Shown here: positions 1-64,000 of the stretch, one piece after another | Numbering within the stretch: position 1 is the first letter of the stretch | Layout of the letters: every line of letters begins with the position of its first letter | Assembly: GCA_949300425.1 (NCBI GenBank) | Contig: CASGED010000126.1 | Coordinates: 52,587 to 116,586 of the forward strand | Reading direction: 5' to 3' | Length of the DNA: 64,000 bases | Source of the DNA: an uncultured Bacteroides sp. | GTDB taxonomy: Bacteria > Bacteroidota > Bacteroidia > Bacteroidales > Bacteroidaceae | Made by a program: the position numbers and the translations under genes | The notes under the pieces: model-generated | What the model was told of the DNA's origin: nothing | Databases searched by the model: none | What the model saw: only the letters and a program-made list of their open reading frames with translations

Positions 1-1081
1 CTCCTTTCTTGACCGGTGCCGAAGTGCCTTCGTAACGATAGCCGCCTTCATTCGTGCAAATATAATCATAATAAGCTCCTTCGGTAAAGAAAGTGGCGTC
101 TCGCCGGATGGTATCGGCTACTTCATAAAGTTTCAGCATGTCAACGGAAGCACTCAGGCCACCTCCCCATACATTCACACCTCCGGTAACTTCCGGACCG
201 AAAGCGATGTCGGCAAGCAATGTGTTGCAGACGCCCCATTCACCGTTTTCCACCCATTGCATAGCCAACAAGGACTCCCGGTTGTTGTTGCCCGAATACT
301 TAAACAGGTCGGCATAATTCTCCAACAACTCGATGCCGGAATTCTGGCATACGTCCAACGCATATTCCTTGGCCTTCTCCAAATCAGCGGCATCGCGGGA
401 ACCGTCGTTCTTTTCCCAACCGGAACGGCATAAGTACACTTTAGCCAACATGGCTTTGGCCGCCCAACTGGAAGCCTTTCCCGTAACCGGAATCTCCGGC
501 AAGTGCTCGGCTGCATAGGTCAAATCGTTGATAATGAAACGAAACGCATCTACAGCCTTATTCAAGGGACGAACCGGATTGTTTACAATATCCTGATTGT
601 TCTCGAACAAAATGACATTACCCCACAGACGTACCATATAGAAATAAGCCACCCCCCGCATCAGACGCGCTTCGGAAATGGTACGTGCCTTCGCTTCTTC
701 CGTGACATCGGGTCCACATTTCGTTTCTACGGCGGTGATGACGGAATTTGCCATCGTGATGACAGAATAAAAAGCTTTCCACGTATCGGAAAGGTTGGCA
801 TGCAAAGCGGTCACCTGGAAAGTGGTGAACTCCGGACTCATCCAAGGATTATAGGCATCGTTTGCCATCAGTGAACCGACAGCCACAGCCGGACGCTTGT
901 TGTAGTCAAACCAAGCCCGGTTATACAAAGGTTCAGTAGCGGCATCCAACGCGTCATCCGACATGTAATAAGTGTCTTCCACGTATTGCCCTTCCGGTAT
1001 TCGCTCTAAGAAATCATCACCGCAAGCGGTCAGCCCTAAGAAAGGAATTGCTATACCTATATATTTAAGTAAATTCTTCAT
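1..1081 (-). CDS. SusD/RagB-like outer-membrane lipoprotein, C-terminal part beyond the window
   Basis: This is a surface glycan-binding lipoprotein that partners the SusC transporter encoded just upstream. About 360 codons are visible from the start at 1081; the reading frame is open to the window edge, so the C-terminus is missing. The N-terminus MKNLLKYIGIAIPFLGLTAC is a lipoprotein signal with lipobox LTAC, followed by GDDFLERIPEG, the usual SusD opening, then YVEDTYYMSDDALDAA. An alpha-helical TPR-type segment (for example ARLMRGVAYFYMVRLWGN) follows, as in RagB/SusD proteins. It lies 21 bp after the SusC gene and is surely in the same operon. The identity is secure; the glycan bound cannot be read from the sequence. 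Confidence 0.93.
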   Translation of the reverse strand, partial: MKNLLKYIGIAIPFLGLTACGDDFLERIPEGQYVEDTYYMSDDALDAATEPLYNRAWFDYNKRPAVAVGSLMANDAYNPWMSPEFTTFQVTALHANLSDTWKAFYSVITMANSVITAVETKCGPDVTEEAKARTISEARLMRGVAYFYMVRLWGNVILFENNQDIVNNPVRPLNKAVDAFRFIINDLTYAAEHLPEIPVTGKASSWAAKAMLAKVYLCRSGWEKNDGSRDAADLEKAKEYALDVCQNSGIELLENYADLFKYSGNNNRESLLAMQWVENGEWGVCNTLLADIAFGPEVTGGVNVWGGGLSASVDMLKLYEVADTIRRDATFFTEGAYYDYICTNEGGYRYEGTSAPVKKG

Positions 1082-1102
1082 GATTGAAACAGTTTAAACA
1101 GG

Positions 1103-4100
1103 TTAAAAGTCAAGGTTCAGCCCGAATGTCCAAATCCGTTGAGTCGGATAACGGGCATTGTCGATACCTCTTAACAATACATTTTGATTCTGCGCTCCGA
1201 CTTCCGGGTCATATCCTTTATATCCGGTTATCGTAAAAGCATTCTGCACATTGACATACACACGCAACTGGTCTATACCCCATTTGGATATCAGTTTCCT
1301 GGGGAAGGTATATCCCAAAGAAATGTTTTTCGCACGCAAATAAGAAGCATCCTCAATGTACGCGTCGCTCAAACGATCATTGGTATTCGCATTGAGTTCC
1401 GTGACACGATGGGTAGTAGGATTCGGATTGACAACATATACATTACTGATGTCGCGGTCGCTGCCGTTGGGATCTATCATGCCTACTTGGGCAAAACCGA
1501 GTGCATCTGTCAATGCGCCTGAATATCCCGGATTCAAGTAATCCCTGCGCAGGCAGTTATACACTTTGTTTCCATAAGCGCCGGTCAGGAAGATGTTCAA
1601 ATCGAAATTCTTGTAAGTAAAGGTATTGTTGATACCAAACGTGAATTTCGGATTGGGGTCTCCTAAAAACACACGGTCTTTTTCGTCAATCACTCCGTCG
1701 CCGTTCGAGTCTTGCCAAATGTAGTCGCCTACCCATATTTGGTCTTTGTCTATCGTCATACCTTCAGGCAAAGCAACCGGCTTTGGGTTTCCCTGGTTGT
1801 CATAAATCGGGTAACCGTTGGCGTCTTTTTGGTAGAAATCTGCTTCCGACATGAATATTCCCAGCATTTTGTAGCCATAGAATTGGCCCACAGGTTGACC
1901 CACCAAGGTATAAGTATAGGTTTCTCCGTCCGTATCTCCTTGGATACCGGCCGTTTCCGTATACAGTTTTGTCACTTTATTGCGATTGAGCGAGAAAGTA
2001 ATTCCGGTTTGCCAAGTAAAATCCTTAGACGAGACATTGACGGTGTTCAACGTGATTTCAAAACCTTTGTTCTCCATAGCGCCCGCATTGACGTATGGGG
2101 ACGAGATGATGCCGTTTACGTAAGACGGAAGCGACGCCTGCATAATCAGGTTATCAGTACGCTTCAAGTAAGCATCGAGAATCAGTTCAATCCGGTTGTT
2201 GAACAAGGTTATATCCAATCCCGCATTATAGGCTTCCGTCTCTTCCCATTTCAGGTTTTCATTCGGATAGTTGCTCGCATAAAATCCTGTTCCTCTCACG
2301 GAAGTAGCCGTACTCATTTTCGTTCCGTAAGCATAGGAACCGGCGTTCTGGTTACCTACCAGTCCCCATCCTGCACGTAGCTTCAAACCGCTCAAATTCT
2401 CAAAACCTTTCATGAATTTCTCGCTGCTTATCTTCCATGCCAAGGCTACGGAAGGGAAAACTCCCCAGCGGTTGTTCCGTCCCAAGTTACTTGAACCGTC
2501 CGCACGGACCGTAGCGGTAATCAGGTAACGGTCGTCAAACGAATAATTCAGACGTCCGTAATAGGATTCCATCGCCCAACTCCCCCGACTGCTGCTGTTT
2601 AAAGCCGTATTCGCATCGCCGGAATCCAACTCGTGAATGGTGTTGAACAGATAGCCCGTTCTGCTGCCCGACAGCGATTCCCAGCCGCTTTCTTGCGCTT
2701 CATGACCTGCCATGGCTCCTACCGTATGCTTGCCGAAAGTCCCGTTATAGTTCAGATAGGTCTTGAACGTCGTACTGAAACCGTTACCTGCACTACGTGA
2801 ACCATACGATTGCTGCGTATATGTATCATAATCATACGACGGAGTGAACGAATAAGAAGTGTTGTAGTAAAAACTTCCTCCGTATTCTAACCGGAAGCTC
2901 AATCCTTTCCATATTTTAAACTCGGCAAACATATTGGCATAGATGTCCAAGTTCTTATTGTAGTTCTCGCGCTGCAACGCTTGCTCAATCGGGTTCGGAT
3001 AGTAAGTGCCATACATGTTAGGAGCCTGTGTACCGAACGTACCGTCAGGATTGCGCGCCGGTGTCTCGGGCGTTTGCTGAATGGCTGTTTCAATAATACC
3101 GTTGTTGTCGATGGTATTGTTTTGTTTGGAGTAAGCCACAGAAGCGTTTACGCCCATCGTAAGCCATTTGGTCAGGTTATTGTCCAAATTGGTACGGAAG
3201 GTGAGACGGTCGAAGCCTGAACCAATGGCAATACCGTCTTGCGACAGATAAGCTCCCGACAGCATATAGCGGAACTTATCGCTACCACCCGACAAGCTGA
3301 TTTGATGGCTCTGCATAGGAGCGGTGCGGAACAATTCGCCTTGCCAGTCTGTTCCTTCACCCAATATGGACACGTCTTCAAAGAAAGAGTTGGTACCGTA
3401 AGCCGATGAAATCTCTGACAACATGTTACGGTATTGCGCAAATTCGCGCAGATTCATCACATCCAACTTTTTAGGCAGTTGCTGCAAGGCGTAATATCCT
3501 TGGTAGGAAAACTTGTTTTTTCCTTCTTCACCTCGCTTGGTCGTAATCAATACGACACCGTTGCTAGCGCGTGACCCGTAGATGGCACTTGCCGAAGCAT
3601 CCTTCAATACCTCCATAGACACGATGTCCGCCGGGTTGATGTTGGACAAGGCACTTGAATTGTCGCCCGTAGAACCGGATACTGGTATACCATCTATCAC
3701 GTACAACGGTTCGTTACCGCTCAAAGAGTTTGTTCCACGGATAGAGACTGAGATACCTCCACCGGGTGCGCCTGAGTTTTGGGTGACCGCTACACCCGCC
3801 GCACGTCCCTGCAACACCTGGTCCAAAGACGTAGCGACCGTTTTGCTGATTTCTTCTGCCGAAACGGAAGCCACGGCACCTGTCAGGTCGCTTCTTTTCA
3901 TTGTACCATAACCGATGACCACTACTTCGTCCAACATTTCGCTGTCTTCTCTCAAAGACACATTGATTACCGGGCCGGTAACCTCCACAGTTTCGGTCAG
4001 GAAACCGATGAAACTGAATTCCAATTTGATTCCTTTCCGGGTCTGAAGCGAGAATTTACCGTCCACATCGGAGATGGTTCCGTTCGTTGTTCCTTCTTCC

Positions 4101-4261
4101 CTGATGTTGACACCAATCAATGGTTCGCCGTCAGCCTCACTGACCACCGTACCGGTAACGGTCAGCCGTTCTTGCGCTTCTGCTCTGCCGATGCCCACTA
4201 ATAACGACATCAGAATGAAGACCAGCCACGCTCTTACACGATTTGCTTTTTGGTTTTTCAT
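1103..4261 (-). CDS. SusC/RagA-family TonB-dependent outer-membrane transporter (PUL1)
   Basis: A 1052-residue TonB-dependent transporter that imports oligosaccharides across the outer membrane together with the SusD lipoprotein. A signal peptide runs to about residue 29 (ending AEAQ). A CarboxypepD-regulatory-like domain follows at about 33-105 (TVTGTVVSEADGEPLIGVNI), then the TonB box DEVVVIGYG at 111-119. The plug domain (about 120-235) contains SIRGTNSL, PLYVIDGIPV and LKDASASAIYGSRASNGV, all SusC hallmarks. The rest is the 22-strand barrel, ending in the aromatic LNLDF. It is the second gene of GH97 - SusC - SusD; the 43-bp gap from GH97 shows no terminator. No signalling (STN) extension is present, so control probably comes through the divergent HTCS at 6558. 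Confidence 0.96.
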   Translation of the reverse strand: MKNQKANRVRAWLVFILMSLLVGIGRAEAQERLTVTGTVVSEADGEPLIGVNIREEGTTNGTISDVDGKFSLQTRKGIKLEFSFIGFLTETVEVTGPVINVSLREDSEMLDEVVVIGYGTMKRSDLTGAVASVSAEEISKTVATSLDQVLQGRAAGVAVTQNSGAPGGGISVSIRGTNSLSGNEPLYVIDGIPVSGSTGDNSSALSNINPADIVSMEVLKDASASAIYGSRASNGVVLITTKRGEEGKNKFSYQGYYALQQLPKKLDVMNLREFAQYRNMLSEISSAYGTNSFFEDVSILGEGTDWQGELFRTAPMQSHQISLSGGSDKFRYMLSGAYLSQDGIAIGSGFDRLTFRTNLDNNLTKWLTMGVNASVAYSKQNNTIDNNGIIETAIQQTPETPARNPDGTFGTQAPNMYGTYYPNPIEQALQRENYNKNLDIYANMFAEFKIWKGLSFRLEYGGSFYYNTSYSFTPSYDYDTYTQQSYGSRSAGNGFSTTFKTYLNYNGTFGKHTVGAMAGHEAQESGWESLSGSRTGYLFNTIHELDSGDANTALNSSSRGSWAMESYYGRLNYSFDDRYLITATVRADGSSNLGRNNRWGVFPSVALAWKISSEKFMKGFENLSGLKLRAGWGLVGNQNAGSYAYGTKMSTATSVRGTGFYASNYPNENLKWEETEAYNAGLDITLFNNRIELILDAYLKRTDNLIMQASLPSYVNGIISSPYVNAGAMENKGFEITLNTVNVSSKDFTWQTGITFSLNRNKVTKLYTETAGIQGDTDGETYTYTLVGQPVGQFYGYKMLGIFMSEADFYQKDANGYPIYDNQGNPKPVALPEGMTIDKDQIWVGDYIWQDSNGDGVIDEKDRVFLGDPNPKFTFGINNTFTYKNFDLNIFLTGAYGNKVYNCLRRDYLNPGYSGALTDALGFAQVGMIDPNGSDRDISNVYVVNPNPTTHRVTELNANTNDRLSDAYIEDASYLRAKNISLGYTFPRKLISKWGIDQLRVYVNVQNAFTITGYKGYDPEVGAQNQNVLLRGIDNARYPTQRIWTFGLNLDF

Positions 4262-4304
4262 ATTTAAGTAAACTAAAGATTATTTTTATCTGATTTCAAC
4301 TTAT

Positions 4305-6272
4305 CTAAGGTTTTAGTATGGCGGCCCATCCACCACCGGGTTGCATGTGAACCTGTAAGCGGTCGGAGGAACGGACGTTTTGTTCAGTATAAACATAATC
4401 GGTCGCGTCAAAGTCGGCATTGATCCCGTCAGCGAATATTTGCGCCTGATAACTTCCCTGAGGCAGGAAACTCAGGTCAATGTCTATCGAACGGGCGTCC
4501 CAGTCGGTGATTCCACCGATGTACCAGATGTCGCCTTTCCGCTTGGCTACCACGATGTGATTCCCCACCTCAGCGTCCAAAACAACCGTTTCGTCGAAAA
4601 CGGTAGGAATTTGCTTGAGGAAAGCCAAAGTCTCATCCTCTTCCAAATAAGTAGTAGGAGAATCGGACAACATTTGCAAGGGAGACTCAAACAAAGTATA
4701 TAAAGCGACCTGATGCGCCCGAGTGCCATATACGCGCGGCTGGTCATTGACCGGAGAAAAACAGGATCTGTTTACATTGCGCATGCCGCCCGGCGTATAA
4801 TCCATAGGTCCTGCCTGCATACGCATAAAGGGCAAGGTGCATTCATAGTCGGGCACATCGTGCCGCGATATCCAACGGTAGTTCTCCAATCCCTTCACTC
4901 CTTCGAAACTCAATATATTCGGATAAGTACGCTGCATGCCGTTGGCCTTCATGCCGTGATAACTTAATATAAAATGGTAGTCGGCTGCCCGTTCCGCTAT
5001 TTTATACATGTCTTTTACCATCCGATGGTCATCGCTATCAAAAAAATCTATTTTGAAACCTTTGATTCCCATCTTGGAATACCGCTCGAAAGCCTCATCC
5101 ATCTCACGAATCAGATTCTTCCAACTTGCCCACAATACCAATCCTACGTTTTTAGATTGGGCGTATGCAGCCAATTCCGTCAAATCAATATCCGGATTGA
5201 CTTCCAGCATGGTGTCGGGAAGGCTCCAGCCATCGTCAATGAGCATATACTCCAAATGGTGCTCGGCCGCAAAATCGATGTAATATTTATAAGTTTCCGT
5301 ATTTATTCCGCGTTTGAAAGGCACACCTTTCAAATTGCAGCTGTTCCACCATTCCCAAGCGGTTTTTCCCGGCTTAATCCAAGATACGTCATCCAATCTG
5401 CACGGAGAGGACAACCGCAACATCATGTCCGTGTTTGCCAGTTCTTTATCTTCGCGGCTGATGACAAGCGCTTTCCAAGGAAGCTCGCGTTTCCCTTCGA
5501 GCACGGCAATGTATTCAGCCCGCTTGGTCGGTATGTAATTCAACTCATTGAACCCGCCGATTTTTCCTTCCAACACACATGGCGCGTATGCCGGAAGCAA
5601 AGAATGAGGCTTGTCTCCTTTCTTCAAGAACATGCCGGCAAAGTCTTCAATATCCGCATCCATGAGCAGTACTTTATAATTATCCTGCAATTCAAGAAGG
5701 AAGGGAGTTACCGCTAAAGAATCCGCATACATTCCCGAAAGCGTAGAACGGTCGTAGTAAGACTCGAACGAAAACATATACGGGTCATTTCCCCGGTTGT
5801 CATTAATATAAGGTATATAGGCCTGGCAATCGATGGGGAACACGAACTCGGACAAGTCATTCACAACGGCAACCGGCTTCTTGTAGTCTACAACGAACCG
5901 GCAGGCCACGCCATCGTTGTAAGCCCTGAATTCCGCCAATCCATTCTTGCCGCACGGGATAATTAATTGGTTGTAACGGTCGACAACTGAAGATTTTCTA
6001 TAAAAAGGAGTATCGAACGTTTCATTGACAGACTGACGCTTTACTTTAGAAGAACACCCGTCCCCCAAAATTTTGCCATCTTCCAGCTGGAATCCCAAAC
6101 GAGAGGGCGCTAATATAATCTTATCGTCCATCTTGACACTCCATTGTAATTGAGTATCCGTATCAATACAAATCTCTATCCGTTTATCCGGCGAGACTAA
6201 CGTATGCCGCTTTTCAGCGAAAACGCTTAAAGACATTGACACCATAATAAATAAAACCGCTTTTCTTTTCAT
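4305..6272 (-). CDS. Glycoside hydrolase family 97, retaining-type (alpha-galactosidase-like)
   Basis: A 655-residue periplasmic GH97 enzyme with a signal peptide ending near residue 19 (SVFA). The N-terminal beta-super-sandwich carries HTLVSPDKRIEI; the barrel carries TAWEWWNSCNLKG and EYMLIDDGWS. GH97 contains inverting members (SusB-like, with a Glu general base) and retaining members with an Asp nucleophile on strand 4. Here the segment GFKIDFFD places an Asp at 409 and LSFEGVKGLE a Glu at 457, which fits the retaining nucleophile and acid/base pattern known from the B. thetaiotaomicron alpha-galactosidase. Substrate is therefore more likely an alpha-galactoside (or beta-L-arabinopyranoside) than starch; this is inferred from residues only. 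It is the first gene of the PUL1 operon. Confidence 0.9.
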   Translation of the reverse strand: MKRKAVLFIMVSMSLSVFAEKRHTLVSPDKRIEICIDTDTQLQWSVKMDDKIILAPSRLGFQLEDGKILGDGCSSKVKRQSVNETFDTPFYRKSSVVDRYNQLIIPCGKNGLAEFRAYNDGVACRFVVDYKKPVAVVNDLSEFVFPIDCQAYIPYINDNRGNDPYMFSFESYYDRSTLSGMYADSLAVTPFLLELQDNYKVLLMDADIEDFAGMFLKKGDKPHSLLPAYAPCVLEGKIGGFNELNYIPTKRAEYIAVLEGKRELPWKALVISREDKELANTDMMLRLSSPCRLDDVSWIKPGKTAWEWWNSCNLKGVPFKRGINTETYKYYIDFAAEHHLEYMLIDDGWSLPDTMLEVNPDIDLTELAAYAQSKNVGLVLWASWKNLIREMDEAFERYSKMGIKGFKIDFFDSDDHRMVKDMYKIAERAADYHFILSYHGMKANGMQRTYPNILSFEGVKGLENYRWISRHDVPDYECTLPFMRMQAGPMDYTPGGMRNVNRSCFSPVNDQPRVYGTRAHQVALYTLFESPLQMLSDSPTTYLEEDETLAFLKQIPTVFDETVVLDAEVGNHIVVAKRKGDIWYIGGITDWDARSIDIDLSFLPQGSYQAQIFADGINADFDATDYVYTEQNVRSSDRLQVHMQPGGGWAAILKP

Positions 6273-6315
6273 GGTATATTCATTTTTATTATTGTTTTTT
6301 TATTTTTCACACCTG

Positions 6316-6344
6316 CAAAAATAGAGATTAGCGATTACATCAAA
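6316..6344 (-). promoter_or_regulatory. Probable promoter of the GH97-SusC-SusD operon
   Basis: On the minus strand a -7 box TATTTTTG (6323-6316) fits TAnnTTTG and has TTTG (6344-6341) 17 nt upstream, slightly shorter than the usual 19-21. Transcription would start about 37 nt before the GH97 ATG. The nearby element TTGTTTCAA occurs twice in the divergent region (around 6353 and 6471) and is a candidate HTCS site, unproven. Confidence 0.4.
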
Positions 6345-6526
6345 GGGCTCATTTGTTTCAAAAAGCGTCCAACGGGAACAAAAATGAAACATTGACACAT
6401 TTAATCCACCCGCAACATTTGCGTCTTTCCGTGTATAGGGGGCTAAAATCATTCAAAATGCGTGCTTTTTTGTTTCAAGCCTATACGTCCTAATTAAAGA
6501 AATGCTTTCTTTGCACACAAATCAAA

Positions 6527-6534
6527 TATCTTTG
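6527..6534 (+). promoter_or_regulatory. Probable -7 box of the PUL1 HTCS gene
   Basis: TATCTTTG matches TAnnTTTG and lies 23 bp before the HTCS ATG at 6558. No good -33 box stands at the usual distance, which would suit low-level expression of a sensor. Confidence 0.4.
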
Positions 6535-6557
6535 ACCATATAATAATAAAAGAAGCA

Positions 6558-9500
6558 ATGAAAACGTTCCGCGACTATTTCTTCATAGGTTGTCTCTTAC
6601 TTTTGGCCGGTATGGGTTGGGAACAAGCCTACGGTACCAATTTTAAGGCATCGTTGTCGAATTACCAGTTCAGGCACATTACCAGTTCGGACGGGCTTTC
6701 CTGCAACCACGTGCTATGTATGCTGGAGGATAGCCGCGGATACATGTGGTTCGGGACAGAATATGGGTTAAACCGATTTGACGGTTACCGTTTCAGGAAG
6801 TTCTTCAAGAAAGATGTTCCTTATTCGATAGACAACATCAGCAACCTGGTGGAAGATTCGTGGGGGAATATTTGGATTGACATGGGAAGATTCGTGGTGT
6901 ATGATTGGGAAACCGATACATTCACAGAGGCCAAGCAAGTGCTGGACGAAATGGGAATTTCATGCACGAACCTGCAAGAAGTTTTTGTAGACAATCAAAA
7001 GAACTTGTGGATAGAAGCGGATCATAAGCTCTATTATTTCCAAAGCGACAAGTCATTCAAAGCCTATCCCCTACCCTTCTCAACCGACGTGGAGAATTTG
7101 ACAAAGGTTGATTCGCAAGTCTATTTGACAACCGCTTACGCCTGGTATAAACTGGACATACACAGCGGTGTGTTTGCCGAACAAGAGCAACCCAAAGACA
7201 TAGAAGGGCAAGTCAACGAAAAAAGAATTTTATGCACCTATGCGGATAAAAGCAATGACTTATGGATTTATTCGAAAGAAGAGAACAAATTGTGGCGGAA
7301 ACGTTACTATTCAGATGAGTTAGAGCCGATAGAAATCCCTTCCGCTTCAAACAATTACAGAATACAAGACATTGTGGATGACAACAATGGCAACATTTGG
7401 ATTGCCACAGATCACCAAGGGGTATTCATCTTGGAAAAAAACAGCGGTCAATTCTTCAATGAGAAAAACGACCGCCTCAATTTGTCATCGCTCAGCAGCA
7501 GCAATATAGTCCGTTTGTACCTCGATTCTAATAATATTCTTTGGATGGCGCACTTCCGTAGCGGGATATCTTACCTCACCCGTCATTCCAAACGGATTCA
7601 GAAAGCGGACTTGGGAATGGAATGCAGCGTAGCGAAAATCATGGAAGATACACAGACAAACTTATGGTTAGGAACAGACGGGGAAGGGGTGCTCCGACAA
7701 AAGGACACCCATTGGTATGAGACCGTAGACGGAATCCCTTCGAAAAGCATCACAGCCCTTTATGAAGATTCCCGGCACCGGATATGGGCAGGAACCTATC
7801 TGGAAGGACTATACTGCAACGACCACGGGAAAATCAGCCATTTCACTACTGAGAACACCAATCTGCCGGACAATAACATTTGGGACATCAAAGAGGACCG
7901 TTTCAAGAATATCTGGTTAGCTTCCATCAGGAGAGGAGTATGCAGGTTCGACGCCGAAACGCACGAGGCTGTGCCAGCCTTCGAGGACATCCCGGCCATC
8001 GGCTGCTCCTTTCAATTGCATTACGACCAAAAAGACTCCCTGTTTGCCGCCACCAACGCGGGAATAGGTATCCTGAATGTAAAAACAATGCAAGATACGG
8101 TCTACTTGACGAACCGCGCAGGCACCCAGTCCTTCCGGCATGATTTTGTCCGCACAGTCTATCGGGACTCCAGAGGATGGTTATGGATGGGGTTTGCCGG
8201 AGAATTGGTGATTTGGAACCTAAAGACTGACCAGTTCCTTTTTATCGAAGAGAAGGACGGTTTATGCAATAATCTTATCAATGGAATCACGGAAGACAAA
8301 AATCATCATATATGGGTGTCTACAGCACACGGCATCTCGAATATCATTATCAGACAAGACGGCGCGAACGTCGGCAATCCCATCGTGCATATCCAAAACT
8401 ATACAACGAATGACGGACTTTTGGACAATGATTGCGAATACATGATTTGCCGGAAGGACGGCAGTCTGGCGGTTTGTTCGCAAAACGGGTACACAATCAT
8501 TTCGCCCACTATCATAACCGATGAAGATTACCAACGCAAACCAGTGTTTACGGAAGTACTGGTGGACAACAAACCGGTATTTTATCCGCAATCAACCAAT
8601 CATAAAGATTGCGACATCAAGGTAAGCGCCGGCTTTTGGCCTCAAAACCACCTGATCCGCATCGGTTTCTCTACGCTGGATTTCAATAACCTGCACCGGC
8701 AGAAGTATGCTTATCAAATTGAAGGCCAAATGAAAGACTGGATTGAAACCGATGAAAGCTATATCCTGCTGAACCAATTGAAAAGCGGAGAATATAAACT
8801 GAAAGTAAAGGCATGCAATGCCAACGGCGTGTGGGGCAACGAATATTCCACCATTCACCTTCACATCCTACCTCCTTTCTGGATGACCCCGACTGCTTAT
8901 CTGATTTATGCGCTTGTCATTATTGCCTGTCTCTATGGAACCGGGAAGCATTTCTATAACAAGCGGGAAAAGAAATTGCTCTTAATAAGACAGGAACAAG
9001 AGACCAAAAAGCAAATGGAACTGTATAATATGAAAATGAGTTTCTTAACCAATATCAGCCATGACATACGGACCCCGCTTTCGCTGATATTGTCCCCACT
9101 TGAAAGCCTGAAGGAAGAGACGAAGAACAATGAATCCGTCCACCATAAGATTGAAATAGCTTATCACAATGCGCACTACTTGTTGGAACTAATCAACCAG
9201 TTGCTGAATTTCAGGAAATTAGAAGCCCACGCAGAGACGTTGCATTTGGTTTCCGGAAATATCGTCAACTTCATCAAAGAGATTTGCAACTCTTACAAGA
9301 ATTATGCGGACAAGAACTTGCGCAATCTTAGCTTCCAGTCTGATTTAGAGTATTTCAGAATGAAATTCGACAAAGAGAAGGTAAACAGAATCATGTACAA
9401 TTTATTGTCTAATGCGACCAAGTTTACCGACAAGAACGGGCATATCTGGGTGGATGTGTCCAAAGATGACCACAACCTGTATATCCGTGTCAGCGATGAC

Positions 9501-10529
9501 GGCATAGGAATAGCAGAAGCGGACAAAGGAAAAATATTCCAACCGTTCTTCCAAGTAAAACAGAAAGACGTAAACAACGGTTCGGGAATAGGATTGCACA
9601 TAACGGCCGAATATCTGAAACTTTGTGGCGGAAGCATCTCGGTAGAGCCCAATCATCCGAAGGGAAGCCGCTTTATTTGCCGGATACCCATCGTTGAAGA
9701 AGAAGAAGCGAAGGCGCAAGAAAAAAAGGATGAACTGACGGCGGCAACCCAGAATTCCGCACTTCCTAAAGTGTTACTGGTGGAAGACAACGTTGAATTC
9801 ATCAACTTCCTGTCGGAATGCCTGAGCAAAAAATACCGGGTATTGAAAGCCGAAGACGGAGAACAGGCTTTGGATATCCTGAAAGAAACGGAAGACATAG
9901 ACATCATCATCAGCGACGTAATGATGCCTAAAATAGACGGCATCAGGCTATGCAACATTGTAAAGACCGACTTGAAATGGTCGCACATCCCGGTTATTCT
10001 TCTGACAGCACGTACCGCGGAAGAGCACATGCTGGAAGGATTGGAGAACGGAGCGGACGATTACATGACAAAGCCCTTCAACATGAATATGTTACAGTTG
10101 CGTATTCAGAAATTCCTGGATTGGAAAGCCAAATGCCAAAGAGATTTGGTACAGAAGACTGACATACAGCCTAAAGACATCACCATAAGCAGTGTGGACG
10201 AGCAATTTATGCTGAGAGCCATGGAACTGATGGAGGCAAACATGGCAAACGCTGAATATAGCGTGGAGAACTTTAGCCAAGATATGAATGTCAGCCGGGC
10301 GAACCTCTACCGGAAAATGATAGCCATCACCGGAAAGTCTCCTATTGAATACATGCGAATCATCCGTCTGAAAAGAAGCAAGCAGCTATTAATGAATGGA
10401 TATAGGATTAATGAAACAGCTTATGACGTAGGCTTCAACAATCCCAAATATTTCAGGAAGTATTTCAAAGAAGAATTTGGCATCACTCCAGCCGAATTTT
10501 TGAAAAAGCGCCAAGAGCATCAGCCTTAA
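6558..10529 (+). CDS. Hybrid two-component system sensor/regulator (HTCS) of PUL1
   Basis: A 1323-residue one-piece sensor kinase and transcription factor spanning the inner membrane. After a signal segment (about 1-26) come two beta-propellers built of Reg_prop repeats (about 35-640, repeated motifs such as WFGTEYGLNRFDG, WLGTDGEGV and WAGTYLEGLY). A Y_Y_Y domain follows (about 690-770), then one transmembrane helix (about 779-796). The HisKA domain has NISHDIRTP with phospho-acceptor His835; the ATPase domain has NLLSNATKFTD and GSGIGLH. The receiver domain begins KVLLVEDN with phospho-Asp at 1120 (IIISDVMMP). An AraC-type DNA-binding domain (about 1215-1320) closes the protein. It is divergent from GH97-SusC-SusD and so is the likely direct activator of that operon in response to an oligosaccharide bound in the periplasm. 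Confidence 0.96.
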   Translation: MKTFRDYFFIGCLLLLAGMGWEQAYGTNFKASLSNYQFRHITSSDGLSCNHVLCMLEDSRGYMWFGTEYGLNRFDGYRFRKFFKKDVPYSIDNISNLVEDSWGNIWIDMGRFVVYDWETDTFTEAKQVLDEMGISCTNLQEVFVDNQKNLWIEADHKLYYFQSDKSFKAYPLPFSTDVENLTKVDSQVYLTTAYAWYKLDIHSGVFAEQEQPKDIEGQVNEKRILCTYADKSNDLWIYSKEENKLWRKRYYSDELEPIEIPSASNNYRIQDIVDDNNGNIWIATDHQGVFILEKNSGQFFNEKNDRLNLSSLSSSNIVRLYLDSNNILWMAHFRSGISYLTRHSKRIQKADLGMECSVAKIMEDTQTNLWLGTDGEGVLRQKDTHWYETVDGIPSKSITALYEDSRHRIWAGTYLEGLYCNDHGKISHFTTENTNLPDNNIWDIKEDRFKNIWLASIRRGVCRFDAETHEAVPAFEDIPAIGCSFQLHYDQKDSLFAATNAGIGILNVKTMQDTVYLTNRAGTQSFRHDFVRTVYRDSRGWLWMGFAGELVIWNLKTDQFLFIEEKDGLCNNLINGITEDKNHHIWVSTAHGISNIIIRQDGANVGNPIVHIQNYTTNDGLLDNDCEYMICRKDGSLAVCSQNGYTIISPTIITDEDYQRKPVFTEVLVDNKPVFYPQSTNHKDCDIKVSAGFWPQNHLIRIGFSTLDFNNLHRQKYAYQIEGQMKDWIETDESYILLNQLKSGEYKLKVKACNANGVWGNEYSTIHLHILPPFWMTPTAYLIYALVIIACLYGTGKHFYNKREKKLLLIRQEQETKKQMELYNMKMSFLTNISHDIRTPLSLILSPLESLKEETKNNESVHHKIEIAYHNAHYLLELINQLLNFRKLEAHAETLHLVSGNIVNFIKEICNSYKNYADKNLRNLSFQSDLEYFRMKFDKEKVNRIMYNLLSNATKFTDKNGHIWVDVSKDDHNLYIRVSDDGIGIAEADKGKIFQPFFQVKQKDVNNGSGIGLHITAEYLKLCGGSISVEPNHPKGSRFICRIPIVEEEEAKAQEKKDELTAATQNSALPKVLLVEDNVEFINFLSECLSKKYRVLKAEDGEQALDILKETEDIDIIISDVMMPKIDGIRLCNIVKTDLKWSHIPVILLTARTAEEHMLEGLENGADDYMTKPFNMNMLQLRIQKFLDWKAKCQRDLVQKTDIQPKDITISSVDEQFMLRAMELMEANMANAEYSVENFSQDMNVSRANLYRKMIAITGKSPIEYMRIIRLKRSKQLLMNGYRINETAYDVGFNNPKYFRKYFKEEFGITPAEFLKKRQEHQP

Positions 10530-10589
10530 CTTTGGCAGGGGCGCAGGAATGCGCAGATGATGGGAATTTACTATCCATATAGGCGCACC

Positions 10590-10655
10590 GTTTCAGCAGC
10601 CACTGAAACAACGTTTCAACAGCCATTGAAACAATGTTTCAGTAGCTATTGAAAC
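10590..10655. repeat. Three-unit palindromic array, 23-bp period (family A)
   Basis: Three near-identical 20-bp palindromes, GTTTCARYAGCYAYTGAAAC, start at 10590, 10613 and 10636, exactly 23 bp apart. Arms are GTTTCA and TGAAAC. The array lies between the convergent ends of the HTCS gene (10529) and the helicase gene (10704). No other terminator is evident in this gap, so it may act as a bidirectional one. Confidence 0.85.
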
Positions 10656-10703
10656 GAACCGACAAATTATTTAATTTTGTACACTCACTTAAAGTATTAT
10701 AAC

Positions 10704-13265
10704 CTACACTTCAATCGGGCCAGTCGTTCCATCAGTTACATCATGTTCCCCGTACTTCTGTTTTAGTTCCTCCACTGACATTCCCGTGAAGTAGTCCTCG
10801 ATGAAGTCCCAACGGCAGGCATCGTCCATGCGGCCGGTGCCGAAGAAGAGGCGATAAAGCTCTATCTGTTCCTGGAAGATACGCTCGTTGGCATCCAGAA
10901 TGAGGTTGCGGTAATCGTCCGTAGCCACCAACTGTTGCAGGGTGTCCACTTCGCTGAGGCGCACGTGGACGCAGGGAGTGCCTCCACCCGCCACGCTAAA
11001 GGACAAGCCGCCAAGCATGGAAAGAAGGTTGAGCAGCATGTTGAGGTCGGAGAAGGGAGTGCAATAGAATTGCAGACGCGCGCCCTTGCGTCCCGTGATG
11101 CGTTGGGCAAAGAGTTTCTGATAGCGCGACAAGAGGAGGTCGAAGCCGCGGGTGACGGTGAAGGACAGTTCGTTGCTCTCCTTCTTCTTCTGGCTGCTGA
11201 TGTAGCTCACGCTACGGCCTTCCTCCACTCGGCTCTCCAGCAAGGAGCCGATGAAACGCTTGGCGGAGCGGACGTCCATGCCATGCTCGGCAAAAACGGC
11301 ACGCAGGGCTTCTTCGTCGAAGCGACCTTTATTCTTCAGCAGGGCGGTTTTCAGCAATGTAGTCAGGCTCTTGAACAAGGCATCCATGCGGGCGCGCAGC
11401 GTTTCGGAGTTTTCTTTCAGCAACACATCGTGCCTACCCACGGCCACGGCGCGCGAACCTTCACACAGGGTGCCTCCGGTGAGCTTCTGCTTGAATTCCT
11501 TGTAGCCTAATTCGGGGAAGCACTCTTCCCACAAGCGGTCGAGCCGTGCCAGGTAGACGCCCTCGGTATTCTTGACCGGAGTCAGATAGGCGGCATACTG
11601 GCGGGCAAAGACATCGCCCGTCTTGTCCTGTATGTAACCTTCCACCATGAGGTTTTGCGGAGTCACTTCCAGCAGACGTTTGCCATAACGCTTCTCGATG
11701 TCGTCTTCCAGCCAAAGCAGGGCGGTCTTGATGAGCTGGCCTAATTCGGCTTCATACTCTAACTTGTTCTTCATGCGGGGAAGCTTCACCACGAACTCGA
11801 AGTCGGACAAGGACACCAACATCTCTTCCTTGTTTCCCTTCATGTGATACACTTCCATGAGTTTGCGCAAAATGAGAGCCAACTGCTCCTGGGCGATGGC
11901 ACCCAACTGGTGCAGGCGGTTCATGTAGTAGAAATCGCGTTCGTGGAAGTCGGTGGCCGCAATGCCTTGCACCGATGCGTCACGCGCCGCACGGCCTATC
12001 TCCTGGATGTAGTCGACAAACGCGCTGGAGGGGGCAACGTGATAAACACGGTCGATGTCGCTGATGTCCACGCCCATGCCGAACGCCTTGGTGGCCACGA
12101 TGAGCCGTTTGCTTCCTTCCTTGAAGGCATCCACGATGGCTGCTTTCTGTGTTTTATCCTTCTTGCCGTAGTAGGTGGCTACGAGCGACCACTGAGTGGA
12201 CTTCACCCATGCTTTGACACGCATGTCGATGCTTCCGGCAAAAGGATAATAGAGTAACGTCTTGTGTCCGTCCAGATAGTCTTCCACACGGCCGGAGATG
12301 GCGCGCTGCTTGGCTTTGTCGTAGGTTTCGCCTTCTTCTATCTCTAACTGGCGGATGTCGAAGCCGATGTTGCGGCGCTTCACGGTACCGATGTAGAGCA
12401 CGCAGGGAGCCATCTGCAAAGAGCGGATGGTCTCGAAGACCATGTCGTTATCGCCCGCAGGATTCCATACGGCCGTAGCCGTGAGGGCAAAAAGAGGAAA
12501 ATCATAACCCAAGGTTTGTTTCAATCCTGCCAGGTAACGGCCTAAGAACCAATAGTCCACACGGAATTCCTTGCCCCAGGTGGTCACCGTATGCGCCTCG
12601 TCCACCACGACGAGACCGATGTGACGATTGCCCACGAAGTGGCGGATGTCGTAGGACAAAAGCAATTCGGGCGAAAGGTAGAATAAATCGACCTCACCTT
12701 CGCGCACCTGCCGGTAAACTTCCAACTTCTGTTCGGGTGAAAGGTCGGACGACGCATAAGCCACACGCGTGTAGCCCAAGTCCTGCAAGCTCTCCACTTG
12801 GTCAACTATCAATGCCTTCAAAGGAGAAACCACCAACGTGAGCCAACCATGCTTCCGCCCCAAATACTCCGCAGGAAGCTGAAACAACAACGACTTTCCC
12901 GAACCTGTAGGAGCCGTAAGCAGAATATTGTCCGGCCGGGCATCCGGTTCGAGTGCCTTCTCCGCCTCACGTATCACGTGCTCTATCAACTGCCCCTGCG
13001 ATATGGATAACCGTTCTTTCCCCTTGAACAGGTCGTCATAGATTTCCAACTCACGGAATTGCTCGTATCCGTATATTTCGTTCAGCAATCCGCACACTTC
13101 CTCCCGACAAGCCTCGGGCAGATGTCTTTCTCTCAGCTCGGGCAGTTGATAAGCCACTATTTCTTGCATATCCATTTTTTTTTTTTGCGTGTTCTCCAAA
13201 TCGTTATAAAAAAGGAAAGGCAGCTTGTCAGCCTTATACGACATGGCCTCCAAACTACCTTTCAT
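10704..13265 (-). CDS. RecQ-like superfamily 2 DNA helicase with a long uncharacterised C-terminal part
   Basis: An ATP-dependent helicase, 853 residues from the farthest start. Walker A is APTGSGKS (118-125), motif II is DEAH (222-225), motif III is TATA (262-265) and motif VI is QEIGRAARD (421-429). VSPLKALIVDQ and KAFGMGVDISDIDRVYH are typical of the RecQ/SF2 group. Residues beyond about 450 do not match the RecQ zinc-binding, winged-helix and HRDC arrangement that I know, so it should not be called RecQ. The start is uncertain: a run of 12 A precedes an in-frame ATG at 13175 (MDMQEIVAYQ, giving 823 residues). A-rich leaders are common in this phylum, so 13175 may be the true start. No partner genes of a known defence system lie next to it. 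Confidence 0.8.
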   Translation of the reverse strand: MKGSLEAMSYKADKLPFLFYNDLENTQKKKMDMQEIVAYQLPELRERHLPEACREEVCGLLNEIYGYEQFRELEIYDDLFKGKERLSISQGQLIEHVIREAEKALEPDARPDNILLTAPTGSGKSLLFQLPAEYLGRKHGWLTLVVSPLKALIVDQVESLQDLGYTRVAYASSDLSPEQKLEVYRQVREGEVDLFYLSPELLLSYDIRHFVGNRHIGLVVVDEAHTVTTWGKEFRVDYWFLGRYLAGLKQTLGYDFPLFALTATAVWNPAGDNDMVFETIRSLQMAPCVLYIGTVKRRNIGFDIRQLEIEEGETYDKAKQRAISGRVEDYLDGHKTLLYYPFAGSIDMRVKAWVKSTQWSLVATYYGKKDKTQKAAIVDAFKEGSKRLIVATKAFGMGVDISDIDRVYHVAPSSAFVDYIQEIGRAARDASVQGIAATDFHERDFYYMNRLHQLGAIAQEQLALILRKLMEVYHMKGNKEEMLVSLSDFEFVVKLPRMKNKLEYEAELGQLIKTALLWLEDDIEKRYGKRLLEVTPQNLMVEGYIQDKTGDVFARQYAAYLTPVKNTEGVYLARLDRLWEECFPELGYKEFKQKLTGGTLCEGSRAVAVGRHDVLLKENSETLRARMDALFKSLTTLLKTALLKNKGRFDEEALRAVFAEHGMDVRSAKRFIGSLLESRVEEGRSVSYISSQKKKESNELSFTVTRGFDLLLSRYQKLFAQRITGRKGARLQFYCTPFSDLNMLLNLLSMLGGLSFSVAGGGTPCVHVRLSEVDTLQQLVATDDYRNLILDANERIFQEQIELYRLFFGTGRMDDACRWDFIEDYFTGMSVEELKQKYGEHDVTDGTTGPIEV

Positions 13266-13327
13266 ATTACTTTTGTACCCGCTACCCCCTATTCAACCGG
13301 AAAGGGCGGCGGAACACAAAACGCGTA

Positions 13328-13549
13328 TTAATACTCCTCCTCGTTGAAAAAGAAATCTTCTTTGCTGGGATAATCAGGCCAGATGTCTTCGATACTTTCG
13401 TATATTTCACCCTCATCTTCCATCTCCTGCAGATTCTCAATCACTTCAAGCGGAGCGCCCGAACGCATGGCATAATCAATCAGTTCGTCCTTAGTTGCCG
13501 GCCAAGGAGCATCCTCCAGTTTGGATGCCAATTCCAATGTCCAATACAT
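13328..13549 (-). CDS. Small acidic DUF2795-family protein
   Basis: A 73-residue acidic protein with the motif DAPWPATKDELIDYAMRSGAPLEV split over residues about 13-36, recognised as the conserved DUF2795 core of Bacteroidetes. The C-terminal tail is rich in Asp/Glu and aromatic residues (DFFFNEEEY). There is no signal peptide, so it is cytosolic. Function is unknown; small size and charge suggest a protein- or nucleic-acid-interacting helper, which is only a guess. It has its own promoter at 13601-13630, overlapping the end of the upstream adenosyltransferase gene. Confidence 0.8.
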   Translation of the reverse strand: MYWTLELASKLEDAPWPATKDELIDYAMRSGAPLEVIENLQEMEDEGEIYESIEDIWPDYPSKEDFFFNEEEY

Positions 13550-13600
13550 AATTGTCTAAGTATTTAATTTGTGCGGTTTGTTATTTCTTCAATTTTTCGG

Positions 13601-13630
13601 CAAAAATATAACAAATTATCTCACAAACAA
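13601..13630 (-). promoter_or_regulatory. Promoter of the DUF2795 gene
   Basis: Minus-strand -7 box TATTTTTG (13608-13601) with TTG (13630-13628) 19 nt upstream. The -33 box lies inside the last codons of the upstream gene. Confidence 0.5.
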
Positions 13631-14187
13631 CTTTTATCCCAAAATATTTCTACTTTTTTCTCGTCTTGATTCATTTTACGCGAAAGTACGAACAAATAAT
13701 CGGATAAACGGTTCATATAAGCCAATAACATGGGAGGAACTTCTACTTCTTCCGCCAAGCGAAGGATACGCCGTTCGGCACGCCGGCACACCGTCCGACA
13801 CACATGGCACACCGCCGCTCCCCGGCTTCCACCAGGCAACACGAAGGCTTTCAAAGGGGAAAGTTTGGCGTCGACGCGGTCAATCTCTCGCTCTACTTCC
13901 TCCACCTGTACAAGGGTAATCACGCTCTCTTCCCTTAGCTGCACCCGCTCGCAATCGGTGGCCAGGCAGGAGCCTACGGCAAAAAGCCGGTGCTGCACCC
14001 GGCAAAGGAAGGCAAGGTCGTCCGCATCGGTCAGATAAGTCATAAGCAAGCCTATTTGAGCATTCAGTTCGTCCACCGTGCCGTATGCCTCCAAACGTAC
14101 ATGAGTTTTTGGCACCCGCGTACCTCCCACCAACGATGTGCGCCCGTCATCACCGGTTTTGGTGTATATCATACTTTTCTTCATCAC
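13621..14187 (-). CDS. PduO-type cob(I)yrinic acid a,c-diamide adenosyltransferase
   Basis: A 188-residue ATP:corrinoid adenosyltransferase that transfers the adenosyl group of ATP to cob(I)alamin to make coenzyme B12. The N-terminal ATP-binding signature is complete: [16 protein letters not shown] (about 7-22), followed by [17 protein letters not shown]. The helical-bundle end has [24 protein letters not shown] and [13 protein letters not shown]-like text ([16 protein letters not shown]), as in PduO/MMAB proteins. Length is typical. No other cobamide genes are in the window; the enzyme probably serves salvage for B12-dependent enzymes such as methylmalonyl-CoA mutase. An alternative start is the second Met. 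Confidence 0.93.
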
Positions 14188-14212
14188 TTATCTTATTTTT
14201 TAGTTAGCATAT

Positions 14213-14848
14213 TCAGAAACAGACGATATAATTCTGTTTGTTCATCTTTTTATTAAAAAAGACAATACCCAAATCATAAAGGTCGAAAGTGACCCCTACC
14301 CGCTCGTCCTGCTGTATGTTTTGCCAAAGCATACGCATGTAAGGCGTATATCCAATGCCTTCCACCACAAACATAGAAGTCTCGCAAGCATGGGGAGCGC
14401 AAAGTTCATACGCCACCAACGAAAACGCGGGGTCCTGATAATTATGTATATAAAGGAAATCTACCGGAACATCCTTATCCAAGAACAAATCGTTCAGTTC
14501 ACATGTTCCGCTATAACGTGCCTTCAGGCATCCCGCCTTTAAGTAGAGCGAGGAAGCGGACAAGCGTCCGGCATCTATTATCGTCCGGGGATGGGCATAA
14601 TTGACCAAGCGGAATAATAAACGCTTCACCTTAAGCGGCTCGTACAACCAATCAGCACACTCCTCTCCCGTCCTGTTCTTCTCCTCCGCACGCAAGTCGG
14701 TATATTTATAATATGGTGTCTTTTCATAAACGACCCGCGTGATGAAGTTGTAGGCGAAAGGCGAATGCACGCCATATCCCCGCCGGTGCCCAATGCGGCG
14801 CAACCAGACAAAAGGATGCACATAGTAGGGTAATAAACGCTGCTTCAT
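14213..14848 (-). CDS. Degenerate methyltransferase-like protein of a Bacteroidetes family
   Basis: A protein of 211 residues beginning MKQRLLPYYVHPFVWL. Its opening GYGVHSPFAYNFITRVVYE and closing LGIVFFNKKMNKQNYIV resemble the Bacteroidetes class-I SAM-methyltransferase-like family. I cannot see the glycine-rich SAM-binding motif I (the expected place reads TIIDAGRLSASSLYL), so it may not bind SAM. No signal peptide is seen. The start at 14848 is chosen over an upstream in-frame ATG at 14866 because a strong promoter -7 box (14860-14853) lies between them, so the upstream codons would not be transcribed. The message would be nearly leaderless. Function is unknown. Confidence 0.65.
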   Translation of the reverse strand: MKQRLLPYYVHPFVWLRRIGHRRGYGVHSPFAYNFITRVVYEKTPYYKYTDLRAEEKNRTGEECADWLYEPLKVKRLLFRLVNYAHPRTIIDAGRLSASSLYLKAGCLKARYSGTCELNDLFLDKDVPVDFLYIHNYQDPAFSLVAYELCAPHACETSMFVVEGIGYTPYMRMLWQNIQQDERVGVTFDLYDLGIVFFNKKMNKQNYIVCF

Positions 14849-14852
14849 GGTG

Positions 14853-14883
14853 CAAAGATAGTGCAAATCGAATGCTAAACAAA
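14853..14883 (-). promoter_or_regulatory. Promoter of the methyltransferase-like gene
   Basis: Minus-strand TTTG (14883-14880), 19 nt, then TATCTTTG (14860-14853). Predicted transcription begins at about the ATG at 14848, implying a leaderless or near-leaderless message. Confidence 0.55.
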
Positions 14884-15150
14884 CAAGCTCGCTTGAATTT
14901 GTTTAGCAGAGATGCAGCCTATCTTATCTAAAGATAATGCAAATGCTTCTATAACATACAATACAGAGGCCGTTTGTAAGTTATAAAATATCAATGTAAT
15001 TGCCCGAAACCCATCCTCATCTTTTCGTAGCAGATACAAAAAGCAGCTTTTATATATTGTTTTATATACGAAAACTATTCAACTGGGAAATAATGCTTTA
15101 TAACATATTAAAAAATCGGATATTTTTATTCATCGTATAGAAAAACTGCA

Positions 15151-15158
15151 TACATTTG
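15151..15158 (+). promoter_or_regulatory. Probable -7 box of the xylose operon
   Basis: TACATTTG matches TAnnTTTG and lies 21 bp before the regulator's ATG. No -33 TTTG is seen at the right spacing, so the promoter may need activation or read poorly by consensus. Confidence 0.45.
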
Positions 15159-15179
15159 CGATATTAAAAAAAAAAGACC

Positions 15180-15908
15180 ATGGAAAAGCAGACTGAAATT
15201 ATTGATGTTCACATATCCGTGGATTGTGTCGTGATTGGTTTTGACGGAGAACAATTCCGGGTGCTTTTAGTGCGGCAAGTCGGCAAGCAGACTGACGGGG
15301 AATTTAATGATTGGAAATTGCCGGGAAGCCCTATTTACATGGACGAAGATTTGGATGATGCCGCCAAACGAGTGTTGACGGAGTTGACTGGACTGAAAAA
15401 CATCCGGATGAATCAGTTTAAAGCATACGGCTCGAAAGAACGTACGGCAGATCCGCGTGATGTAATGTGGTTAGAGCATTTTCACCTGATTGAAGAAGGC
15501 AGAGTAGGACGGATTGTAACCGTGGCTTATCTTTCGTTATTAAAGATAGACCGACATAATAAGCAACTTACCACTACTTATGACGCCTGTTGGACCCCGG
15601 TATCAAAGGTCGGCCCTTTAGCTTTCGATCACAATCAGATTCTGAAAGACGCCTTGGAGGTTGTTCGCCATTATGTAGAGAGCTCTCCTGCGGTGATGTT
15701 CGACCTCTTACCCCGAAAATTTACGGCATCCCAGCTTCGTGTGCTTTATCAACTTATATATAATAAGGAGTTCGATGTACGGAATTTCCATAAAAAGATA
15801 GCGTTGATGCCCTACGTGGTTCCGCTTGAAGAAAAGGAACAAGGCGTGGCCCATCGGGCAGCAAGATATTATCGGTTCAACCGGAAAATCTATAATAAGA
15901 CGAGGTAA
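15180..15908 (+). CDS. NUDIX-domain (NrtR-family) transcriptional regulator of xylose use
   Basis: A 242-residue protein with an N-terminal NUDIX-fold domain (about 8-150) and a C-terminal winged-helix DNA-binding domain (about 165-235: LLPRKFTASQLRVLYQLIYNKEFDVRNFHKKI, then ARYYRFNRKIY). This is the layout of NrtR-type regulators, in which the NUDIX domain usually serves as effector sensor, not hydrolase. The NUDIX box is not intact (AAKRVLTELTGL lacks the REUXEE core), consistent with loss of catalysis. In B. thetaiotaomicron, regulators of this family control arabinose and xylose genes. Here it is the first gene of the operon with xylB and xylA, so it is the probable xylose regulator; the effector is an inference. 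Confidence 0.88.
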   Translation: MEKQTEIIDVHISVDCVVIGFDGEQFRVLLVRQVGKQTDGEFNDWKLPGSPIYMDEDLDDAAKRVLTELTGLKNIRMNQFKAYGSKERTADPRDVMWLEHFHLIEEGRVGRIVTVAYLSLLKIDRHNKQLTTTYDACWTPVSKVGPLAFDHNQILKDALEVVRHYVESSPAVMFDLLPRKFTASQLRVLYQLIYNKEFDVRNFHKKIALMPYVVPLEEKEQGVAHRAARYYRFNRKIYNKTR

Positions 15909-15948
15909 CTCTCCACGATTGTTAATTATCAACTATTTATAACTATAT

Positions 15949-17454
15949 ATGTATTTATTAGGGTATGACATAGGAAGTTCTTCGGTGAAAGCCAGTTTGG
16001 TGAATGCCGAGACTGGAAAGTGCGTAGCCTCGGCTTTCTATCCGAAAACAGAGGCAGAAATTATCGCCGTCCATCCAGGCTGGGCGGAACAGCGACCGGA
16101 AATGTGGTGGGCGAATCTGAAGTTGGCCACCGAGGCCATTATGAAAGAAAGCGGAGCAAAGAAAGAAGAAATAGCCGCTATCGGCATCTCGTATCAGATG
16201 CATGGATTGGTTTGCATAGACAAACAACAAAGCGTACTTCGCCCGGCTATCATTTGGTGTGATTCGCGCGCTGTTCCATACGGCGAAAAGGCGTTCCAAG
16301 ATTTAGGAGAAGAGCAATGCCTCTCGCATTTATTGAATTCTCCCGGGAATTTTACAGCATCGAAACTGGCTTGGGTAAAAGAGAACGAGCCGGACATCTA
16401 TGCACAAATCGATAAAATCATGCTTCCGGGCGATTACATCGCCATGCGTTTGACCGGTGAAATCTGTACAACGGTTTCGGGACTATCAGAAGGTATGTTG
16501 TGGGACTTTAAGACAAACGATGTCGCACAATCGTTACTCGATTATTATGGATTCGACCGTTCATTGATAGCCAACATCTGCCCTACTTTCTCCGAACAAG
16601 GAAGGGTGAACGCTATTGCCGCCGCTGAATTGGGACTGAGGGAAGGCACTCCAGTAACATACCGTGCAGGAGACCAACCCAACAACGCGCTTTCGCTGAA
16701 TGTATTCAATCCGGGTGAGATTGCTTCTACCGCAGGAACATCGGGCGTAGTATACGGTGTAAACGGATCGGTCAATTACGACCCTCAGTCGCGTGTGAAC
16801 ACTTTCGCGCATGTCAATCATACGGCAGACCAGACTCGGTTGGGCGTATTGCTTTGTATCAACGGTACCGGAATATTGAATTCATGGATAAAACGTACGA
16901 TAGTGCCCGAAGGAATTTCATACGCACAGATGAACAATCTTGCCGCCCAAGTACCCATCGGAGCAAGCGGCATAAGCATCCTTCCTTTCGGGAACGGTGC
17001 GGAACGTATGCTTCAGAACCGGGAAACAGGCTGCTTGATCCAAGGTATTAATTTCAACCTTCACACCCGCAACCACATTATCCGTGCGGCACAAGAAGGC
17101 ATTGTCTTTTCGTTCAAGTATGGCATTGACATCATGAAAGACATGGGTATGAACGTACAGAAAATCCATGCCGGACATGCCAATATGTTCCTCAGCCCGA
17201 TATTCCGCGAGACACTGGCCGGCGTGACGGGTGCGGTTATCGAGCTTTATGATACCGACGGTTCGGTAGGCGCGGCTAAAGGTGCAGGTATGGGAGCAGG
17301 TTTTTATAAAGACAATAACGAAGCTTTTGCGACATTAGACAAGTTAGCGGTTATCGAGCCTGATGCCGCCAATAAAGCGGCATACGAAGATGCATACCTG
17401 CACTGGCTGGAATGTATGCAAAAACTCATAAATAAAAAAAACATATACCATTAA
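15949..17454 (+). CDS. xylB: Xylulokinase
   Basis: A 501-residue FGGY-family sugar kinase that phosphorylates D-xylulose to D-xylulose 5-phosphate, feeding the pentose phosphate pathway. The ATPase phosphate-1 motif is LGYDIGSSSVKASL (about 4-17). GISYQMHGLVCID and IIWCDSRA carry the family sugar-contact region, and the C-terminal part has HAGHANMFLSPIFRETLAG and YDTDGSVGAAKGAG. Length is normal for the family. It lies 40 bp after the NUDIX regulator and 18 bp before xylA, so all three are co-transcribed. No transporter gene follows in this operon. Confidence 0.95.
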   Translation: MYLLGYDIGSSSVKASLVNAETGKCVASAFYPKTEAEIIAVHPGWAEQRPEMWWANLKLATEAIMKESGAKKEEIAAIGISYQMHGLVCIDKQQSVLRPAIIWCDSRAVPYGEKAFQDLGEEQCLSHLLNSPGNFTASKLAWVKENEPDIYAQIDKIMLPGDYIAMRLTGEICTTVSGLSEGMLWDFKTNDVAQSLLDYYGFDRSLIANICPTFSEQGRVNAIAAAELGLREGTPVTYRAGDQPNNALSLNVFNPGEIASTAGTSGVVYGVNGSVNYDPQSRVNTFAHVNHTADQTRLGVLLCINGTGILNSWIKRTIVPEGISYAQMNNLAAQVPIGASGISILPFGNGAERMLQNRETGCLIQGINFNLHTRNHIIRAAQEGIVFSFKYGIDIMKDMGMNVQKIHAGHANMFLSPIFRETLAGVTGAVIELYDTDGSVGAAKGAGMGAGFYKDNNEAFATLDKLAVIEPDAANKAAYEDAYLHWLECMQKLINKKNIYH

Positions 17455-17472
17455 CTTTTAAATAATAGAACT

Positions 17473-18789
17473 ATGGCTACAAAAGAGTATTTTCCAAACA
17501 TTGGCAAAATCAAATTCGAAGGTGTGGAAAGCAAAAGCCCGTTGGCTTTCCGCTATTATGACGCTGAAAAAGTAGTAATGGGTAAGAAAATGAAAGACTG
17601 GTTGAAATTCTCTATGGCTTGGTGGCACACGTTGTGCGCCGAAGGAGGCGACCAGTTTGGTGTTGGCACGAAGAAATTCCCTTGGAATGAGAATCCGGAC
17701 AAGATTCAAGCGGCTAAGGATAAAGCTGACGCAGGTTTTGAAATCATGCAGAAAATCGGCATCGAATACTATTGCTTCCACGATGTAGACCTCTGCGCCG
17801 AGGCAGATACCATCGAAGAATACGAAGCGAATCTGAAAGAGATTGTAGCCTACCTAAAGCAGAAGCAAGCCGAAACCGGCATTAAATTGTTGTGGGGCAC
17901 GGCTAATGTATTCGGTCACGCCCGTTATATGAACGGTGCGGCTACCAATCCTGATTTTGACGTAGTGGCTCGTGCGGCTGTCCAAATCAAGAACGCTATT
18001 GACGCTACCATCGAATTAGGCGGAACCAACTATGTATTTTGGGGTGGACGCGAAGGATATATGTCATTGCTGAATACCGACCAGAAACGCGAAAAAGAGC
18101 ACCTGGCCCAGATGTTGACCATCGCCCGCAACTATGCACGCGCGAAAGGCTTTACAGGTACATTCTTGGTTGAACCGAAGCCGATGGAACCGACCAAACA
18201 TCAATATGACTCAGATACCGAAACCGTCATCGGCTTCCTGAAAGCTCATCATTTGGATAAAGACTTCAAGGTAAACATCGAAGTGAACCACGCTACATTA
18301 GCCGGCCATACTTTCGAGCACGAATTGTGCGTGGCTGTCGATAACGGTATGTTGGGTTCTATCGACGCAAACCGTGGCGATTATCAGAATGGATGGGACA
18401 CTGACCAATTCCCGATTGACAACTACGAACTGACCCAAGCCATGATGCAAATCATCCGTAACGGAGGATTCGGTAATGGCGGTACGAACTTCGACGCTAA
18501 GACCCGCCGTAACTCTACTGACTTGGAAGACATCTTTATTGCCCACATTGCAGGTATGGACGCAATGGCCCGCGCGTTGCTGAGTGCGGCCAAATTGCTG
18601 GAAGAATCTCCGTACAGACAAATGTTGGCAGACCGTTACGCGTCATTCGATTCCGGCAAAGGTAAAGAATTCGAAGAAGGCAAGATGACCCTCGAGGACG
18701 TAGTGGCATACGCGAAAGCGAACGGCGAACCGAAACAGACCAGCGGCAAGCAAGAATTGTATGAAGCCATCTTGAATATGTACTGCTGA
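17473..18789 (+). CDS. xylA: Xylose isomerase
   Basis: A 438-residue TIM-barrel metalloenzyme that converts D-xylose to D-xylulose. Signature segments are present: YYCFHDVDL with the catalytic His-Asp pair (about 98-106), [31 protein letters not shown] with the metal-binding Glu, [18 protein letters not shown] and [10 protein letters not shown] with the two metal clusters. The length and the insertion pattern fit the longer class II xylose isomerases found in Bacteroides. It is the last gene of the operon and is followed at once by a strong terminator. Confidence 0.97.
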
Positions 18790-18824
18790 TGAGGGCAGAA
18801 TAGTCAAGATGCTCACTTTGTCAG

Positions 18825-18867
18825 AGAAGATATACTTCATTAATCAAGTAAGTATATCTTCTTTTTT
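18825..18867 (+). terminator. Rho-independent terminator of the xylose operon
   Basis: AGAAGATATACTT (18825-18837) pairs perfectly with AAGTATATCTTCT (18850-18862), followed by a T run. It begins 36 bp after the xylA stop. Confidence 0.9.
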
Positions 18868-18896
18868 ATGCGGATATTTGATGTTCGGCTTTGGCA

Positions 18897-18926
18897 TTGG
18901 TGTTTTAAAAATATTTCCTACTTTTG
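18897..18926 (+). promoter_or_regulatory. Promoter of the vanZ-like gene
   Basis: TTG (18897-18899), 19 nt, then TACTTTTG (18919-18926). The ATG follows 28 bp later. Confidence 0.6.
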
Positions 18927-18953
18927 CACCGTCATTCATAAAAACGACTTACT

Positions 18954-19349
18954 ATGATTCGCTACATCAGACAATATCCGGTATCTATCTGCATCATCCT
19001 GGCGGTTATCTACTTGTCTTTCTTCAAGCCACCCCAAACGGACATTGGCTCCATCCCCGGCATGGACAAGGTGGTGCATGTGTGCATGTACTTCGGCTTG
19101 TCGGGCATGTTGTGGCTGGAGTTCATACGCGCACACCGGAAGACACACGCTCCCTTGTGGCACGCTTGGATAGGCGCCCTGCTCTGCCCCGTCCTGTTTA
19201 GCGGGGCGATAGAGTTGTTGCAAGAGTATTGCACCACCTACCGGGGAGGCGACTGGCTGGATTTTGCCGCCAACACCACGGGTGCCCTGCTTGCCTCGCT
19301 TATGGGCCGGTATCTGTCGACCCGCAAGTGGGCAAAAGGTTATAAATAA
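18954..19349 (+). CDS. VanZ-family membrane protein
   Basis: A 131-residue integral membrane protein with four predicted helices (about 10-24, 40-58, 70-90, 103-117). The VanZ family core is seen as DIGSIPGMDKVVHVCMYFGLSGMLWLEF in two parts and as IELLQEYCTTYRGGDWLDFAANTTGALLA, which holds the conserved E-Q and R-x-x-D-x-x-D-x-x-x-N residues. VanZ of enterococci gives low teicoplanin resistance, but the molecular role of most family members is unknown. Its last 10 bp overlap the end of murF on the other strand. Placement beside a peptidoglycan gene fits an envelope role, which is only suggestive. Confidence 0.88.
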   Translation: MIRYIRQYPVSICIILAVIYLSFFKPPQTDIGSIPGMDKVVHVCMYFGLSGMLWLEFIRAHRKTHAPLWHAWIGALLCPVLFSGAIELLQEYCTTYRGGDWLDFAANTTGALLASLMGRYLSTRKWAKGYK

Positions 19350-20641
19350 TCTACCACCGTATTCAGGTGGATGCCGTTGGAGCCTTTTATCAAAAGGGTC
19401 ATGCCGGTGGGCTTTTGCGCCTGCAAGCGGGCGATTAAGGCCGGGGCATCGGGATAAACGGCGTAAGGCGAAGGAATAGCCCCGAACTGGTCGCCTACCA
19501 AGAAAACTTGCTCAAAGCCACACGTTTGCAGATAGTCCACAATCTTACGATGCTCGTCCAGGCTATCTTTGCCCAACTCACGCATATCGCCTAAGATAAC
19601 GGCTTTGTGCGGTGCTTCCATCTGGCGGAAGTTGGCGAGAGCCGCCATCATGCTGGTGGGGTTGGCATTGTAAGCGTCTATGATGAGGGTGTTATCCGCC
19701 GTACGCTTCAGTTGGGAACGGTTGTTTTGCGGGGTGTACTCGGACAAAGCCTTGTCTATCCCATCGGCATCTACCCCGAAATAATCACCCACGGCCACGG
19801 CGGCCAGGACGTTAGGCAGGTTGTAGCTGCCTATCAGGCGCGTTGACACGGGATGCGCCAAAGATTGCCCCCGCTTCCGCCAAACAAAGTCAAGGAAAGG
19901 TGAACAACCGGTCATTTGCCCTTGAACAGAGGCTCCCTCCCCGTTTCCGTAGGTCACGCAGGAAAGGCCTTCCGCCATCTTCTGCAAATAAGGATTGTCC
20001 GCATGCAGGAAAATGAAGGCTTGCGGACGGGTGCGAAGAAAATCATACAACTCGCCTTTGGTGCGCATCACGCCCTCGAAGGAGCCAAAGCCTTCCAAAT
20101 GCGCCTTGCCCACGTTGGTGACAAGTCCCATGTCCGGCTCGGCAATGTCCACTAACTCCTTGATGTCCCCCGGATGACTGGCGCCCATCTCTACCACCGC
20201 CAGCTCGTGTTCGGGCTTCAGGCGTAATAAGGTGAGCGGCACACCGATGTGGTTGTTCAGATTTCCTTCGGTGTAGAGCAGGTTATAACGCGTCCTCAGC
20301 ACACTGGCTATCAGTTCTTTGGTTGTGGTCTTCCCGTTGGTGCCCGTAATGCCTAAGATGCGTGTGCCCAACGTCCGGCGATGGATGCGCGCCAAGGCTT
20401 GAAGAGTCAGCAGGCAATTATCCGTAAGCAGGTAACGAGTATCGCCTGCGGGTATCACGGACGAATCGTCCACCACGGCATAAGCGCATCCGGCCTCCAA
20501 GGCTTTGGACGCAAAGCGGTTCCCGTCAAAGGTGTCGCCCTTCAATGCCACGAACAATGAACGGGGCGGACAATGACGGCTATCGGTCGTAACTCCTCCC
20601 TCGCATTGGCGGAAGAGGTCGTAAAGGTTTTCTATCTTCAT
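19340..20641 (-). CDS. murF: UDP-N-acetylmuramoyl-tripeptide--D-alanyl-D-alanine ligase
   Basis: A 433-residue cytosolic Mur ligase that adds D-Ala-D-Ala to the UDP-MurNAc-tripeptide, the last soluble step of peptidoglycan precursor synthesis. The N-terminal substrate domain has TDSRHCPPRSLFVALKGDTFDGN. The ATP-binding loop is GITGTNGKTTT (97-107), followed by EGNLNNHIGVPLTLL and VVEMGASHPGDI, all MurF marks. The C-terminal domain has IIDAYNANPTSM and VILGDMRELG. It is transcribed divergently from the GH127 gene and overlaps vanZ tail to tail by 10 bp. Confidence 0.97.
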   Translation of the reverse strand: MKIENLYDLFRQCEGGVTTDSRHCPPRSLFVALKGDTFDGNRFASKALEAGCAYAVVDDSSVIPAGDTRYLLTDNCLLTLQALARIHRRTLGTRILGITGTNGKTTTKELIASVLRTRYNLLYTEGNLNNHIGVPLTLLRLKPEHELAVVEMGASHPGDIKELVDIAEPDMGLVTNVGKAHLEGFGSFEGVMRTKGELYDFLRTRPQAFIFLHADNPYLQKMAEGLSCVTYGNGEGASVQGQMTGCSPFLDFVWRKRGQSLAHPVSTRLIGSYNLPNVLAAVAVGDYFGVDADGIDKALSEYTPQNNRSQLKRTADNTLIIDAYNANPTSMMAALANFRQMEAPHKAVILGDMRELGKDSLDEHRKIVDYLQTCGFEQVFLVGDQFGAIPSPYAVYPDAPALIARLQAQKPTGMTLLIKGSNGIHLNTVVDYL

Positions 20642-20659
20642 ATTCTCTCATTTTCCCGG

Positions 20660-20667
20660 CAAAAGTA
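20660..20667 (-). promoter_or_regulatory. Probable -7 box of murF
   Basis: Minus-strand TACTTTTG, 18 bp before the murF ATG. No clear -33 box. Confidence 0.4.
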
Positions 20668-20689
20668 CAAATTCCAATTGTAAAATAGA

Positions 20690-20721
20690 TTTGTATATTC
20701 AGCTTTTTCTCCCTAAATTTG
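20690..20721 (+). promoter_or_regulatory. Promoter of the GH127 gene
   Basis: TTTG (20690-20693), 20 nt, then TAAATTTG (20714-20721). An in-frame ATG at 20691 lies inside the -33 box, so translation must start downstream at 20751. Confidence 0.65.
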
Positions 20722-20750
20722 CGAAAATCATTTTTAAACGGAAACACCTT

Positions 20751-23183
20751 ATGAGAAGTATTCAATCTGCCTTGGCGGGCTTGCTGATGGCCGTGAGCCT
20801 GTCCGCCTGCCACACGTACACAAAACCGGATGCCCCCATCCAAGAAGTCAGCTTCACGCAAGTGCATCTGGACGATGACTTTTGGAAACCCCGTGTGGAA
20901 ATCAACCGCACCGTATCTATTCCCTCTGCCTTTCGGGAATGCGAGAAGAACGGACGTTTCGATAACTTTGCCATTGCCGGCGGATTGAAGAGAGGCGAGC
21001 ATCGGGGCGATTTCTCTTTCGATGACACCGACCCGTACAAGATTATCGAGGGAGCTTCTTACTCGCTGGCCGTGAAGTACGACCAGGCTTTGGATGCCTA
21101 CCTGGATAGCGTCATTGCCCTCATAGCCGCCGCCCAAGAGCCTGACGGGTATTTGACTACATGCGTCACCAACCGATGTACCCGGCTTTCAGGATGGTGG
21201 GGCACACACAAATGGGAGAAAATAAACAGCCATGAGCTTTACAACTCCGGCCACTTGTATGAAGCCGCCGTGGCTCACTATCGCGCCACGGGCAAGCGCA
21301 CCTTGCTGGATGTAGCCATCAAAAACGCCGACCTCGTATGTCAGGTTTTCGGTCCCGGCGAGGGACAAAAACACGTACCCTCCGGACACCCGATTGTAGA
21401 GATGGCTTTGGCCAAACTATACAAGGTGACGGGCAACGAACAATACCTGAAAACAGCCAAATACTTCATCGAAGAAACCGGACGGGGCACAGACGGACAT
21501 GCCTTGAGCGAATATAGCCAGGACCATAAGCCCATCCTTGAGCAAGACGAGATTGTGGGACATGCCGTAAGGGCCGGCTACCTTTACTCTGGTGTGGCCG
21601 ATGTTGCCGCCTTGACGCACGACACCGCCTACTTCCACGCTCTCCAGCGGATATGGACGAACTTGGTGTCGCGCAAGCTCTACATCACCGGAGGCATGGG
21701 CTCGCGGGCACAGGGAGAAGGTTTCGGTCCCGATTACGAGCTACATAATCATACGGCTTATTGCGAAACGTGCGCGGCCATCGCCAACGTGTATTGGAAT
21801 CACCGCATGTTCCTGGCCACGGGAGAATCCCAATACGAAGATGTGTTGGAGCGTGCCTTGTACAACGGTGTCCTCTCCGGCGTATCGCTCAGCGGAGACC
21901 GTTTCTTCTACGACAATCCGTTGGAGTCGATGGGCCAACACGAGCGGCAGGCTTGGTTCGGATGTGCCTGCTGCCCGGGCAACATCACCCGCTTCATGGC
22001 ATCCGTCCCCAACTACATGTATGCCACCCAAGGCAATGACCTCTATGTCAACCTGTACATACAGGGAGACGCCACACTGAAAACAACAGACAACGTGGTA
22101 AAAATCCGCCAAACCACCCAATACCCTTGGGATGGGAAGATTGTACTGAATATACAGCCGGAAACGACCCAGGAGTTTGCCATCCGCCTGCGCATTCCCG
22201 GATGGGCACAAGAGGCTCCCGTGCCATCCGACCTCTATACGTTCACCGACCAAGCACCCGATTACCAGTTGACCGTCAACGGGAAAAAGCAATCAGCCCA
22301 GTTGATAGACGGCTATGCCACCCTTGTACGCTCCTGGCAGGCAGGTGATGAAATCTCCCTTACGTTTCCCATGCCCGTGCGTCGCATCCAAGCCAACGCC
22401 CACGTGCAAGACGACCAAGGCAAGCTGGCCATCGAGCGAGGTCCCATCGTCTATTGTCTGGAAGGGAAAGACCAGGCGGACAGCACCGTGTTCAACAAGT
22501 TCATCCCCGATGGTACGCCCATTCAAGCCACCTACGATGCCAATCTGCTGAATGGTGTGGTCAAGCTGACCGGCACCGCCTACGAAGTGAACGCACAAGG
22601 AGAACCGGCCGAAGTGCCCTTTGTGGCCATCCCCTACTCCGTATGGAATAACCGCGGAGCCGACCAAATGGCCGTATGGATACCCGCCTCTGCCGACAAA
22701 GCCCGTCCAACACCCCAACCTACGATAGCCAGCCGGGCACAGACGTGGATGATACAGGCACCTATACAGAAGGATGCACCCCAATCGGCAGCCACATTCG
22801 CCTATGCATGGGGCGTCAACGACCAGTGGGAGCCTGCCGGCTCGTCCGACACTTCCAAGCCCTACTTCTATTGGTGGCTGAAGAAAGGCACTCGCGAATC
22901 CATCGCCTACACCTTCGACCAGCCCTACGAAGTAGCCAACGTACAAGTCTATTGGCTGGACTTTGACCACTATGACGGCAACTTCCGCGTACCCGCTTCC
23001 TGGAAGCTCTACTATAAGCAAGACGATACCTGGCAACCGGTCAAAGCCCTCTCGCCCTACACCGTGCAGAAGGATTGCTACAACAGTCTCGACTTCGAGC
23101 CGGTAAAAACCATCGGCCTGAAGATAGAAGCCCAGCTACAGAAAGACGCTTCGGGAGGAGTTCTCGAGTGGAAGGTAAAATAA
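20751..23183 (+). CDS. GH127 family glycosidase (beta-L-arabinofuranosidase-like), lipoprotein
   Basis: An 810-residue exported enzyme. The start at 20751 gives a lipoprotein signal MRSIQSALAGLLMAVSLSAC; the upstream in-frame ATG is excluded by the promoter. The catalytic (alpha/alpha)6 barrel contains NHTAYCETCAA, with Glu339 and Cys341, and GCACCPGN, with Cys407 and Cys408. These match the Zn-binding Glu and Cys residues and the Cys nucleophile described for the bifidobacterial GH127 enzyme HypBA1, so retaining hydrolysis of beta-L-arabinofuranosides is expected. A beta-sandwich region follows, and the last 150 residues (about 660-810: YFYWWLKKGTRESIAYTFD to SGGVLEWKVK) look like a discoidin/carbohydrate-binding-type domain. 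It stands alone, without SusC/D, between murF and the PhoH gene. Confidence 0.9.
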   Translation: MRSIQSALAGLLMAVSLSACHTYTKPDAPIQEVSFTQVHLDDDFWKPRVEINRTVSIPSAFRECEKNGRFDNFAIAGGLKRGEHRGDFSFDDTDPYKIIEGASYSLAVKYDQALDAYLDSVIALIAAAQEPDGYLTTCVTNRCTRLSGWWGTHKWEKINSHELYNSGHLYEAAVAHYRATGKRTLLDVAIKNADLVCQVFGPGEGQKHVPSGHPIVEMALAKLYKVTGNEQYLKTAKYFIEETGRGTDGHALSEYSQDHKPILEQDEIVGHAVRAGYLYSGVADVAALTHDTAYFHALQRIWTNLVSRKLYITGGMGSRAQGEGFGPDYELHNHTAYCETCAAIANVYWNHRMFLATGESQYEDVLERALYNGVLSGVSLSGDRFFYDNPLESMGQHERQAWFGCACCPGNITRFMASVPNYMYATQGNDLYVNLYIQGDATLKTTDNVVKIRQTTQYPWDGKIVLNIQPETTQEFAIRLRIPGWAQEAPVPSDLYTFTDQAPDYQLTVNGKKQSAQLIDGYATLVRSWQAGDEISLTFPMPVRRIQANAHVQDDQGKLAIERGPIVYCLEGKDQADSTVFNKFIPDGTPIQATYDANLLNGVVKLTGTAYEVNAQGEPAEVPFVAIPYSVWNNRGADQMAVWIPASADKARPTPQPTIASRAQTWMIQAPIQKDAPQSAATFAYAWGVNDQWEPAGSSDTSKPYFYWWLKKGTRESIAYTFDQPYEVANVQVYWLDFDHYDGNFRVPASWKLYYKQDDTWQPVKALSPYTVQKDCYNSLDFEPVKTIGLKIEAQLQKDASGGVLEWKVK

Positions 23184-23336
23184 AAATATCACAATAAAAT
23201 GCCCGACCTGCACACACCAAGACTTCATTTAGTAAGCATAGAAGAAAATAAAAAGAAAGAGACTGCAATTAATTGAATTTACAAAAACAGAGAGAGTGAG
23301 AATAGGTTCCATTTCAGGTTACTAACTTAAGGGGGG

Positions 23337-23396
23337 AATGTTTCTAACATAGAAGGGGAATGTTAGAAACATTCAAGGCCTATGTTAGAAACATTC
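23337..23396. repeat. Three-unit palindromic array, 22-bp period (family B, copy 1)
   Basis: Units ATGTTTCTAACAT (23338) and ATGTTAGAAACAT (23360 and 23382) are spaced exactly 22 bp and separated by G-rich linkers. The first unit is inverted relative to the other two, so the array folds on itself. It lies between the convergent GH127 and PhoH genes. A second copy of the family is at 60777. Confidence 0.85.
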
Positions 23397-23560
23397 CCGC
23401 CCCTTGCTTGTAAGGGGTTCCAGCAAGGATCAATTTCTACTTAAAAGAGCAATTCTAAAATACGCACAACAAAGCCCAACAAGTTGTTACCAATTCTTAT
23501 TCATCATGAAATGCGCATTTCTCATGCCGACCAGGAATATTTGTTACACGCACATAGCGA

Positions 23561-23583
23561 GTGTGCCGCATCCTGCGGCACAC
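23561..23583. terminator. Strong hairpin downstream of the PIN-PhoH gene
   Basis: GTGTGCCGCA (23561-23570) pairs perfectly with TGCGGCACAC (23574-23583) around a 3-nt loop, 23 bp beyond the PhoH stop. No U tract follows on either strand, so it may be a terminator of intermediate strength or a 3'-end stabiliser. The remaining gap 23184-23606 holds only this and the family B array. Confidence 0.55.
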
Positions 23584-23606
23584 CCTTACTATCATAAAAG
23601 TGCCTC

Positions 23607-24932
23607 TTACATCAGGTTGCTTGCCAGTTCGCTAAGCTCGCTGCGCTCGCCTTTGATGAGGTTGACGTGGGCGAAGAGCTTCTGGTCGCGCATGCGGTCT
23701 ATCATGTAGACGAGGCCGTTGGACTGGGTGTCAAGGTAGGGCTGGTCTATCTGTTGGATGTCGCCCGTGAAGACCATCTTGGTGCCTTCGCCTGCACGGG
23801 TGATGATGGTTTTGATTTCGTGCGGGGTGAGGTTCTGGGCTTCGTCGATGATGCAGTAGGTCTCGCTGAGACTGCGCCCACGGATGAAGGCAAGGGCTTC
23901 GATGACGAGTTGGTCGCTCTTCTGCATGTCCTCCAGACGTTTCACTTCGCTGGAGTTAGCTGCAAACTGGTGTTTGATGACGTTCAGATTGTCGAAGAGG
24001 GGCTGCATGTAGGGCGCCACTTTCTCGTTAGCATCGCCGGGCAGGAAGCCGATGTCTTTGTTGGAGAGGGCGACGATGGGTCGTGCGAGGAGTATCTGCT
24101 TGTAGTCGTTCATTTGCCTGAGGGCGGCGGCAAGGGCGAGAAGCGTCTTGCCTGTTCCGGCTTTCCCGGTGAGGGCGACGAGCTTGATGTCGGGGTCGTT
24201 GAGCACTTCGAGCGCAAAGGCTTGCTCGGCGTTGCGCGGCTCGATGCCATAGTTCTTCGTCTTGTTCACCCTGCATACGGTGCGGGTGAAGGGGTTGTAG
24301 CGGGCAAGTACGCTGTTGCGGTCGCTCTTGAGGATGAAGCATTCGTTGGGGTGGATGATGTCCTTGAAGGGAAACTCGTCCACGTCAATGCCTTCGTGCA
24401 AGGAATAGATGCGGTCTATCAGTGCCGGGTCAGTCCCTTCGAACACTTCGTTTGACTTCTCAAAGACGTCTACGTTGACTACCTTGTCGTTAATGTAGTC
24501 TTCGCAGAGGATGCCGATGGAGCGGGCCTTCATGCGCAGGTTGACGTCCTTGGTCACAAGGATGGCCTTTGTCTTGGGATATTTCTCAGCCAGCCAGTCG
24601 GCTACCGCCAGTATCTGATGGTCGGGCTTGCGCTCAGGAAAAGAAGCGTACACCCGCTTGGACTCCACATCACCCGTCACAACAAACAATTTTCCCAAGC
24701 CCTCGCCCAGGGAAGCTCCCTTGGTGAAGAGCTTGTCATCGGTTATCTCATCGAGTTCGCGTACGAACTCACGCGCGTTGTAGTTAATCTGCTCATTGCC
24801 TTTCTTGAACTTGTCGAGTTCTTCGAGTACGACGATGGGGAGATAGATGTCATTCTCCTGAAAGTTCTTGAGACACTTGTAGTCGTGCAGGATGACGTTG
24901 GTGTCGATTACAAAATTTTTCTTTGCTCCCAT
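23607..24932 (-). CDS. PIN-domain and PhoH-type ATPase fusion protein
   Basis: A 441-residue cytosolic protein. The N-terminal PIN nuclease domain (about 5-150) begins KNFVIDTNVILHD, with the acidic active-site residues in VIDTN and VLEELD. The C-terminal PhoH-like P-loop domain (about 225-440) has Walker A GKAGTGKT (256-263), LLARPIV, and Walker B YCIIDEAQN. This is the PIN-PhoH (YlaK-type) arrangement, considered an RNA-unwinding nuclease in the families where it has been studied; the cellular target in Bacteroides is unknown. It is transcribed divergently from folC. Length is normal. Confidence 0.92.
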   Translation of the reverse strand: MGAKKNFVIDTNVILHDYKCLKNFQENDIYLPIVVLEELDKFKKGNEQINYNAREFVRELDEITDDKLFTKGASLGEGLGKLFVVTGDVESKRVYASFPERKPDHQILAVADWLAEKYPKTKAILVTKDVNLRMKARSIGILCEDYINDKVVNVDVFEKSNEVFEGTDPALIDRIYSLHEGIDVDEFPFKDIIHPNECFILKSDRNSVLARYNPFTRTVCRVNKTKNYGIEPRNAEQAFALEVLNDPDIKLVALTGKAGTGKTLLALAAALRQMNDYKQILLARPIVALSNKDIGFLPGDANEKVAPYMQPLFDNLNVIKHQFAANSSEVKRLEDMQKSDQLVIEALAFIRGRSLSETYCIIDEAQNLTPHEIKTIITRAGEGTKMVFTGDIQQIDQPYLDTQSNGLVYMIDRMRDQKLFAHVNLIKGERSELSELASNLM

Positions 24933-24956
24933 AACTCAATCGATTTAAATAGTACG

Positions 24957-24964
24957 TATCTTTG
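24957..24964 (+). promoter_or_regulatory. Probable -7 box of folC
   Basis: TATCTTTG matches TAnnTTTG and would place transcription start about 60 nt before the folC ATG. No -33 box is obvious. Confidence 0.35.
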
Positions 24965-25029
24965 TTGCCATTAAAGGTAGTAAATTTTAGTAATAGTAAG
25001 GATTTGTTTCCCGTTAAAGATTTCAAAAG

Positions 25030-26283
25030 ATGAACTATCAGGATACTTTAGAATACTTATATAATAGCGCACCCATGTTTCAACAAGTGGGCGGAGCGGC
25101 TTACAAGGAAGGTTTGGAGAATACACTGACGCTGGACGCACACTTCGGGCACCCGCATCGCCGGTATCGTACCATTCATGTGGCGGGGACGAACGGGAAG
25201 GGGTCGTGCTCGCATACGCTGGCGGCTGTACTTCAGGAAGCCGGTTACAAGGTAGGACTTTACACTTCACCGCACTTGGTGGACTTCCGCGAACGTATCC
25301 GGGTGAACGGTGAGCCAGTGTCGGAGGAGTATGTGATACGCTTTGTGGAGGAAGAGCGGGGCTTCTTTGAGCCGCTTCACCCGTCGTTCTTTGAGTTGAC
25401 GACTGCCATGGCGTTCCGTTACTTTGCGGATGAGCGGGTGGACGTAGCCGTTATTGAGGTAGGATTAGGCGGACGGCTGGACTGTACGAATATCATCCGG
25501 CCTGACTTGTGCGTGATTACGAACATCAGCTTCGACCATGTGCAGTTCCTGGGCGATACGTTGGCGAAGATTGCCGGAGAGAAGGCGGGCATCATCAAAC
25601 GTGGGGTGCCGGTGGTGATTGGGGAGGCAACGGAGGAAACGCGCCCTGTGTTCGAGGCGAAGGCGAAGGAGACGGATGCGCCGATTTACTTTGCGGAGGA
25701 CTGTGACAGAGAAGATTATCCGGACATCGAGTTCGAGTTAAAAGGGCTTTACCAGAAGAAGAACAAGCAGACGTTGCTCACTGCCCTGCCCTTGCTGAAG
25801 GAGGCGGGTTACCATATAGATGAGCAGGCGGTGCGCAGCGGGTTTGCCCATGTGACGAGCCTGACGGGACTGATGGGACGCTGGCAGAAGTTGCAGAATT
25901 CCCCTACCCTGGTGTGTGACACGGGACATAATGTGGGAGGCATCCGTTACATCGTTGAGCAACTGAAGGAGGAAAAGTATCGCCGGCTGCACATTGTCAT
26001 GGGCATGGTGAACGACAAGGACGTCCGGGGAGTGCTGGGCTTGATGCCTAAGGAAGCGGTTTATTACTTCACCCAAGCCAGTGTGAAACGTGCCATGCCT
26101 GCCGGGCGTTTGAAGGGACTTGGCCTGGAAGCGGGGTTGCGGGGCGAGTGTTATGCGGACGTGCCTGCCGCTGTACGGGCGGCACAAAAAGAAAGCCTCC
26201 CGGAAGACTTTATCTTCGTGGGAGGCAGCAGCTTCATCGTAGCCGACCTGTTAGCGAACCGCGATGCACTCAATCTCCACTAA
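25030..26283 (+). CDS. folC: Bifunctional folylpolyglutamate/dihydrofolate synthase
   Basis: A 417-residue Mur-ligase-fold enzyme that joins dihydropteroate to glutamate and extends the polyglutamate tail of folates. The P-loop is AGTNGKGS (52-59), followed by GLYTSPHLVDFRERIRV, the Omega-loop region. VIEVGLGGRLDCTNI and VITNISFDHVQFLGDTLAKIAGEKAGIIK are characteristic of FolC. The C-terminal domain has TLVCDTGHNVGG. The last 33 bp overlap the end of the ridA-like gene on the opposite strand. Confidence 0.96.
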   Translation: MNYQDTLEYLYNSAPMFQQVGGAAYKEGLENTLTLDAHFGHPHRRYRTIHVAGTNGKGSCSHTLAAVLQEAGYKVGLYTSPHLVDFRERIRVNGEPVSEEYVIRFVEEERGFFEPLHPSFFELTTAMAFRYFADERVDVAVIEVGLGGRLDCTNIIRPDLCVITNISFDHVQFLGDTLAKIAGEKAGIIKRGVPVVIGEATEETRPVFEAKAKETDAPIYFAEDCDREDYPDIEFELKGLYQKKNKQTLLTALPLLKEAGYHIDEQAVRSGFAHVTSLTGLMGRWQKLQNSPTLVCDTGHNVGGIRYIVEQLKEEKYRRLHIVMGMVNDKDVRGVLGLMPKEAVYYFTQASVKRAMPAGRLKGLGLEAGLRGECYADVPAAVRAAQKESLPEDFIFVGGSSFIVADLLANRDALNLH

Positions 26284-26625
26284 AGCGTCCTTGGGCAGTG
26301 CCTTAACGGCCACCGCCGAACGTGCCGGACAGTCGCCCTCAAAGTAGGTGGCATAGACGGCGTTCATCTCGGCAAACAAGGACATGTCGGCCAGGAATAC
26401 GGTGGTTTTTACGATGTTTGCCATGCCCAGTCCGGCTTCTTCCAGGATGTGCTTCACGTTCTCTAACGATTGACGCGCCTGAGCCGACACGCCTTCGGGC
26501 ATGACTCCCGTAGCTCCGTCAATGGGCAACTGCCCCGATACAAACACCATCCCCGCGGCTTCGATAGCCTGGCTATAAGGCCCGATGGCACCGGGTGCTT
26601 TCGGGCTGCAAATGACTTTCTTCAT
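26251..26625 (-). CDS. ridA: RidA-family enamine/imine deaminase
   Basis: A 124-residue trimeric-fold protein that hydrolyses reactive 2-aminoacrylate-type enamines/imines formed by PLP enzymes. The start at 26625 (MKKVICSPKAPGAIGPYSQA) is the family's usual beginning; in-frame codons upstream are not conserved-looking. Signature segments: GPYSQAIEAAGMVFVSGQLPID, LENVKHILEEAG, VKTTVFLADM, and the C-terminal ARSAVAVKALPKDALVEIECIA, in which the Arg of CPARSAV and the Glu of VEIE are the substrate-contact residues known for RidA. It overlaps folC tail to tail by 33 bp. Confidence 0.94.
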   Translation of the reverse strand: MKKVICSPKAPGAIGPYSQAIEAAGMVFVSGQLPIDGATGVMPEGVSAQARQSLENVKHILEEAGLGMANIVKTTVFLADMSLFAEMNAVYATYFEGDCPARSAVAVKALPKDALVEIECIAVR

Positions 26626-26797
26626 ATTTCCTTGCATTATAATGATTGATAAATAAATATTAAATGGCATGTTCCCATGCAGTATTTCTTGGTTTCCCTC
26701 ATTTATATCAATGAATGCGAAAAGCTGTTTTGTTCATTCATCACCTTATTTTATAACTCGGACTTAACTATGAGGGAGATGTTTCCCGTAATGTGAG

Positions 26798-26827
26798 ACC
26801 CCGCCTTGGTTCGCTTGGCGGGGTTTT
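26798..26827. terminator. GC-rich hairpin after the dnaN-to-TPR gene run
   Basis: ACCCCGCC (26798-26805) pairs with GGCGGGGT (26817-26824). It lies just 6 bp beyond the stop of the pseudoprotease/TPR gene. The T run follows on the plus strand (26824-26827), so termination should be stronger for plus-strand transcription than for the operon it abuts. The gap 26626-26797 shows nothing else I can identify. Confidence 0.6.
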
Positions 26828-26832
26828 CTGCT

Positions 26833-28533
26833 TTATTTACAATGCTTCTCTATCAATGCATCCACATTGGGGTCGCCCAACTCCTTGGCTTTGGCAAAGC
26901 TGGCACACGCTGCGTCCTTCTGCTTCATCTGTATCTGGGCAATGCCCATCAGGCGATAGGCCTCGGCATAAGAAGCGTCGATGGCCAAAGCCTCTTGCAG
27001 CACTTTCACGGCTTCCTCATTGCGTCCCACACGGATATTAACCACGGCCAGTTCGGCACGATAGGTCAAGTCTTTGGGGTTCAAAGCGATAGCGCTTTCC
27101 ATATCGTCCAAGGCACGTTGGTACTGGCGGGACTTCAAAGCAGCCTGCTCACGATAGTAATAGAAGACATCGTTTACATTGCCCTTTACGGCATCATAGT
27201 AGGCATCGTAATCAAGGACGGCCTGACGGGGCTTGTTGGCCACCATGTAAGCCTGCGCCCGTGCAAACAGATAAGGGGCGGCCTCTTGCGTATAAGGCTT
27301 ACTGAAGCGCACCACACAACTATCCAACAAGGCCAGCACTTCTTCAGACGGTGCCTTCATGGCTTCCTTGATTTTGGCCGTCGTATAAAAGGTAGCGGGC
27401 GACACCAGTTCCGAATGGTTCACTTCATCATAGGCTTCGAGCGCGGCGGGATAATCGCCTTTGGCAAACAGAATATCTCCTTCGGTCTGCGTATAGATGG
27501 GAAGCGGACGCACCTTGATTGCCTCGCGTATCTCTTCCACCGCCTTGTCCAAGGACCAGTCGGCATAAATTCTGTCCGGATTTTCTATCACAAAGGCCGA
27601 AATCAATTTAGCCCGTCCATAGTACACATCATCCTTCTGCTGCGCCACTTCCAACGCCTTGTCGAGGTCATCGGAGACCCTGTCCAGCGAGTTTTCATCT
27701 TTCGACATCAGGATGCGCTGGTTGGCGCGACGCATATAGCCGTCCGGGCTATCGGGGTATTGGTTGATGAAATCCTGAAGCACGGTCATGTACTTATCCG
27801 CCGAGAGTTGCGAGGAAGCCATGAACAAGAACACCAACGCTTCCTCCTCTGTATCGGGCAAGGCTTTCTTAATGCCAATGTCTTTCAAGGCGGCATCGCT
27901 ATAGGACAAAGCGGTAATTTTCTGCGCCATCACATAATTGGCATCCACGCCATAACAGATGGTGGCAGTGTCTTGTCCGGAAGCCTTCTGCGCCAATGCA
28001 AAGACCTCCCCCTCCATGGTTACCAACGGACAACTGACCCGCTTGTCCGCCAGCTTGAGGGTAAGGGTGTAATACGAGTAATTGTCCGTTACCTTGTCTA
28101 CCGCTTTGACCTTGCCGGCTGTGTAGGTGCGGCTCTTCTGGGTGGAATAAGGCAGGAGGCAAACATCTGTTCCTACTGCGGGAGGAGTCTGTGCCAAAGC
28201 CAAAGCCGGGACGCTCTTCCCGGTGATAGCCACCCGAAACTTTACCACATCATACATATCATCCGCTCCCATGATAGCCTCCACAGGCATTTGCTCGCCT
28301 TCATAGTTTACGATAACGGCACGCTTCGCCCCTTTGAAAAGGGTGTAATCGGACAAGGCGACTCCATCTTCCGTCACGAAGAAGCCATTACCCGAATTCA
28401 ACATCTTATCATCCTTATCGTAAGTAATCACGGAAAACACAGCCCGCTTTGCCTTCTCCACCCACTTGGGCTGAGCCATCACTCCCTGGCAAACCAAGCT
28501 CAAAAATAACGCTATAACTATATTCTTCTTCAT
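26833..28533 (-). CDS. Exported trypsin-fold pseudoprotease with TPR repeats
   Basis: A 566-residue protein with a signal peptide ending VMAQ (about residue 21). Residues about 25-200 resemble a chymotrypsin-like protease fold: SGNGFFVTEDGVALSDYTLFKGAK corresponds to the usual segment around the catalytic His, but the His position is Thr64; Asp95 is kept in YDVVKF; the GxSGxP serine loop is replaced by RVSCPLV with Val at the serine position (166). The domain should therefore be inactive. From about 240 to the end are TPR-type repeats, clearest at 440-560 (AIALNPKDLTYRAELAVVN, ALAIDASYAEAYRLMGIAQ). It is probably a periplasmic scaffold or binding protein. It is the last gene of the dnaN run, 11 bp after rlmB. 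Confidence 0.75.
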   Translation of the reverse strand: MKKNIVIALFLSLVCQGVMAQPKWVEKAKRAVFSVITYDKDDKMLNSGNGFFVTEDGVALSDYTLFKGAKRAVIVNYEGEQMPVEAIMGADDMYDVVKFRVAITGKSVPALALAQTPPAVGTDVCLLPYSTQKSRTYTAGKVKAVDKVTDNYSYYTLTLKLADKRVSCPLVTMEGEVFALAQKASGQDTATICYGVDANYVMAQKITALSYSDAALKDIGIKKALPDTEEEALVFLFMASSQLSADKYMTVLQDFINQYPDSPDGYMRRANQRILMSKDENSLDRVSDDLDKALEVAQQKDDVYYGRAKLISAFVIENPDRIYADWSLDKAVEEIREAIKVRPLPIYTQTEGDILFAKGDYPAALEAYDEVNHSELVSPATFYTTAKIKEAMKAPSEEVLALLDSCVVRFSKPYTQEAAPYLFARAQAYMVANKPRQAVLDYDAYYDAVKGNVNDVFYYYREQAALKSRQYQRALDDMESAIALNPKDLTYRAELAVVNIRVGRNEEAVKVLQEALAIDASYAEAYRLMGIAQIQMKQKDAACASFAKAKELGDPNVDALIEKHCK

Positions 28534-28544
28534 TGTATCTTAAT

Positions 28545-29279
28545 TTATCTTTGTTTTATCGCTTCATAAATAAGTACGCCCGCGGCTACCGACACGTTGA
28601 GCGACTCGATGGTCCCCCGCATGGGTATCTTCACCCATTCATCGCACAAAGCCAGGTTATCGTAAGAGATGCCCCGGTCTTCGGCTCCCATGATAAGGCA
28701 CAAAGGTCCTGTATAATCGGCCTTCGTATAATCGTAATCGCCTTTCTCCGTAGCTCCTACGATGTGAAAACCGCTATTCTTCAGATATTGAAGCGTCTCC
28801 TTCAACCCCGACTCACGGCACACGGGCAAGGTATGCAAAGCACCGGCGGAAGTCTTCACGGCATCGGCATTGACCGACACACTATTGTGTGAAGGGATAA
28901 TAACAGCATCCACCCCGGCACACTCGCATGTACGGGCTATAGCGCCAAAGTTACGCACATCGGTCACTCCATCGAGCATCACGAAGAAGGGATTCTTGCC
29001 CTGTTCAAACAAGAAAGGCACCAAGTCTTCCGTCTTCTGATAGGTTATGGCCGAGACAAAAGCCACCACCCCTTGATGGTTTTTGCGGGTTATCTTGTTG
29101 ATACGCTCCACCGGCACCCGCTGCACGGGAATTTGCGTACCTTTCAAAGCGGCAAACAACTCTTTCGACAAGTCGCTCTGGATGTCTCGCTTTACCAATA
29201 TCTTGTCGATGTCTTTCCCTGCCTGAACGGCTTCTATCACGGCACGGACACCAAATATGAGTTCGTTCTTCTCTATCAT
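28545..29279 (-). CDS. rlmB: TrmH/SpoU-family rRNA 2'-O-methyltransferase, RlmB type
   Basis: A 244-residue SPOUT-class methyltransferase. The N-terminal L30e-like substrate domain (about 1-75) begins IFGVRAVIEAVQAGKDIDKI. The knotted catalytic domain has LDGVTDVRNFGAIARTCECAGVDAV (motif 1, with the conserved Asn and Arg), LIMGAEDRGIS (motif 2) and IPMRGTIESLNVSVAAGVLIYE (motif 3). RlmB methylates G2251 of 23S rRNA in E. coli; the same target is likely but TrmH-family substrates are hard to tell apart by sequence. It lies between recN and the pseudoprotease gene. Confidence 0.9.
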   Translation of the reverse strand: MIEKNELIFGVRAVIEAVQAGKDIDKILVKRDIQSDLSKELFAALKGTQIPVQRVPVERINKITRKNHQGVVAFVSAITYQKTEDLVPFLFEQGKNPFFVMLDGVTDVRNFGAIARTCECAGVDAVIIPSHNSVSVNADAVKTSAGALHTLPVCRESGLKETLQYLKNSGFHIVGATEKGDYDYTKADYTGPLCLIMGAEDRGISYDNLALCDEWVKIPMRGTIESLNVSVAAGVLIYEAIKQR

Positions 29280-29304
29280 TCTTATACCATATTATATATA
29301 TACA

Positions 29305-30963
29305 TCAATGCTCCAATAACGCCCGTGCATTGTTGAGGGCAGCCTCGGTCAGCGTGGCGCCGCTCAGCATGTGGGCTATTTCCTCTACCCGCTCTTCGTC
29401 CGTCAGACGACGTATGTGGCTATTGGTTTCTTTCTCGTTATCTTGCTTATACACCTTATAGTGGACACGTCCGCGGGCGGCTATCTGAGGCAGGTGCGTG
29501 ATGCTGATGACCTGCCGGTCGTTATCACCCATCTCTTGCATGATGTCGGCCATGCGGTCGGCGATTTCACCGGAAACACCCGTGTCTATCTCATCGAATA
29601 CAATGGTGGGCAACTTAACGGCTCCGGCTATCATCGCCTTGACGGAAAGCATCACACGGGCTATCTCGCCTCCCGATGCCACCGATGAGATGTTTTGCAA
29701 CGTCCCGTTCTTATTGGCCGAGAACAGGAAGTTTACGGTGTCCATCCCATGTATGCCAGGCTCTTTGCGCATGCCCATTTCCACTTGGAAGCGCACGTTT
29801 GGCATCCCTAAGGGAATAAGGCGAGAAGCCATCTGGCACTCCACCTCCTGAGCCGCACGCTTACGGGCTTCGGTCAGGACTCCGGCTTGCGCCTCTACTT
29901 GCTTGAACAAGTCCGCACACCGCTCCCGCAAACGTTCAATGTCCTCATCCGAAGAAGTGATGGCCGAGAGTTTGGAAGCGTATGATTCCTGCAAAGCCAA
30001 TAGTTCGTCTACCGAATCCACCCGATGTTTCTGTTCCAAAGTATATAGTAAGTTCAGGCGTTCGTTCACCGTATTCAGACGTTCGGGATTGAACTCAACG
30101 GTCTCCTCCCGGTCTCCTATCTCGCGGGCAATGTCCTTCAATTCGATGTAGACACTATCCAGACGCTCGGCCAGTTCACCCGCAGGAGTATACACCTCAC
30201 GCAAATTGGACACGATGTTTTGGCAATCCTTCAACAAGCCCAGCATTCCTCCTTCATCGGCATTCAACGCCTGCCCGGCCTTGTAAAGTCCCGCCTTGAT
30301 GTCCTCGGCATGAGCCAACACCTCCGCCTCTTGCTCCAACTCCTCCTGTTCGCCGGAAGTGAGTTGCGCCTCCTCCAACTGTTCTAATTGGAAACGCAGA
30401 TAGTCTTCGTCTTCCCGGCTCTTCTCGGCTGCGGTCTTCAACTTTTCCAAATCCTGCTCGGCCTGCCTCCAGTCTTTATAAAGAGTCTGATAGGTCTGCA
30501 AGTCGGCCTCATCGTGCGCCAGGAGGTCGAGCACGTTCAACTGGAACCCCTCTTTATTCAGCAACAGATTTTGGTGTTGCGAGTGGATGTCTATCAACTG
30601 CTCCCCCAGTTCTTTCATTTGCGCCAAGGAGACCGGCGTATCGTTGATGAAAGCCCTGCTTTTACCTGAGGCATACACATCGCGCCGCAAAATGCACTCG
30701 ACGTCGTACTCCAAATCATTCTCCTCGAAGAAAGCCTGCATACCATAGGCCGAGATGTCGAACTGCGCTTCGATGACACACTTCGACGCACCGGGACGAA
30801 TGGCTTTCACATCGGCACGTTGACCCAGCAACAAGCCAATGGCGCCTAAGATGATGGACTTACCCGCACCGGTCTCACCGGTGATGACCGAGAATCCGCG
30901 CTCGAAGGTGATGTCCAGCTTCTCTATCAACGCATAGTTTTGTATGTATAGTGAACGCAACAT
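29305..30963 (-). CDS. recN: DNA repair protein RecN
   Basis: A 552-residue SMC-like ATPase of double-strand-break repair. Start at 30963 gives MLRSLYIQNYALIEKLDI, the family norm; an upstream in-frame TTG (30972) is unlikely. Walker A is GETGAGKS (29-36), and the ABC-signature region ASGGEIARVMLSVKAM and Walker B PTIVFDEIDTGVSGEIADRM are in the C-terminal third. The middle (about 150-370) is a coiled coil rich in Glu, Leu and Lys, as expected. It begins 12 bp after the coaBC stop. Confidence 0.96.
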   Translation of the reverse strand: MLRSLYIQNYALIEKLDITFERGFSVITGETGAGKSIILGAIGLLLGQRADVKAIRPGASKCVIEAQFDISAYGMQAFFEENDLEYDVECILRRDVYASGKSRAFINDTPVSLAQMKELGEQLIDIHSQHQNLLLNKEGFQLNVLDLLAHDEADLQTYQTLYKDWRQAEQDLEKLKTAAEKSREDEDYLRFQLEQLEEAQLTSGEQEELEQEAEVLAHAEDIKAGLYKAGQALNADEGGMLGLLKDCQNIVSNLREVYTPAGELAERLDSVYIELKDIAREIGDREETVEFNPERLNTVNERLNLLYTLEQKHRVDSVDELLALQESYASKLSAITSSDEDIERLRERCADLFKQVEAQAGVLTEARKRAAQEVECQMASRLIPLGMPNVRFQVEMGMRKEPGIHGMDTVNFLFSANKNGTLQNISSVASGGEIARVMLSVKAMIAGAVKLPTIVFDEIDTGVSGEIADRMADIMQEMGDNDRQVISITHLPQIAARGRVHYKVYKQDNEKETNSHIRRLTDEERVEEIAHMLSGATLTEAALNNARALLEH

Positions 30964-30975
30964 AACGCACAATGC

Positions 30976-32202
30976 TTATTTTCCCTTGTTCAACACTTCC
31001 ACCAGACGGTCGACAATGTCGCCCGCCACCTCCGTCTTGGGTTTCAACGGATATTCCGTCTGGCCTTCGGCATCGATAATGGTTATTTTATTGGTGTCGC
31101 ACCGGAAACCTGCCCCCTTGTCCTTCAAAGAATTCAGCACAATAAAATCCAAATGCTTGCGTTCTAACTTATCCTTGGCGTTTTGCTGCTCGTTTTGAGT
31201 TTCCAAGGCAAAGCCTACCAATACCTTTCTTTCGCAAAGGCCGGCCTTTTGTTTCGCCAAGGCGGCTGCAATGTCCCGCGTTGCCTTCAGGGAAAGTGTC
31301 ATGTCTCCCGTCTGCTCGCGTTTTATCTTTTCACCTGCCACATGAACCGGTGTATAATCGGCCACTGCGGCACACAAGATGGCGGCATCAACCTCCGGGA
31401 AGACGGAAGTAGCGGCTTGATACATTTCTTCGGCCGACTCCACATCCACACGCCTGTACATAGGATATCGTGTCTGGAGTTGCACCGGGCCTGACACAAG
31501 GATGACCTTTGCTCCCCGGCTGGCGCACTCGTCCGCCAAGGCGAAGCCCATCTTGCCCGATGAATAATTGCCGATGAAACGCACGGGATCAATCTTCTCA
31601 TACGTAGGTCCGGTAGTGATAAGGACGGTCTTCCCCACCAAGTCACCCTCTTGGGAAAAATATTGCTCCAAATGCCGGATAATGTTCTCCGGCTCTTCCA
31701 TGCGCCCTTTACCTACCAGATGACTGGCCAATTCACCGGTACCCGGCTCGATGATGTGGTTTCCGTACGAACGGAGTTTCTCCAAATTTTGTTGGGTGGA
31801 CGGATGGGCATACATATCCAAATCCATGGCGGGAGCAATAAACACAGGGGCTTTAGCCGACAGGTAGGTAGTGACCAACATATTGTCCGCTATCCCATTG
31901 GCCATCTTTCCGATGGTGGACGCCGTGGCGGGAGCCACCAGCATGGCGTCAGCCCAAAGCCCCAAGTCTACATGACTATGCCACGTCCCGTCCCGTTGAG
32001 CGAAGAAGTCGCTGATGACAGGCTTACTGGTAAGGGCGGAGAGAGTTATGGGTGTGATAAACTCCTTGCCTGCAGGGGTAATGACCACCTGTACCTCAGC
32101 TCCTCGTTTTATCAGCCCGCGGATAATGTAGCAAGCCTTGTACGCGGCAATACTCCCCGTAATGCCCAACACGATTTTCTTTCCTTTCAATACATTTGCC
32201 AT
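30976..32202 (-). CDS. coaBC: Bifunctional phosphopantothenoylcysteine decarboxylase / phosphopantothenate--cysteine ligase
   Basis: A 408-residue fusion making 4'-phosphopantetheine for coenzyme A. The CoaC flavoprotein half (about 1-190) has GITGSIAAYKACYIIR, HVDLGLWADAMLVAPATASTIGKMANGIADN with the catalytic His, and APAMDLDMY. The CoaB half has VLITTGPTYEKIDPVRFIGNYSSGKMGFALADE, the typical ligase start, and VAGDIVDRL near the end. It is 16 bp after the exonuclease gene and 12 bp before recN. Confidence 0.97.
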   Translation of the reverse strand: MANVLKGKKIVLGITGSIAAYKACYIIRGLIKRGAEVQVVITPAGKEFITPITLSALTSKPVISDFFAQRDGTWHSHVDLGLWADAMLVAPATASTIGKMANGIADNMLVTTYLSAKAPVFIAPAMDLDMYAHPSTQQNLEKLRSYGNHIIEPGTGELASHLVGKGRMEEPENIIRHLEQYFSQEGDLVGKTVLITTGPTYEKIDPVRFIGNYSSGKMGFALADECASRGAKVILVSGPVQLQTRYPMYRRVDVESAEEMYQAATSVFPEVDAAILCAAVADYTPVHVAGEKIKREQTGDMTLSLKATRDIAAALAKQKAGLCERKVLVGFALETQNEQQNAKDKLERKHLDFIVLNSLKDKGAGFRCDTNKITIIDAEGQTEYPLKPKTEVAGDIVDRLVEVLNKGK

Positions 32203-32218
32203 AATTCCAATGTGCCAT

Positions 32219-32992
32219 CTATTTCTGAGTCAACTCACGCAAACGGATTTTGGTCAACATCGCCTTGGTGTTCAAGGTGAAGTCACTATTCAATATCCAG
32301 CTATAGTAGCCTGGGTCGCGTTTCAGCACCTCCACTACCGGCTGGCCTTTATATTTACCGAAGTTGAATATCTCCACGCCTTTATCGTCATACACCATAC
32401 GCCCGGCAAAATCCACATTCTTGGTGAAGCTGGAGTAATCGGCCAGGAAAGCAATGTCGTTCTTCAATTCATCCGGATAGCGGTCGAGTTGAGCCATCAG
32501 CACCTCATAAGTGGCACGCGTGTCGGCCTCGGCGGTATGGGCGTCCTCCAGGTTCTTCCCGCAATAAAATTTATAGGCGGCTGAAAGGGTGCGTTGCTCC
32601 ATCTTGTGGAAGATGACCTGCACGTCCACAAACTTACGACGCCCCAAGTCAATGTCCACCCCGGCACGCAAAAATTCCTCGGCCAGCAAAGGTATATCAA
32701 AACGGTTGGAGTTGAATCCCGCCAAGTCGCATCCTTCAATCTCGTTGGCTATACTGCGTGCCACTTCCTTAAAGGTGGGGCAATCCGCCACATCCTCGTC
32801 ATGAATGCCATGCACAGCCGTAGCCTCTTCGGGGATGTGCATACCCGGATTGATACGCAAGGTCTTGGCCGACTCATTGCCGTTGGGCCACACTTTCAGG
32901 TAGCAGATTTCTACAATACGGTCGCTATTGATATTCGTCCCCGTAGTCTCCAAATCGAAGAAGACTATGGGGTTCTTCAAGTTCAGTTTCAT
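32219..32992 (-). CDS. DnaQ-like 3'-5' exonuclease
   Basis: A 257-residue DEDDh-type exonuclease. Exo I is FFDLETTG with Asp13 and Glu15, Exo II lies in FNSNRFDIPLL with Asp99, and Exo III is AHTAEADTRATYE with His152 and Asp157, so the active site looks complete. A C-terminal extension (about 195-257: NFGKYKGQPVVEVLKRDPGYYSWIL) resembles the small domain found after exonuclease domains in Bacteroidetes homologues. Being directly downstream of dnaN (30 bp), it may act as proofreading or processing exonuclease, but it is not shown to be the Pol III epsilon subunit. Confidence 0.9.
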   Translation of the reverse strand: MKLNLKNPIVFFDLETTGTNINSDRIVEICYLKVWPNGNESAKTLRINPGMHIPEEATAVHGIHDEDVADCPTFKEVARSIANEIEGCDLAGFNSNRFDIPLLAEEFLRAGVDIDLGRRKFVDVQVIFHKMEQRTLSAAYKFYCGKNLEDAHTAEADTRATYEVLMAQLDRYPDELKNDIAFLADYSSFTKNVDFAGRMVYDDKGVEIFNFGKYKGQPVVEVLKRDPGYYSWILNSDFTLNTKAMLTKIRLRELTQK

Positions 32993-33022
32993 ATTATCGA
33001 AGACTTTTTCAGCGCTTTATCT

Positions 33023-34147
33023 TTAATCATTCAACATCATGGGCATCAACAACATCAGCAAGTCTTCCTTTTCCTCTTGCTCCAGAGGGATAATGACCCC
33101 GGCACGCGAAGGATCGGCCAATTCTATCACAACTTCCTCTGCGGCTATGTTTGTAAGGATATCCAGCAGGAAAGTAGACTTGAAACCGATACTCATGTCA
33201 TTTCCTTCGTATTGACACGACACGGTTTCTTCTGCTGAAGTAGAGAAGTCAATGTCTTGCGCAGAAATCGTAATCAGATTATTACTTAAACGAAGTTTGA
33301 TAAGGCTGCTGGCTTGAGAGGAGAAAATAGAGACACGACGCAAAGCCCCGACGAGCTGCATACGATCCACAATCACCTTATAAGGATTGTTTTGAGGAAT
33401 CACCGAATTGTAGTTAGGATAACGTCCCTCTATCAGACGGCACACCATTTTATATTCTTCCAAGGTAAATACAGCATTACGCTCATCAAACTCCAAAGTC
33501 ACCGTACCTTGTTCTTTGGGCAAAAGGTTCTTCAAAAGGTTAGCGGGCTTCTTAGGCAGAATAAAAGCCGCACGCTCGCTGCCATGTGCCGCAAAGGTTT
33601 TACACCGCACCAACTTGTGTCCGTCCGAAGCCACCAACGTAATGTCATCCGTAGTAATGTCGAAATAAATGCCGTTCATCACAGGACGAAGCTCATCATC
33701 AGCCGTAGCAAACACAGAACGATTAATGCCTCCCAGCAAGACATCGGCTTCCATCTCTACGTGCACGGCATCGCTGCTCAAGGCAGCGGGCTGGGGGAAC
33801 TCGTCCGCATTCTGCCCCATCAGACTATACTTACCATTCTGATACTGAACAGTTATCTCCAGATTATTAAGATTGACATCAAACGACAAAGGTTGCTCCG
33901 GAATTTCCTTCAAAGCATCGAGCAACGTCTTGGCCGGCACGGCGAAACGCCCGTCGGCATCACTTTCATTCACCTCCAACGTGGTTATCATGGTGGTTTC
34001 ACTATCAGATACGGTAACGGACAACGTCCCGTCCTGCAACTCGAAAAGGAAACAATCCAAAATGGGTAGCGCGTTCTTTGTATTTATCACACGGCTGATA
34101 GCCTGCAAATGACCGGAAAGCGCAGTGCTTGACACGATAAATTTCAT
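33023..34147 (-). CDS. dnaN: DNA polymerase III beta subunit (sliding clamp)
   Basis: A 374-residue processivity clamp forming a ring around DNA. The N-terminal domain opens MKFIVSSTALSGHLQAISRVINTKNALPILDCFLFEL; the middle holds TDDITLVASDGHKLVRC; the C-terminal has YEGNDMSIGFKSTFLLDIL and ends LLMPMMLND, the usual hydrophobic C-terminus next to the protein-binding pocket. It is the first gene of a six-gene run (dnaN, exonuclease, coaBC, recN, rlmB, pseudoprotease) with gaps of 11-30 bp, and is not next to dnaA or recF as in many other phyla. Confidence 0.97.
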   Translation of the reverse strand: MKFIVSSTALSGHLQAISRVINTKNALPILDCFLFELQDGTLSVTVSDSETTMITTLEVNESDADGRFAVPAKTLLDALKEIPEQPLSFDVNLNNLEITVQYQNGKYSLMGQNADEFPQPAALSSDAVHVEMEADVLLGGINRSVFATADDELRPVMNGIYFDITTDDITLVASDGHKLVRCKTFAAHGSERAAFILPKKPANLLKNLLPKEQGTVTLEFDERNAVFTLEEYKMVCRLIEGRYPNYNSVIPQNNPYKVIVDRMQLVGALRRVSIFSSQASSLIKLRLSNNLITISAQDIDFSTSAEETVSCQYEGNDMSIGFKSTFLLDILTNIAAEEVVIELADPSRAGVIIPLEQEEKEDLLMLLMPMMLND

Positions 34148-34196
34148 ATATTCAGTATATTTTAGTTTTTATATTTCATTTCTTATTGTTGGAGGA

Positions 34197-34228
34197 CAAA
34201 GTTAAGAAAAGAATTTTCTACCCACAAA
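34197..34228 (-). promoter_or_regulatory. Promoter of the dnaN operon
   Basis: Minus-strand TTTG (34228-34225), 20 nt, then TAACTTTG (34204-34197). A 5' leader of about 43 nt precedes the dnaN ATG. Confidence 0.6.
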
Positions 34229-34305
34229 AGAATAGGAAAGAAATTACGAGTTCAAAAAAAAGTCGTACCTTCGCCCCATTGAATTTAAAAACAAACTCTA
34301 TAATT

Positions 34306-34689
34306 ATGGAATTTACAGGAAGAATTATTGCCGTACTCCAACCAAGAGGCGGAGTGTCTAAGGCAGGGAACGAGTGGAAGGTACAGGAATATGTCATTGA
34401 GAATCATGATCAATACCCGCGCAGGATGTGCTTCGAAGTATTCGGAAACGACAAGATAGAACAATTCAACATCCAGATGGGCGAGGAACTGACGGTGTCG
34501 TTCGACATCGACGCACGCCAATGGCAGGACCGTTGGTTCAACAGCATCCGCGCCTGGAAGGTAGAACGTGTAAACGCCACGGCACAACAGCCCGCTGCCG
34601 CCACGACAGAAGGAGCCCCTGTACCTCCTCCGGCACCGGCTGCTCCGGAATTCCTTGCGGGCGATGCCAACGACGACCTACCTTTCTAA
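34306..34689 (+). CDS. DUF3127-family protein, SSB-like
   Basis: A 127-residue protein. The start at 34306 (MEFTGRIIAVLQPRGGVSKA) is the usual one for this Bacteroidetes family. The conserved OB-fold-like domain (about 1-90) includes GNEWKVQEYVIENHDQYPR, CFEVFGNDKIEQFNIQ, GEELTVSFDIDARQW and WFNSIRAWKVERV. A low-complexity Ala/Pro linker (about 93-117) leads to an acidic tip ending DDLPF. That layout of OB-like fold, Pro/Ala linker and acidic hydrophobic C-terminal tip is the architecture of single-stranded DNA-binding proteins, whose tip recruits replication and repair enzymes. The divergent location beside dnaN fits. The DNA-binding role is inferred. Confidence 0.85.
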   Translation: MEFTGRIIAVLQPRGGVSKAGNEWKVQEYVIENHDQYPRRMCFEVFGNDKIEQFNIQMGEELTVSFDIDARQWQDRWFNSIRAWKVERVNATAQQPAAATTEGAPVPPPAPAAPEFLAGDANDDLPF

Positions 34690-34794
34690 AGAGAACCGCC
34701 CACATAAATAAAAAAACGGATCGGTCTGAAAAGTCGGTTGCGGGAAACGATGCACGAACCTTTATGGCCCGATGCATATAACTGACTTCTTTGC

Positions 34795-34880
34795 ACGATT
34801 ACTAATCGTGCGGCATGACGATTACTAATCGTACAACGTGACGATTACTAATCGTGCGGCGTGACGATTACTAATCGTAC
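34795..34880. repeat. Four-unit palindromic array, 23-bp period (family C)
   Basis: Four copies of ACGATTACTAATCGT start at 34795, 34818, 34841 and 34864, exactly 23 bp apart, with short linkers alternating between GCGGCRTG and ACAACGTG types. Each unit is an inverted repeat with a one-base centre. The array is between the convergent ends of the DUF3127 gene and the 34990 gene. Nothing else is recognisable in the 300-bp gap. A single related palindrome is at 51660. Confidence 0.9.
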
Positions 34881-34989
34881 AGCCTACCAAGCTATATGAT
34901 AAAACATATCGATGCAACCGGATATTCAGACCGAATCCTTTTTACGGACTATAAGAAAAACACAACTCATTTTTCGGACTGACCCGTTT

Positions 34990-36552
34990 TTACTGCTTAT
35001 AAAGAAAAGTCAGATTAGGATATACCCCTTCATCGGTACACACCAACTGAATAGCGCACAGGAAATGACGAAAGAAAGAAGCATGAGTGAAGAAAAACTC
35101 AGGAATAGAACGGGCATACGCCCCCCGATAGCTCACGACCTCTTCCATATCGACCATCTGAAGGAAATTACAGGACGGGGCAAGGCTCTCGGCCAGTTTG
35201 ACATAAGCGGGTACGGCAACTAATGAATAGCCCCGTTCCAACATGTCTACGTAAGCCGTAAGTGAAGCTGCATCCAAAGCCAACAGCAACGCGCCCCGAT
35301 AAAAACAAGCATAAGCAAGCGAAACCCCCGAAGTCCGACCCAAAGCATGCATCAAAACGGAATTGGCAGGCAAAGTGTAGGTCTTTCCCGAATCTTTGCC
35401 CAACCAGTCCTTCAACTCCCACTCCGCATAATAAGCATCCTTCAACTCCATACGCAATACTCCATAAGGAGCCGTCCGCAAGGAATCTTCAGGCCGGAAC
35501 AGGCAGGACATAAGACTCTTGCCCGCATTCCGCTCCAGGTAATTCATCAACGCGACATTGTTACGCCGTACATGTAAAGCTCCGGTTATGCCTAACGTAT
35601 CTACCAACGCTTTTTCATCAAACAAGGGCGACATTCCGTCTATGGCCCAACGGGTATAGAAGAAAGTAGAAGCCGGCACATGGGACATCGAAAAACTCTC
35701 GATAGGCTCTTGGGCACGTATGGCGTCAAGGAAAGTACCGGCAGAATCTTTCTCATAGCTCACGCCCGAACAATAAACAGCATCCGGATCTAACTTCATG
35801 TCGAACTCCATCCAGCCTTCCAAGTCTGGTTTTCCCGACAGGACATCGGGAGCCAACCGAGTTTCAGCCCGTTCCATATTGAGATAAAGCGTAGCCCCTA
35901 TATCGGTACGCGCCGCCTGATAAATATCCCGGAAGGCGGGAAGCTGGAGAAGCGCTTTCCGTTCCCGATAGGCTTCGATGGCCTGCTCCACCAAATGCTT
36001 TTGAAAACTCACCACCAAGAAATCACGCGTCATCCAAACTGACAGGAAATGCCCTTCGGGCAAAGGATAGATAGTCAGCGTATGGCCTTTATAATCGAAA
36101 TTCTTAGGAGAATACCCGGATGAGACAAGCCCCTGTCCCAAAGTACGGAGCAGTTCCCTGTCACCTGGAGCCAGTTTACAATACATCACCTGATTCCAAA
36201 ACGTGTCCGGACGATGAAAACTGATAAGCACTTCGTTCATCTCGCGGCTCAATCCGTGAGGCACTTCCTGAAGGAAAGCCCCCCAATGTTCCCTGAGGTA
36301 GGCGAAAAGGGCAGACACACGCAGATTATGTTGATTGATGCTGCATGCCATTGTATCCACACTACGCACCACGTCAGACATGCGGTCGGTATCAAACACC
36401 GCCACCACGTCTTGCGGCACCAACTCGTAAAGATCCAACCGATTGCGCTCTTCCGCCCGTCCCATCGCTCCGAAAGAGTACAAGACAAATCCTGCGCATA
36501 GCAAAATTATGCACACGATGAATGTGATGCGTATGATGGTACGAGGCTTCAT
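34990..36552 (-). CDS. Membrane-anchored periplasmic protein of unknown function (DUF3352-like)
   Basis: A 520-residue protein with one N-terminal transmembrane helix (about 8-29, IIRITFIVCIILLCAGFVLYS) and a large periplasmic part. The text after the anchor (LVPQDVVAVFDTDRMSDVVRSVD) and later DIGATLYLNMERAE resemble Bacteroidetes proteins with DUF3352-type repeats, in which a protein repeatedly evaluates small alpha/beta units, but the match is weak. No catalytic motif is visible. It is the last gene of the tdh-DUF4348-murB-MBL run, 77 bp after the MBL gene, so its transcription may be linked or separate. Confidence 0.65.
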   Translation of the reverse strand: MKPRTIIRITFIVCIILLCAGFVLYSFGAMGRAEERNRLDLYELVPQDVVAVFDTDRMSDVVRSVDTMACSINQHNLRVSALFAYLREHWGAFLQEVPHGLSREMNEVLISFHRPDTFWNQVMYCKLAPGDRELLRTLGQGLVSSGYSPKNFDYKGHTLTIYPLPEGHFLSVWMTRDFLVVSFQKHLVEQAIEAYRERKALLQLPAFRDIYQAARTDIGATLYLNMERAETRLAPDVLSGKPDLEGWMEFDMKLDPDAVYCSGVSYEKDSAGTFLDAIRAQEPIESFSMSHVPASTFFYTRWAIDGMSPLFDEKALVDTLGITGALHVRRNNVALMNYLERNAGKSLMSCLFRPEDSLRTAPYGVLRMELKDAYYAEWELKDWLGKDSGKTYTLPANSVLMHALGRTSGVSLAYACFYRGALLLALDAASLTAYVDMLERGYSLVAVPAYVKLAESLAPSCNFLQMVDMEEVVSYRGAYARSIPEFFFTHASFFRHFLCAIQLVCTDEGVYPNLTFLYKQ

Positions 36553-36629
36553 GGTGTCAGTTTATCAATCCGACACAAAAATAAGAATCTTTTGCTAACA
36601 AAACAAAACTTTGCGGAAAAAAGTTAAAA

Positions 36630-37397
36630 TTAAAATTCTAACGCAAGTCCGTCGTAAGCAAAATGAAGATGAGAGGGAAGCGTATGTTCTATTTCGGCAT
36701 GAAGCCCTGCATGATGCCCCATATGAACAAAGTACGTCTCTCGCGCGCCAATACGCTTAGCGGCTTCCAAGGCTTCGGATATAGACTGATGAGTGGGATG
36801 AGGCTTAGGCCGCAGGGCATTTATAACCAACACATCTACCCCGCAAAGACATTCGTAAGACTCATCGGGCATGGTGAGCATGTCCGTCACATACCCTAAC
36901 CGCCCGCCAATGCGATACCCCAAAATAGGCAAGCGTCCGTGCATCACCTGTATGGGCATCACCTCCGTATCTCCCACACGGAAAGCCTCGCCAGCCTGAA
37001 CTTCACGCAGAAAGATACGCGGCACGCCCGGATAAGTGTGTTCCACGAAACAATAAGGCATGCGCGCACGCAGATGTTGGGCCGTATAGGTATCTGAATA
37101 AATGGGAATGTCCCCCCATCGACCATAGGGACGCAAATCGTCCAATCCGCCCACGTGGTCATAATGTTCATGCGTCACCAATACCCCGTCTATCGGCCCG
37201 AAAAAACCTGAGCGCAACATCTGATAACGGAAGTCGGGGCCGCAATCCATCAGCAAAGTCTCGCCCGAGTCCGTATGTATCAAGGCGGAAGTACGCAAAC
37301 GGTTGTCCCGCGGGTCTTTCGAAGTACACACAGGACAAGTACAACCTATTTCGGGGACACCCGTCGAAGTTCCGGTTCCTAAAAATAGTAACTTCAT
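36630..37397 (-). CDS. Metallo-beta-lactamase-fold hydrolase (PhnP-like)
   Basis: A 255-residue cytosolic MBL-fold hydrolase. It starts LLFLGTGTSTGVPEIGC, and the metal-binding motif THEHYDH (75-81: His76, His78, Asp80, His81) is intact, with further metal ligands in QVMHGRLPILGYRIG and HMGHHAG. A CTCPVC cluster (19-24) as in PhnP cyclic phosphodiesterases could hold a structural zinc. The opening and the length fit the PhnP-like/tRNase-Z-related group of phosphodiesterases; the substrate is unknown. It follows murB by 17 bp. Confidence 0.88.
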   Translation of the reverse strand: MKLLFLGTGTSTGVPEIGCTCPVCTSKDPRDNRLRTSALIHTDSGETLLMDCGPDFRYQMLRSGFFGPIDGVLVTHEHYDHVGGLDDLRPYGRWGDIPIYSDTYTAQHLRARMPYCFVEHTYPGVPRIFLREVQAGEAFRVGDTEVMPIQVMHGRLPILGYRIGGRLGYVTDMLTMPDESYECLCGVDVLVINALRPKPHPTHQSISEALEAAKRIGARETYFVHMGHHAGLHAEIEHTLPSHLHFAYDGLALEF

Positions 37398-37414
37398 AAA
37401 ACCAATCTATTCAT

Positions 37415-38410
37415 TTACAAAAAATTCACTTCCGGACGTATCTCTATTCCAAACTTACCGGCCACGTCCTGACGCACGGCATCAGCCAGGCGCACGACAT
37501 CGGCTCCAGTGGCTCCTCCGAGATTGACCAACACCAACGCCTGCTTGTCATGCACCGCCACGGGTCCCATGCGCCGTCCTTTCCAACCCGCCTGTTCAAT
37601 AAGCCACCCGGCAGGCACCTTCACACGAACATCATCCACGTCATAGTGGGGTATTTGAGGATAAGAGGCTTGCAACTCTTCGTAAAGTGTACGGGGGATG
37701 ACGGGATTGACAAAGAAACTTCCGGCATTGCCCTGCACAGCAGGGTCGGGCAACTTTCGCTGACGAATGTCGATAACGGCCCGACGCACACGCACCAACG
37801 TCACTTCTTCTCCTCCCAACTCCTGACGCAAGTTGCCATAGTCCAACTTAAAGTGAGGATGCTTGTCAAGGCGGAAAGTCACATAGAGCACAAACACATT
37901 CTTCATATCCGCCCGCTTGAAAATACTTGTCCGGTAACCATAGCCACACTCAGACACATCGTACACACGCCTCCGTCCATCTACGTCCATAGTCTCTACG
38001 GAAACTATCACATCTTTAGCCTCTGCGCCATAAGCCCCAATGTTCTGCACGGCAGACGCACCCACTTCACCGGGTATCAATGATAAGTTTTCGACGCCAT
38101 ACCACCCGCGGATCACGCATGTCTGTACAAACTCATCCCACACTTCTCCGCTTCCTACACGCACTTCTACGTGGTCAGCATCCTCACGCGTCACCTCCAC
38201 TCCCCGGATAGCCGAATGCAGGAAAGTCCAATCGTAACAGGGACGGGTGAACAGGACATTGCTTCCCGCGCCGATACAGAAGTAAGGCCGCTCCTTAAAC
38301 AGACCGCCAGCAGCCATGCGCTTCAACTCGTCCTCTGAATGATACTCCACGAACCGGGCAGCCTGAGCCTCAATGCCAAAAGTATTGTGAGATAATAATG
38401 AATACATCAT
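37415..38410 (-). CDS. murB: UDP-N-acetylmuramate dehydrogenase
   Basis: A 331-residue FAD enzyme that reduces UDP-GlcNAc-enolpyruvate to UDP-MurNAc. Marks: [15 protein letters not shown] at the start, [12 protein letters not shown] for FAD binding, [31 protein letters not shown], and GYRTSIFK in the middle. The catalytic serine lies in [18 protein letters not shown], and the C-terminal Glu lies in [11 protein letters not shown]. The presence of YGYRTSIFK shows the type I form. It is 5 bp after the DUF4348 gene. Confidence 0.96.
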
Positions 38411-38415
38411 AAGAT

Positions 38416-39285
38416 TTACATGCTCGAGTCCTCATATTTATACAACTCCCATTCTCCCTTGCGCTTCCTGAAGTAAAGGATATTAGAATATCCGTTGCTC
38501 ACCCCGTTTATTTTCAATATTTTAGTGGTGGAAAGATCTTCATTGCGCTGGCCGTAGTTAATGTTCGATAACTTGTCCGTTGGCAAGGACGGACGAAAAG
38601 CGAACCAACGGTCTCTGTCCAACGTGGTCTCGAGGATGGAGAATTCATCATCGGGGTCGATGGTAATGAATCGCAAAGGCTCGTGCACGTGCTCGCCTTC
38701 ATAGACACTATCCGTGGCAAAGCGTTCGTAGAAAGTCACAAAGTTTTCATCCCCCTCGGACTCTTCCATGTCGCGCAGGTTCATCGCCTCCAGCATCCAC
38801 ACGCCTCCCTCCATTCGCTGAAAGTAATAACGCTTCACTTGATGCCGACGCAAGAATATCCACTCCACCTGCACCGACGAAAGACTGGTGTCGCCTACCA
38901 GGTCCATATCTTCTTCCCGGTCGAAGAGCAACGTGTAACAAGTCTGCCCCGCAAAGAGGGAATCATGACGCCATTGCGCCCGTTCTATCTTCAACGGTGT
39001 GTCGCCTTTATAATAAGGTAAAGGGAAAACGGTACGCTGGCGCTGGAAGAGAGTGTCCGTGGCGTAGTTGAAGATGAAATCATCGAAAAGTTCGTCCGCC
39101 TCTACCCACCGAGGCATCTTGTCCTCGGCAGGCAGGGTGTCCGCGGAGACCGTATCCTTAGACGCATCCCATGCAGCGGTATCCACTAAGGAAGTGATTG
39201 CGTCGAATGGATCCATCTTCAACTTACGATTTCCACACGAACAAACGAGCAAGAGCACGAAACAACCCGTCAGAATCTTTCTCAT
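38416..39285 (-). CDS. DUF4348 lipoprotein
   Basis: A 289-residue lipoprotein with signal and lipobox [17 protein letters not shown] (Cys17). The mature part contains [29 protein letters not shown] and ends in [27 protein letters not shown], which I recognise as the DUF4348 family of Bacteroidetes. The domain looks NTF2/scaffold-like rather than enzymatic, and no active-site motif is visible. It sits between tdh and murB with small gaps (33 and 5 bp), so it is co-transcribed with them. Confidence 0.8.
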
Positions 39286-39318
39286 CGGAAAAACAGAATA
39301 CTTCTTCTCTCGGATAAA

Positions 39319-40275
39319 TCACTTACCCAATCTTGCCCGCAGTTTCTCCAGCATGTCCACGGTCATCGATGCCAAGTCGTATTGCGGTTTCCAATCCCAT
39401 TCGCGACGTGCGCACGAATCGTCCATGCAGTCAGGCCAACTGTCGGCAATGGCTTGTTTTAAGGGATCAACTTCATACACCATCTCGAACGTAGGCACAT
39501 GTTTCTTTATCTCGGCATAGATGGTCTCCGGCGCAAAACTCATCGACGCAATGTTGAACGCATTGCGATGTACCAGTCTTGAAGAATCAGCCTCCATCAG
39601 CGTGATAGCGGCGTGCAAGGCGTCCGGCATGTACATCATGTCCATCAGCGTACCCTCCTTAATGGGACAAACAAATTTTTCTCCCTTCACGGCGGAATAG
39701 TAGATGTCCACCGCATAGTCCGTAGTACCTCCGCCCGGAGGGGTCACGTTGGAGATGATGCCCGGGAAGCGCACGGCGCGCGTGTCCACCCCGTACTTCA
39801 GGAAGTAATAGTCGCTCAGCAACTCGGTAGTCACCTTTGTGATACCATACATGGTACGCGGGCGCTGAATAGTGTCCTGCGGCGTCATGACGTGAGGAGT
39901 TTCCAATCCGAAGCTACCGATGGAGCTGGGCGTAAACACGGCGCATCCGTACTCGCGCGCCACTTCCAACACATTCCACAAACCGTCGATACCAATCTTC
40001 CACGCCATCGAAGGACGACTTTCGGCCACCACGGAAAGCAGGGCCGCCAAGTTATAGATTGTGTCAATGTGGAATTCCTTCACGGCCATCTCCAACGATT
40101 GGCGATCCGTCACGTTAGTCCGTGCCGAAGGCCCGGATTCCAGCAAATCCCCTTTAGGCTCTGCGCCTACGATGTACCCGGCCACTACATGGTCGCCACC
40201 ATATCTTTTTCTCAGTTCCATTGTCAGCTCGGAACCAATCTGGCCCGTAGAGCCTATTACCAAAATGTTTTTCAT
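39319..40275 (-). CDS. tdh: L-threonine 3-dehydrogenase, SDR type
   Basis: A 318-residue NAD-dependent short-chain dehydrogenase/epimerase-fold enzyme oxidising L-threonine to 2-amino-3-ketobutyrate. The dinucleotide-binding motif is GSTGQIGSE (8-16), and the catalytic pair is Tyr143 and Lys147 in TMYGITKVTTEL, with Ser in TPSSIGSFG. The segment RFPGIISNVTPPGGGTTDYAVDIYY is typical of the SDR-type threonine dehydrogenases. The divergent neighbour kbl catalyses the next step, which strongly supports this choice over a UDP-sugar epimerase. Confidence 0.9.
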   Translation of the reverse strand: MKNILVIGSTGQIGSELTMELRKRYGGDHVVAGYIVGAEPKGDLLESGPSARTNVTDRQSLEMAVKEFHIDTIYNLAALLSVVAESRPSMAWKIGIDGLWNVLEVAREYGCAVFTPSSIGSFGLETPHVMTPQDTIQRPRTMYGITKVTTELLSDYYFLKYGVDTRAVRFPGIISNVTPPGGGTTDYAVDIYYSAVKGEKFVCPIKEGTLMDMMYMPDALHAAITLMEADSSRLVHRNAFNIASMSFAPETIYAEIKKHVPTFEMVYEVDPLKQAIADSWPDCMDDSCARREWDWKPQYDLASMTVDMLEKLRARLGK

Positions 40276-40331
40276 ACCCTAAAAATAATTCGTTTACGTT
40301 TCTATAATTTCCAAAAATCTAATTCGGGGCA

Positions 40332-40339
40332 CAAATATA
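40332..40339 (-). promoter_or_regulatory. Probable -7 box of the tdh operon
   Basis: Minus-strand TATATTTG, 57 bp before the tdh ATG. No -33 TTTG at the usual spacing. Confidence 0.4.
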
Positions 40340-40430
40340 CAAAATAGATTTGGGATATTTCCTTGTTTCCGCCGCATAATTTGACAAGCGAAAACTGAAA
40401 GACATTCCAAACACTTCGTCCGGTTATTTG

Positions 40431-40461
40431 TTGCACATCTCAAAAGGATTTTGTACTTTTG
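40431..40461 (+). promoter_or_regulatory. Promoter of kbl
   Basis: TTG (40431-40433), 20 nt, then TACTTTTG (40454-40461), giving a leader of about 60 nt. Confidence 0.6.
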
Positions 40462-40527
40462 TCCTGATTATAAAATTAACTATCTTATTTATAAACCATT
40501 AAACTCTAAAGGAAAGGGAAATACACT

Positions 40528-41715
40528 ATGTATGGGAAAATGAAAGACTATTTGGCACAAACTCTTACTGAGATCAAGGATGCCGGACTTTATAAAGAGG
40601 AAAGACTGATAGAGAGTCCGCAACGGGCCGTAATAGACGTGGCAGGGAAACCGGTATTGAACTTCTGCGCCAACAATTACTTGGGTCTGTCGGACAATCC
40701 GCGCCTCATCAAAGCCGCCCAAGAAATGATGGAACGCCGGGGCTACGGCATGTCGTCCGTGCGCTTCATCTGCGGTACGCAGGACATCCATAAGCAACTG
40801 GAAGCCGCCATATCGGACTATTTCAAAACGGAGGACACCATTCTCTACGCCGCCTGCTTCGATGCCAACGGAGGCGTGTTCGAGCCGCTCTTCACGGACG
40901 AAGACGCCATCATCAGCGACTCGCTGAACCATGCCAGCATCATTGACGGTGTGCGCCTGTGCAAAGCCAAAAGATACCGCTATGCCAACGCAGACATGGC
41001 CGACCTGGAACGTTGCCTGCAAGAAGCTCAGGCGCAACGCTTCCGCATCATCGTGACGGACGGCGTGTTCTCGATGGACGGCAATGTGGCTCCGGTGGAC
41101 AAGATATGCGACCTGGCAGAGAAATATGACGCATTGGTAATGGTAGACGAATCACACTCGGCCGGCGTAGTGGGCGCTACGGGACACGGCGTAAGCGAAC
41201 TCTACAACACCTACGGACGTGTGGACATCTACACAGGCACCTTAGGCAAGGCGTTCGGTGGAGCGATGGGCGGATTCACCACGGGACGCAAAGAAATCAT
41301 CGACCTGTTACGCCAGCGCAGCCGTCCGTACCTGTTCTCCAACTCCGTAGCGCCGGCCGTTATCGGCGCCAGCCTGGAAGTATTCAAGATGCTGAAGGAG
41401 AGCAACTCTCTGCATGACAAATTAGTAGAGAACGTGGAATACTTCCGCACACGCATGACGGAAGCCGGCTTCGACATCAAGCCTACCCAAAGCGCCATCT
41501 GCGCCGTGATGCTCTACGACGCCAAGTTGTCGCAGGTCTACGCCGCACGCCTGCAAGAGGAAGGCATCTATGTCACCGGTTTCTATTATCCGGTAGTACC
41601 CAAAGGGCAAGCACGCATCCGCGTACAAATCTCCGCCGGGCACCAACGCGAACATCTCGACCAATGCATTGAGGCGTTCATCAAGGTCGGCAAAGAACTT
41701 GGGGTACTGAAATGA
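40528..41715 (+). CDS. kbl: Glycine C-acetyltransferase (2-amino-3-ketobutyrate CoA ligase)
   Basis: A 395-residue PLP enzyme of the alpha-oxoamine synthase family that splits 2-amino-3-ketobutyrate with CoA into glycine and acetyl-CoA. Conserved segments: FCANNYLGLSDNPRLIKAA, GMSSVRFICGTQDIHKQLE, DSLNHASIIDG, MVDESHSAGVVG, and YTGTLGKAFGGAMGG with the PLP-binding Lys241. The start at 40528 (MYGKMKDYLAQTLTEIKDAG) is the family standard. Divergent from tdh: together they make the threonine-to-glycine pathway. Confidence 0.95.
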   Translation: MYGKMKDYLAQTLTEIKDAGLYKEERLIESPQRAVIDVAGKPVLNFCANNYLGLSDNPRLIKAAQEMMERRGYGMSSVRFICGTQDIHKQLEAAISDYFKTEDTILYAACFDANGGVFEPLFTDEDAIISDSLNHASIIDGVRLCKAKRYRYANADMADLERCLQEAQAQRFRIIVTDGVFSMDGNVAPVDKICDLAEKYDALVMVDESHSAGVVGATGHGVSELYNTYGRVDIYTGTLGKAFGGAMGGFTTGRKEIIDLLRQRSRPYLFSNSVAPAVIGASLEVFKMLKESNSLHDKLVENVEYFRTRMTEAGFDIKPTQSAICAVMLYDAKLSQVYAARLQEEGIYVTGFYYPVVPKGQARIRVQISAGHQREHLDQCIEAFIKVGKELGVLK

Positions 41716-41760
41716 TATCTTAATAGAGAGCAAGGGATTAAGGAACTCCCCCAATCTGGT

Positions 41761-41798
41761 GAGGGTGTGTCGTGATTTATTCAGGCACACCCTCCTTT
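41761..41798 (+). terminator. Terminator of kbl
   Basis: GAGGGTGTG (41761-41769) pairs perfectly with CACACCCTC (41786-41794), followed by CTTTCTT. Confidence 0.7.
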
Positions 41799-41826
41799 CT
41801 TCATTGAAATGAAGCACGCTCCGAAT

Positions 41827-41877
41827 TTCTTATAAGATTTTTGGAACTGAATCCAAAATTCTTATAAGTTTTTTGGA
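41827..41877 (+). repeat. Direct repeat upstream of the broken ATPase gene
   Basis: TTCTTATAAGATTTTTGGA and TTCTTATAAGTTTTTTGGA occur about 32 bp apart, with one mismatch. They directly precede the -7 box TATATTTG (41894-41901) and may be operator sites of the former ATPase gene or a duplication scar. Confidence 0.6.
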
Positions 41878-41944
41878 TTTGAATAAAAACACCTATATTT
41901 GCACTTAAAGTTTTATGCCCGACAACCTTTAAAACAGATTCAAA

Positions 41945-42786
41945 ATGATACAACGCACATTGGAGGAACATATTCTCCCTTTGTTGGGAGGTTCCAAAGC
42001 CGTGATTCTTATGGGTGCCAGACAAGTCGGTAAATCGACCTTGCTTCATCAAATGCTTGGTGATAAAACCGATGTGCTGTGGATGATTTGTTGGATGAGT
42101 TGCGCATGATTCCTCACCGCATGGTTTACGGCTATTATCCGGAAGTCGTGTGCCACCCCGGAGAAGAGAAAACGATATTGAAGGAACTGTCAGATAGTTA
42201 CCTCTATAAAGATATACTTTCGTTGGACAGCATCAACAAGCCCGACAAGCTGTCCCGGCTGTTGAAAGCACTTGCACTCCAAATTGGTAGCCAGGTGTCG
42301 TACAACGAGATAGGCAATTTGATAAGCCTCGATTCCAAAACCGTAGAGCGGTATATCGACATACTTGAGAAATCCTATATCGTGTTCCGCCTTGGCAGCT
42401 TCTCGCGCAATCTGAGGAAGGAGTTAAAAGCCAGCCGCAAAATATACTTTTGGGATTTGGGCATTCGTAACGCCGTCATAGGCAATATGGCTCAAATAGA
42501 AAACCGGACGGATGCAGGTGAATTGTGGGAAAACTTCGCCATAGCCGAACGCCTCAAGCAAAACGCCTATCACGGCAGCTTTGCCCAATCTTGGTTTTGG
42601 CGCACACAGCAGCAGAAAGAGATAGACTATCTTGAAGAAGAAGACGGAGTCCTCAGCGCATTCGAATTCAAGTGGAACGAGCACAAGGCCAAAGTGAAAT
42701 GCCCCGAAGCGTTTTCAGTTGCGTACCCCGGTAGTCAGTTCACGGTTATTACCCGGCAAAATATAGAAGAGTTCTTGCTACACTAA
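41945..42786 (+). pseudogene. AAA_14/DUF4143-family ATPase, broken by an internal deletion
   Basis: The frame from 41945 reads MIQRTLEEHILPLLGGSKAV and has a perfect Walker A (MGARQVGKST), then after DKTDVLW it runs into a stop at 42107-42109. The rest of the protein continues in another frame (from about 42075: DDLLDELRMIPHRMVYGYYPEVV to NIEEFLLH), including the winged-helix part (VSYNEIGNLISLDSKTVERYI) and the C-terminal nuclease-like DUF4143 part (FWRTQQQKEIDYLEEEDGVLSAFEFKW). In intact relatives about 100 residues with Walker B and the sensor Arg separate Walker A from the HRMVYGYYPE motif, so a deletion plus frameshift has removed the ATPase core. A promoter (-7 TATATTTG at 41894) is still visible. 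These ATPases are common multi-copy accessory genes in Bacteroides. Confidence 0.85.
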
Positions 42787-42803
42787 ACTCCCCACATAAG
42801 AAA

Positions 42804-42842
42804 AGGAGGAACCTCTTTAAAAGCTCCTCCTCTCCTATCTTT
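42804..42842. terminator. Bidirectional terminator-like hairpin
   Basis: GGAGGA (42805-42810) pairs with TCCTCC (42835-42840), with further pairing of CTTT/AAAG inside. It lies in the 78-bp gap between the convergent broken ATPase and PUL2 lipoprotein genes. Confidence 0.6.
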
Positions 42843-42864
42843 ATGACTGTTAATCCACGTCGGA

Positions 42865-43941
42865 TTATTCCGTCACAACCACCGTGTATTCGTAAGTCTT
42901 ATTACTTTCCGTTACATTGTTGGAGTTGGCGGCATAGAACGTGGCGGTATAAGTACCCGGCTCAGTGTAAGTGTACGTATAGTCGCTCATACCTTCGGTG
43001 ATGTTCTTCACTGCCTCACCGCTATCCGGCGTACAAGCGTTTACCACCATCAAGTTAGAAACAAGCCAAGCATGTACCAACGGACCGGTAGAAGAACTGT
43101 GGATGAAGAAGTTCGTCCAATCTGCCACGTTCCAAACGCCAGAGGTGTTATTTGTCGCTGTACCGTAAGGTTTGTTACCTGCATAATTCTGACGGCTACC
43201 ACTACCACCCGTACTTAAAAAGTCGGGATGCGCATACAGCATGTTCAGTGCTGTGAAACCAAACGAAGAAGCGGTCAAAGAGGTCTGCTGGCCATTGGTC
43301 ATCGTATTCTGAATCTGCATGTCCTGGAATGCAAAACGGCATTGCGTCTGTCCTTCCTTTCCACCTTCATAATAGATGGCAATCGCGATACGCTGTCCCA
43401 AATAGGGTTTCATGTCTATTACGAAATCCTTCTCACCAGAGCAGTTCCGATCCGGAAGATAAGTCGCAGCATCCGGATTAGACGTATTGGCGAAAACAAT
43501 TTCTTCCAACGGTTGCCATGCCGTACTCTCTACCAACACAGAATCCTGCAAGAACAAGTCTCTAGAAGTAGTACCCGCACCATACAGACCGGTAAACTCA
43601 TTAGATACATAAACGGTAGCCCTACCACATCCATATTGAGGAAACAAATGGAATTGCAATTGAGAACTTTCAATCTCACTCTCGTCCACCGTAATACGGT
43701 CTTTATACCGATATTCATGACCTGCCTCTCCGCTGAAGAAAGTCAAGAAGTCGGCTTCGCCACTCAGTTTGAAATTCACAGGCGTACCGGCTTTCACGGT
43801 GATGGTTTGTCCATCGAAACTTACGCCTTCCTCCGTAGCAACGTTCACACCCAAGTCCACGTCATTCTTGAACTCGCTCACGCAAGAGGTGAAGAGCAGT
43901 CCCATGACGCCTGTTGCTATCAATAGTTTATTTAGTTTCAT
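42865..43941 (-). CDS. DUF5017 surface lipoprotein (probable glycan-binding protein of PUL2)
   Basis: A 358-residue lipoprotein. Start at 43941 gives MKLNKLLIATGVMGLLFTSC with a lipobox ending at Cys20; the upstream in-frame ATG at 43971 would put charged residues ahead of the signal. The N-terminal part has TVKAGTPVNFKLSGEADFLTFFSGEAGHEYRYK, an Ig-like segment seen in DUF5017 proteins, then a jelly-roll region (about 130-290), and a final PKD-like repeat (YTYTYTEPGTYTATFYAAN). Proteins in this position, after SusC and SusD, usually capture glycan at the cell surface. It is 39 bp after SusD. Confidence 0.82.
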   Translation of the reverse strand: MKLNKLLIATGVMGLLFTSCVSEFKNDVDLGVNVATEEGVSFDGQTITVKAGTPVNFKLSGEADFLTFFSGEAGHEYRYKDRITVDESEIESSQLQFHLFPQYGCGRATVYVSNEFTGLYGAGTTSRDLFLQDSVLVESTAWQPLEEIVFANTSNPDAATYLPDRNCSGEKDFVIDMKPYLGQRIAIAIYYEGGKEGQTQCRFAFQDMQIQNTMTNGQQTSLTASSFGFTALNMLYAHPDFLSTGGSGSRQNYAGNKPYGTATNNTSGVWNVADWTNFFIHSSSTGPLVHAWLVSNLMVVNACTPDSGEAVKNITEGMSDYTYTYTEPGTYTATFYAANSNNVTESNKTYEYTVVVTE

Positions 43942-43980
43942 AGATAATTTTTTTTTAAGTCTGTCAATCAAATCATAAGT

Positions 43981-45783
43981 TTACCAACCGGGATTCTGCG
44001 TCATTTCCTTATTCGTAGAGATCTCGGTATCTGGTATTGGGAAGTAATTGTAACTGTCCGGTATTTGGAAATAGGGATAACAAGGATAGCTGTTGTTGTT
44101 ACCCGTGTTACCTCGATTCCAATTAGCGTCCAATCCCTGCATGGCGCGCGAAGCCAATGCGTTCACGCTGGAAATGTACTCGCCCCAACGAATCAGGTCG
44201 TAACGGCGCAGGTATTCAAAGCTGAGTTCCATGGCACGTTCGTCTTTCACAGCCTGGCGGAATTGCTCTTGACTCATGCTGCCTTCCGGATAAGTGGCGA
44301 TGCCGGCACGACTGCGCACTTGGTTCAAGCATTGGTAAGCCAAAGTTGTCGGGCCGCCGTTTACTTCGTTTTCAGCCTCTGCCACCATCAGCAACACATC
44401 CGAGTAGCGCAGTACGGGGAAGTTGATGGAAGTGTAGTTCTGATTCTTTTTCACTTCAGGATTCTCGTATTCACGACGATATTTCCCACAAACACGAGAG
44501 TAGTTCTTGTTCCAGTTGTTATCAGAATCGGTATCACGATTACGTTCAAAATCACCTACATTATCATAATCAGCCGGGGCACCCGTATAATCACCATATT
44601 GATACGATTTATCCCAATACTGCTGTTTCACTTCGTCCATCTTTCCAGCATAGAAAGTACGACCGGTTACACCCTGTCCGCTGGTCTGCTGCACATACTC
44701 AAATGGAGCAATGGTCCAATTCATACGTTCAACATCACCATTAGCCTCATACAATTCATACAGTTTAGGAGTACAATAATAATAACCATAACCATAGCCC
44801 GGATCCGATTTGCCAATTGCATTATCATTAGTAGCTAAATTCGGAGCTACAATACCAATCATATTACCAATACGGCCCTCAGCACGTGTCTCAGACGAAT
44901 ATGTTCCGGCAAATTCCACTTCCCAAATGCTTTCATTAGCCGTGGTATTGTATTGGTCAGAGCAAATATCAATAAATACATCCCAATAGTTCTCTGCCAA
45001 GTCATGGCCTTCACCCATTACTAATTGAGCGTAATGACTGGCTTGGCGGAAGTATTCCTGAATGGCAGTAGCGTCCCCGTTCTCGTGGTCACGATAGTGT
45101 TCGCCGGCACGGAACAAATATACACGTGCCAAGATACCCCAACAAGCAGACTTAGAAATACGTCCTGGCTGGTAGCTCAAGTCTGCAGCGGACAACAAGC
45201 CATCCGCACATTCGTCCATTTCCTTTACAATAAAGTCATAAATAGTCTCCTTATCAGTACGTGAAATGCTTAGTCCGTCTACCGAGTTGGTAGCGGTAGT
45301 ACGGAAAGGCACATCACCCCATCCCTGTACCAATGTAAAGTAATAGAACGCACGCAGGAAACGAGCTTCCGAACGATATTGCTCACGAACCACATCTGAA
45401 ATCTCACCATCAGGAACTTTGTCAATGTTCTCCAAAAAAGTACAAGCACGGTCAACACCCTGATAAAGAGTTCCCCATAAATAACTAAACAATGGAGAAC
45501 TAGCGGTAGCGTTGTTGCAAGCAATCGCACCACTGGAATACGCATTACGCGCGCCACCAAAGTGTTCCAAATCACTGCCACCCACCAAATGCATATAATA
45601 ATTTCCATAAAATTGTTGAGATGCCAATGGAGAATAAACGGAAATCAAAAAAGAGTTGGCCTCCGCCGCATTATTGAAGTAGGTCTCCGGCACCAGTTCA
45701 TACGGCTCTTTTTCTAAAAAGTCGCACGAGCCCAAGGTCAAGCCGGCGCAAAGTGTTAATATCGCAATTTTTAATGATTTCAT
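43981..45783 (-). CDS. SusD/RagB-like outer-membrane lipoprotein (PUL2)
   Basis: A 600-residue lipoprotein; the start at 45783 (MKSLKIAILTLCAGLTLGSC) is preferred to the ATG three codons upstream. DFLEKEPYELVPETYF after the lipobox Cys is the standard SusD opening. RSEARFLRAFYYFTLVQGWGDVP, the helical signature, and PVLRYSDVLLMVAEAENEVNGG and RAMELSFEYLRRYDLIRWG near the C-terminus identify the RagB/SusD family. It works as the lid on the SusC barrel and lies 20 bp after SusC. Confidence 0.96.
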   Translation of the reverse strand: MKSLKIAILTLCAGLTLGSCDFLEKEPYELVPETYFNNAAEANSFLISVYSPLASQQFYGNYYMHLVGGSDLEHFGGARNAYSSGAIACNNATASSPLFSYLWGTLYQGVDRACTFLENIDKVPDGEISDVVREQYRSEARFLRAFYYFTLVQGWGDVPFRTTATNSVDGLSISRTDKETIYDFIVKEMDECADGLLSAADLSYQPGRISKSACWGILARVYLFRAGEHYRDHENGDATAIQEYFRQASHYAQLVMGEGHDLAENYWDVFIDICSDQYNTTANESIWEVEFAGTYSSETRAEGRIGNMIGIVAPNLATNDNAIGKSDPGYGYGYYYCTPKLYELYEANGDVERMNWTIAPFEYVQQTSGQGVTGRTFYAGKMDEVKQQYWDKSYQYGDYTGAPADYDNVGDFERNRDTDSDNNWNKNYSRVCGKYRREYENPEVKKNQNYTSINFPVLRYSDVLLMVAEAENEVNGGPTTLAYQCLNQVRSRAGIATYPEGSMSQEQFRQAVKDERAMELSFEYLRRYDLIRWGEYISSVNALASRAMQGLDANWNRGNTGNNNSYPCYPYFQIPDSYNYFPIPDTEISTNKEMTQNPGW

Positions 45784-45803
45784 ATTGTACATCGTTTTTA
45801 AAG

Positions 45804-48800
45804 TTAAAAGCCTAAGTTAATACCGAAACTGAAAGACATGGCACGCGGATAGGACGAGAAGTCCAGACCCGGAGTCAGGGCAGAATTGCGGACAGATACT
45901 TCAGGGTCGTAGCCGGAGTAACCGGTCAGTGTCCACAAATTCTGTGCGGCTACATAGACGCGCGCCTTGTTGATGTTGTACTTGCTCAAGAACTTGGCAG
46001 GTATGTTATAACCCAGCGTTACGGACTTCAGTCGAAGGAACGAAGCGTCCTCAACAACGCGTGAAGAGATAACGAGGTTAGAACCGGAGTTCGAAGCGCG
46101 CGGAATGTCGCTGGTCGGATTTTCGGGCGTCCAACGGTCGGCGTAGCTGGCAAATTGGTTCAGTTCGCGTTTCTTCTGGAAACTGCTCTCGAAGAACAGG
46201 CGGTTGGCGTTCAGCACGTCGTTGCCGTAGCTCCATTGGAAGAAGATATTCAGGTCGAAGCCGTAGAACTCGAAGTTGTTGGTGAAACCACCGGTGTGAA
46301 TCGGCGCGCCGCGACCAATCATGGTACGGTCGTCCGCATCGATAACCCCGTCACCGTTGATATCCTTGTATTTCGGATAACCGGGCTGCGTGTTTGATTC
46401 GCTGGAGTAGTGCGGGATATTGTCTTTCAGCGTATAAGTACTACCAGACTGGTTGAAGTCCTCGTATTTATAGGTACCTTCGTACACATAACCGTAAATC
46501 ATACCCATCGGATAACCTACCTTAGCAATGTAGTTCGGCTGGCTGTTGAAGTTCTGGTCAAAAGGAGCATACCCCATCAAACTGTTCTGTCCTTCGGTCA
46601 ATTCCAATACTTCATTCTTATTAAAAGCAATATTGAAGTTCGAACTCCATTTGAAGTTCTTGTTGTTGACGTTGATGGTGTTCAAGGTCAACTCGATACC
46701 TTGATTACGCACCTTACCGATGTTCTTCATGGCAGTGATGTAGCCCGAAGAGTAAGGCAACTGGGCATCCAGCAACAAGTCGCGGGTAGTCTTGCGGTAC
46801 AAGTCCATGGTGAAAGCGACACGCTCGTCAAAGAGCCCCAAGTCCAAACCGATGTTCCATTGTTCGGTAGTCTCCCATTTCAAGTCTGCATTCGGCAATG
46901 ATGTGGTAGTTACACCCACAGTCTCCAAAACATTGTTAAAAGGATAAACTGTATTATTCACTAATCCGTTTTCAACTGTCGAATTATCATTCACATGAGC
47001 ACGAATCATTTGCAATAAAGCATAACGATCGTACTCACCAATACGGTTGTTACCTGTTAAACCCCAACTGAGACGCAATTTTCCGGAAGATAACCAATCC
47101 TTAGTCGGTTCCATGAAATCTTCCTTCGTGAAAGTCCAAGCGGCAGAACCTGAAGGGAAGTAACCGTAGCGGTTGTCGGCACTGAACTTCGATGAACCAT
47201 CGGCACGGAACGTACCGCTCAGGTAATACTTGCCTTTGTAGTTGTAGCTGGCACTGGCGAAATAAGAGAACAATGCCCACGATGACTTAGCCGAACTAGT
47301 TGCATCAATAGTACCTTGTTCCATCCCTGCCATACCCAAAGATTCATTGGGAATATCACGTGTACCAAACGCATAATATTCATAATCCGAATTTTGCAGC
47401 GTAGTACCTAACATAACGTTCAATGAGTGCGTGTTCTGCCAGTTGTGCTGGTATGTCAACAAGTTTTCGTTCAACCAAGTCAGACGTTCAGTACGACGCA
47501 CCTCTGCATTAACGCCTTTTGTAGAACGTGGTCCACCATAACGTGTTTTACTATTATTGAAAATATCTGTGTGACGATTGTCATAAGTATAACCGCCTGT
47601 TACCTTCAACTTCAGTCCGTCCAAGATTTGATACTGCAAGTATCCGTTCAATTGATAGTTATTCGTATAATTCTTACGATAAGCATTCTTCAAATCCTCA
47701 ATCGGATTAAAACGGTAGTCACTGGCTTCATTCTCAACAGCCTCATCAATCAATTGCGTCCGCAAGTCATCCAACGTTTGGTTAGGATAAGCCACCGGAC
47801 GGTAACCCCAAACGCTGTAAAACAAGTTGTTCATACCGGAATAAGAATTGTCGGAAGGAGAACTACCGGTCTGGATGGTACGCGAATAGTTCGTCGTGAT
47901 GTTAGCCGTGAATTTACCGCGGGTGAACGTGGTGTTCATACGGGCTTGCAAACGCTCGTAACCACTGTTCAGCAAGATACCGTCCTGGCTATAGTAAGAC
48001 AGAGAACCGTTGTAGCGGACATTTTCACCACCTCCGGAGATACCCACGTTGTGGCTGTGCGCCCATGCCGTACGGAAGATTTCGTCTTGCCAGTCAGCTA
48101 CGGGTGCATTGCGATAGTCTTCCAGCGTCCACGTTTTACCTTCGTATGGCTCACCGTTCATGAAGTAACGTTCCAAGGTACGAGTCGGCTCAATTTCGTT
48201 CTGCAGCTTCACAAACTCGTAGCCGCTCATCATTTCCATGGTCTTCGTCACTTTGGAAACGCTAAAACTACCATCATACGTGATGACCGGCTTGCCTTGC
48301 TTACCTTGCTTGGTCGTGATGACCACAACACCGTTGGCGCCACGCGAACCATAGATGGCGGTAGCGGAGGCATCCTTCAAGATGTTGGTAGACTCGATGT
48401 CATTCGGATTGATAGCCGCCGCAGCAGCAGCATCTTCCACCGGGAAACCGTCTATAATATAAAGAGGTGTATTGTCCTGGGTCAACGAGTTGTTACCACG
48501 GATGGTAATGTTCATCGTGGCACCCGGCATACCTTCGCCCGAACTAACGTTCACACCGGCGATACGTCCGCCCAAGGCTTGGTCGAACGAACTGACCGGC
48601 GCACTCAGCAAGTCCTCCATGTTGGCTTTTGCCACCGAACCGGTCAAGTCACCTTTACGAATCTCTTGGTAACCTACTACTACCACTTCGTCCAATTGCT
48701 GCGCGTCTTCTTCCATCGTGATGTTGAAAGTACGCTGGCTACCCACTTTAATCTCTTGCGTTTTGTAACCGATGAATGAGAATTGGAGGATGTCGTCAGG

Positions 48801-49004
48801 CTGGACACGCTCCAACTTAAAATTACCCATCAAATCGGTAGTCATACCATTCGTAGTTCCTTTGACTACTACACTGACGCCCGGAAGTTCTCCCATGGCA
48901 TCAACAACAGTACCTGTCACCGTCACTCCTCCCTCTTGCGCGTAAGACGCGGATATACAGAAGAGCAGCGAGACAAGTAGCGTTAAGGTCGCTTTTAGTC
49001 TCAT
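45804..49004 (-). CDS. SusC/RagA-family TonB-dependent transporter (PUL2)
   Basis: A 1066-residue outer-membrane transporter. Signal peptide to about residue 22 (ending YAQ), CarboxypepD-regulatory-like domain (about 25-95: TVTGTVVDAMGELPGVSVVVKG), TonB box DEVVVVGYQ (105-113), plug (about 115-235: ITIRGNNSL, PLYIIDGFPV, LKDASATAIYGSRGANGV), then the barrel ending SFSFGINLGF. A run of six Ala after the plug's PVED segment comes from a short GCN codon repeat (around 48417). First gene of the PUL2 operon; expected control by the HTCS at 53425. Confidence 0.96.
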   Translation of the reverse strand: MRLKATLTLLVSLLFCISASYAQEGGVTVTGTVVDAMGELPGVSVVVKGTTNGMTTDLMGNFKLERVQPDDILQFSFIGYKTQEIKVGSQRTFNITMEEDAQQLDEVVVVGYQEIRKGDLTGSVAKANMEDLLSAPVSSFDQALGGRIAGVNVSSGEGMPGATMNITIRGNNSLTQDNTPLYIIDGFPVEDAAAAAAINPNDIESTNILKDASATAIYGSRGANGVVVITTKQGKQGKPVITYDGSFSVSKVTKTMEMMSGYEFVKLQNEIEPTRTLERYFMNGEPYEGKTWTLEDYRNAPVADWQDEIFRTAWAHSHNVGISGGGENVRYNGSLSYYSQDGILLNSGYERLQARMNTTFTRGKFTANITTNYSRTIQTGSSPSDNSYSGMNNLFYSVWGYRPVAYPNQTLDDLRTQLIDEAVENEASDYRFNPIEDLKNAYRKNYTNNYQLNGYLQYQILDGLKLKVTGGYTYDNRHTDIFNNSKTRYGGPRSTKGVNAEVRRTERLTWLNENLLTYQHNWQNTHSLNVMLGTTLQNSDYEYYAFGTRDIPNESLGMAGMEQGTIDATSSAKSSWALFSYFASASYNYKGKYYLSGTFRADGSSKFSADNRYGYFPSGSAAWTFTKEDFMEPTKDWLSSGKLRLSWGLTGNNRIGEYDRYALLQMIRAHVNDNSTVENGLVNNTVYPFNNVLETVGVTTTSLPNADLKWETTEQWNIGLDLGLFDERVAFTMDLYRKTTRDLLLDAQLPYSSGYITAMKNIGKVRNQGIELTLNTINVNNKNFKWSSNFNIAFNKNEVLELTEGQNSLMGYAPFDQNFNSQPNYIAKVGYPMGMIYGYVYEGTYKYEDFNQSGSTYTLKDNIPHYSSESNTQPGYPKYKDINGDGVIDADDRTMIGRGAPIHTGGFTNNFEFYGFDLNIFFQWSYGNDVLNANRLFFESSFQKKRELNQFASYADRWTPENPTSDIPRASNSGSNLVISSRVVEDASFLRLKSVTLGYNIPAKFLSKYNINKARVYVAAQNLWTLTGYSGYDPEVSVRNSALTPGLDFSSYPRAMSFSFGINLGF

Positions 49005-49071
49005 AAATTAAATTTTAAATAGTTTATAAAAGGTTGTAATATCTCCCAGTGCAAATCTTTAATTTGCATGG

Positions 49072-49079
49072 CAAAATTA
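49072..49079 (-). promoter_or_regulatory. Probable -7 box of the PUL2 SusC operon
   Basis: Minus-strand TAATTTTG, 67 bp before the SusC ATG. No -33 TTTG at standard spacing, which is usual for activator-dependent PUL promoters. A small hairpin (GCAAAT/ATTTGC at 49051-49067) would lie in the 5' leader. Confidence 0.4.
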
Positions 49080-49274
49080 TGACAAAGCAATTACAAAAAG
49101 CGGCATCTTTCGTCCGCAAATAGGGTAAATTCGTCCAAAATCCCTTTCCGAACGCCATTTTGAAGTCCAATTTGCCCCATTTCATCCAAGACAGGAACGT
49201 TTTTAACACTTCACTGCCATACTTTGCACGGGATGAGAAAATGTCAGTAATTGGGAATTTAAACCACTGACGAA

Positions 49275-49407
49275 CACGGATTAAACGAGATGAGCACAGA
49301 TGCATCTGTCACCCTGAGCGTAGTCGAAGGGTCTCATGTAAGACCTCCTCATGCACTACGTGAGATGTCTCGACAAGCTCGACATGACAGATACCTTAAA
49401 ATCCGTG
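49275..49407. repeat. 133-bp nested inverted repeat (MITE- or REP-like)
   Basis: Concentric complementary pairs: CACGGATT (49275) with AATCCGTG (49400), ATCTGTC (49304) with GACAGAT (49386), GAGC (49316) with GCTC (49377), GTCGA (49323) with TCGAC (49370), and TCTCA (49332) with TGAGA (49361). The inner segment CCTGAGCGTAGTCGAAGGG is, from memory, a type of sequence often met between Bacteroidetes genes. It carries no open frame. Confidence 0.75.
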
Positions 49408-49450
49408 TAAATCCGTACTATCTGTGTTATCTGTGGTTACCCCCGATAAA

Positions 49451-49491
49451 TTATCATTTAATCTCCCGCCCCTTATCATTTAATCTCCCGC
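49451..49491. repeat. Tandem direct repeat, 22-bp period
   Basis: TTATCATTTAATCTCCCGC occurs twice in perfect copy at 49451 and 49473, exactly 22 bp apart. It lies between the large inverted repeat and the TTTCAC hairpins and has the same spacing as the family B arrays. Confidence 0.8.
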
Positions 49492-49620
49492 TTCGTCCCT
49501 TTAAATGGGAGCGACCTTCTGATTAAACGTAATTTGACCGCTTGAAAACAGGCCGTGTTTGAACCGGATAGACGCAACGTTTCACCCTCTACACGAATCT
49601 TTCCGATGTAAGTTTCACGC

Positions 49621-49819
49621 CTTCACAGCATTATAACGCTCTGATTTAGAATTGAATGCTGTGAAAGATACATCTTTCACGGAGGTTTCACATCTCCGTT
49701 TTGTGAAGGATGCGGGACGCTCCCTTAGAAACCGGTTCTGTACGATTTGTGCATATAGATGTACGATTTTACCCTATTGCGTGAAACATGTCTGAGCGTG
49801 AAAGGAAGGCATGTTTCAC
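49621..49819. repeat. Cluster of three hairpins built on TTTCAC/GTGAAA
   Basis: Hairpin 1: TTCACAGCATT (49622-49632) with AATGCTGTGAA (49655-49665). Hairpin 2: ACGGAG (49679-49684) with CTCCGT (49694-49699). Hairpin 3: GTGAAACATG (49781-49790) with CATGTTTCAC (49810-49819). The word TTTCAC or its complement recurs in and around them. They end about 50 bp before the promoter of the ATPase gene. No coding sequence is supported in 49005-49867. Confidence 0.7.
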
Positions 49820-49867
49820 AACAAAGGTCTGAGAATCAAAGCTGTTTCTTTTTATGTCCACGTTATC

Positions 49868-49897
49868 TTGGATATTCATTTATTTTTCGTACTTTTG
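49868..49897 (+). promoter_or_regulatory. Promoter of the AAA-ATPase-like gene
   Basis: TTG (49868-49870), 19 nt, then TACTTTTG (49890-49897). Transcription should begin near 49904, so an in-frame ATG at 49854 cannot be used. Confidence 0.65.
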
Positions 49898-49922
49898 CTC
49901 TATACTTATGATTCATACGACA

Positions 49923-51665
49923 ATGACAAACGCAGTAAAAGGTATTCCCTACGGAGTGGCGCGCTTTGAGGAAGTGCGGAACGGAAATTTCTATTATGTG
50001 GATAAAACCATGTATCTTCCTTTGTTGGAAGATACCGGTAATTACTTGTTCTTGATTCGCCCTCGCCGCTTCGGCAAGAGCGTGTTCGTCAGTATGATGC
50101 AGGCTTATTATGACATCGCGAAGACGAATAAGTTCGACCGGCTGTTCGACGGACTTTGGGTACACGAACATCCCACACCGCTGAAAAACTCGTTCCAAGT
50201 GATTTACTTCGATTTCTCTCTTGTGGGAACGGCTGGGGAAGGCTTGGAAGCCAATTTTAATTTTTATTGCGGCATGATGATGGACAGCTTCATCAAACGC
50301 TATAAGGATTACTACGATGAGGCTTTTTGTAACAAGGTGCTTGCCTTGGACGATGCGGCTTACAAGATGAAGTTGGTCAACGAAGAAGCGCATACCAAGG
50401 GCTATCCCCTTTACCTGATCATAGACGAGTATGACAACTTCACCAACGTGATACTGAGTGAAGGTGGAAAGGATGTGTTCCGCAACCTAACGCACGCCAG
50501 CGGGTTCTACCGGGAATACTTCAAGCTGTTCAAGGCGATGTTCAGCCGGGTGTTCCTCATCGGGGTGTCACCCGTGACATTGGACGACCTGTCCAGCGGG
50601 TACAACATCGACTGGAACATCTCGCAAGACCCGCGCTTCAACGACATGCTGGGCTTCTCGGAGAACGACGTGCGCACCATGTTCCGCTACTTCCAGGACA
50701 ACGGCAAACTGCGTGCGGAGGCGGACATCGAGGCGATGCTGGAAGAGATGAAGCCGTGGTACAACAATTATTGTTTCGCCAAACAATGCTTGGACAAGGA
50801 ACGCATCTACAACTGCGACATGGTGCTTTACTACCTGCGCAACCAAGTCCTCTATGGCTGTGCGCCGGAAGAGATGGTGGACAAGAACATCCGTACGGAC
50901 TACAAGAAGCTGAAGATGCTGGCGGACATCGACCGGGGCAACCAACGGGAGAACCGTATGAGTGTCATCGAGGAGATTGCCGCCACGGGTTCCGTGCTGA
51001 TGAACCTGAAGACGTCTTTCCCCGCCGAGTATGTGACGGATGACAACAATTTCCGAAGCCTGCTTTATTACTACGGTCTGCTGACCATGCACAAAACCGT
51101 AGGAAGACGTATCGAAATGGTCATCCCGAACAATTGCGTGAAAGAACAATATTGGTCCTTTATGCGGGATTATTTCGAGTGGAGTGTCCCGATGAATATT
51201 ACCGCCTTGCAAGACGAAATGGACTTGATGACCTACGAGGGCGACTGGCAACCACTAATCCGCCGCATCGCCGAAGCGTATAAGGAGAACTCTTCCATCC
51301 GTGACAGCATCCGGGGCGAGCACAACCTGCAGGGCTTCTTCAAGGCGTACTTGGCGTTGAACTCGCTCTACTTGGTGGAACCGGAAATAGAACTGAACTA
51401 CGGTTACAGTGATTTCCTGATGTTGCCGGACAAGGCGCGCTATGCGGGCATCGCCCACAGCTACATCATGGAACTGAAGTACGTCAACCCCACGGCCACG
51501 GATGCGGAAGTGGAAGAAAAGTGTCGGGAGGCGGACGAACAGTTGGAAAAATACAGTGCGGACAAGGTGGTGCAACGCCTTTGCGCCGACACGCGACTAC
51601 ATCTACTGAAAGTAGTATTCCGGGGAGCGGAGATGCGAATCTGTGAAGAGGTAGTTACTCCTTAG
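49923..51665 (+). CDS. AAA-ATPase-like protein with C-terminal PD-(D/E)XK nuclease-like domain
   Basis: A 580-residue protein; start at 49923 (MTNAVKGIPYGVARFEEV) is chosen because the promoter excludes the upstream ATG at 49854, though 49908 remains possible. The N-terminal AAA-ATPase-like domain shows FYYVDKTMYLPLLED, the atypical P-loop RPRRFGKS and Walker B YLIIDEYDNFTN. The C-terminal quarter has LNYGYSDFLMLPD and HSYIMELKYVNP, the D...E-x-K pattern of the DUF1703/PD-(D/E)XK family. Such genes occur in many copies in Bacteroides genomes; their function is unproven, with links to mobile or defence functions only suspected. It interrupts PUL2 and is flanked by repeats, so it may be a recent insertion. 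A palindrome overlaps its stop codon. Confidence 0.88.
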   Translation: MTNAVKGIPYGVARFEEVRNGNFYYVDKTMYLPLLEDTGNYLFLIRPRRFGKSVFVSMMQAYYDIAKTNKFDRLFDGLWVHEHPTPLKNSFQVIYFDFSLVGTAGEGLEANFNFYCGMMMDSFIKRYKDYYDEAFCNKVLALDDAAYKMKLVNEEAHTKGYPLYLIIDEYDNFTNVILSEGGKDVFRNLTHASGFYREYFKLFKAMFSRVFLIGVSPVTLDDLSSGYNIDWNISQDPRFNDMLGFSENDVRTMFRYFQDNGKLRAEADIEAMLEEMKPWYNNYCFAKQCLDKERIYNCDMVLYYLRNQVLYGCAPEEMVDKNIRTDYKKLKMLADIDRGNQRENRMSVIEEIAATGSVLMNLKTSFPAEYVTDDNNFRSLLYYYGLLTMHKTVGRRIEMVIPNNCVKEQYWSFMRDYFEWSVPMNITALQDEMDLMTYEGDWQPLIRRIAEAYKENSSIRDSIRGEHNLQGFFKAYLALNSLYLVEPEIELNYGYSDFLMLPDKARYAGIAHSYIMELKYVNPTATDAEVEEKCREADEQLEKYSADKVVQRLCADTRLHLLKVVFRGAEMRICEEVVTP

Positions 51666-51688
51666 TACGATTACCAATCGTACTAAGG
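51660..51688. terminator. Palindromic hairpin overlapping the ATPase stop codon (family C core)
   Basis: CCTTAGTACGATT (51660-51672) pairs perfectly with AATCGTACTAAGG (51676-51688). The TAG stop is inside the left arm. The core ACGATTACCAATCGT differs by one base from the family C unit at 34795. It sits between the convergent ends of the ATPase and sulfatase genes. Confidence 0.8.
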
Positions 51689-51711
51689 ATGCAACTATAT
51701 GGAAACGGTAC

Positions 51712-53277
51712 TTATTCTCTGCCCTTCTGCAGTTCCCCCGCCTTTATCCGCTCCAGCAATTGGGACAATGCAGCCACCCGCTCCGGATGAGCCGCCGCCA
51801 CATTATTCTTCTCTGCCGGGTCGGTTGTGAGGTCATAAAGCTGAGGCTTCGGGTCATTGCCCAGTTCGGTTTTTGTCCAAAACTCGATAGCCGGTTTATC
51901 GCTTGGCTCAATGTATTTCCAATCGCCTTGAATAACAGACAGGGTATTGTTCAGATTCTGCTGTACGACATAACCGCAACCGACGGAATCCGTACCCAAG
52001 AAAGCGCCCAAATTATCGCGACTGTCGGGAGCGACGCCCTGCGGCAATTCATGTCCCAGCAAACGAGCCAACGACGCATATACGTCAATCATGGAAAACA
52101 GCGCGTCTTGCTTACCCGGCTTAATGCGCGCAGGCCAACGCACCAAGAAAGGCGTGCGCGTGCCTGCCTCGTAAGCACTATATTTTCCGCCCCGGTAGTC
52201 CAGCATCGGTTTGTGGCCATTCAACAGTTCCAAGGCCCGGTCCTGATAACCATCATCGATAACGGGTCCATTGTCGCTGCAAAATACAAGAATGGTATTG
52301 TCGGCAATGCCCAGGCTATCCAAGGTATGCATAATCTCTCCTACCGTCCAATCCAATTGGAGAATCACGTCACCACGCGGTCCCATGCCGCTCTTGCCCG
52401 CGAAACGCGGATGCGGCACACGGGGCACATGCACATCCTGCGTACCCATATACAAGAAGAAAGGCTCGTCCTTATGTGCCGCAATAAATGCTTTGGCCTT
52501 GCCGGTAATCACATCGGCAATGTCCTCATCCACCCAAAGGGCAGATTTGCCGCCCGTCATCCAGCCAATGCGGGGAATGCCGTTAATAATGGTATTGTTA
52601 TGACCTTGGCTCGGCTTCATCTTCACCAATTCCGGATTCTCCTCACCCGTAGGCCAGTCCCCTACCTTATGTTCATAGCTCACCGTAATAGGGTCGTCCG
52701 GGTCAAGTCCAACTACCCGTCCATTCTCCACAAACACACAAGGAACGCGATCTACTGTCGCAGGTATCACGAACTCGTAATCGAACCCGATGTCCTGCGC
52801 ATTAGGATGGATTTCTTTATTGAAATCCGTTCCGCCCTTAGGTCCCAGTCCCAAATGCCATTTGCCTACCACCCCGGTGGCATATCCTTCCGCCTTGAAC
52901 ATATCCGCCATCGTGACGCAAGCCGTGTCTATAATCAGTTCTGAATTGCCGGGAGCGATACCCGTATTCTCCTGGCGCCAAGGGTACATGCCGGTCAGAA
53001 GGCCGAAACGAGAGGGTGTACTGGTAGACGACGTGGCATAAGCGTTGGAAAACTGCAAGCCCTGCGCAGCCAGACTGTCCAAATGGGGAGTACTGACGCG
53101 CGTAGCCCCATAACAACTCAAATCACCAATGCCCAAGTCATCGGCAATCAGATATATCACATTCGGTTTCTCCGTTTGTCCCGCGGCATCCGCCTGCTTG
53201 GCAGACTGAGCGCACCCCGCTAAGAAAGGTAATACAGAACCGGACAACAGACAAGGTGTTAAATATCTTATCATCAC
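51712..53277 (-). CDS. Serine-type S1 sulfatase, lipoprotein-like signal (PUL2)
   Basis: A 521-residue exported sulfatase. The N-terminus has a lipoprotein-type signal (SVLPFLAGC, Cys22). The active-site motif S-T-P-S-R (86-90) in SSTSTPSRFGLLTG shows a Ser that a radical-SAM maturase would turn into formylglycine. Metal-binding residues are seen in LIADDLGIGDLSCYGA and VFCSDNGPV; KWHLG and QDVHVP are also in place. In B. thetaiotaomicron the gene between SusC and the HTCS in the chondroitin sulfate locus is a GalNAc-6-O-sulfatase, and this position suggests the same activity, but that is inference from synteny as remembered. It has its own promoter. Confidence 0.9.
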   Translation of the reverse strand: MMIRYLTPCLLSGSVLPFLAGCAQSAKQADAAGQTEKPNVIYLIADDLGIGDLSCYGATRVSTPHLDSLAAQGLQFSNAYATSSTSTPSRFGLLTGMYPWRQENTGIAPGNSELIIDTACVTMADMFKAEGYATGVVGKWHLGLGPKGGTDFNKEIHPNAQDIGFDYEFVIPATVDRVPCVFVENGRVVGLDPDDPITVSYEHKVGDWPTGEENPELVKMKPSQGHNNTIINGIPRIGWMTGGKSALWVDEDIADVITGKAKAFIAAHKDEPFFLYMGTQDVHVPRVPHPRFAGKSGMGPRGDVILQLDWTVGEIMHTLDSLGIADNTILVFCSDNGPVIDDGYQDRALELLNGHKPMLDYRGGKYSAYEAGTRTPFLVRWPARIKPGKQDALFSMIDVYASLARLLGHELPQGVAPDSRDNLGAFLGTDSVGCGYVVQQNLNNTLSVIQGDWKYIEPSDKPAIEFWTKTELGNDPKPQLYDLTTDPAEKNNVAAAHPERVAALSQLLERIKAGELQKGRE

Positions 53278-53318
53278 TTCAATTTAGATTTTAAGTTAGA
53301 CATTTTCCTATCAAGAGC

Positions 53319-53349
53319 CAAAATTAATTTTTTATTTTGAGACTACAAA
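53319..53349 (-). promoter_or_regulatory. Promoter of the PUL2 sulfatase
   Basis: Minus-strand TTTG (53349-53346), 19 nt, then TAATTTTG (53326-53319), leaving a leader of about 35 nt. Confidence 0.6.
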
Positions 53350-53405
53350 CGGAAAAAGGAATAAAAAGCGTGCTTCCTGAACAAATGGAATATAAATGGG
53401 AATTT

Positions 53406-53423
53406 AGCGCGCGCAAGCGCGCT
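53406..53423. terminator. GC hairpin after the PUL2 HTCS gene
   Basis: AGCGCGC pairs with GCGCGCT around a four-base loop (GCAA as read on the plus strand), starting 1 bp after the HTCS stop. There is no U tract on the minus strand. Confidence 0.5.
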
Positions 53424-53424
53424 T

Positions 53425-56400
53425 TCACTCCTCTTCCTTCTTGCGATAAGTCAGCGGATTGACGTGATAAACATCCCTGAAACACTTGCTGAAATAACGG
53501 GGAGAAGTAAAACCTACACGGTCTGAAATCTCCGTAACGTTGAGCTCAGGATGGTTACGCAGCAACAAAGCCCCTTTCTTCAAACGGACATTCAGAATAA
53601 ATTCGTTGGGCGTCTGCCCGGTAATGGCCTTCAACTTGGCGAACAAATTGGTGCGCGCCATCGCCATTTCACGCGCGAACATGTTGACCGTGAAGTTTTC
53701 ATCATCCAGATGCTCCTCTATTATCTTCATGGCACGGTCCAATATCTCCTTGTCAATGGGGTTGGTGGCAAGCATCTGCGGCACCGTAAGAGGCTGTTTA
53801 CTGAACTTCTCCTGCAACAACAGGCGGGAATTGACCAGATTGTTGCAGCGCGATATCAACAAGTTGGTATTGAACGGTTTGGTAATATAATCGTCCGCCC
53901 CGATGCGCAAGCCTTCAACGTTTAATTCGATATTGGTGCGGGCTGTCAGCAGAACAACCGGAATGTGACACGTGTTGTAGTCATTCTTGATGCGCTTACA
54001 CAATTCAGTACCCGACATTTTAGGCATTACGATGTCGCTTAACACGATTTGAGGCATCTCGTCGCAGACCTTATTCCATCCTTCCTCGCCATCGGCGGCA
54101 GTCAGCACATGATAGAACGGCTCAAAAAGATGTTTCAACGTCTCAAGCAACGCTTTGTTGTCTTCCACTATAAGAATCTTGACATCCGGCAAACGCTTAT
54201 TCGGGGCATTTTCTTCCAATTCGGCCTTCGCCAACGCGTCTGCTCCTACTTTGGGAAGTTCTATCTGCCCTTGCGCATTGTCCGTATTCAGGCTGATTTG
54301 CTCTTTGTCAAATTGCTCATTGCCCAAGCGCAACGTCACGATGAAGCATGCCCCCTTACCCGGTTCGCTCTCCACCCGGATTGTGCCCTTGTGCAATTCC
54401 ACAATACCCTTGGTCAGCGCCAGCCCGATACCGGTGCCGGTGCTGTCCGCATGGGATGACTCCGGAAGTTCCACCTGATAGAAGCGGTCGAATATCTTGG
54501 TTATCTCACCGGCGTCGATGCCCTCACCGGTATCAGCCACCCGGATAACGACCTCATCGCCTTCCGCACGGATGCCCAACGTAATGGTACCCTCGGCCGG
54601 AGTATGCTTAAAGGCATTGGAAAGCAAGTTGTTCACCACCTTCTGCATTTGCTTCTGGTCGTACCACACTTCTATATCATCCGCCTCTTTCTCGAACTTG
54701 AATTCTATCTGCTTGCTATGAGCCAGTTCCAAGAAGAGAAGATAGTTCTCATAAAGAAAGTTCACCATGTTGTGCCGGCTCACCTTAATTTTCATGTGCC
54801 CTTGCTCCTGCTTCCGGAAATCGAGCAATTCGTTTATCAGTTCCCTCAACTGGATACAATTCTTATAAACTCCCAACACCTTATTATATATAATAGGTGT
54901 AAAGTTCTGGACCTGCAACAAGGACTCCACTTCCGCCACAATAAGCGTCAGAGGCGTACGGAATTCATGGGAGATGTTGGTGAAGAAGCGCAACTTGGAC
55001 TGGTTGAGCGCTTCCACGTCCTGAATGCACTTCTGCTCGTACTTCAAAGACTCACGAAGCTTGATTCTCGCCTTATACGTATGTATCAAGTACCATAACA
55101 ATACGCCTATAACCACCACATACAGGCAATAAGCCCACGGCGTCTTGTAAAAAGGAGGAAGGACGTGAATGGTCATCACGGCCGGTTCCACCAATGGACC
55201 ACCCGCCGCATCGGCCGGCTTTATGACCAACCGATAAGTCCCGGCGCTCAAATTGGTATAAGTGACAGAATGATGGTCGCGGGCAACAGCCCACTTGTCA
55301 GAGAAACCTTCCAGCCGATAGACGATGTCGGCTTTATTGGCCGCTACATAGTTGGAAGTGGCAAACTCGATGGTAAACATGGAATATTCCGCAGGAATGG
55401 AAATCTCGGACGTATAGTCCAAGGACTGTTGCAGAATGCCGGTTTCGTCCCCCACTTTCACCTCCGTGTCATTCACTATCAAACGGGACAGGTTTATCTT
55501 ATACGGCTTCGGAGTAAAAGCCAATTCCGACTCATAGAAAGAAATCATGCCATGGGTACTGGCCAAGAAGACTTCTCCGTCGCCGGTGACGCACAAGCCG
55601 TTTTCATTAATGCCTGTCAGCGGGAAGCCATTCTCCGAACTGAAATTGCTGAATTGCCCGCTATGGACATCGAACAAGGAGAAACCTCCATTGGTAATCA
55701 GCAGCAACTTGCCGCTCACGGAAGATTCCTGCACCGCATACACGCAATCATCAATCAGCCCGTCTTTGTGGCAATCGTAATTTCGGAAATCACCTGTGGC
55801 CGGGCGAAACACATCCAGCCCGCTGCCCGACGTAGAGAACCACAAATTGCCGTGGCTATCCAAGGCGATGTTATATACGTTGTTGTTGCTTAAAGAGTTC
55901 GCGTTGGCAGGGTCATGGCGAAAGTTTGTCAGCGTCTTGTCCTCGAACTGATAACGGAACACTCCTTCACCGGTGACGGCCATCCATAATGCGCCCTCCG
56001 CATCGAAAGTCACATCTGCCGTCATCTTGATTTTACGCCCTTCAGCCGTGTCCTGAAAAAGCTGACGGCATTTCCCGGTTTCAGGATTGAAAAGACAGAC
56101 TCCGTTTTGCGTAGCCAGAATCAACTGTTCCCCATAAGGAATAATGTCCCGGACAATGTCGGACGGCAATGTTTCCGGATTGCCTTCCTCCATACGGTAA
56201 TTGGTGAAACGTCCGGTACGAACATCCAGACGGTTCAAACCGCCCAAATGAGTACCCACCCACACCGCCTGTCGTCTGGCGTCATAATAAAGAGACTTAA
56301 TATTATCGGCCGACAAGCCGTTCTCCGCTTTTCCCCGACTAAACCATTTAAACTCATGCGTACGCCGATTGTAGAAGTTCAATCCGCCCCCTTCCGTCCC

Positions 56401-57471
56401 AATCCACAGATTGCCGTCGGGGTCTTCCACCATAGGTCCTACGACAGGATAGCTCAATCCCTTCTTCTCCATGGGAGAATAGGTATAATGCGTATAGATT
56501 TCATACTCCGGATTAAAGTAATTCACCCCTCCGAAATAGGTTCCCAGCCAAAGAGTTCCCTGTTCATCTTTCACAATACACCACACCGAAGAATGAGTCA
56601 AACCGGCAGACGAAAGGGCTTGAGAAGTATAATTGGTAAACTTACTGCTCTTTCGGTCGTAACAGTTCAACCCATTGAACGTGCCCAGCCACATATTACC
56701 CAAATTGTCTTCGCAACACGCCCTGACAAAATTGGAAGAAAGGCTCTCCGGATTACCCGGGTCGTGCCGGAAATGGCCGATAGTCCCGTCCGGCTTTATA
56801 CAATACACACCCTCCTCCCAGCTGCCTATCCACAGGCTCCGCTCCGCATCCCGGTAGATACTGGTGATGTTCCCCTTGGGAATGACGTGCGACAAATCCC
56901 TGTTTTCCAAATTCAAACGATAGACTCCACTATTTCCCGTCCCCAGCCAAAACTCATGGCCGGAAAGGTACATGCAGGTCAGCTGCAAGCGTTTGTCCTC
57001 AAGCCGGTAACAAAGTTCAAAATTGCGTTTGTCCTCATCATAACGATAGATTTCGTTCCCCCGGCCGATGTATAACCCGTTTTCGTAATAGATACAATGG
57101 ACACTACCTTGAAGCAACGTGGTGAAACGGCACGTTTTCATGTCAAACTCGGCCACACCTTCCGTACACAACAGATAGATTTTCCCGGCGCGATTGCCCG
57201 TCACCCGCAAAACCGTATTACAGAACAAGCTATAGGGATTGTTTTTCTCCAGCTTGTAAGTAAAGATACCCGTACCGTCATAGCGGTTCAACCCCTCGCG
57301 GGTGCCAATCCACAAGGCGCCTTTCTCGTCAATATACAAACCGTTTACCGAGAACTGAGACAAACCGTCATCCGTACTCAGATGATTGAAAGTAATGTTC
57401 CGCCCCGCTACAGAAAAGACGGACATATATATAAGAAGCAGTAAAAAAGAAATCTTTCGTACCATCAACAA
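53425..57471 (-). CDS. Hybrid two-component system sensor/regulator (HTCS) of PUL2
   Basis: A 1348-residue inner-membrane sensor and transcription factor. Signal segment about 1-23 (ending SVAG), two Reg_prop beta-propellers (about 30-650; repeats WIGTREGLNRYDG, WLGTFNGLNCYDR, WIGTEGGGLNFYN, WVGTHLGGLNRLD), Y_Y_Y domain (about 690-772), transmembrane helix (about 779-797). HisKA has NISHEFRTP with His835, the ATPase domain has NLLSNAFKH and TGTGIGLALTKG. The receiver has KILIVEDN and phospho-Asp1146 (IVLSDIVMP), and an AraC-type domain ends the protein (about 1240-1345). Its place between the sulfatase and divergent GH88 fits the HTCS of chondroitin/hyaluronan loci, which senses unsaturated disaccharides in B. 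thetaiotaomicron. Confidence 0.96.
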   Translation of the reverse strand: MLMVRKISFLLLLIYMSVFSVAGRNITFNHLSTDDGLSQFSVNGLYIDEKGALWIGTREGLNRYDGTGIFTYKLEKNNPYSLFCNTVLRVTGNRAGKIYLLCTEGVAEFDMKTCRFTTLLQGSVHCIYYENGLYIGRGNEIYRYDEDKRNFELCYRLEDKRLQLTCMYLSGHEFWLGTGNSGVYRLNLENRDLSHVIPKGNITSIYRDAERSLWIGSWEEGVYCIKPDGTIGHFRHDPGNPESLSSNFVRACCEDNLGNMWLGTFNGLNCYDRKSSKFTNYTSQALSSAGLTHSSVWCIVKDEQGTLWLGTYFGGVNYFNPEYEIYTHYTYSPMEKKGLSYPVVGPMVEDPDGNLWIGTEGGGLNFYNRRTHEFKWFSRGKAENGLSADNIKSLYYDARRQAVWVGTHLGGLNRLDVRTGRFTNYRMEEGNPETLPSDIVRDIIPYGEQLILATQNGVCLFNPETGKCRQLFQDTAEGRKIKMTADVTFDAEGALWMAVTGEGVFRYQFEDKTLTNFRHDPANANSLSNNNVYNIALDSHGNLWFSTSGSGLDVFRPATGDFRNYDCHKDGLIDDCVYAVQESSVSGKLLLITNGGFSLFDVHSGQFSNFSSENGFPLTGINENGLCVTGDGEVFLASTHGMISFYESELAFTPKPYKINLSRLIVNDTEVKVGDETGILQQSLDYTSEISIPAEYSMFTIEFATSNYVAANKADIVYRLEGFSDKWAVARDHHSVTYTNLSAGTYRLVIKPADAAGGPLVEPAVMTIHVLPPFYKTPWAYCLYVVVIGVLLWYLIHTYKARIKLRESLKYEQKCIQDVEALNQSKLRFFTNISHEFRTPLTLIVAEVESLLQVQNFTPIIYNKVLGVYKNCIQLRELINELLDFRKQEQGHMKIKVSRHNMVNFLYENYLLFLELAHSKQIEFKFEKEADDIEVWYDQKQMQKVVNNLLSNAFKHTPAEGTITLGIRAEGDEVVIRVADTGEGIDAGEITKIFDRFYQVELPESSHADSTGTGIGLALTKGIVELHKGTIRVESEPGKGACFIVTLRLGNEQFDKEQISLNTDNAQGQIELPKVGADALAKAELEENAPNKRLPDVKILIVEDNKALLETLKHLFEPFYHVLTAADGEEGWNKVCDEMPQIVLSDIVMPKMSGTELCKRIKNDYNTCHIPVVLLTARTNIELNVEGLRIGADDYITKPFNTNLLISRCNNLVNSRLLLQEKFSKQPLTVPQMLATNPIDKEILDRAMKIIEEHLDDENFTVNMFAREMAMARTNLFAKLKAITGQTPNEFILNVRLKKGALLLRNHPELNVTEISDRVGFTSPRYFSKCFRDVYHVNPLTYRKKEEE

Positions 57472-57493
57472 TGTTCACTTTTAAATTACGACA

Positions 57494-57501
57494 CAAATAT
57501 A
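57494..57501 (-). promoter_or_regulatory. Probable -7 box of the PUL2 HTCS gene
   Basis: Minus-strand TATATTTG, 22 bp before the HTCS ATG; no clear -33 box. Confidence 0.4.
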
Positions 57502-57628
57502 CCAAACTTTTGCAAAAAATCCCTCACTTCCCGGTTTTCTTGCTTTTTTATGGGCATTTTCTTGCTTAAAAATACAAAATTGGCCTTTTCATGGATAATT
57601 TGACCCTATTTTATCAATTTAATTGTTC

Positions 57629-57636
57629 TAACTTTG
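57629..57636 (+). promoter_or_regulatory. Probable -7 box of the GH88-sulfatase operon
   Basis: TAACTTTG fits TAnnTTTG, 43 bp before the GH88 ATG. No -33 box at normal spacing, consistent with an activator-dependent promoter. Confidence 0.45.
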
Positions 57637-57679
57637 TACACGGAAAGAAAAAGAATATTAATAAAACTAATCCATTATT

Positions 57680-58888
57680 ATGAAAACAACTCTTACAACA
57701 CTGGGATTATCCCTTTGCCTGTTAGTTGGCTGTAGCGGACAAAAGAAACAAGCCGAGACCAACTTCATCCAAGAGAACATTGACAACGCCGTAGCACAGG
57801 AAACGTTGCAGACGGACATTATCGAAAAATCGGGAAAGATTCTGAACCCGCGTACCATCGACAAGGATGGCAACATCGTCTACATTCCCATTGACGACTG
57901 GTGCTCCGGATTCTATCCCGGCAACATGTGGCTGACGTACGAACTGACCGGTGACCAGAAGTGGAAAGCACTGGCAGAGAAGTACACCGAGGATTTGGAC
58001 TCTATCCAATACCTGACTTGGCACCACGACGTAGGCTTCATGATCGGTTGCAGCTACCTGAACGGTTACCGCCTGGCCAACAAGACAGAATACAAGCCCG
58101 TCATTATCCAAACGGCCAAATCATTGTCTACCCGTTTCCGTCCGGGCGCAGGCGTCATCCAGTCTTGGAACACCGACCGAGGCTGGCAGTCCCAACGCGG
58201 ATGGTCATGTCCTGTCATCATCGACAACATGATGAACCTGGAACTGCTGTTTGAGGCTACCCGCCTGTCGGGCGACTCCACATTCTATAATATCGCCGTA
58301 AGCCACGCCAACACAACAATGAAGAACCACTTCCGCCCGGATTATAGCAGCTACCACGTGATAGACTACAATCCCGAGACCGGCGAAGTGCTGCACAAAC
58401 AGACGGCGCAAGGTTACGCCGACGAGTCAGACTGGGCACGCGGCCAGGCATGGGCGCTCTACGGATATACCACCTGCTACCGCTATACGCACGACCAAAA
58501 GTATTTGGATCAAGCTGAAAAAGTTTACAACTTCATCTTCAACGGCAAGAACCTGCCCGAGGACCTCATTCCCTACTGGGACTATGACGCTCCCAACATC
58601 CCGAACGAACCGCGCGACGCTTCGGCAGCCGCATGTACGGCATCGGCCCTCTATGAACTGGAGACTTACGCACCGGGAAAAGGCTACAAGGCCACCGCAG
58701 ACAAGATTATGGAAAGCCTGGCTTCACCGGCCTACCGTGCCGAAGTGGGTACCAACGGAAACTTCATCCTGATGCACTCCGTAGGCAGCATCCCTCACGG
58801 CGCCGAAATCGACGTGCCGCTGAATTATGCGGACTACTATTTCCTGGAAGGACTGATGCGTAAACGCGACCTGGAAAGCGGGAAATAA
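57680..58888 (+). CDS. GH88 unsaturated glucuronyl hydrolase
   Basis: A 402-residue exported enzyme (lipoprotein signal MKTTLTTLGLSLCLLVGC) that removes the 4,5-unsaturated uronic acid from the non-reducing end of disaccharides made by lyases from chondroitin, hyaluronan or related glycans. The (alpha/alpha)6 barrel has WCSGFYPGNMWL, TWHHDVGFM with Asp117, and VIIDNMMNLELL with Asp182, corresponding to the two key Asp residues of characterised GH88 enzymes. RGQAWALYGYTTCYRYT and NYADYYFLEGLMR close the family pattern. It is divergent from the HTCS and is followed by a sulfatase, the same order as in the B. thetaiotaomicron chondroitin sulfate locus as I recall it. Confidence 0.93.
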   Translation: MKTTLTTLGLSLCLLVGCSGQKKQAETNFIQENIDNAVAQETLQTDIIEKSGKILNPRTIDKDGNIVYIPIDDWCSGFYPGNMWLTYELTGDQKWKALAEKYTEDLDSIQYLTWHHDVGFMIGCSYLNGYRLANKTEYKPVIIQTAKSLSTRFRPGAGVIQSWNTDRGWQSQRGWSCPVIIDNMMNLELLFEATRLSGDSTFYNIAVSHANTTMKNHFRPDYSSYHVIDYNPETGEVLHKQTAQGYADESDWARGQAWALYGYTTCYRYTHDQKYLDQAEKVYNFIFNGKNLPEDLIPYWDYDAPNIPNEPRDASAAACTASALYELETYAPGKGYKATADKIMESLASPAYRAEVGTNGNFILMHSVGSIPHGAEIDVPLNYADYYFLEGLMRKRDLESGK

Positions 58889-58922
58889 AAAGGATTCCAC
58901 TACACCTTATTAAAAATAGGAG

Positions 58923-58960
58923 GCCTTGCCCCATCTCCTCTTCGATGAGGCTAGAAAGGG
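58923..58960 (+). terminator. Intra-operon terminator between GH88 and the sulfatase
   Basis: GCCTTGCCC (58923-58931) pairs perfectly with GGGCAAGGC (58948-58956), then TTTT. It may limit sulfatase expression relative to GH88. Its stem core is repeated in the terminator at 60584. Confidence 0.8.
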
Positions 58961-58996
58961 CAAGGCTTTTCATTTAACTCTCTACACTTACTTATC

Positions 58997-60556
58997 ATGA
59001 AAAGACAAATCAATTACTACTTGGCAGGAGGGCTCGGATTGCTCTCTTTACAAGCCTGCAACACGCCTCAACCGGACGCTGCCGCACAGCAACCGAATGT
59101 CATTTACGTATTCCCCGACCAATTCCGCAACCATGCGTTGGAGTTTTGGGGACAAGCAGGTTTCCGCGAAAAAGTCAACTTCCGCAACGACCCTGTGCAT
59201 ACGCCCAACCTGAACGACTTTGCGCGCGAATCCGTCGTCCTGACCTCCGCCATGAGCAACTGTCCGCTGAGCAGTCCGCACCGAGGCTCGTTACTGACCG
59301 GCATGTACCCCAACCGCAGCGGTGTCCCCTTGAATTGCAATTCAAACCGTCCCATCAGCAGCCTGCGTGAGGATGTGGATTGCGTAAGCGACGTGTTCAG
59401 CCGTGCCGGTTACGATTGCGCTTACTTCGGCAAGTTGCACGCAGACTTCCCCACCCCCAACGACCCGGCACATCCCGGTCAATACGTGGATGACCAGAAT
59501 CCGGTGTGGGACGCCTATACGCCCCCTGAGAGACGCCACGGCTTTAACTACTGGTACTCTTACGGCACATTCGATGTACACAAGAATCCGCATTACTGGG
59601 ATACAAAAGGAGTACGCCACGACCCGCACGAATGGTCACCCCTGCACGAAGCGAAAATGGTGGTGTCCTACCTGAAGAATGAAGGGAACGTGCGCGACCC
59701 GCAGAAGCCCTTCTTCATCATGGTAGGCATGAATCCTCCCCACAGCCCCTACCGTTCCTTAGACGACTGCATGGAAGAAGACTTCAACCTCTATAAAGAC
59801 ATCCCGCTGGACAGCCTGCTGGTGCGCCCCAACGCGGATCCGACCATGAAGAAAGCGGCAAGCACTCCCTACTATTTCGCTTCCGTAACGGGCGTTGACC
59901 GTGCGTTCGGCCAAATTCTTGCCGCCTTGAAGGAACTGGGACTGGACAAGAACACCATCGTCGTATTCGCTTCGGACCACGGCGAGACCATGTGCAGCCA
60001 AGGAACAGACGACCCCAAGAACTCGCCCTACGCCGAATCCATGAACGTGCCCTTCCTGGTACGCTTCCCGGACAAGCTGCAGCCGCGTGTGGAAGACAAC
60101 CTCATGTTGTCATCGCCCGACATCATGCCCACCCTCTTGGGACTGGCAGGCCTGAGCGACTCGATACCCGCCACCGTACAAGGCTATAATTACGCGCCCT
60201 TGTTCTTCGACGCAAACGCCGCCGTAGAGCGTCCCACCGGCGCACTCTACATCCAGAACATGGACGGTGAGAAAGACAGTGACGGCAAGGTGCGCTCGTA
60301 CTTCCCCGCCTCACGAGGCTTCAAGTCCGACCGCTACACGCTGGCGCTGTACATCGACCGCAAAGACCATAAGTTGGTAAAGAGCCTGCTGTTCGATGAC
60401 GAGAAAGACCCCTACCAGCTGAACAACCTCCCGTTGGACGAAAACAAGGAAATCGTAGCTTCCCTGTGCGCCGAGATGGGGAAAGAACTGAAACGAATCG
60501 ACGACCCCTGGTTCCAAGAAAGGATTCTGGAGGAGATGATTCCGTACGGAGAATAA
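58997..60556 (+). CDS. Serine-type S1 sulfatase (second, PUL2)
   Basis: A 519-residue exported sulfatase with a lipoprotein signal (LLSLQAC, Cys21). The formylglycine site is S-S-P-H-R (92-96) in NCPLSSPHRGSLLTG, so a Ser replaces the usual Cys. The metal site shows VFPDQFRNHALEFWG, with Gln where many relatives have a second Asp, and FASDHGETM. GKLHAD and NPPHSPY are further active-site segments. Its location right after GH88 matches that of the chondroitin 4-O-endosulfatase gene of B. thetaiotaomicron as I recall it; same activity is plausible but unproven. No promoter of its own is clear in the 108-bp gap, which contains a terminator. Confidence 0.9.
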   Translation: MKRQINYYLAGGLGLLSLQACNTPQPDAAAQQPNVIYVFPDQFRNHALEFWGQAGFREKVNFRNDPVHTPNLNDFARESVVLTSAMSNCPLSSPHRGSLLTGMYPNRSGVPLNCNSNRPISSLREDVDCVSDVFSRAGYDCAYFGKLHADFPTPNDPAHPGQYVDDQNPVWDAYTPPERRHGFNYWYSYGTFDVHKNPHYWDTKGVRHDPHEWSPLHEAKMVVSYLKNEGNVRDPQKPFFIMVGMNPPHSPYRSLDDCMEEDFNLYKDIPLDSLLVRPNADPTMKKAASTPYYFASVTGVDRAFGQILAALKELGLDKNTIVVFASDHGETMCSQGTDDPKNSPYAESMNVPFLVRFPDKLQPRVEDNLMLSSPDIMPTLLGLAGLSDSIPATVQGYNYAPLFFDANAAVERPTGALYIQNMDGEKDSDGKVRSYFPASRGFKSDRYTLALYIDRKDHKLVKSLLFDDEKDPYQLNNLPLDENKEIVASLCAEMGKELKRIDDPWFQERILEEMIPYGE

Positions 60557-60583
60557 GTGTCGCAATCAGACACAGAACCATAC

Positions 60584-60632
60584 CGGCCTTGCCATGGAAG
60601 GTGTACTTTCCAGGCAAGGCCGATATCTTTTT
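60584..60632 (+). terminator. Terminator of the GH88-sulfatase operon
   Basis: CGGCCTTGCC (60584-60593) pairs perfectly with GGCAAGGCCG (60613-60622); inner bases GGAA/TTCC extend it; a T run ends at 60632. Confidence 0.9.
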
Positions 60633-60776
60633 AGACCCATCTGAGAAATCACCCGATCCAATCACGCCGTGTCAACATAGAGGAGCACGAAAGAATGTAA
60701 GTGTAAAATCAATAAATATTACAAGAACAAAACAGGAAAAGACCTGCCCCAATTTAGGTTTCTAACCCAAAGGGAG

Positions 60777-60858
60777 AATGTTTCTAACATAGAGGGGGAA
60801 TGTTTCTAACATAGAAGGGGAATGTTAGAAACATTCGGGGCTTATGTTAGAAACATTC
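60777..60858. repeat. Four-unit palindromic array, 22-bp period (family B, copy 2)
   Basis: ATGTTTCTAACAT at 60778 and 60800 and its reverse complement ATGTTAGAAACAT at 60822 and 60844, exactly 22 bp apart, with G-rich linkers (AGAGGGGGA and AGAAGGGGA types). The two halves are mutually complementary, so the array can fold into one long hairpin. It follows the sulfatase terminator. The stretch 60860-61088 shows nothing else. Confidence 0.9.
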
Positions 60859-61088
60859 CCCAATCCCGCTTGAAAGTACCCCCAACAGCGGTGAACCATT
60901 CCCGCAAAAGAGAAATCCAAAATATACACAGCAAGGCAAAAGGATTTGTCGGGATTTGCACATACATAGCCGCAACCGGATGATAAATGGTCACGATTTA
61001 TCTACGTATTTCTTGGAGGAAACTTAAACGTTGTTTATGCGTTTACCAATAATATTCAAATCGAAACAAAAATTCCTGCCATTCATAA

Positions 61089-61117
61089 TTGTATATCACA
61101 AAAATTAATTACCTTTG
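61089..61117 (+). promoter_or_regulatory. Promoter of the exported-protein operon
   Basis: TTG (61089-61091), 18 nt, then TACCTTTG (61110-61117). Transcription would start near 61124, giving an exceptionally long leader of about 350 nt before the ATG at 61473. Confidence 0.55.
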
Positions 61118-61170
61118 TGGCAATATGACAATATTAACACTTTAAAGACACAAGCTTATGTAGTAAACAA

Positions 61171-61422
61171 GGTTACCGCGGAATCGACTTTCCAAATAAA
61201 GTCCTCCGCCCGCAATGATTGAACAAACCAATTATTAATCACGGAAAGCGTTCCATTCAGAACTTACATATTGTTTGAGCTTTTGGCTCTTGTCCTCTTT
61301 TACCGAATACCGCCAATATTCAATGCACAAGGACAGGCTGACTGGAGGTTCACGCCATGATGGGCGTGAACCATTCGGTGCTTGTTGTGCATGAGGTCAC
61401 TTGGCGGTAACCTGGTAAAAAA
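61171..61422 (+). ncRNA. Large structured 5' leader or small RNA with alternative pairings
   Basis: Hairpin 1: GCGGA (61178-61182) and GACTTT (61186-61191) pair with AAAGTC (61198-61203) and TCCGC (61205-61209). A long hairpin spans 61298-61420: TTTTACC with GGTAAAA, CCGCCAA (61310) with TTGGCGG (61401), ATGCACAA (61323) with TTGTGCAT (61385), and GGTTCACGCC (61347) with GGCGTGAACC (61363). In addition, GGTTACCGC (61171-61179) is fully complementary to GCGGTAACC (61404-61412), a pairing that competes with both hairpins or closes the whole structure. No known riboswitch or RNA family was recognised; it could be a cis-regulatory leader or an independent small RNA. Confidence 0.6.
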
Positions 61423-61472
61423 CAAGCGAAGAATGGTTGCACGCCTTTTCTATTTTTAGAATTTATAGCAAT

Positions 61473-61886
61473 ATGAAATTAAAAACAATCTTATTGATTG
61501 CCATGCTCGTCTGTGGAACTATCCATAGTATGGCACAACACACTTATTTTTATCAGTGGACCAAAAGTTACGACAAAGACGGAGTTCAAAGGAAAGTAGA
61601 TGCAAGCAGCAAACACGCTTGGGGCTATTATACTTTCACTGATGATTACAGCATTCTATATGCGTCAGACAAATATGGGAATGCTAATAAAGTAGGTGGA
61701 GTCGCTTGCAAATATACAGGCGCTACCAACGACTATTTCATTTATGAGGGTCCGACGTTTAAATATCATGTAGCGAAAGATTTATCGGTAATCAACCAAA
61801 TCGCATACATGTTTGGCAACATTGCCGTATACGTTAGGACAACAGAAAGTGAACGAGAGAAATACACACCCAAACTATTAAGATGA
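61473..61886 (+). CDS. Small exported protein of unknown function, first gene of the unknown operon
   Basis: A 137-residue protein with a Sec signal ending SMAQ (about residue 22); the start at 61473 is preferred over the in-frame ATG at 61437, which would add 12 residues ahead of the signal. The mature part (TYFYQWTKSYDKDGVQRKVDAS ... YTGATNDYFIYEG ... DLSVINQIAYMFGNIAVYVRT) is mostly predicted beta-strand. It aligns by eye along its length with residues about 20-112 of the next gene's product (TYYFKLNTLVKSDGTRV ... YTGSSYWGEAN ... YSVLNIRVGNEVYIYRK), so the two are paralogues. Its stop overlaps the next start (ATGA). I do not recognise the family. Confidence 0.75.
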   Translation: MKLKTILLIAMLVCGTIHSMAQHTYFYQWTKSYDKDGVQRKVDASSKHAWGYYTFTDDYSILYASDKYGNANKVGGVACKYTGATNDYFIYEGPTFKYHVAKDLSVINQIAYMFGNIAVYVRTTESEREKYTPKLLR

Positions 61887-62554
61887 GACTTACTTTCATT
61901 ACATTATTATTTTGCCTTGTCACGCTTGGCACATCAGCCCAAACTTATTACTTCAAGTTGAATACCTTAGTAAAAAGCGATGGGACAAGAGTGCAAGGCA
62001 ATGACAGTGGCCTGTTTGTCACTTTTACGGCAAACGGTTGCTATGATTCCGACCGGAAGGGGAACACGATGAACAACGGTTATCAAAGTTTGCAAAACCA
62101 ATATGATGACAGGATTTCATACACCGGTTCCTCCTATTGGGGAGAAGCTAATTACATTTTCGCCTCGGATTATTCTGTACTGAACATTCGAGTGGGTAAT
62201 GAGGTGTATATTTATAGAAAAAGCTATGCTCATGAAAACCAAACAGAATCAACTTATTTTGGTACACGGAAAGAGAAATCGTCTACTAAATCCGCATTCC
62301 CCATACCTATATATAATGGGAACGACACCCATTACGGAGAAAATTCCATCACGGATAAATCGCAAAAAGGTTCTAACAGCAGACACGGTCGCCAAGAATG
62401 TCCTTCATGTCATACGACCGGAAAATGCAATGCCTGTGGTGGTAAAGGATGGTACAAGAACCAATATGCCGATGGTACTCCTATGGAATGTTCAATCTGC
62501 CATCGGTCTGGCTCCTGTCAAACCTGCCATGGGAAAGGTTGGATTTATTTTTAA
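61883..62554 (+). CDS. Exported protein with a DnaJ-type zinc-finger C-terminus
   Basis: A 223-residue protein with signal peptide MRLTFITLLFCLVTLGTSAQ. Residues about 20-112 form the same beta-rich domain as in the preceding gene. A polar linker follows (about 115-170), then a cysteine-rich end: CPSC and CNAC (Cys173, 176, 182, 185) with GGKGW, and CSIC and CQTC (Cys203, 206, 212, 215) with GKGW. This C-x-x-C-x-G-x-G style repeat is that of the DnaJ central zinc domain, here on an exported protein without a J domain. Translation is coupled to the gene before it by a 4-bp ATGA overlap. Function unknown; binding of metal or unfolded protein are possibilities. Confidence 0.8.
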   Translation: MRLTFITLLFCLVTLGTSAQTYYFKLNTLVKSDGTRVQGNDSGLFVTFTANGCYDSDRKGNTMNNGYQSLQNQYDDRISYTGSSYWGEANYIFASDYSVLNIRVGNEVYIYRKSYAHENQTESTYFGTRKEKSSTKSAFPIPIYNGNDTHYGENSITDKSQKGSNSRHGRQECPSCHTTGKCNACGGKGWYKNQYADGTPMECSICHRSGSCQTCHGKGWIYF

Positions 62555-62586
62555 CCCAAACAAGTAATACGTAACACACTACCATT

Positions 62587-63690
62587 ATGAACCACATCAA
62601 ATTAAAAATGCGCTATATAACGCAAAGTCTGTCATTAATAACAATCCTTGTACTCCTGACAAGCTGTCACTCGACTAAATACTTTGCAGGAAACAATATC
62701 GTAATCGAAACCACGCCCGGAGCTGCCCTTCTATGGAAAGACGGCAAGTTTGACGGAGGTTTCCTTGTAACCAACGCAGGTTTCCTAAAAAGCGGGAATG
62801 CAATCCGGACAGCCAACGATAAAGGGATTGCCGTATTTTCTCTTAGCAAAAGCGCATACCATAGAAACAAGCTAAAAAAAATAATGATAGCCAAAGAAGG
62901 ATTTGAGCCGCAAGAACTAAAACTCGCCACCAAATTCAACAGCCGTGTATTGTGGAGCATTTTTTTCCCTCCCGCCTTCATTTGGGGGAAATATACGACA
63001 CTTGATCCAAAAGGAGAAAACAAACTGCTACTTTCACAGAAAAGCAAACACACGGCAAGCGAATATTGGGAAGCGGCAAACTCCGCGAAGAAGAATCGGG
63101 AGAAAATAGAACTGCTCAAACAAGCCCTATACCAAGACCCGCTTAACGCACAAGGAATAGGAATACAAGCGGCCAACCAACTTTGCGACGCCTATTTCGA
63201 CAAGAAGGATTATGACATAGCCAAACAATACGCAACAGCCATGCTATTAATGAACCCTCATCATGACAAAGGCCGAGAGAAGGCAGAACAAATAAGACTT
63301 GCCCTTGCGGAAAAGACAGCTAAGAAAGCACGAAGGTTAGAACGGATTCAAAAAACAAACAAAGCCCTCCAAGCATTCAACACCGCTTTAGCAAGTAGCA
63401 ATACAGCCACAATAAGCAATGGCAGTACAAATTATAGCCAATCCTCCGATAGTTCCGTCCAAAAATCATCTTCAAAAGGCAGGAAAAAAGTTTCGGTTTC
63501 CGATGCCCAAAACGAAATGAGAGACCGCAGGACGTACAGCAACTACGTGGACCAGCTTTCAAGGATGAAAACCGGACTTGACCCATACAACGACACTAAC
63601 CGGCGCAACATTCAAGAGAAAATGCGGCAACTTAGGACGAAGCACGGTTTCCCCAAGAATGAATTGGAGGATTGGGACGGTTCTAAGTAA
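62587..63690 (+). CDS. Lipoprotein with TPR-like helical region, third gene of the unknown operon
   Basis: A 367-residue protein with a lipoprotein signal (SLITILVLLTSC, Cys27 from this start; an in-frame ATG at 62608 would give a tidier signal, MRYITQSL). Residues about 35-125 (VIETTPGAALLWKDGKFDGGF to EGFEPQELKL) are PEGA-like, a small beta domain common in surface lipoproteins. Then comes a TPR-like helical stretch (about 155-235, EYWEAANSAKKNREKIELLKQALYQDP and ANQLCDAYFDKKDYDIAKQYATAML), a Lys/Arg/Ala-rich helix, a Ser-rich linker (about 268-300) and a charged end. It follows the zinc-finger gene by 32 bp. A hairpin (63699-63730) after the stop may terminate the operon. Function unknown. 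Confidence 0.75.
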   Translation: MNHIKLKMRYITQSLSLITILVLLTSCHSTKYFAGNNIVIETTPGAALLWKDGKFDGGFLVTNAGFLKSGNAIRTANDKGIAVFSLSKSAYHRNKLKKIMIAKEGFEPQELKLATKFNSRVLWSIFFPPAFIWGKYTTLDPKGENKLLLSQKSKHTASEYWEAANSAKKNREKIELLKQALYQDPLNAQGIGIQAANQLCDAYFDKKDYDIAKQYATAMLLMNPHHDKGREKAEQIRLALAEKTAKKARRLERIQKTNKALQAFNTALASSNTATISNGSTNYSQSSDSSVQKSSSKGRKKVSVSDAQNEMRDRRTYSNYVDQLSRMKTGLDPYNDTNRRNIQEKMRQLRTKHGFPKNELEDWDGSK

Positions 63691-63741
63691 AATGCAGTCG
63701 ATTTTTCCACCAAAGGAAGAAAAAAAATCGTCAACTTTTGC

Positions 63742-63771
63742 TTGCATTTTAAAATAAAAGCATTACTTTTG
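63742..63771 (+). promoter_or_regulatory. Promoter of the attenuator-controlled operon
   Basis: TTG (63742-63744), 19 nt, then TACTTTTG (63764-63771). Transcription begins near 63778, about 22 nt before the leader ATG. Confidence 0.65.
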
Positions 63772-63799
63772 CCCCGAAATTAAAAACAAAAAGAAACTT

Positions 63800-63886
63800 A
63801 TGAAGTCATTTAACTTTGCATACTACTTCTTCTTTTACTTTTACTTTAGCCACAAAGTAGAGCGGGAGTTTGTATGTGTCAAGTGA
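63800..63886 (+). CDS. Phe/Tyr-rich leader peptide of an attenuator
   Basis: A 28-residue leader peptide, MKSFNFAYYFFFYFYFSHK followed by VEREFVCVK and a TGA stop. Residues 4-16 hold 7 Phe and 4 Tyr in 13 positions, so translation will stall when charged tRNA-Phe or tRNA-Tyr is scarce. The segment GAGCGGGA (63860-63867), inside the codons for V-E-R-E, is complementary to TCCCGCTC in the left arm of the terminator. A ribosome reaching the stop covers this segment and lets the terminator form; a ribosome stalled on the aromatic run leaves it free to act as antiterminator. This is the classic attenuation layout for aromatic amino acid synthesis. Confidence 0.88.
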   Translation: MKSFNFAYYFFFYFYFSHKVEREFVCVK

Positions 63887-63931
63887 CAGTGACGCTTAAG
63901 AACCAAGGACAATGAATTAAGCAACGATATG

Positions 63932-63966
63932 AATCCCGCTCCTGCACGAAGGAAGCGGGATTTTTT
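63932..63966 (+). terminator. Attenuator terminator
   Basis: AATCCCGCT (63932-63940) pairs perfectly with AGCGGGATT (63954-63962), followed by a T run to 63966. The left arm can pair instead with GAGCGGGA at 63860-63867. Confidence 0.92.
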
Positions 63967-63988
63967 GTTATAGACAATTAAGGTATAT

Positions 63989-64000
63989 ATGAAACGAATA
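63989..64000 (+). CDS. Start of the attenuated structural gene (four codons; probably pheA)
   Basis: Reading ATG AAA CGA ATA (MKRI) at the very edge of the window, 23 bp after the attenuator T run. The leader's Phe/Tyr content predicts a phenylalanine/tyrosine biosynthetic gene; Bacteroides prephenate dehydratases begin with similar residues, so pheA is the best guess. Only four codons are visible. Confidence 0.4.

Follow-up and report, generated by a model that had tools for sequence, protein, structure and literature searches.

In the pheL-pheA and trpL systems of E. coli, a leader rich in the end product of the operon is combined with RNA segments that can pair as 1:2, 2:3 or 3:4, and the decision between these structures is thought to be kinetic. 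Translation in Bacteroidota proceeds mostly without Shine-Dalgarno sequences, and the coupling of ribosome and polymerase in these bacteria is, to our knowledge, an open question. The pheA switch described below would work only if the two were timed closely enough.

The Bacteroid-trp RNA (RF01692) has been described from this phylum (Weinberg et al., 2010; PMC2864571). In five relatives inspected by eye it displays a short leader in which two to three Trp codons are consecutive, a stop codon, a purine-rich segment (GGGAGC in three of them) and a terminator, and the gene that follows is, also by eye, trpB-like. RF01692 was found in seven of 13 genomes (six over the cut-off), and not in the 84% complete genome that holds the window, i.e., the whole stretch of 64,000 nucleotides analysed here. 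Passages of a study on Flavobacterium psychrophilum propose leader attenuation for amino acid operons (PMC9723704), and passages of another report sORFs in 5' UTRs of B. thetaiotaomicron (PMC7366714). The passages concerned do not name pheA, and the word 'phenylalanine' is absent from both main texts. Leader ORFs close to genes are mentioned in part of a further paper (PMC4833913). A survey of premature terminators from 2010 (PMC2965389), which presents a case of its own from Firmicutes, states that leader peptides had until then been known from Proteobacteria and Actinobacteria only; it contains no word starting with 'Bacteroid'. The Salmonella mgtCBR mRNA is described in PMC3641672 as carrying tandem attenuators with two leader ORFs, one of which reads charged tRNA (Pro).

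None of the 4227 Rfam families, T-box and riboswitch families included, matched the window at the gathering threshold. Below that threshold only chance-level matches were seen, the best of a leader type being Trp_leader with 18.2 bits (cut-off 41, E 0.35). Assignment to a described Rfam leader family was thus rejected, as neither Trp_leader nor Bacteroid-trp, nor any other, reaches its gathering score. We estimate a probability of about 0.9 that the element at the end of the window is a ribosome-mediated transcription attenuator of an operon for pheA, an aminotransferase, a DAHP synthase/chorismate mutase and tyrA, which would sense the charging of both tRNA-Phe and tRNA-Tyr.

Parts of the element and its target operon

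The window forms the end of its contig (G000:C126:52587-116586), and only 12 bases of pheA are included. The features are as follows.

63764-63771, + strand: promoter box of the type TAnnTTTG, TACTTTTG, predicted from sequence
63800-63886, + strand: leader peptide ORF, 28 codons, MKSFNFAYYFFFYFYFSHKVEREFVCVK followed by a stop codon
63809-63847, + strand: run of regulatory codons (codons 4-16, seven Phe and four Tyr), doubling as the 5' part of the protector (segment 1)
63805-63893, + strand: predicted protector hairpin 1:2, 31 pairs between 63805-63841 and 63854-63893, taking in segment 2
63860-63875, + strand: segment 2, the 5' strand of the antiterminator, GAGCGGGA-(G)-TTTGTAT
63876-63895, + strand: small hairpin GUGUC/GACGC inside the antiterminator, with the leader stop codon in its loop
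63927-63941, + strand: segment 3, the 3' strand of the antiterminator, overlapping the left terminator arm (63932-63940)
63932-63966, + strand: intrinsic terminator, stem 63932-63940/63954-63962 with T run 63961-63966, the right arm being segment 4
63989-64000, + strand: start of pheA (MKRI...), of which the contig contains 12 bases; the equivalent in the relative L004 starts prephenate dehydratase

Aromatic residues occupy 11 of the 13 positions of codons 4-16, and one more Phe is found at codon 24. The leader is the sole aromatic-rich ATG sORF (10-60 aa, at least 7/10 aromatic) on either strand of the 64 kb. In Markov-1 shuffles (n = 30) the mean number of such ORFs per window was 0.07, and the observed 9/10 was never reached; together with the exclusive position 5' of pheA in the genus loci, this rules out a chance aromatic ORF. 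The box at 63764-63771 presumably corresponds to the promoter consensus of these bacteria; its specified bases do not vary across an alignment of 53 genus rows, and a -33 element may be present as TTG at 63742-63744.

The sequence GAGCGGGA (63860-63867) pairs perfectly over 8 bp with TCCCGCTC (63934-63941), and TTTGTAT (63869-63875) extends the duplex by pairing with ATATGAA (63927-63933) to a total of 15 bp with one bulged G. RNAfold of 63855-63980 gave z = -2.76, and three of 200 shuffles were equally stable. The original prediction, made from the letters of the window, had described a Bacteroidetes-type promoter, a 28-codon leader with 11 aromatic residues in 13 positions, a 9-bp terminator stem with a T run and a start codon right after it, all of which were recovered at the positions given above, the start codon at 63989 being that of pheA judging by relatives. 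The mix of seven Phe and four Tyr on which it remarked proved to be real and general (see below). Its antiterminator segment was likewise found, with the perfect 8 bp to the left terminator arm, but the duplex as a whole has 15 bp with one bulge and not 8.

That prediction did not include a protector hairpin, in which the aromatic codons pair with the antiterminator segment; here such a hairpin is predicted, with partial support. When the order of the leader codons was shuffled, the native order favoured protector folding in the window (p = 0.005), and p < 0.05 was obtained in 29 of 59 modules at the level of the order and in three of 14 others. The contribution of the third bases to leader folding is smaller (10 of 59 and one of 14, respectively; p = 0.05 in the window). 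An alternative short register, UACUUU (63842-63847) with AAAGUA (63854-63859), has p = 0.047 in the window and is significant in 26 of 73 modules. In the model of nascent RNA the protector is outcompeted by the antiterminator, and the evidence for this predicted hairpin is weaker than for the other parts of the attenuator.

When it comes to the downstream genes, the start codon that matches 63989 in two relatives, L004 (92% identical) and L006 (81%), opens a gene for prephenate dehydratase, and this is followed by an aminotransferase gene. The operon of L023 has the order pheA (Pfam PDT), aminotransferase I/II, DAHP synthase with chorismate mutase, and prephenate dehydrogenase. The Pfam matches used for this naming are above their cut-offs, except for one aspartate aminotransferase model. 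The NCBIfam matches shown are all below their curated cut-offs; they agree for pheA, the DAHP synthase/chorismate mutase and tyrA, and are of several kinds for the aminotransferase. The aromatic operon that the original prediction expected downstream is thus present in relatives. As it includes both pheA and tyrA, the operon seen there makes both of the amino acids that the leader would sense. No PheA match at E 1e-20 was obtained in the window's own genome, in keeping with the contig break and the 84% completeness.

Assemblies tend to break at this element. The contig of the window ends just past the element, and in the genome G586 the contigs C6 and C18 (L190, L191) both end in it, with an exact overlap of 139 nt. 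There are 17 upstream contig ends at 5 kb or less from pheA, and four of these (L032, L062, L076, L088) are within 220 nt of it. A block of 80 nt is identical between the window and L066/L090, which suggests collapse of the assembly graph between co-resident species. Elsewhere in the window, 43981-60556 resembles a polysaccharide utilisation locus, with SusD and SusC homologues, an AAA-ATPase/PDDEXK protein, two sulfatases, a hybrid two-component regulator and a GH88 enzyme.

Conservation and covariation within and beyond the genus

A query with 259 bases of the window matched 24 of 41 genomes, its own included, and outside the genus one of 16. The genus set consists of the PheA loci of the best 80 of 565 relatives found, and an aromatic leader is present in 76 of these 80. 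In the remaining four, the sequence begins too near pheA (L032, L062, L088) or no leader is seen in 420 nt (L052). All 76 aromatic sORFs (at least 8/10) in the 770 kb of genus loci are pheA leaders, one per locus.

An alignment of the window with a manual selection of 52 out of the 80 genus loci (53 rows, 52 of them distinct) was used to follow the pairings. In the antiterminator with the small hairpin, 94.3% of the cells are paired and four pairs are altered on both sides, a number matched in none of 500 shuffles. Controls in which the pairing was slid gave one to three such pairs (16 cells compared to one to three). For the terminator with a short leader hairpin the figures are 96.4% and three pairs, again matched in none of 500 shuffles, and zero to one in slid controls. 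The small hairpin alone has 94.9% of its cells paired, and two of its five pairs are changed on both sides, at the genus level only. The ninth terminator pair is open in 25 of the 52 distinct rows, and four pairs in the outer part of the antiterminator are open in 6-14 rows.

The locus L047 displays a three-way compensatory change. Here GAGCGGGA has become GAGTGGGA, TCCCGCTC has become TCCCACTC, and the right arm has gone from AGCGGGATT to AGTGGGATT. The pairings are kept across segments 2, 3 and 4 while the peptide changes from Arg to Trp. At codon 27 (Val/Ile), pairing of the first base within the small hairpin is retained in 48 of 51 rows. Conservation of the leader tail at the level of the peptide was dropped in favour of RNA pairing on account of the codon 27 pair and the matching changes in L047, and the tail after the aromatic run, as judged from the sequences, looks like a by-product of that pairing. 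The leader frame and the stems are conserved with compensatory changes, which the original prediction had named as a sign in its favour.

Two further observations were made in these loci. The leader stop codon lies in a loop, AAGUGACAGU (63881-63890 in the window), in which eight of 10 positions are conserved at 90% or more in the 53 genus rows, although this loop is unpaired in the antiterminator model. In L089 the left terminator arm 5' of pheA is absent, either by deletion or by an assembly error.

For the wider set, 80 pheA upstream regions of lineages outside the genus set, mostly one or two per family, were picked by hand from 102 and 76 match rows, some genomes being in both. One of them (L130, only 35 nt) was dropped before all counts, leaving 79. 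A module was defined as an ATG ORF of 10-60 aa with at least 6/9 aromatic residues and a terminator 15-160 nt past the last aromatic codon. Such modules were found in 63 of the 79 regions. The share is 51 of 56 within the same order or family, compared to 12 of 23 among other orders in the class. By this fixed rule no module was found in the other 16, but one of these, L136, shows an aromatic run and pairing by eye, without an ATG. A hairpin with a T run is present 5' of pheA in the window and 77 modules.

After removal of the near-duplicates L181, L023 and L182, 73 modules were used for the tests of segment 2:3 pairing, short register, spacing and composition, and codon order. The duplex of a segment 3 with its own segment 2 has a mean energy of -16.05 kcal/mol, compared to -10.75 kcal/mol for swapped partners, a difference reached in none of 20000 permutations. 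The pairing is better than in shuffles (p < 0.05) in 64 of the 73 modules; the nine failures are L103, L125, L128, L142, L148, L151, L163 and one module each of L156 and L178. As GGGA/TCCC is shared by many lineages, only 16 segment 3s have their own segment 2 as the top-ranking one of the 73 partners; for 50 it is among the best ten. The peptide and RNA sequences vary widely outside the genus, yet segment 2 fits its own segment 3.

Segment 2 starts 11.8 +/- 2.4 nt past the last aromatic codon (7-14 nt in 65 of the 73), which roughly matches how far a ribosome extends 3' of its A site. The stop codon precedes segment 2 in 23 modules and lies after its start in 50, the window among the latter. 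Phe and Tyr are both present in 71 of the 73 leaders, and two have Phe only. Trp codons also occur in 10 of the 73 runs (L135, L138, L140, L148 and others), and these leaders perhaps sense Trp too.

Other aromatic leaders in the genus were searched for with a pattern of eight consecutive Phe/Tyr codons and the reversed pattern as control. The pattern matched in at least 50 of 60 genomes, and the reversed control also matched often. Many of the extra matches among those listed are TTC or TAC repeats, and the one that was inspected, L189 in the window's genome, has no leader-like context by eye.

Two modules in series are found at 10 of the 63 loci, and the window is not one of them. Eight are from the same order, L105 (f68), L109 (f88), L111 (f60), L120 (f96), L180 (f60), L169 (f25), L176 (f93) and L178 (f106), and two from other orders, L153 (f181) and L156 (f168). 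An eleventh, L181, was dropped as a near-duplicate of L109. In L105, L109, L111, L120 and L180 the aromatic run of the second leader ends in YFM and is followed by a GGTG-type segment, and the first module uses ACGGG. Cross-pairing between modules is weaker than own pairing in these five and also in L169, narrowly so in L109 (-10.9 own, -10.1 cross). A clean orthogonality of all tandem modules was rejected, as cross-pairing is about equal to own pairing in at least one direction in L153, L156, L176 and L178. With moderate confidence we propose that dual Phe/Tyr attenuators form a family spread across the Bacteroidota. In several of its lineages (nine family labels) two complete modules, each with aromatic leader, antiterminator and terminator, would precede pheA; since polymerase would need to get past both, the response would be multiplied and steeper. 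Four families of the order (f60, f68, f88 and f96) keep an ACGGG-type first and a GGTG-type second module, limiting cross-pairing in most. The tandem modules would presumably act in series, and they raise the question of how the doubling of an attenuator affects the dose response.

Predicted switching and alternative explanations

The features by which an attenuator is recognized are present, i.e., a leader ORF with regulatory codons, an intrinsic terminator, a mutually exclusive antiterminator just 3' of the regulatory codons and, in relatives, a matching operon. At the level of sequence comparison, the parts of the attenuator, their conservation, their coordinated variation and the target operon are established, and we infer the ribosome positions, the kinetics and the response to starvation.

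Transcription would begin near 63778, and a ribosome would follow on the leader. If tRNA-Phe or tRNA-Tyr is short, the ribosome should stall in the Phe/Tyr run, so that segment 1 is covered and segment 2 left free. Segment 2 (63860-63875) could then pair with the newly made segment 3 (63927-63941), no terminator would form, and pheA would be transcribed. If both tRNAs are plentiful, the ribosome would advance over segment 2, allowing the terminator at 63932-63966 to form. Without a ribosome, segment 1 would on kinetic grounds be expected to hold segment 2, giving termination by default, which the folding model does not show.

The switch was modelled with a ribosome that blocks an assumed footprint, beginning 12 nt 5' of the P site and reaching 13 nt beyond the first base of the A site, and with nascent RNAs ending at 63945 and 63952 (also at 63925, before segment 3 has been made). 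The antiterminator has a probability of 0.91-0.97 with the A site on codons 4-16, of 0.54-0.61 on codon 17 and of 0.00 on codons 18-27, and the model would thus have the switch occur where the aromatic run ends, at its last codon, codon 16. When no ribosome is present, the probability that segment 2 pairs with the leader codons is 0.87 at the 3' end 63925, and once segment 3 has been made the antiterminator reaches 0.91 at 63945 and 0.84 at 63952. Segment 2 becomes free again (0.70-0.97) when the ribosome has reached codon 28 or the stop codon. Termination in these states would need good timing or an earlier protector, and of all steps in the mechanism, what happens by default when no ribosome is present is the least certain. 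An equilibrium model of the full leader transcript was rejected as a description of the switch and replaced by the nascent ends, as the terminator wins in it at every ribosome position (0.91-0.99). Since the finished transcript always prefers the terminator and the free nascent RNA the antiterminator, the decision must, according to the model, be kinetic.

The same attenuator might in practice sense Phe alone, the Tyr codons being pairing filler, i.e., pyrimidine-rich codons that face the purine-rich segment 2. Phe is indeed more frequent than Tyr in the last 12 codons (5.1 compared to 3.7), the final codon is Phe in 57 of the 73 modules, and since folding shapes the codon order the choice of codons is not free. 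However, both amino acids are kept in all but two of the 73 modules, and tyrA, the product of which is a maker of Tyr, belongs to the operon. We therefore regard sensing of Phe alone as unlikely.

That finished RNA favours the terminator in any state, and free nascent RNA the antiterminator, would also agree with stalling on the leader that acts through RNA stability, Rho or translation of pheA instead of the intrinsic terminator. This is quite improbable given the hairpin and T run found 5' of pheA in the window and the 77 modules, and given that the left arm and segment 2 co-vary between lineages. It is more improbable still that the ORF encodes a small functional aromatic protein that has no relation to pheA and is followed by its own ordinary terminator. 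Such a protein could account for the nearly invariant C-terminal VEREFVC in the genus, but this stretch acts as RNA, as seen from the codon 27 pair (48 of 51 rows) and from L047, where Arg goes to Trp with matching segments 3 and 4. The tail is moreover mostly different or missing outside the genus, and in the 770 kb around pheA at the 80 loci such ORFs are found only just 5' of pheA. A terminator-based attenuator that senses both amino acids is thus the reading we prefer. The three-way change in L047, together with more than 100 homologues (76 genus loci and 63 wider regions), makes it a ready model.

Relation to described systems

No description of a Phe/Tyr leader of pheA was found in the open literature by title or start of abstract, and a comparative study of amino acid attenuation from 2010 may list one. 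Leader attenuation in Bacteroidetes is not new as an idea, as Bacteroid-trp and, in the passages concerned, the proposal for F. psychrophilum (PMC9723704) precede it. New aspects, as far as could be seen, are the existence of a Phe/Tyr family at pheA, how widely it is spread and how it covaries, and its occurrence in series. It would provide a concrete and testable control of Phe and Tyr synthesis for the phylum of dominant gut bacteria.

The pheA leader shares with Bacteroid-trp the phylum and the arrangement of a leader, a purine-rich segment and a terminator. Bacteroid-trp differs in its Trp codons, in its operon and in its sequence, and RF01692 has no match in the window. The proposal for F. 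psychrophilum, in the passages concerned, is alike in phylum, in being directed at amino acid operons and in the mechanism proposed. The mgtCBR system of Salmonella, as described in the paper cited, responds to two signals (ATP and Pro), while the tandem pheA loci have two Phe/Tyr modules, each with its own terminator. With pheL-pheA and trpL of E. coli, the element has in common the proposed logic of segments and a leader rich in the end product, and pheA is a target in both organisms. Unlike these, the leader described here combines two amino acids in one peptide, and in the genus its antiterminator segment lies inside the ORF.
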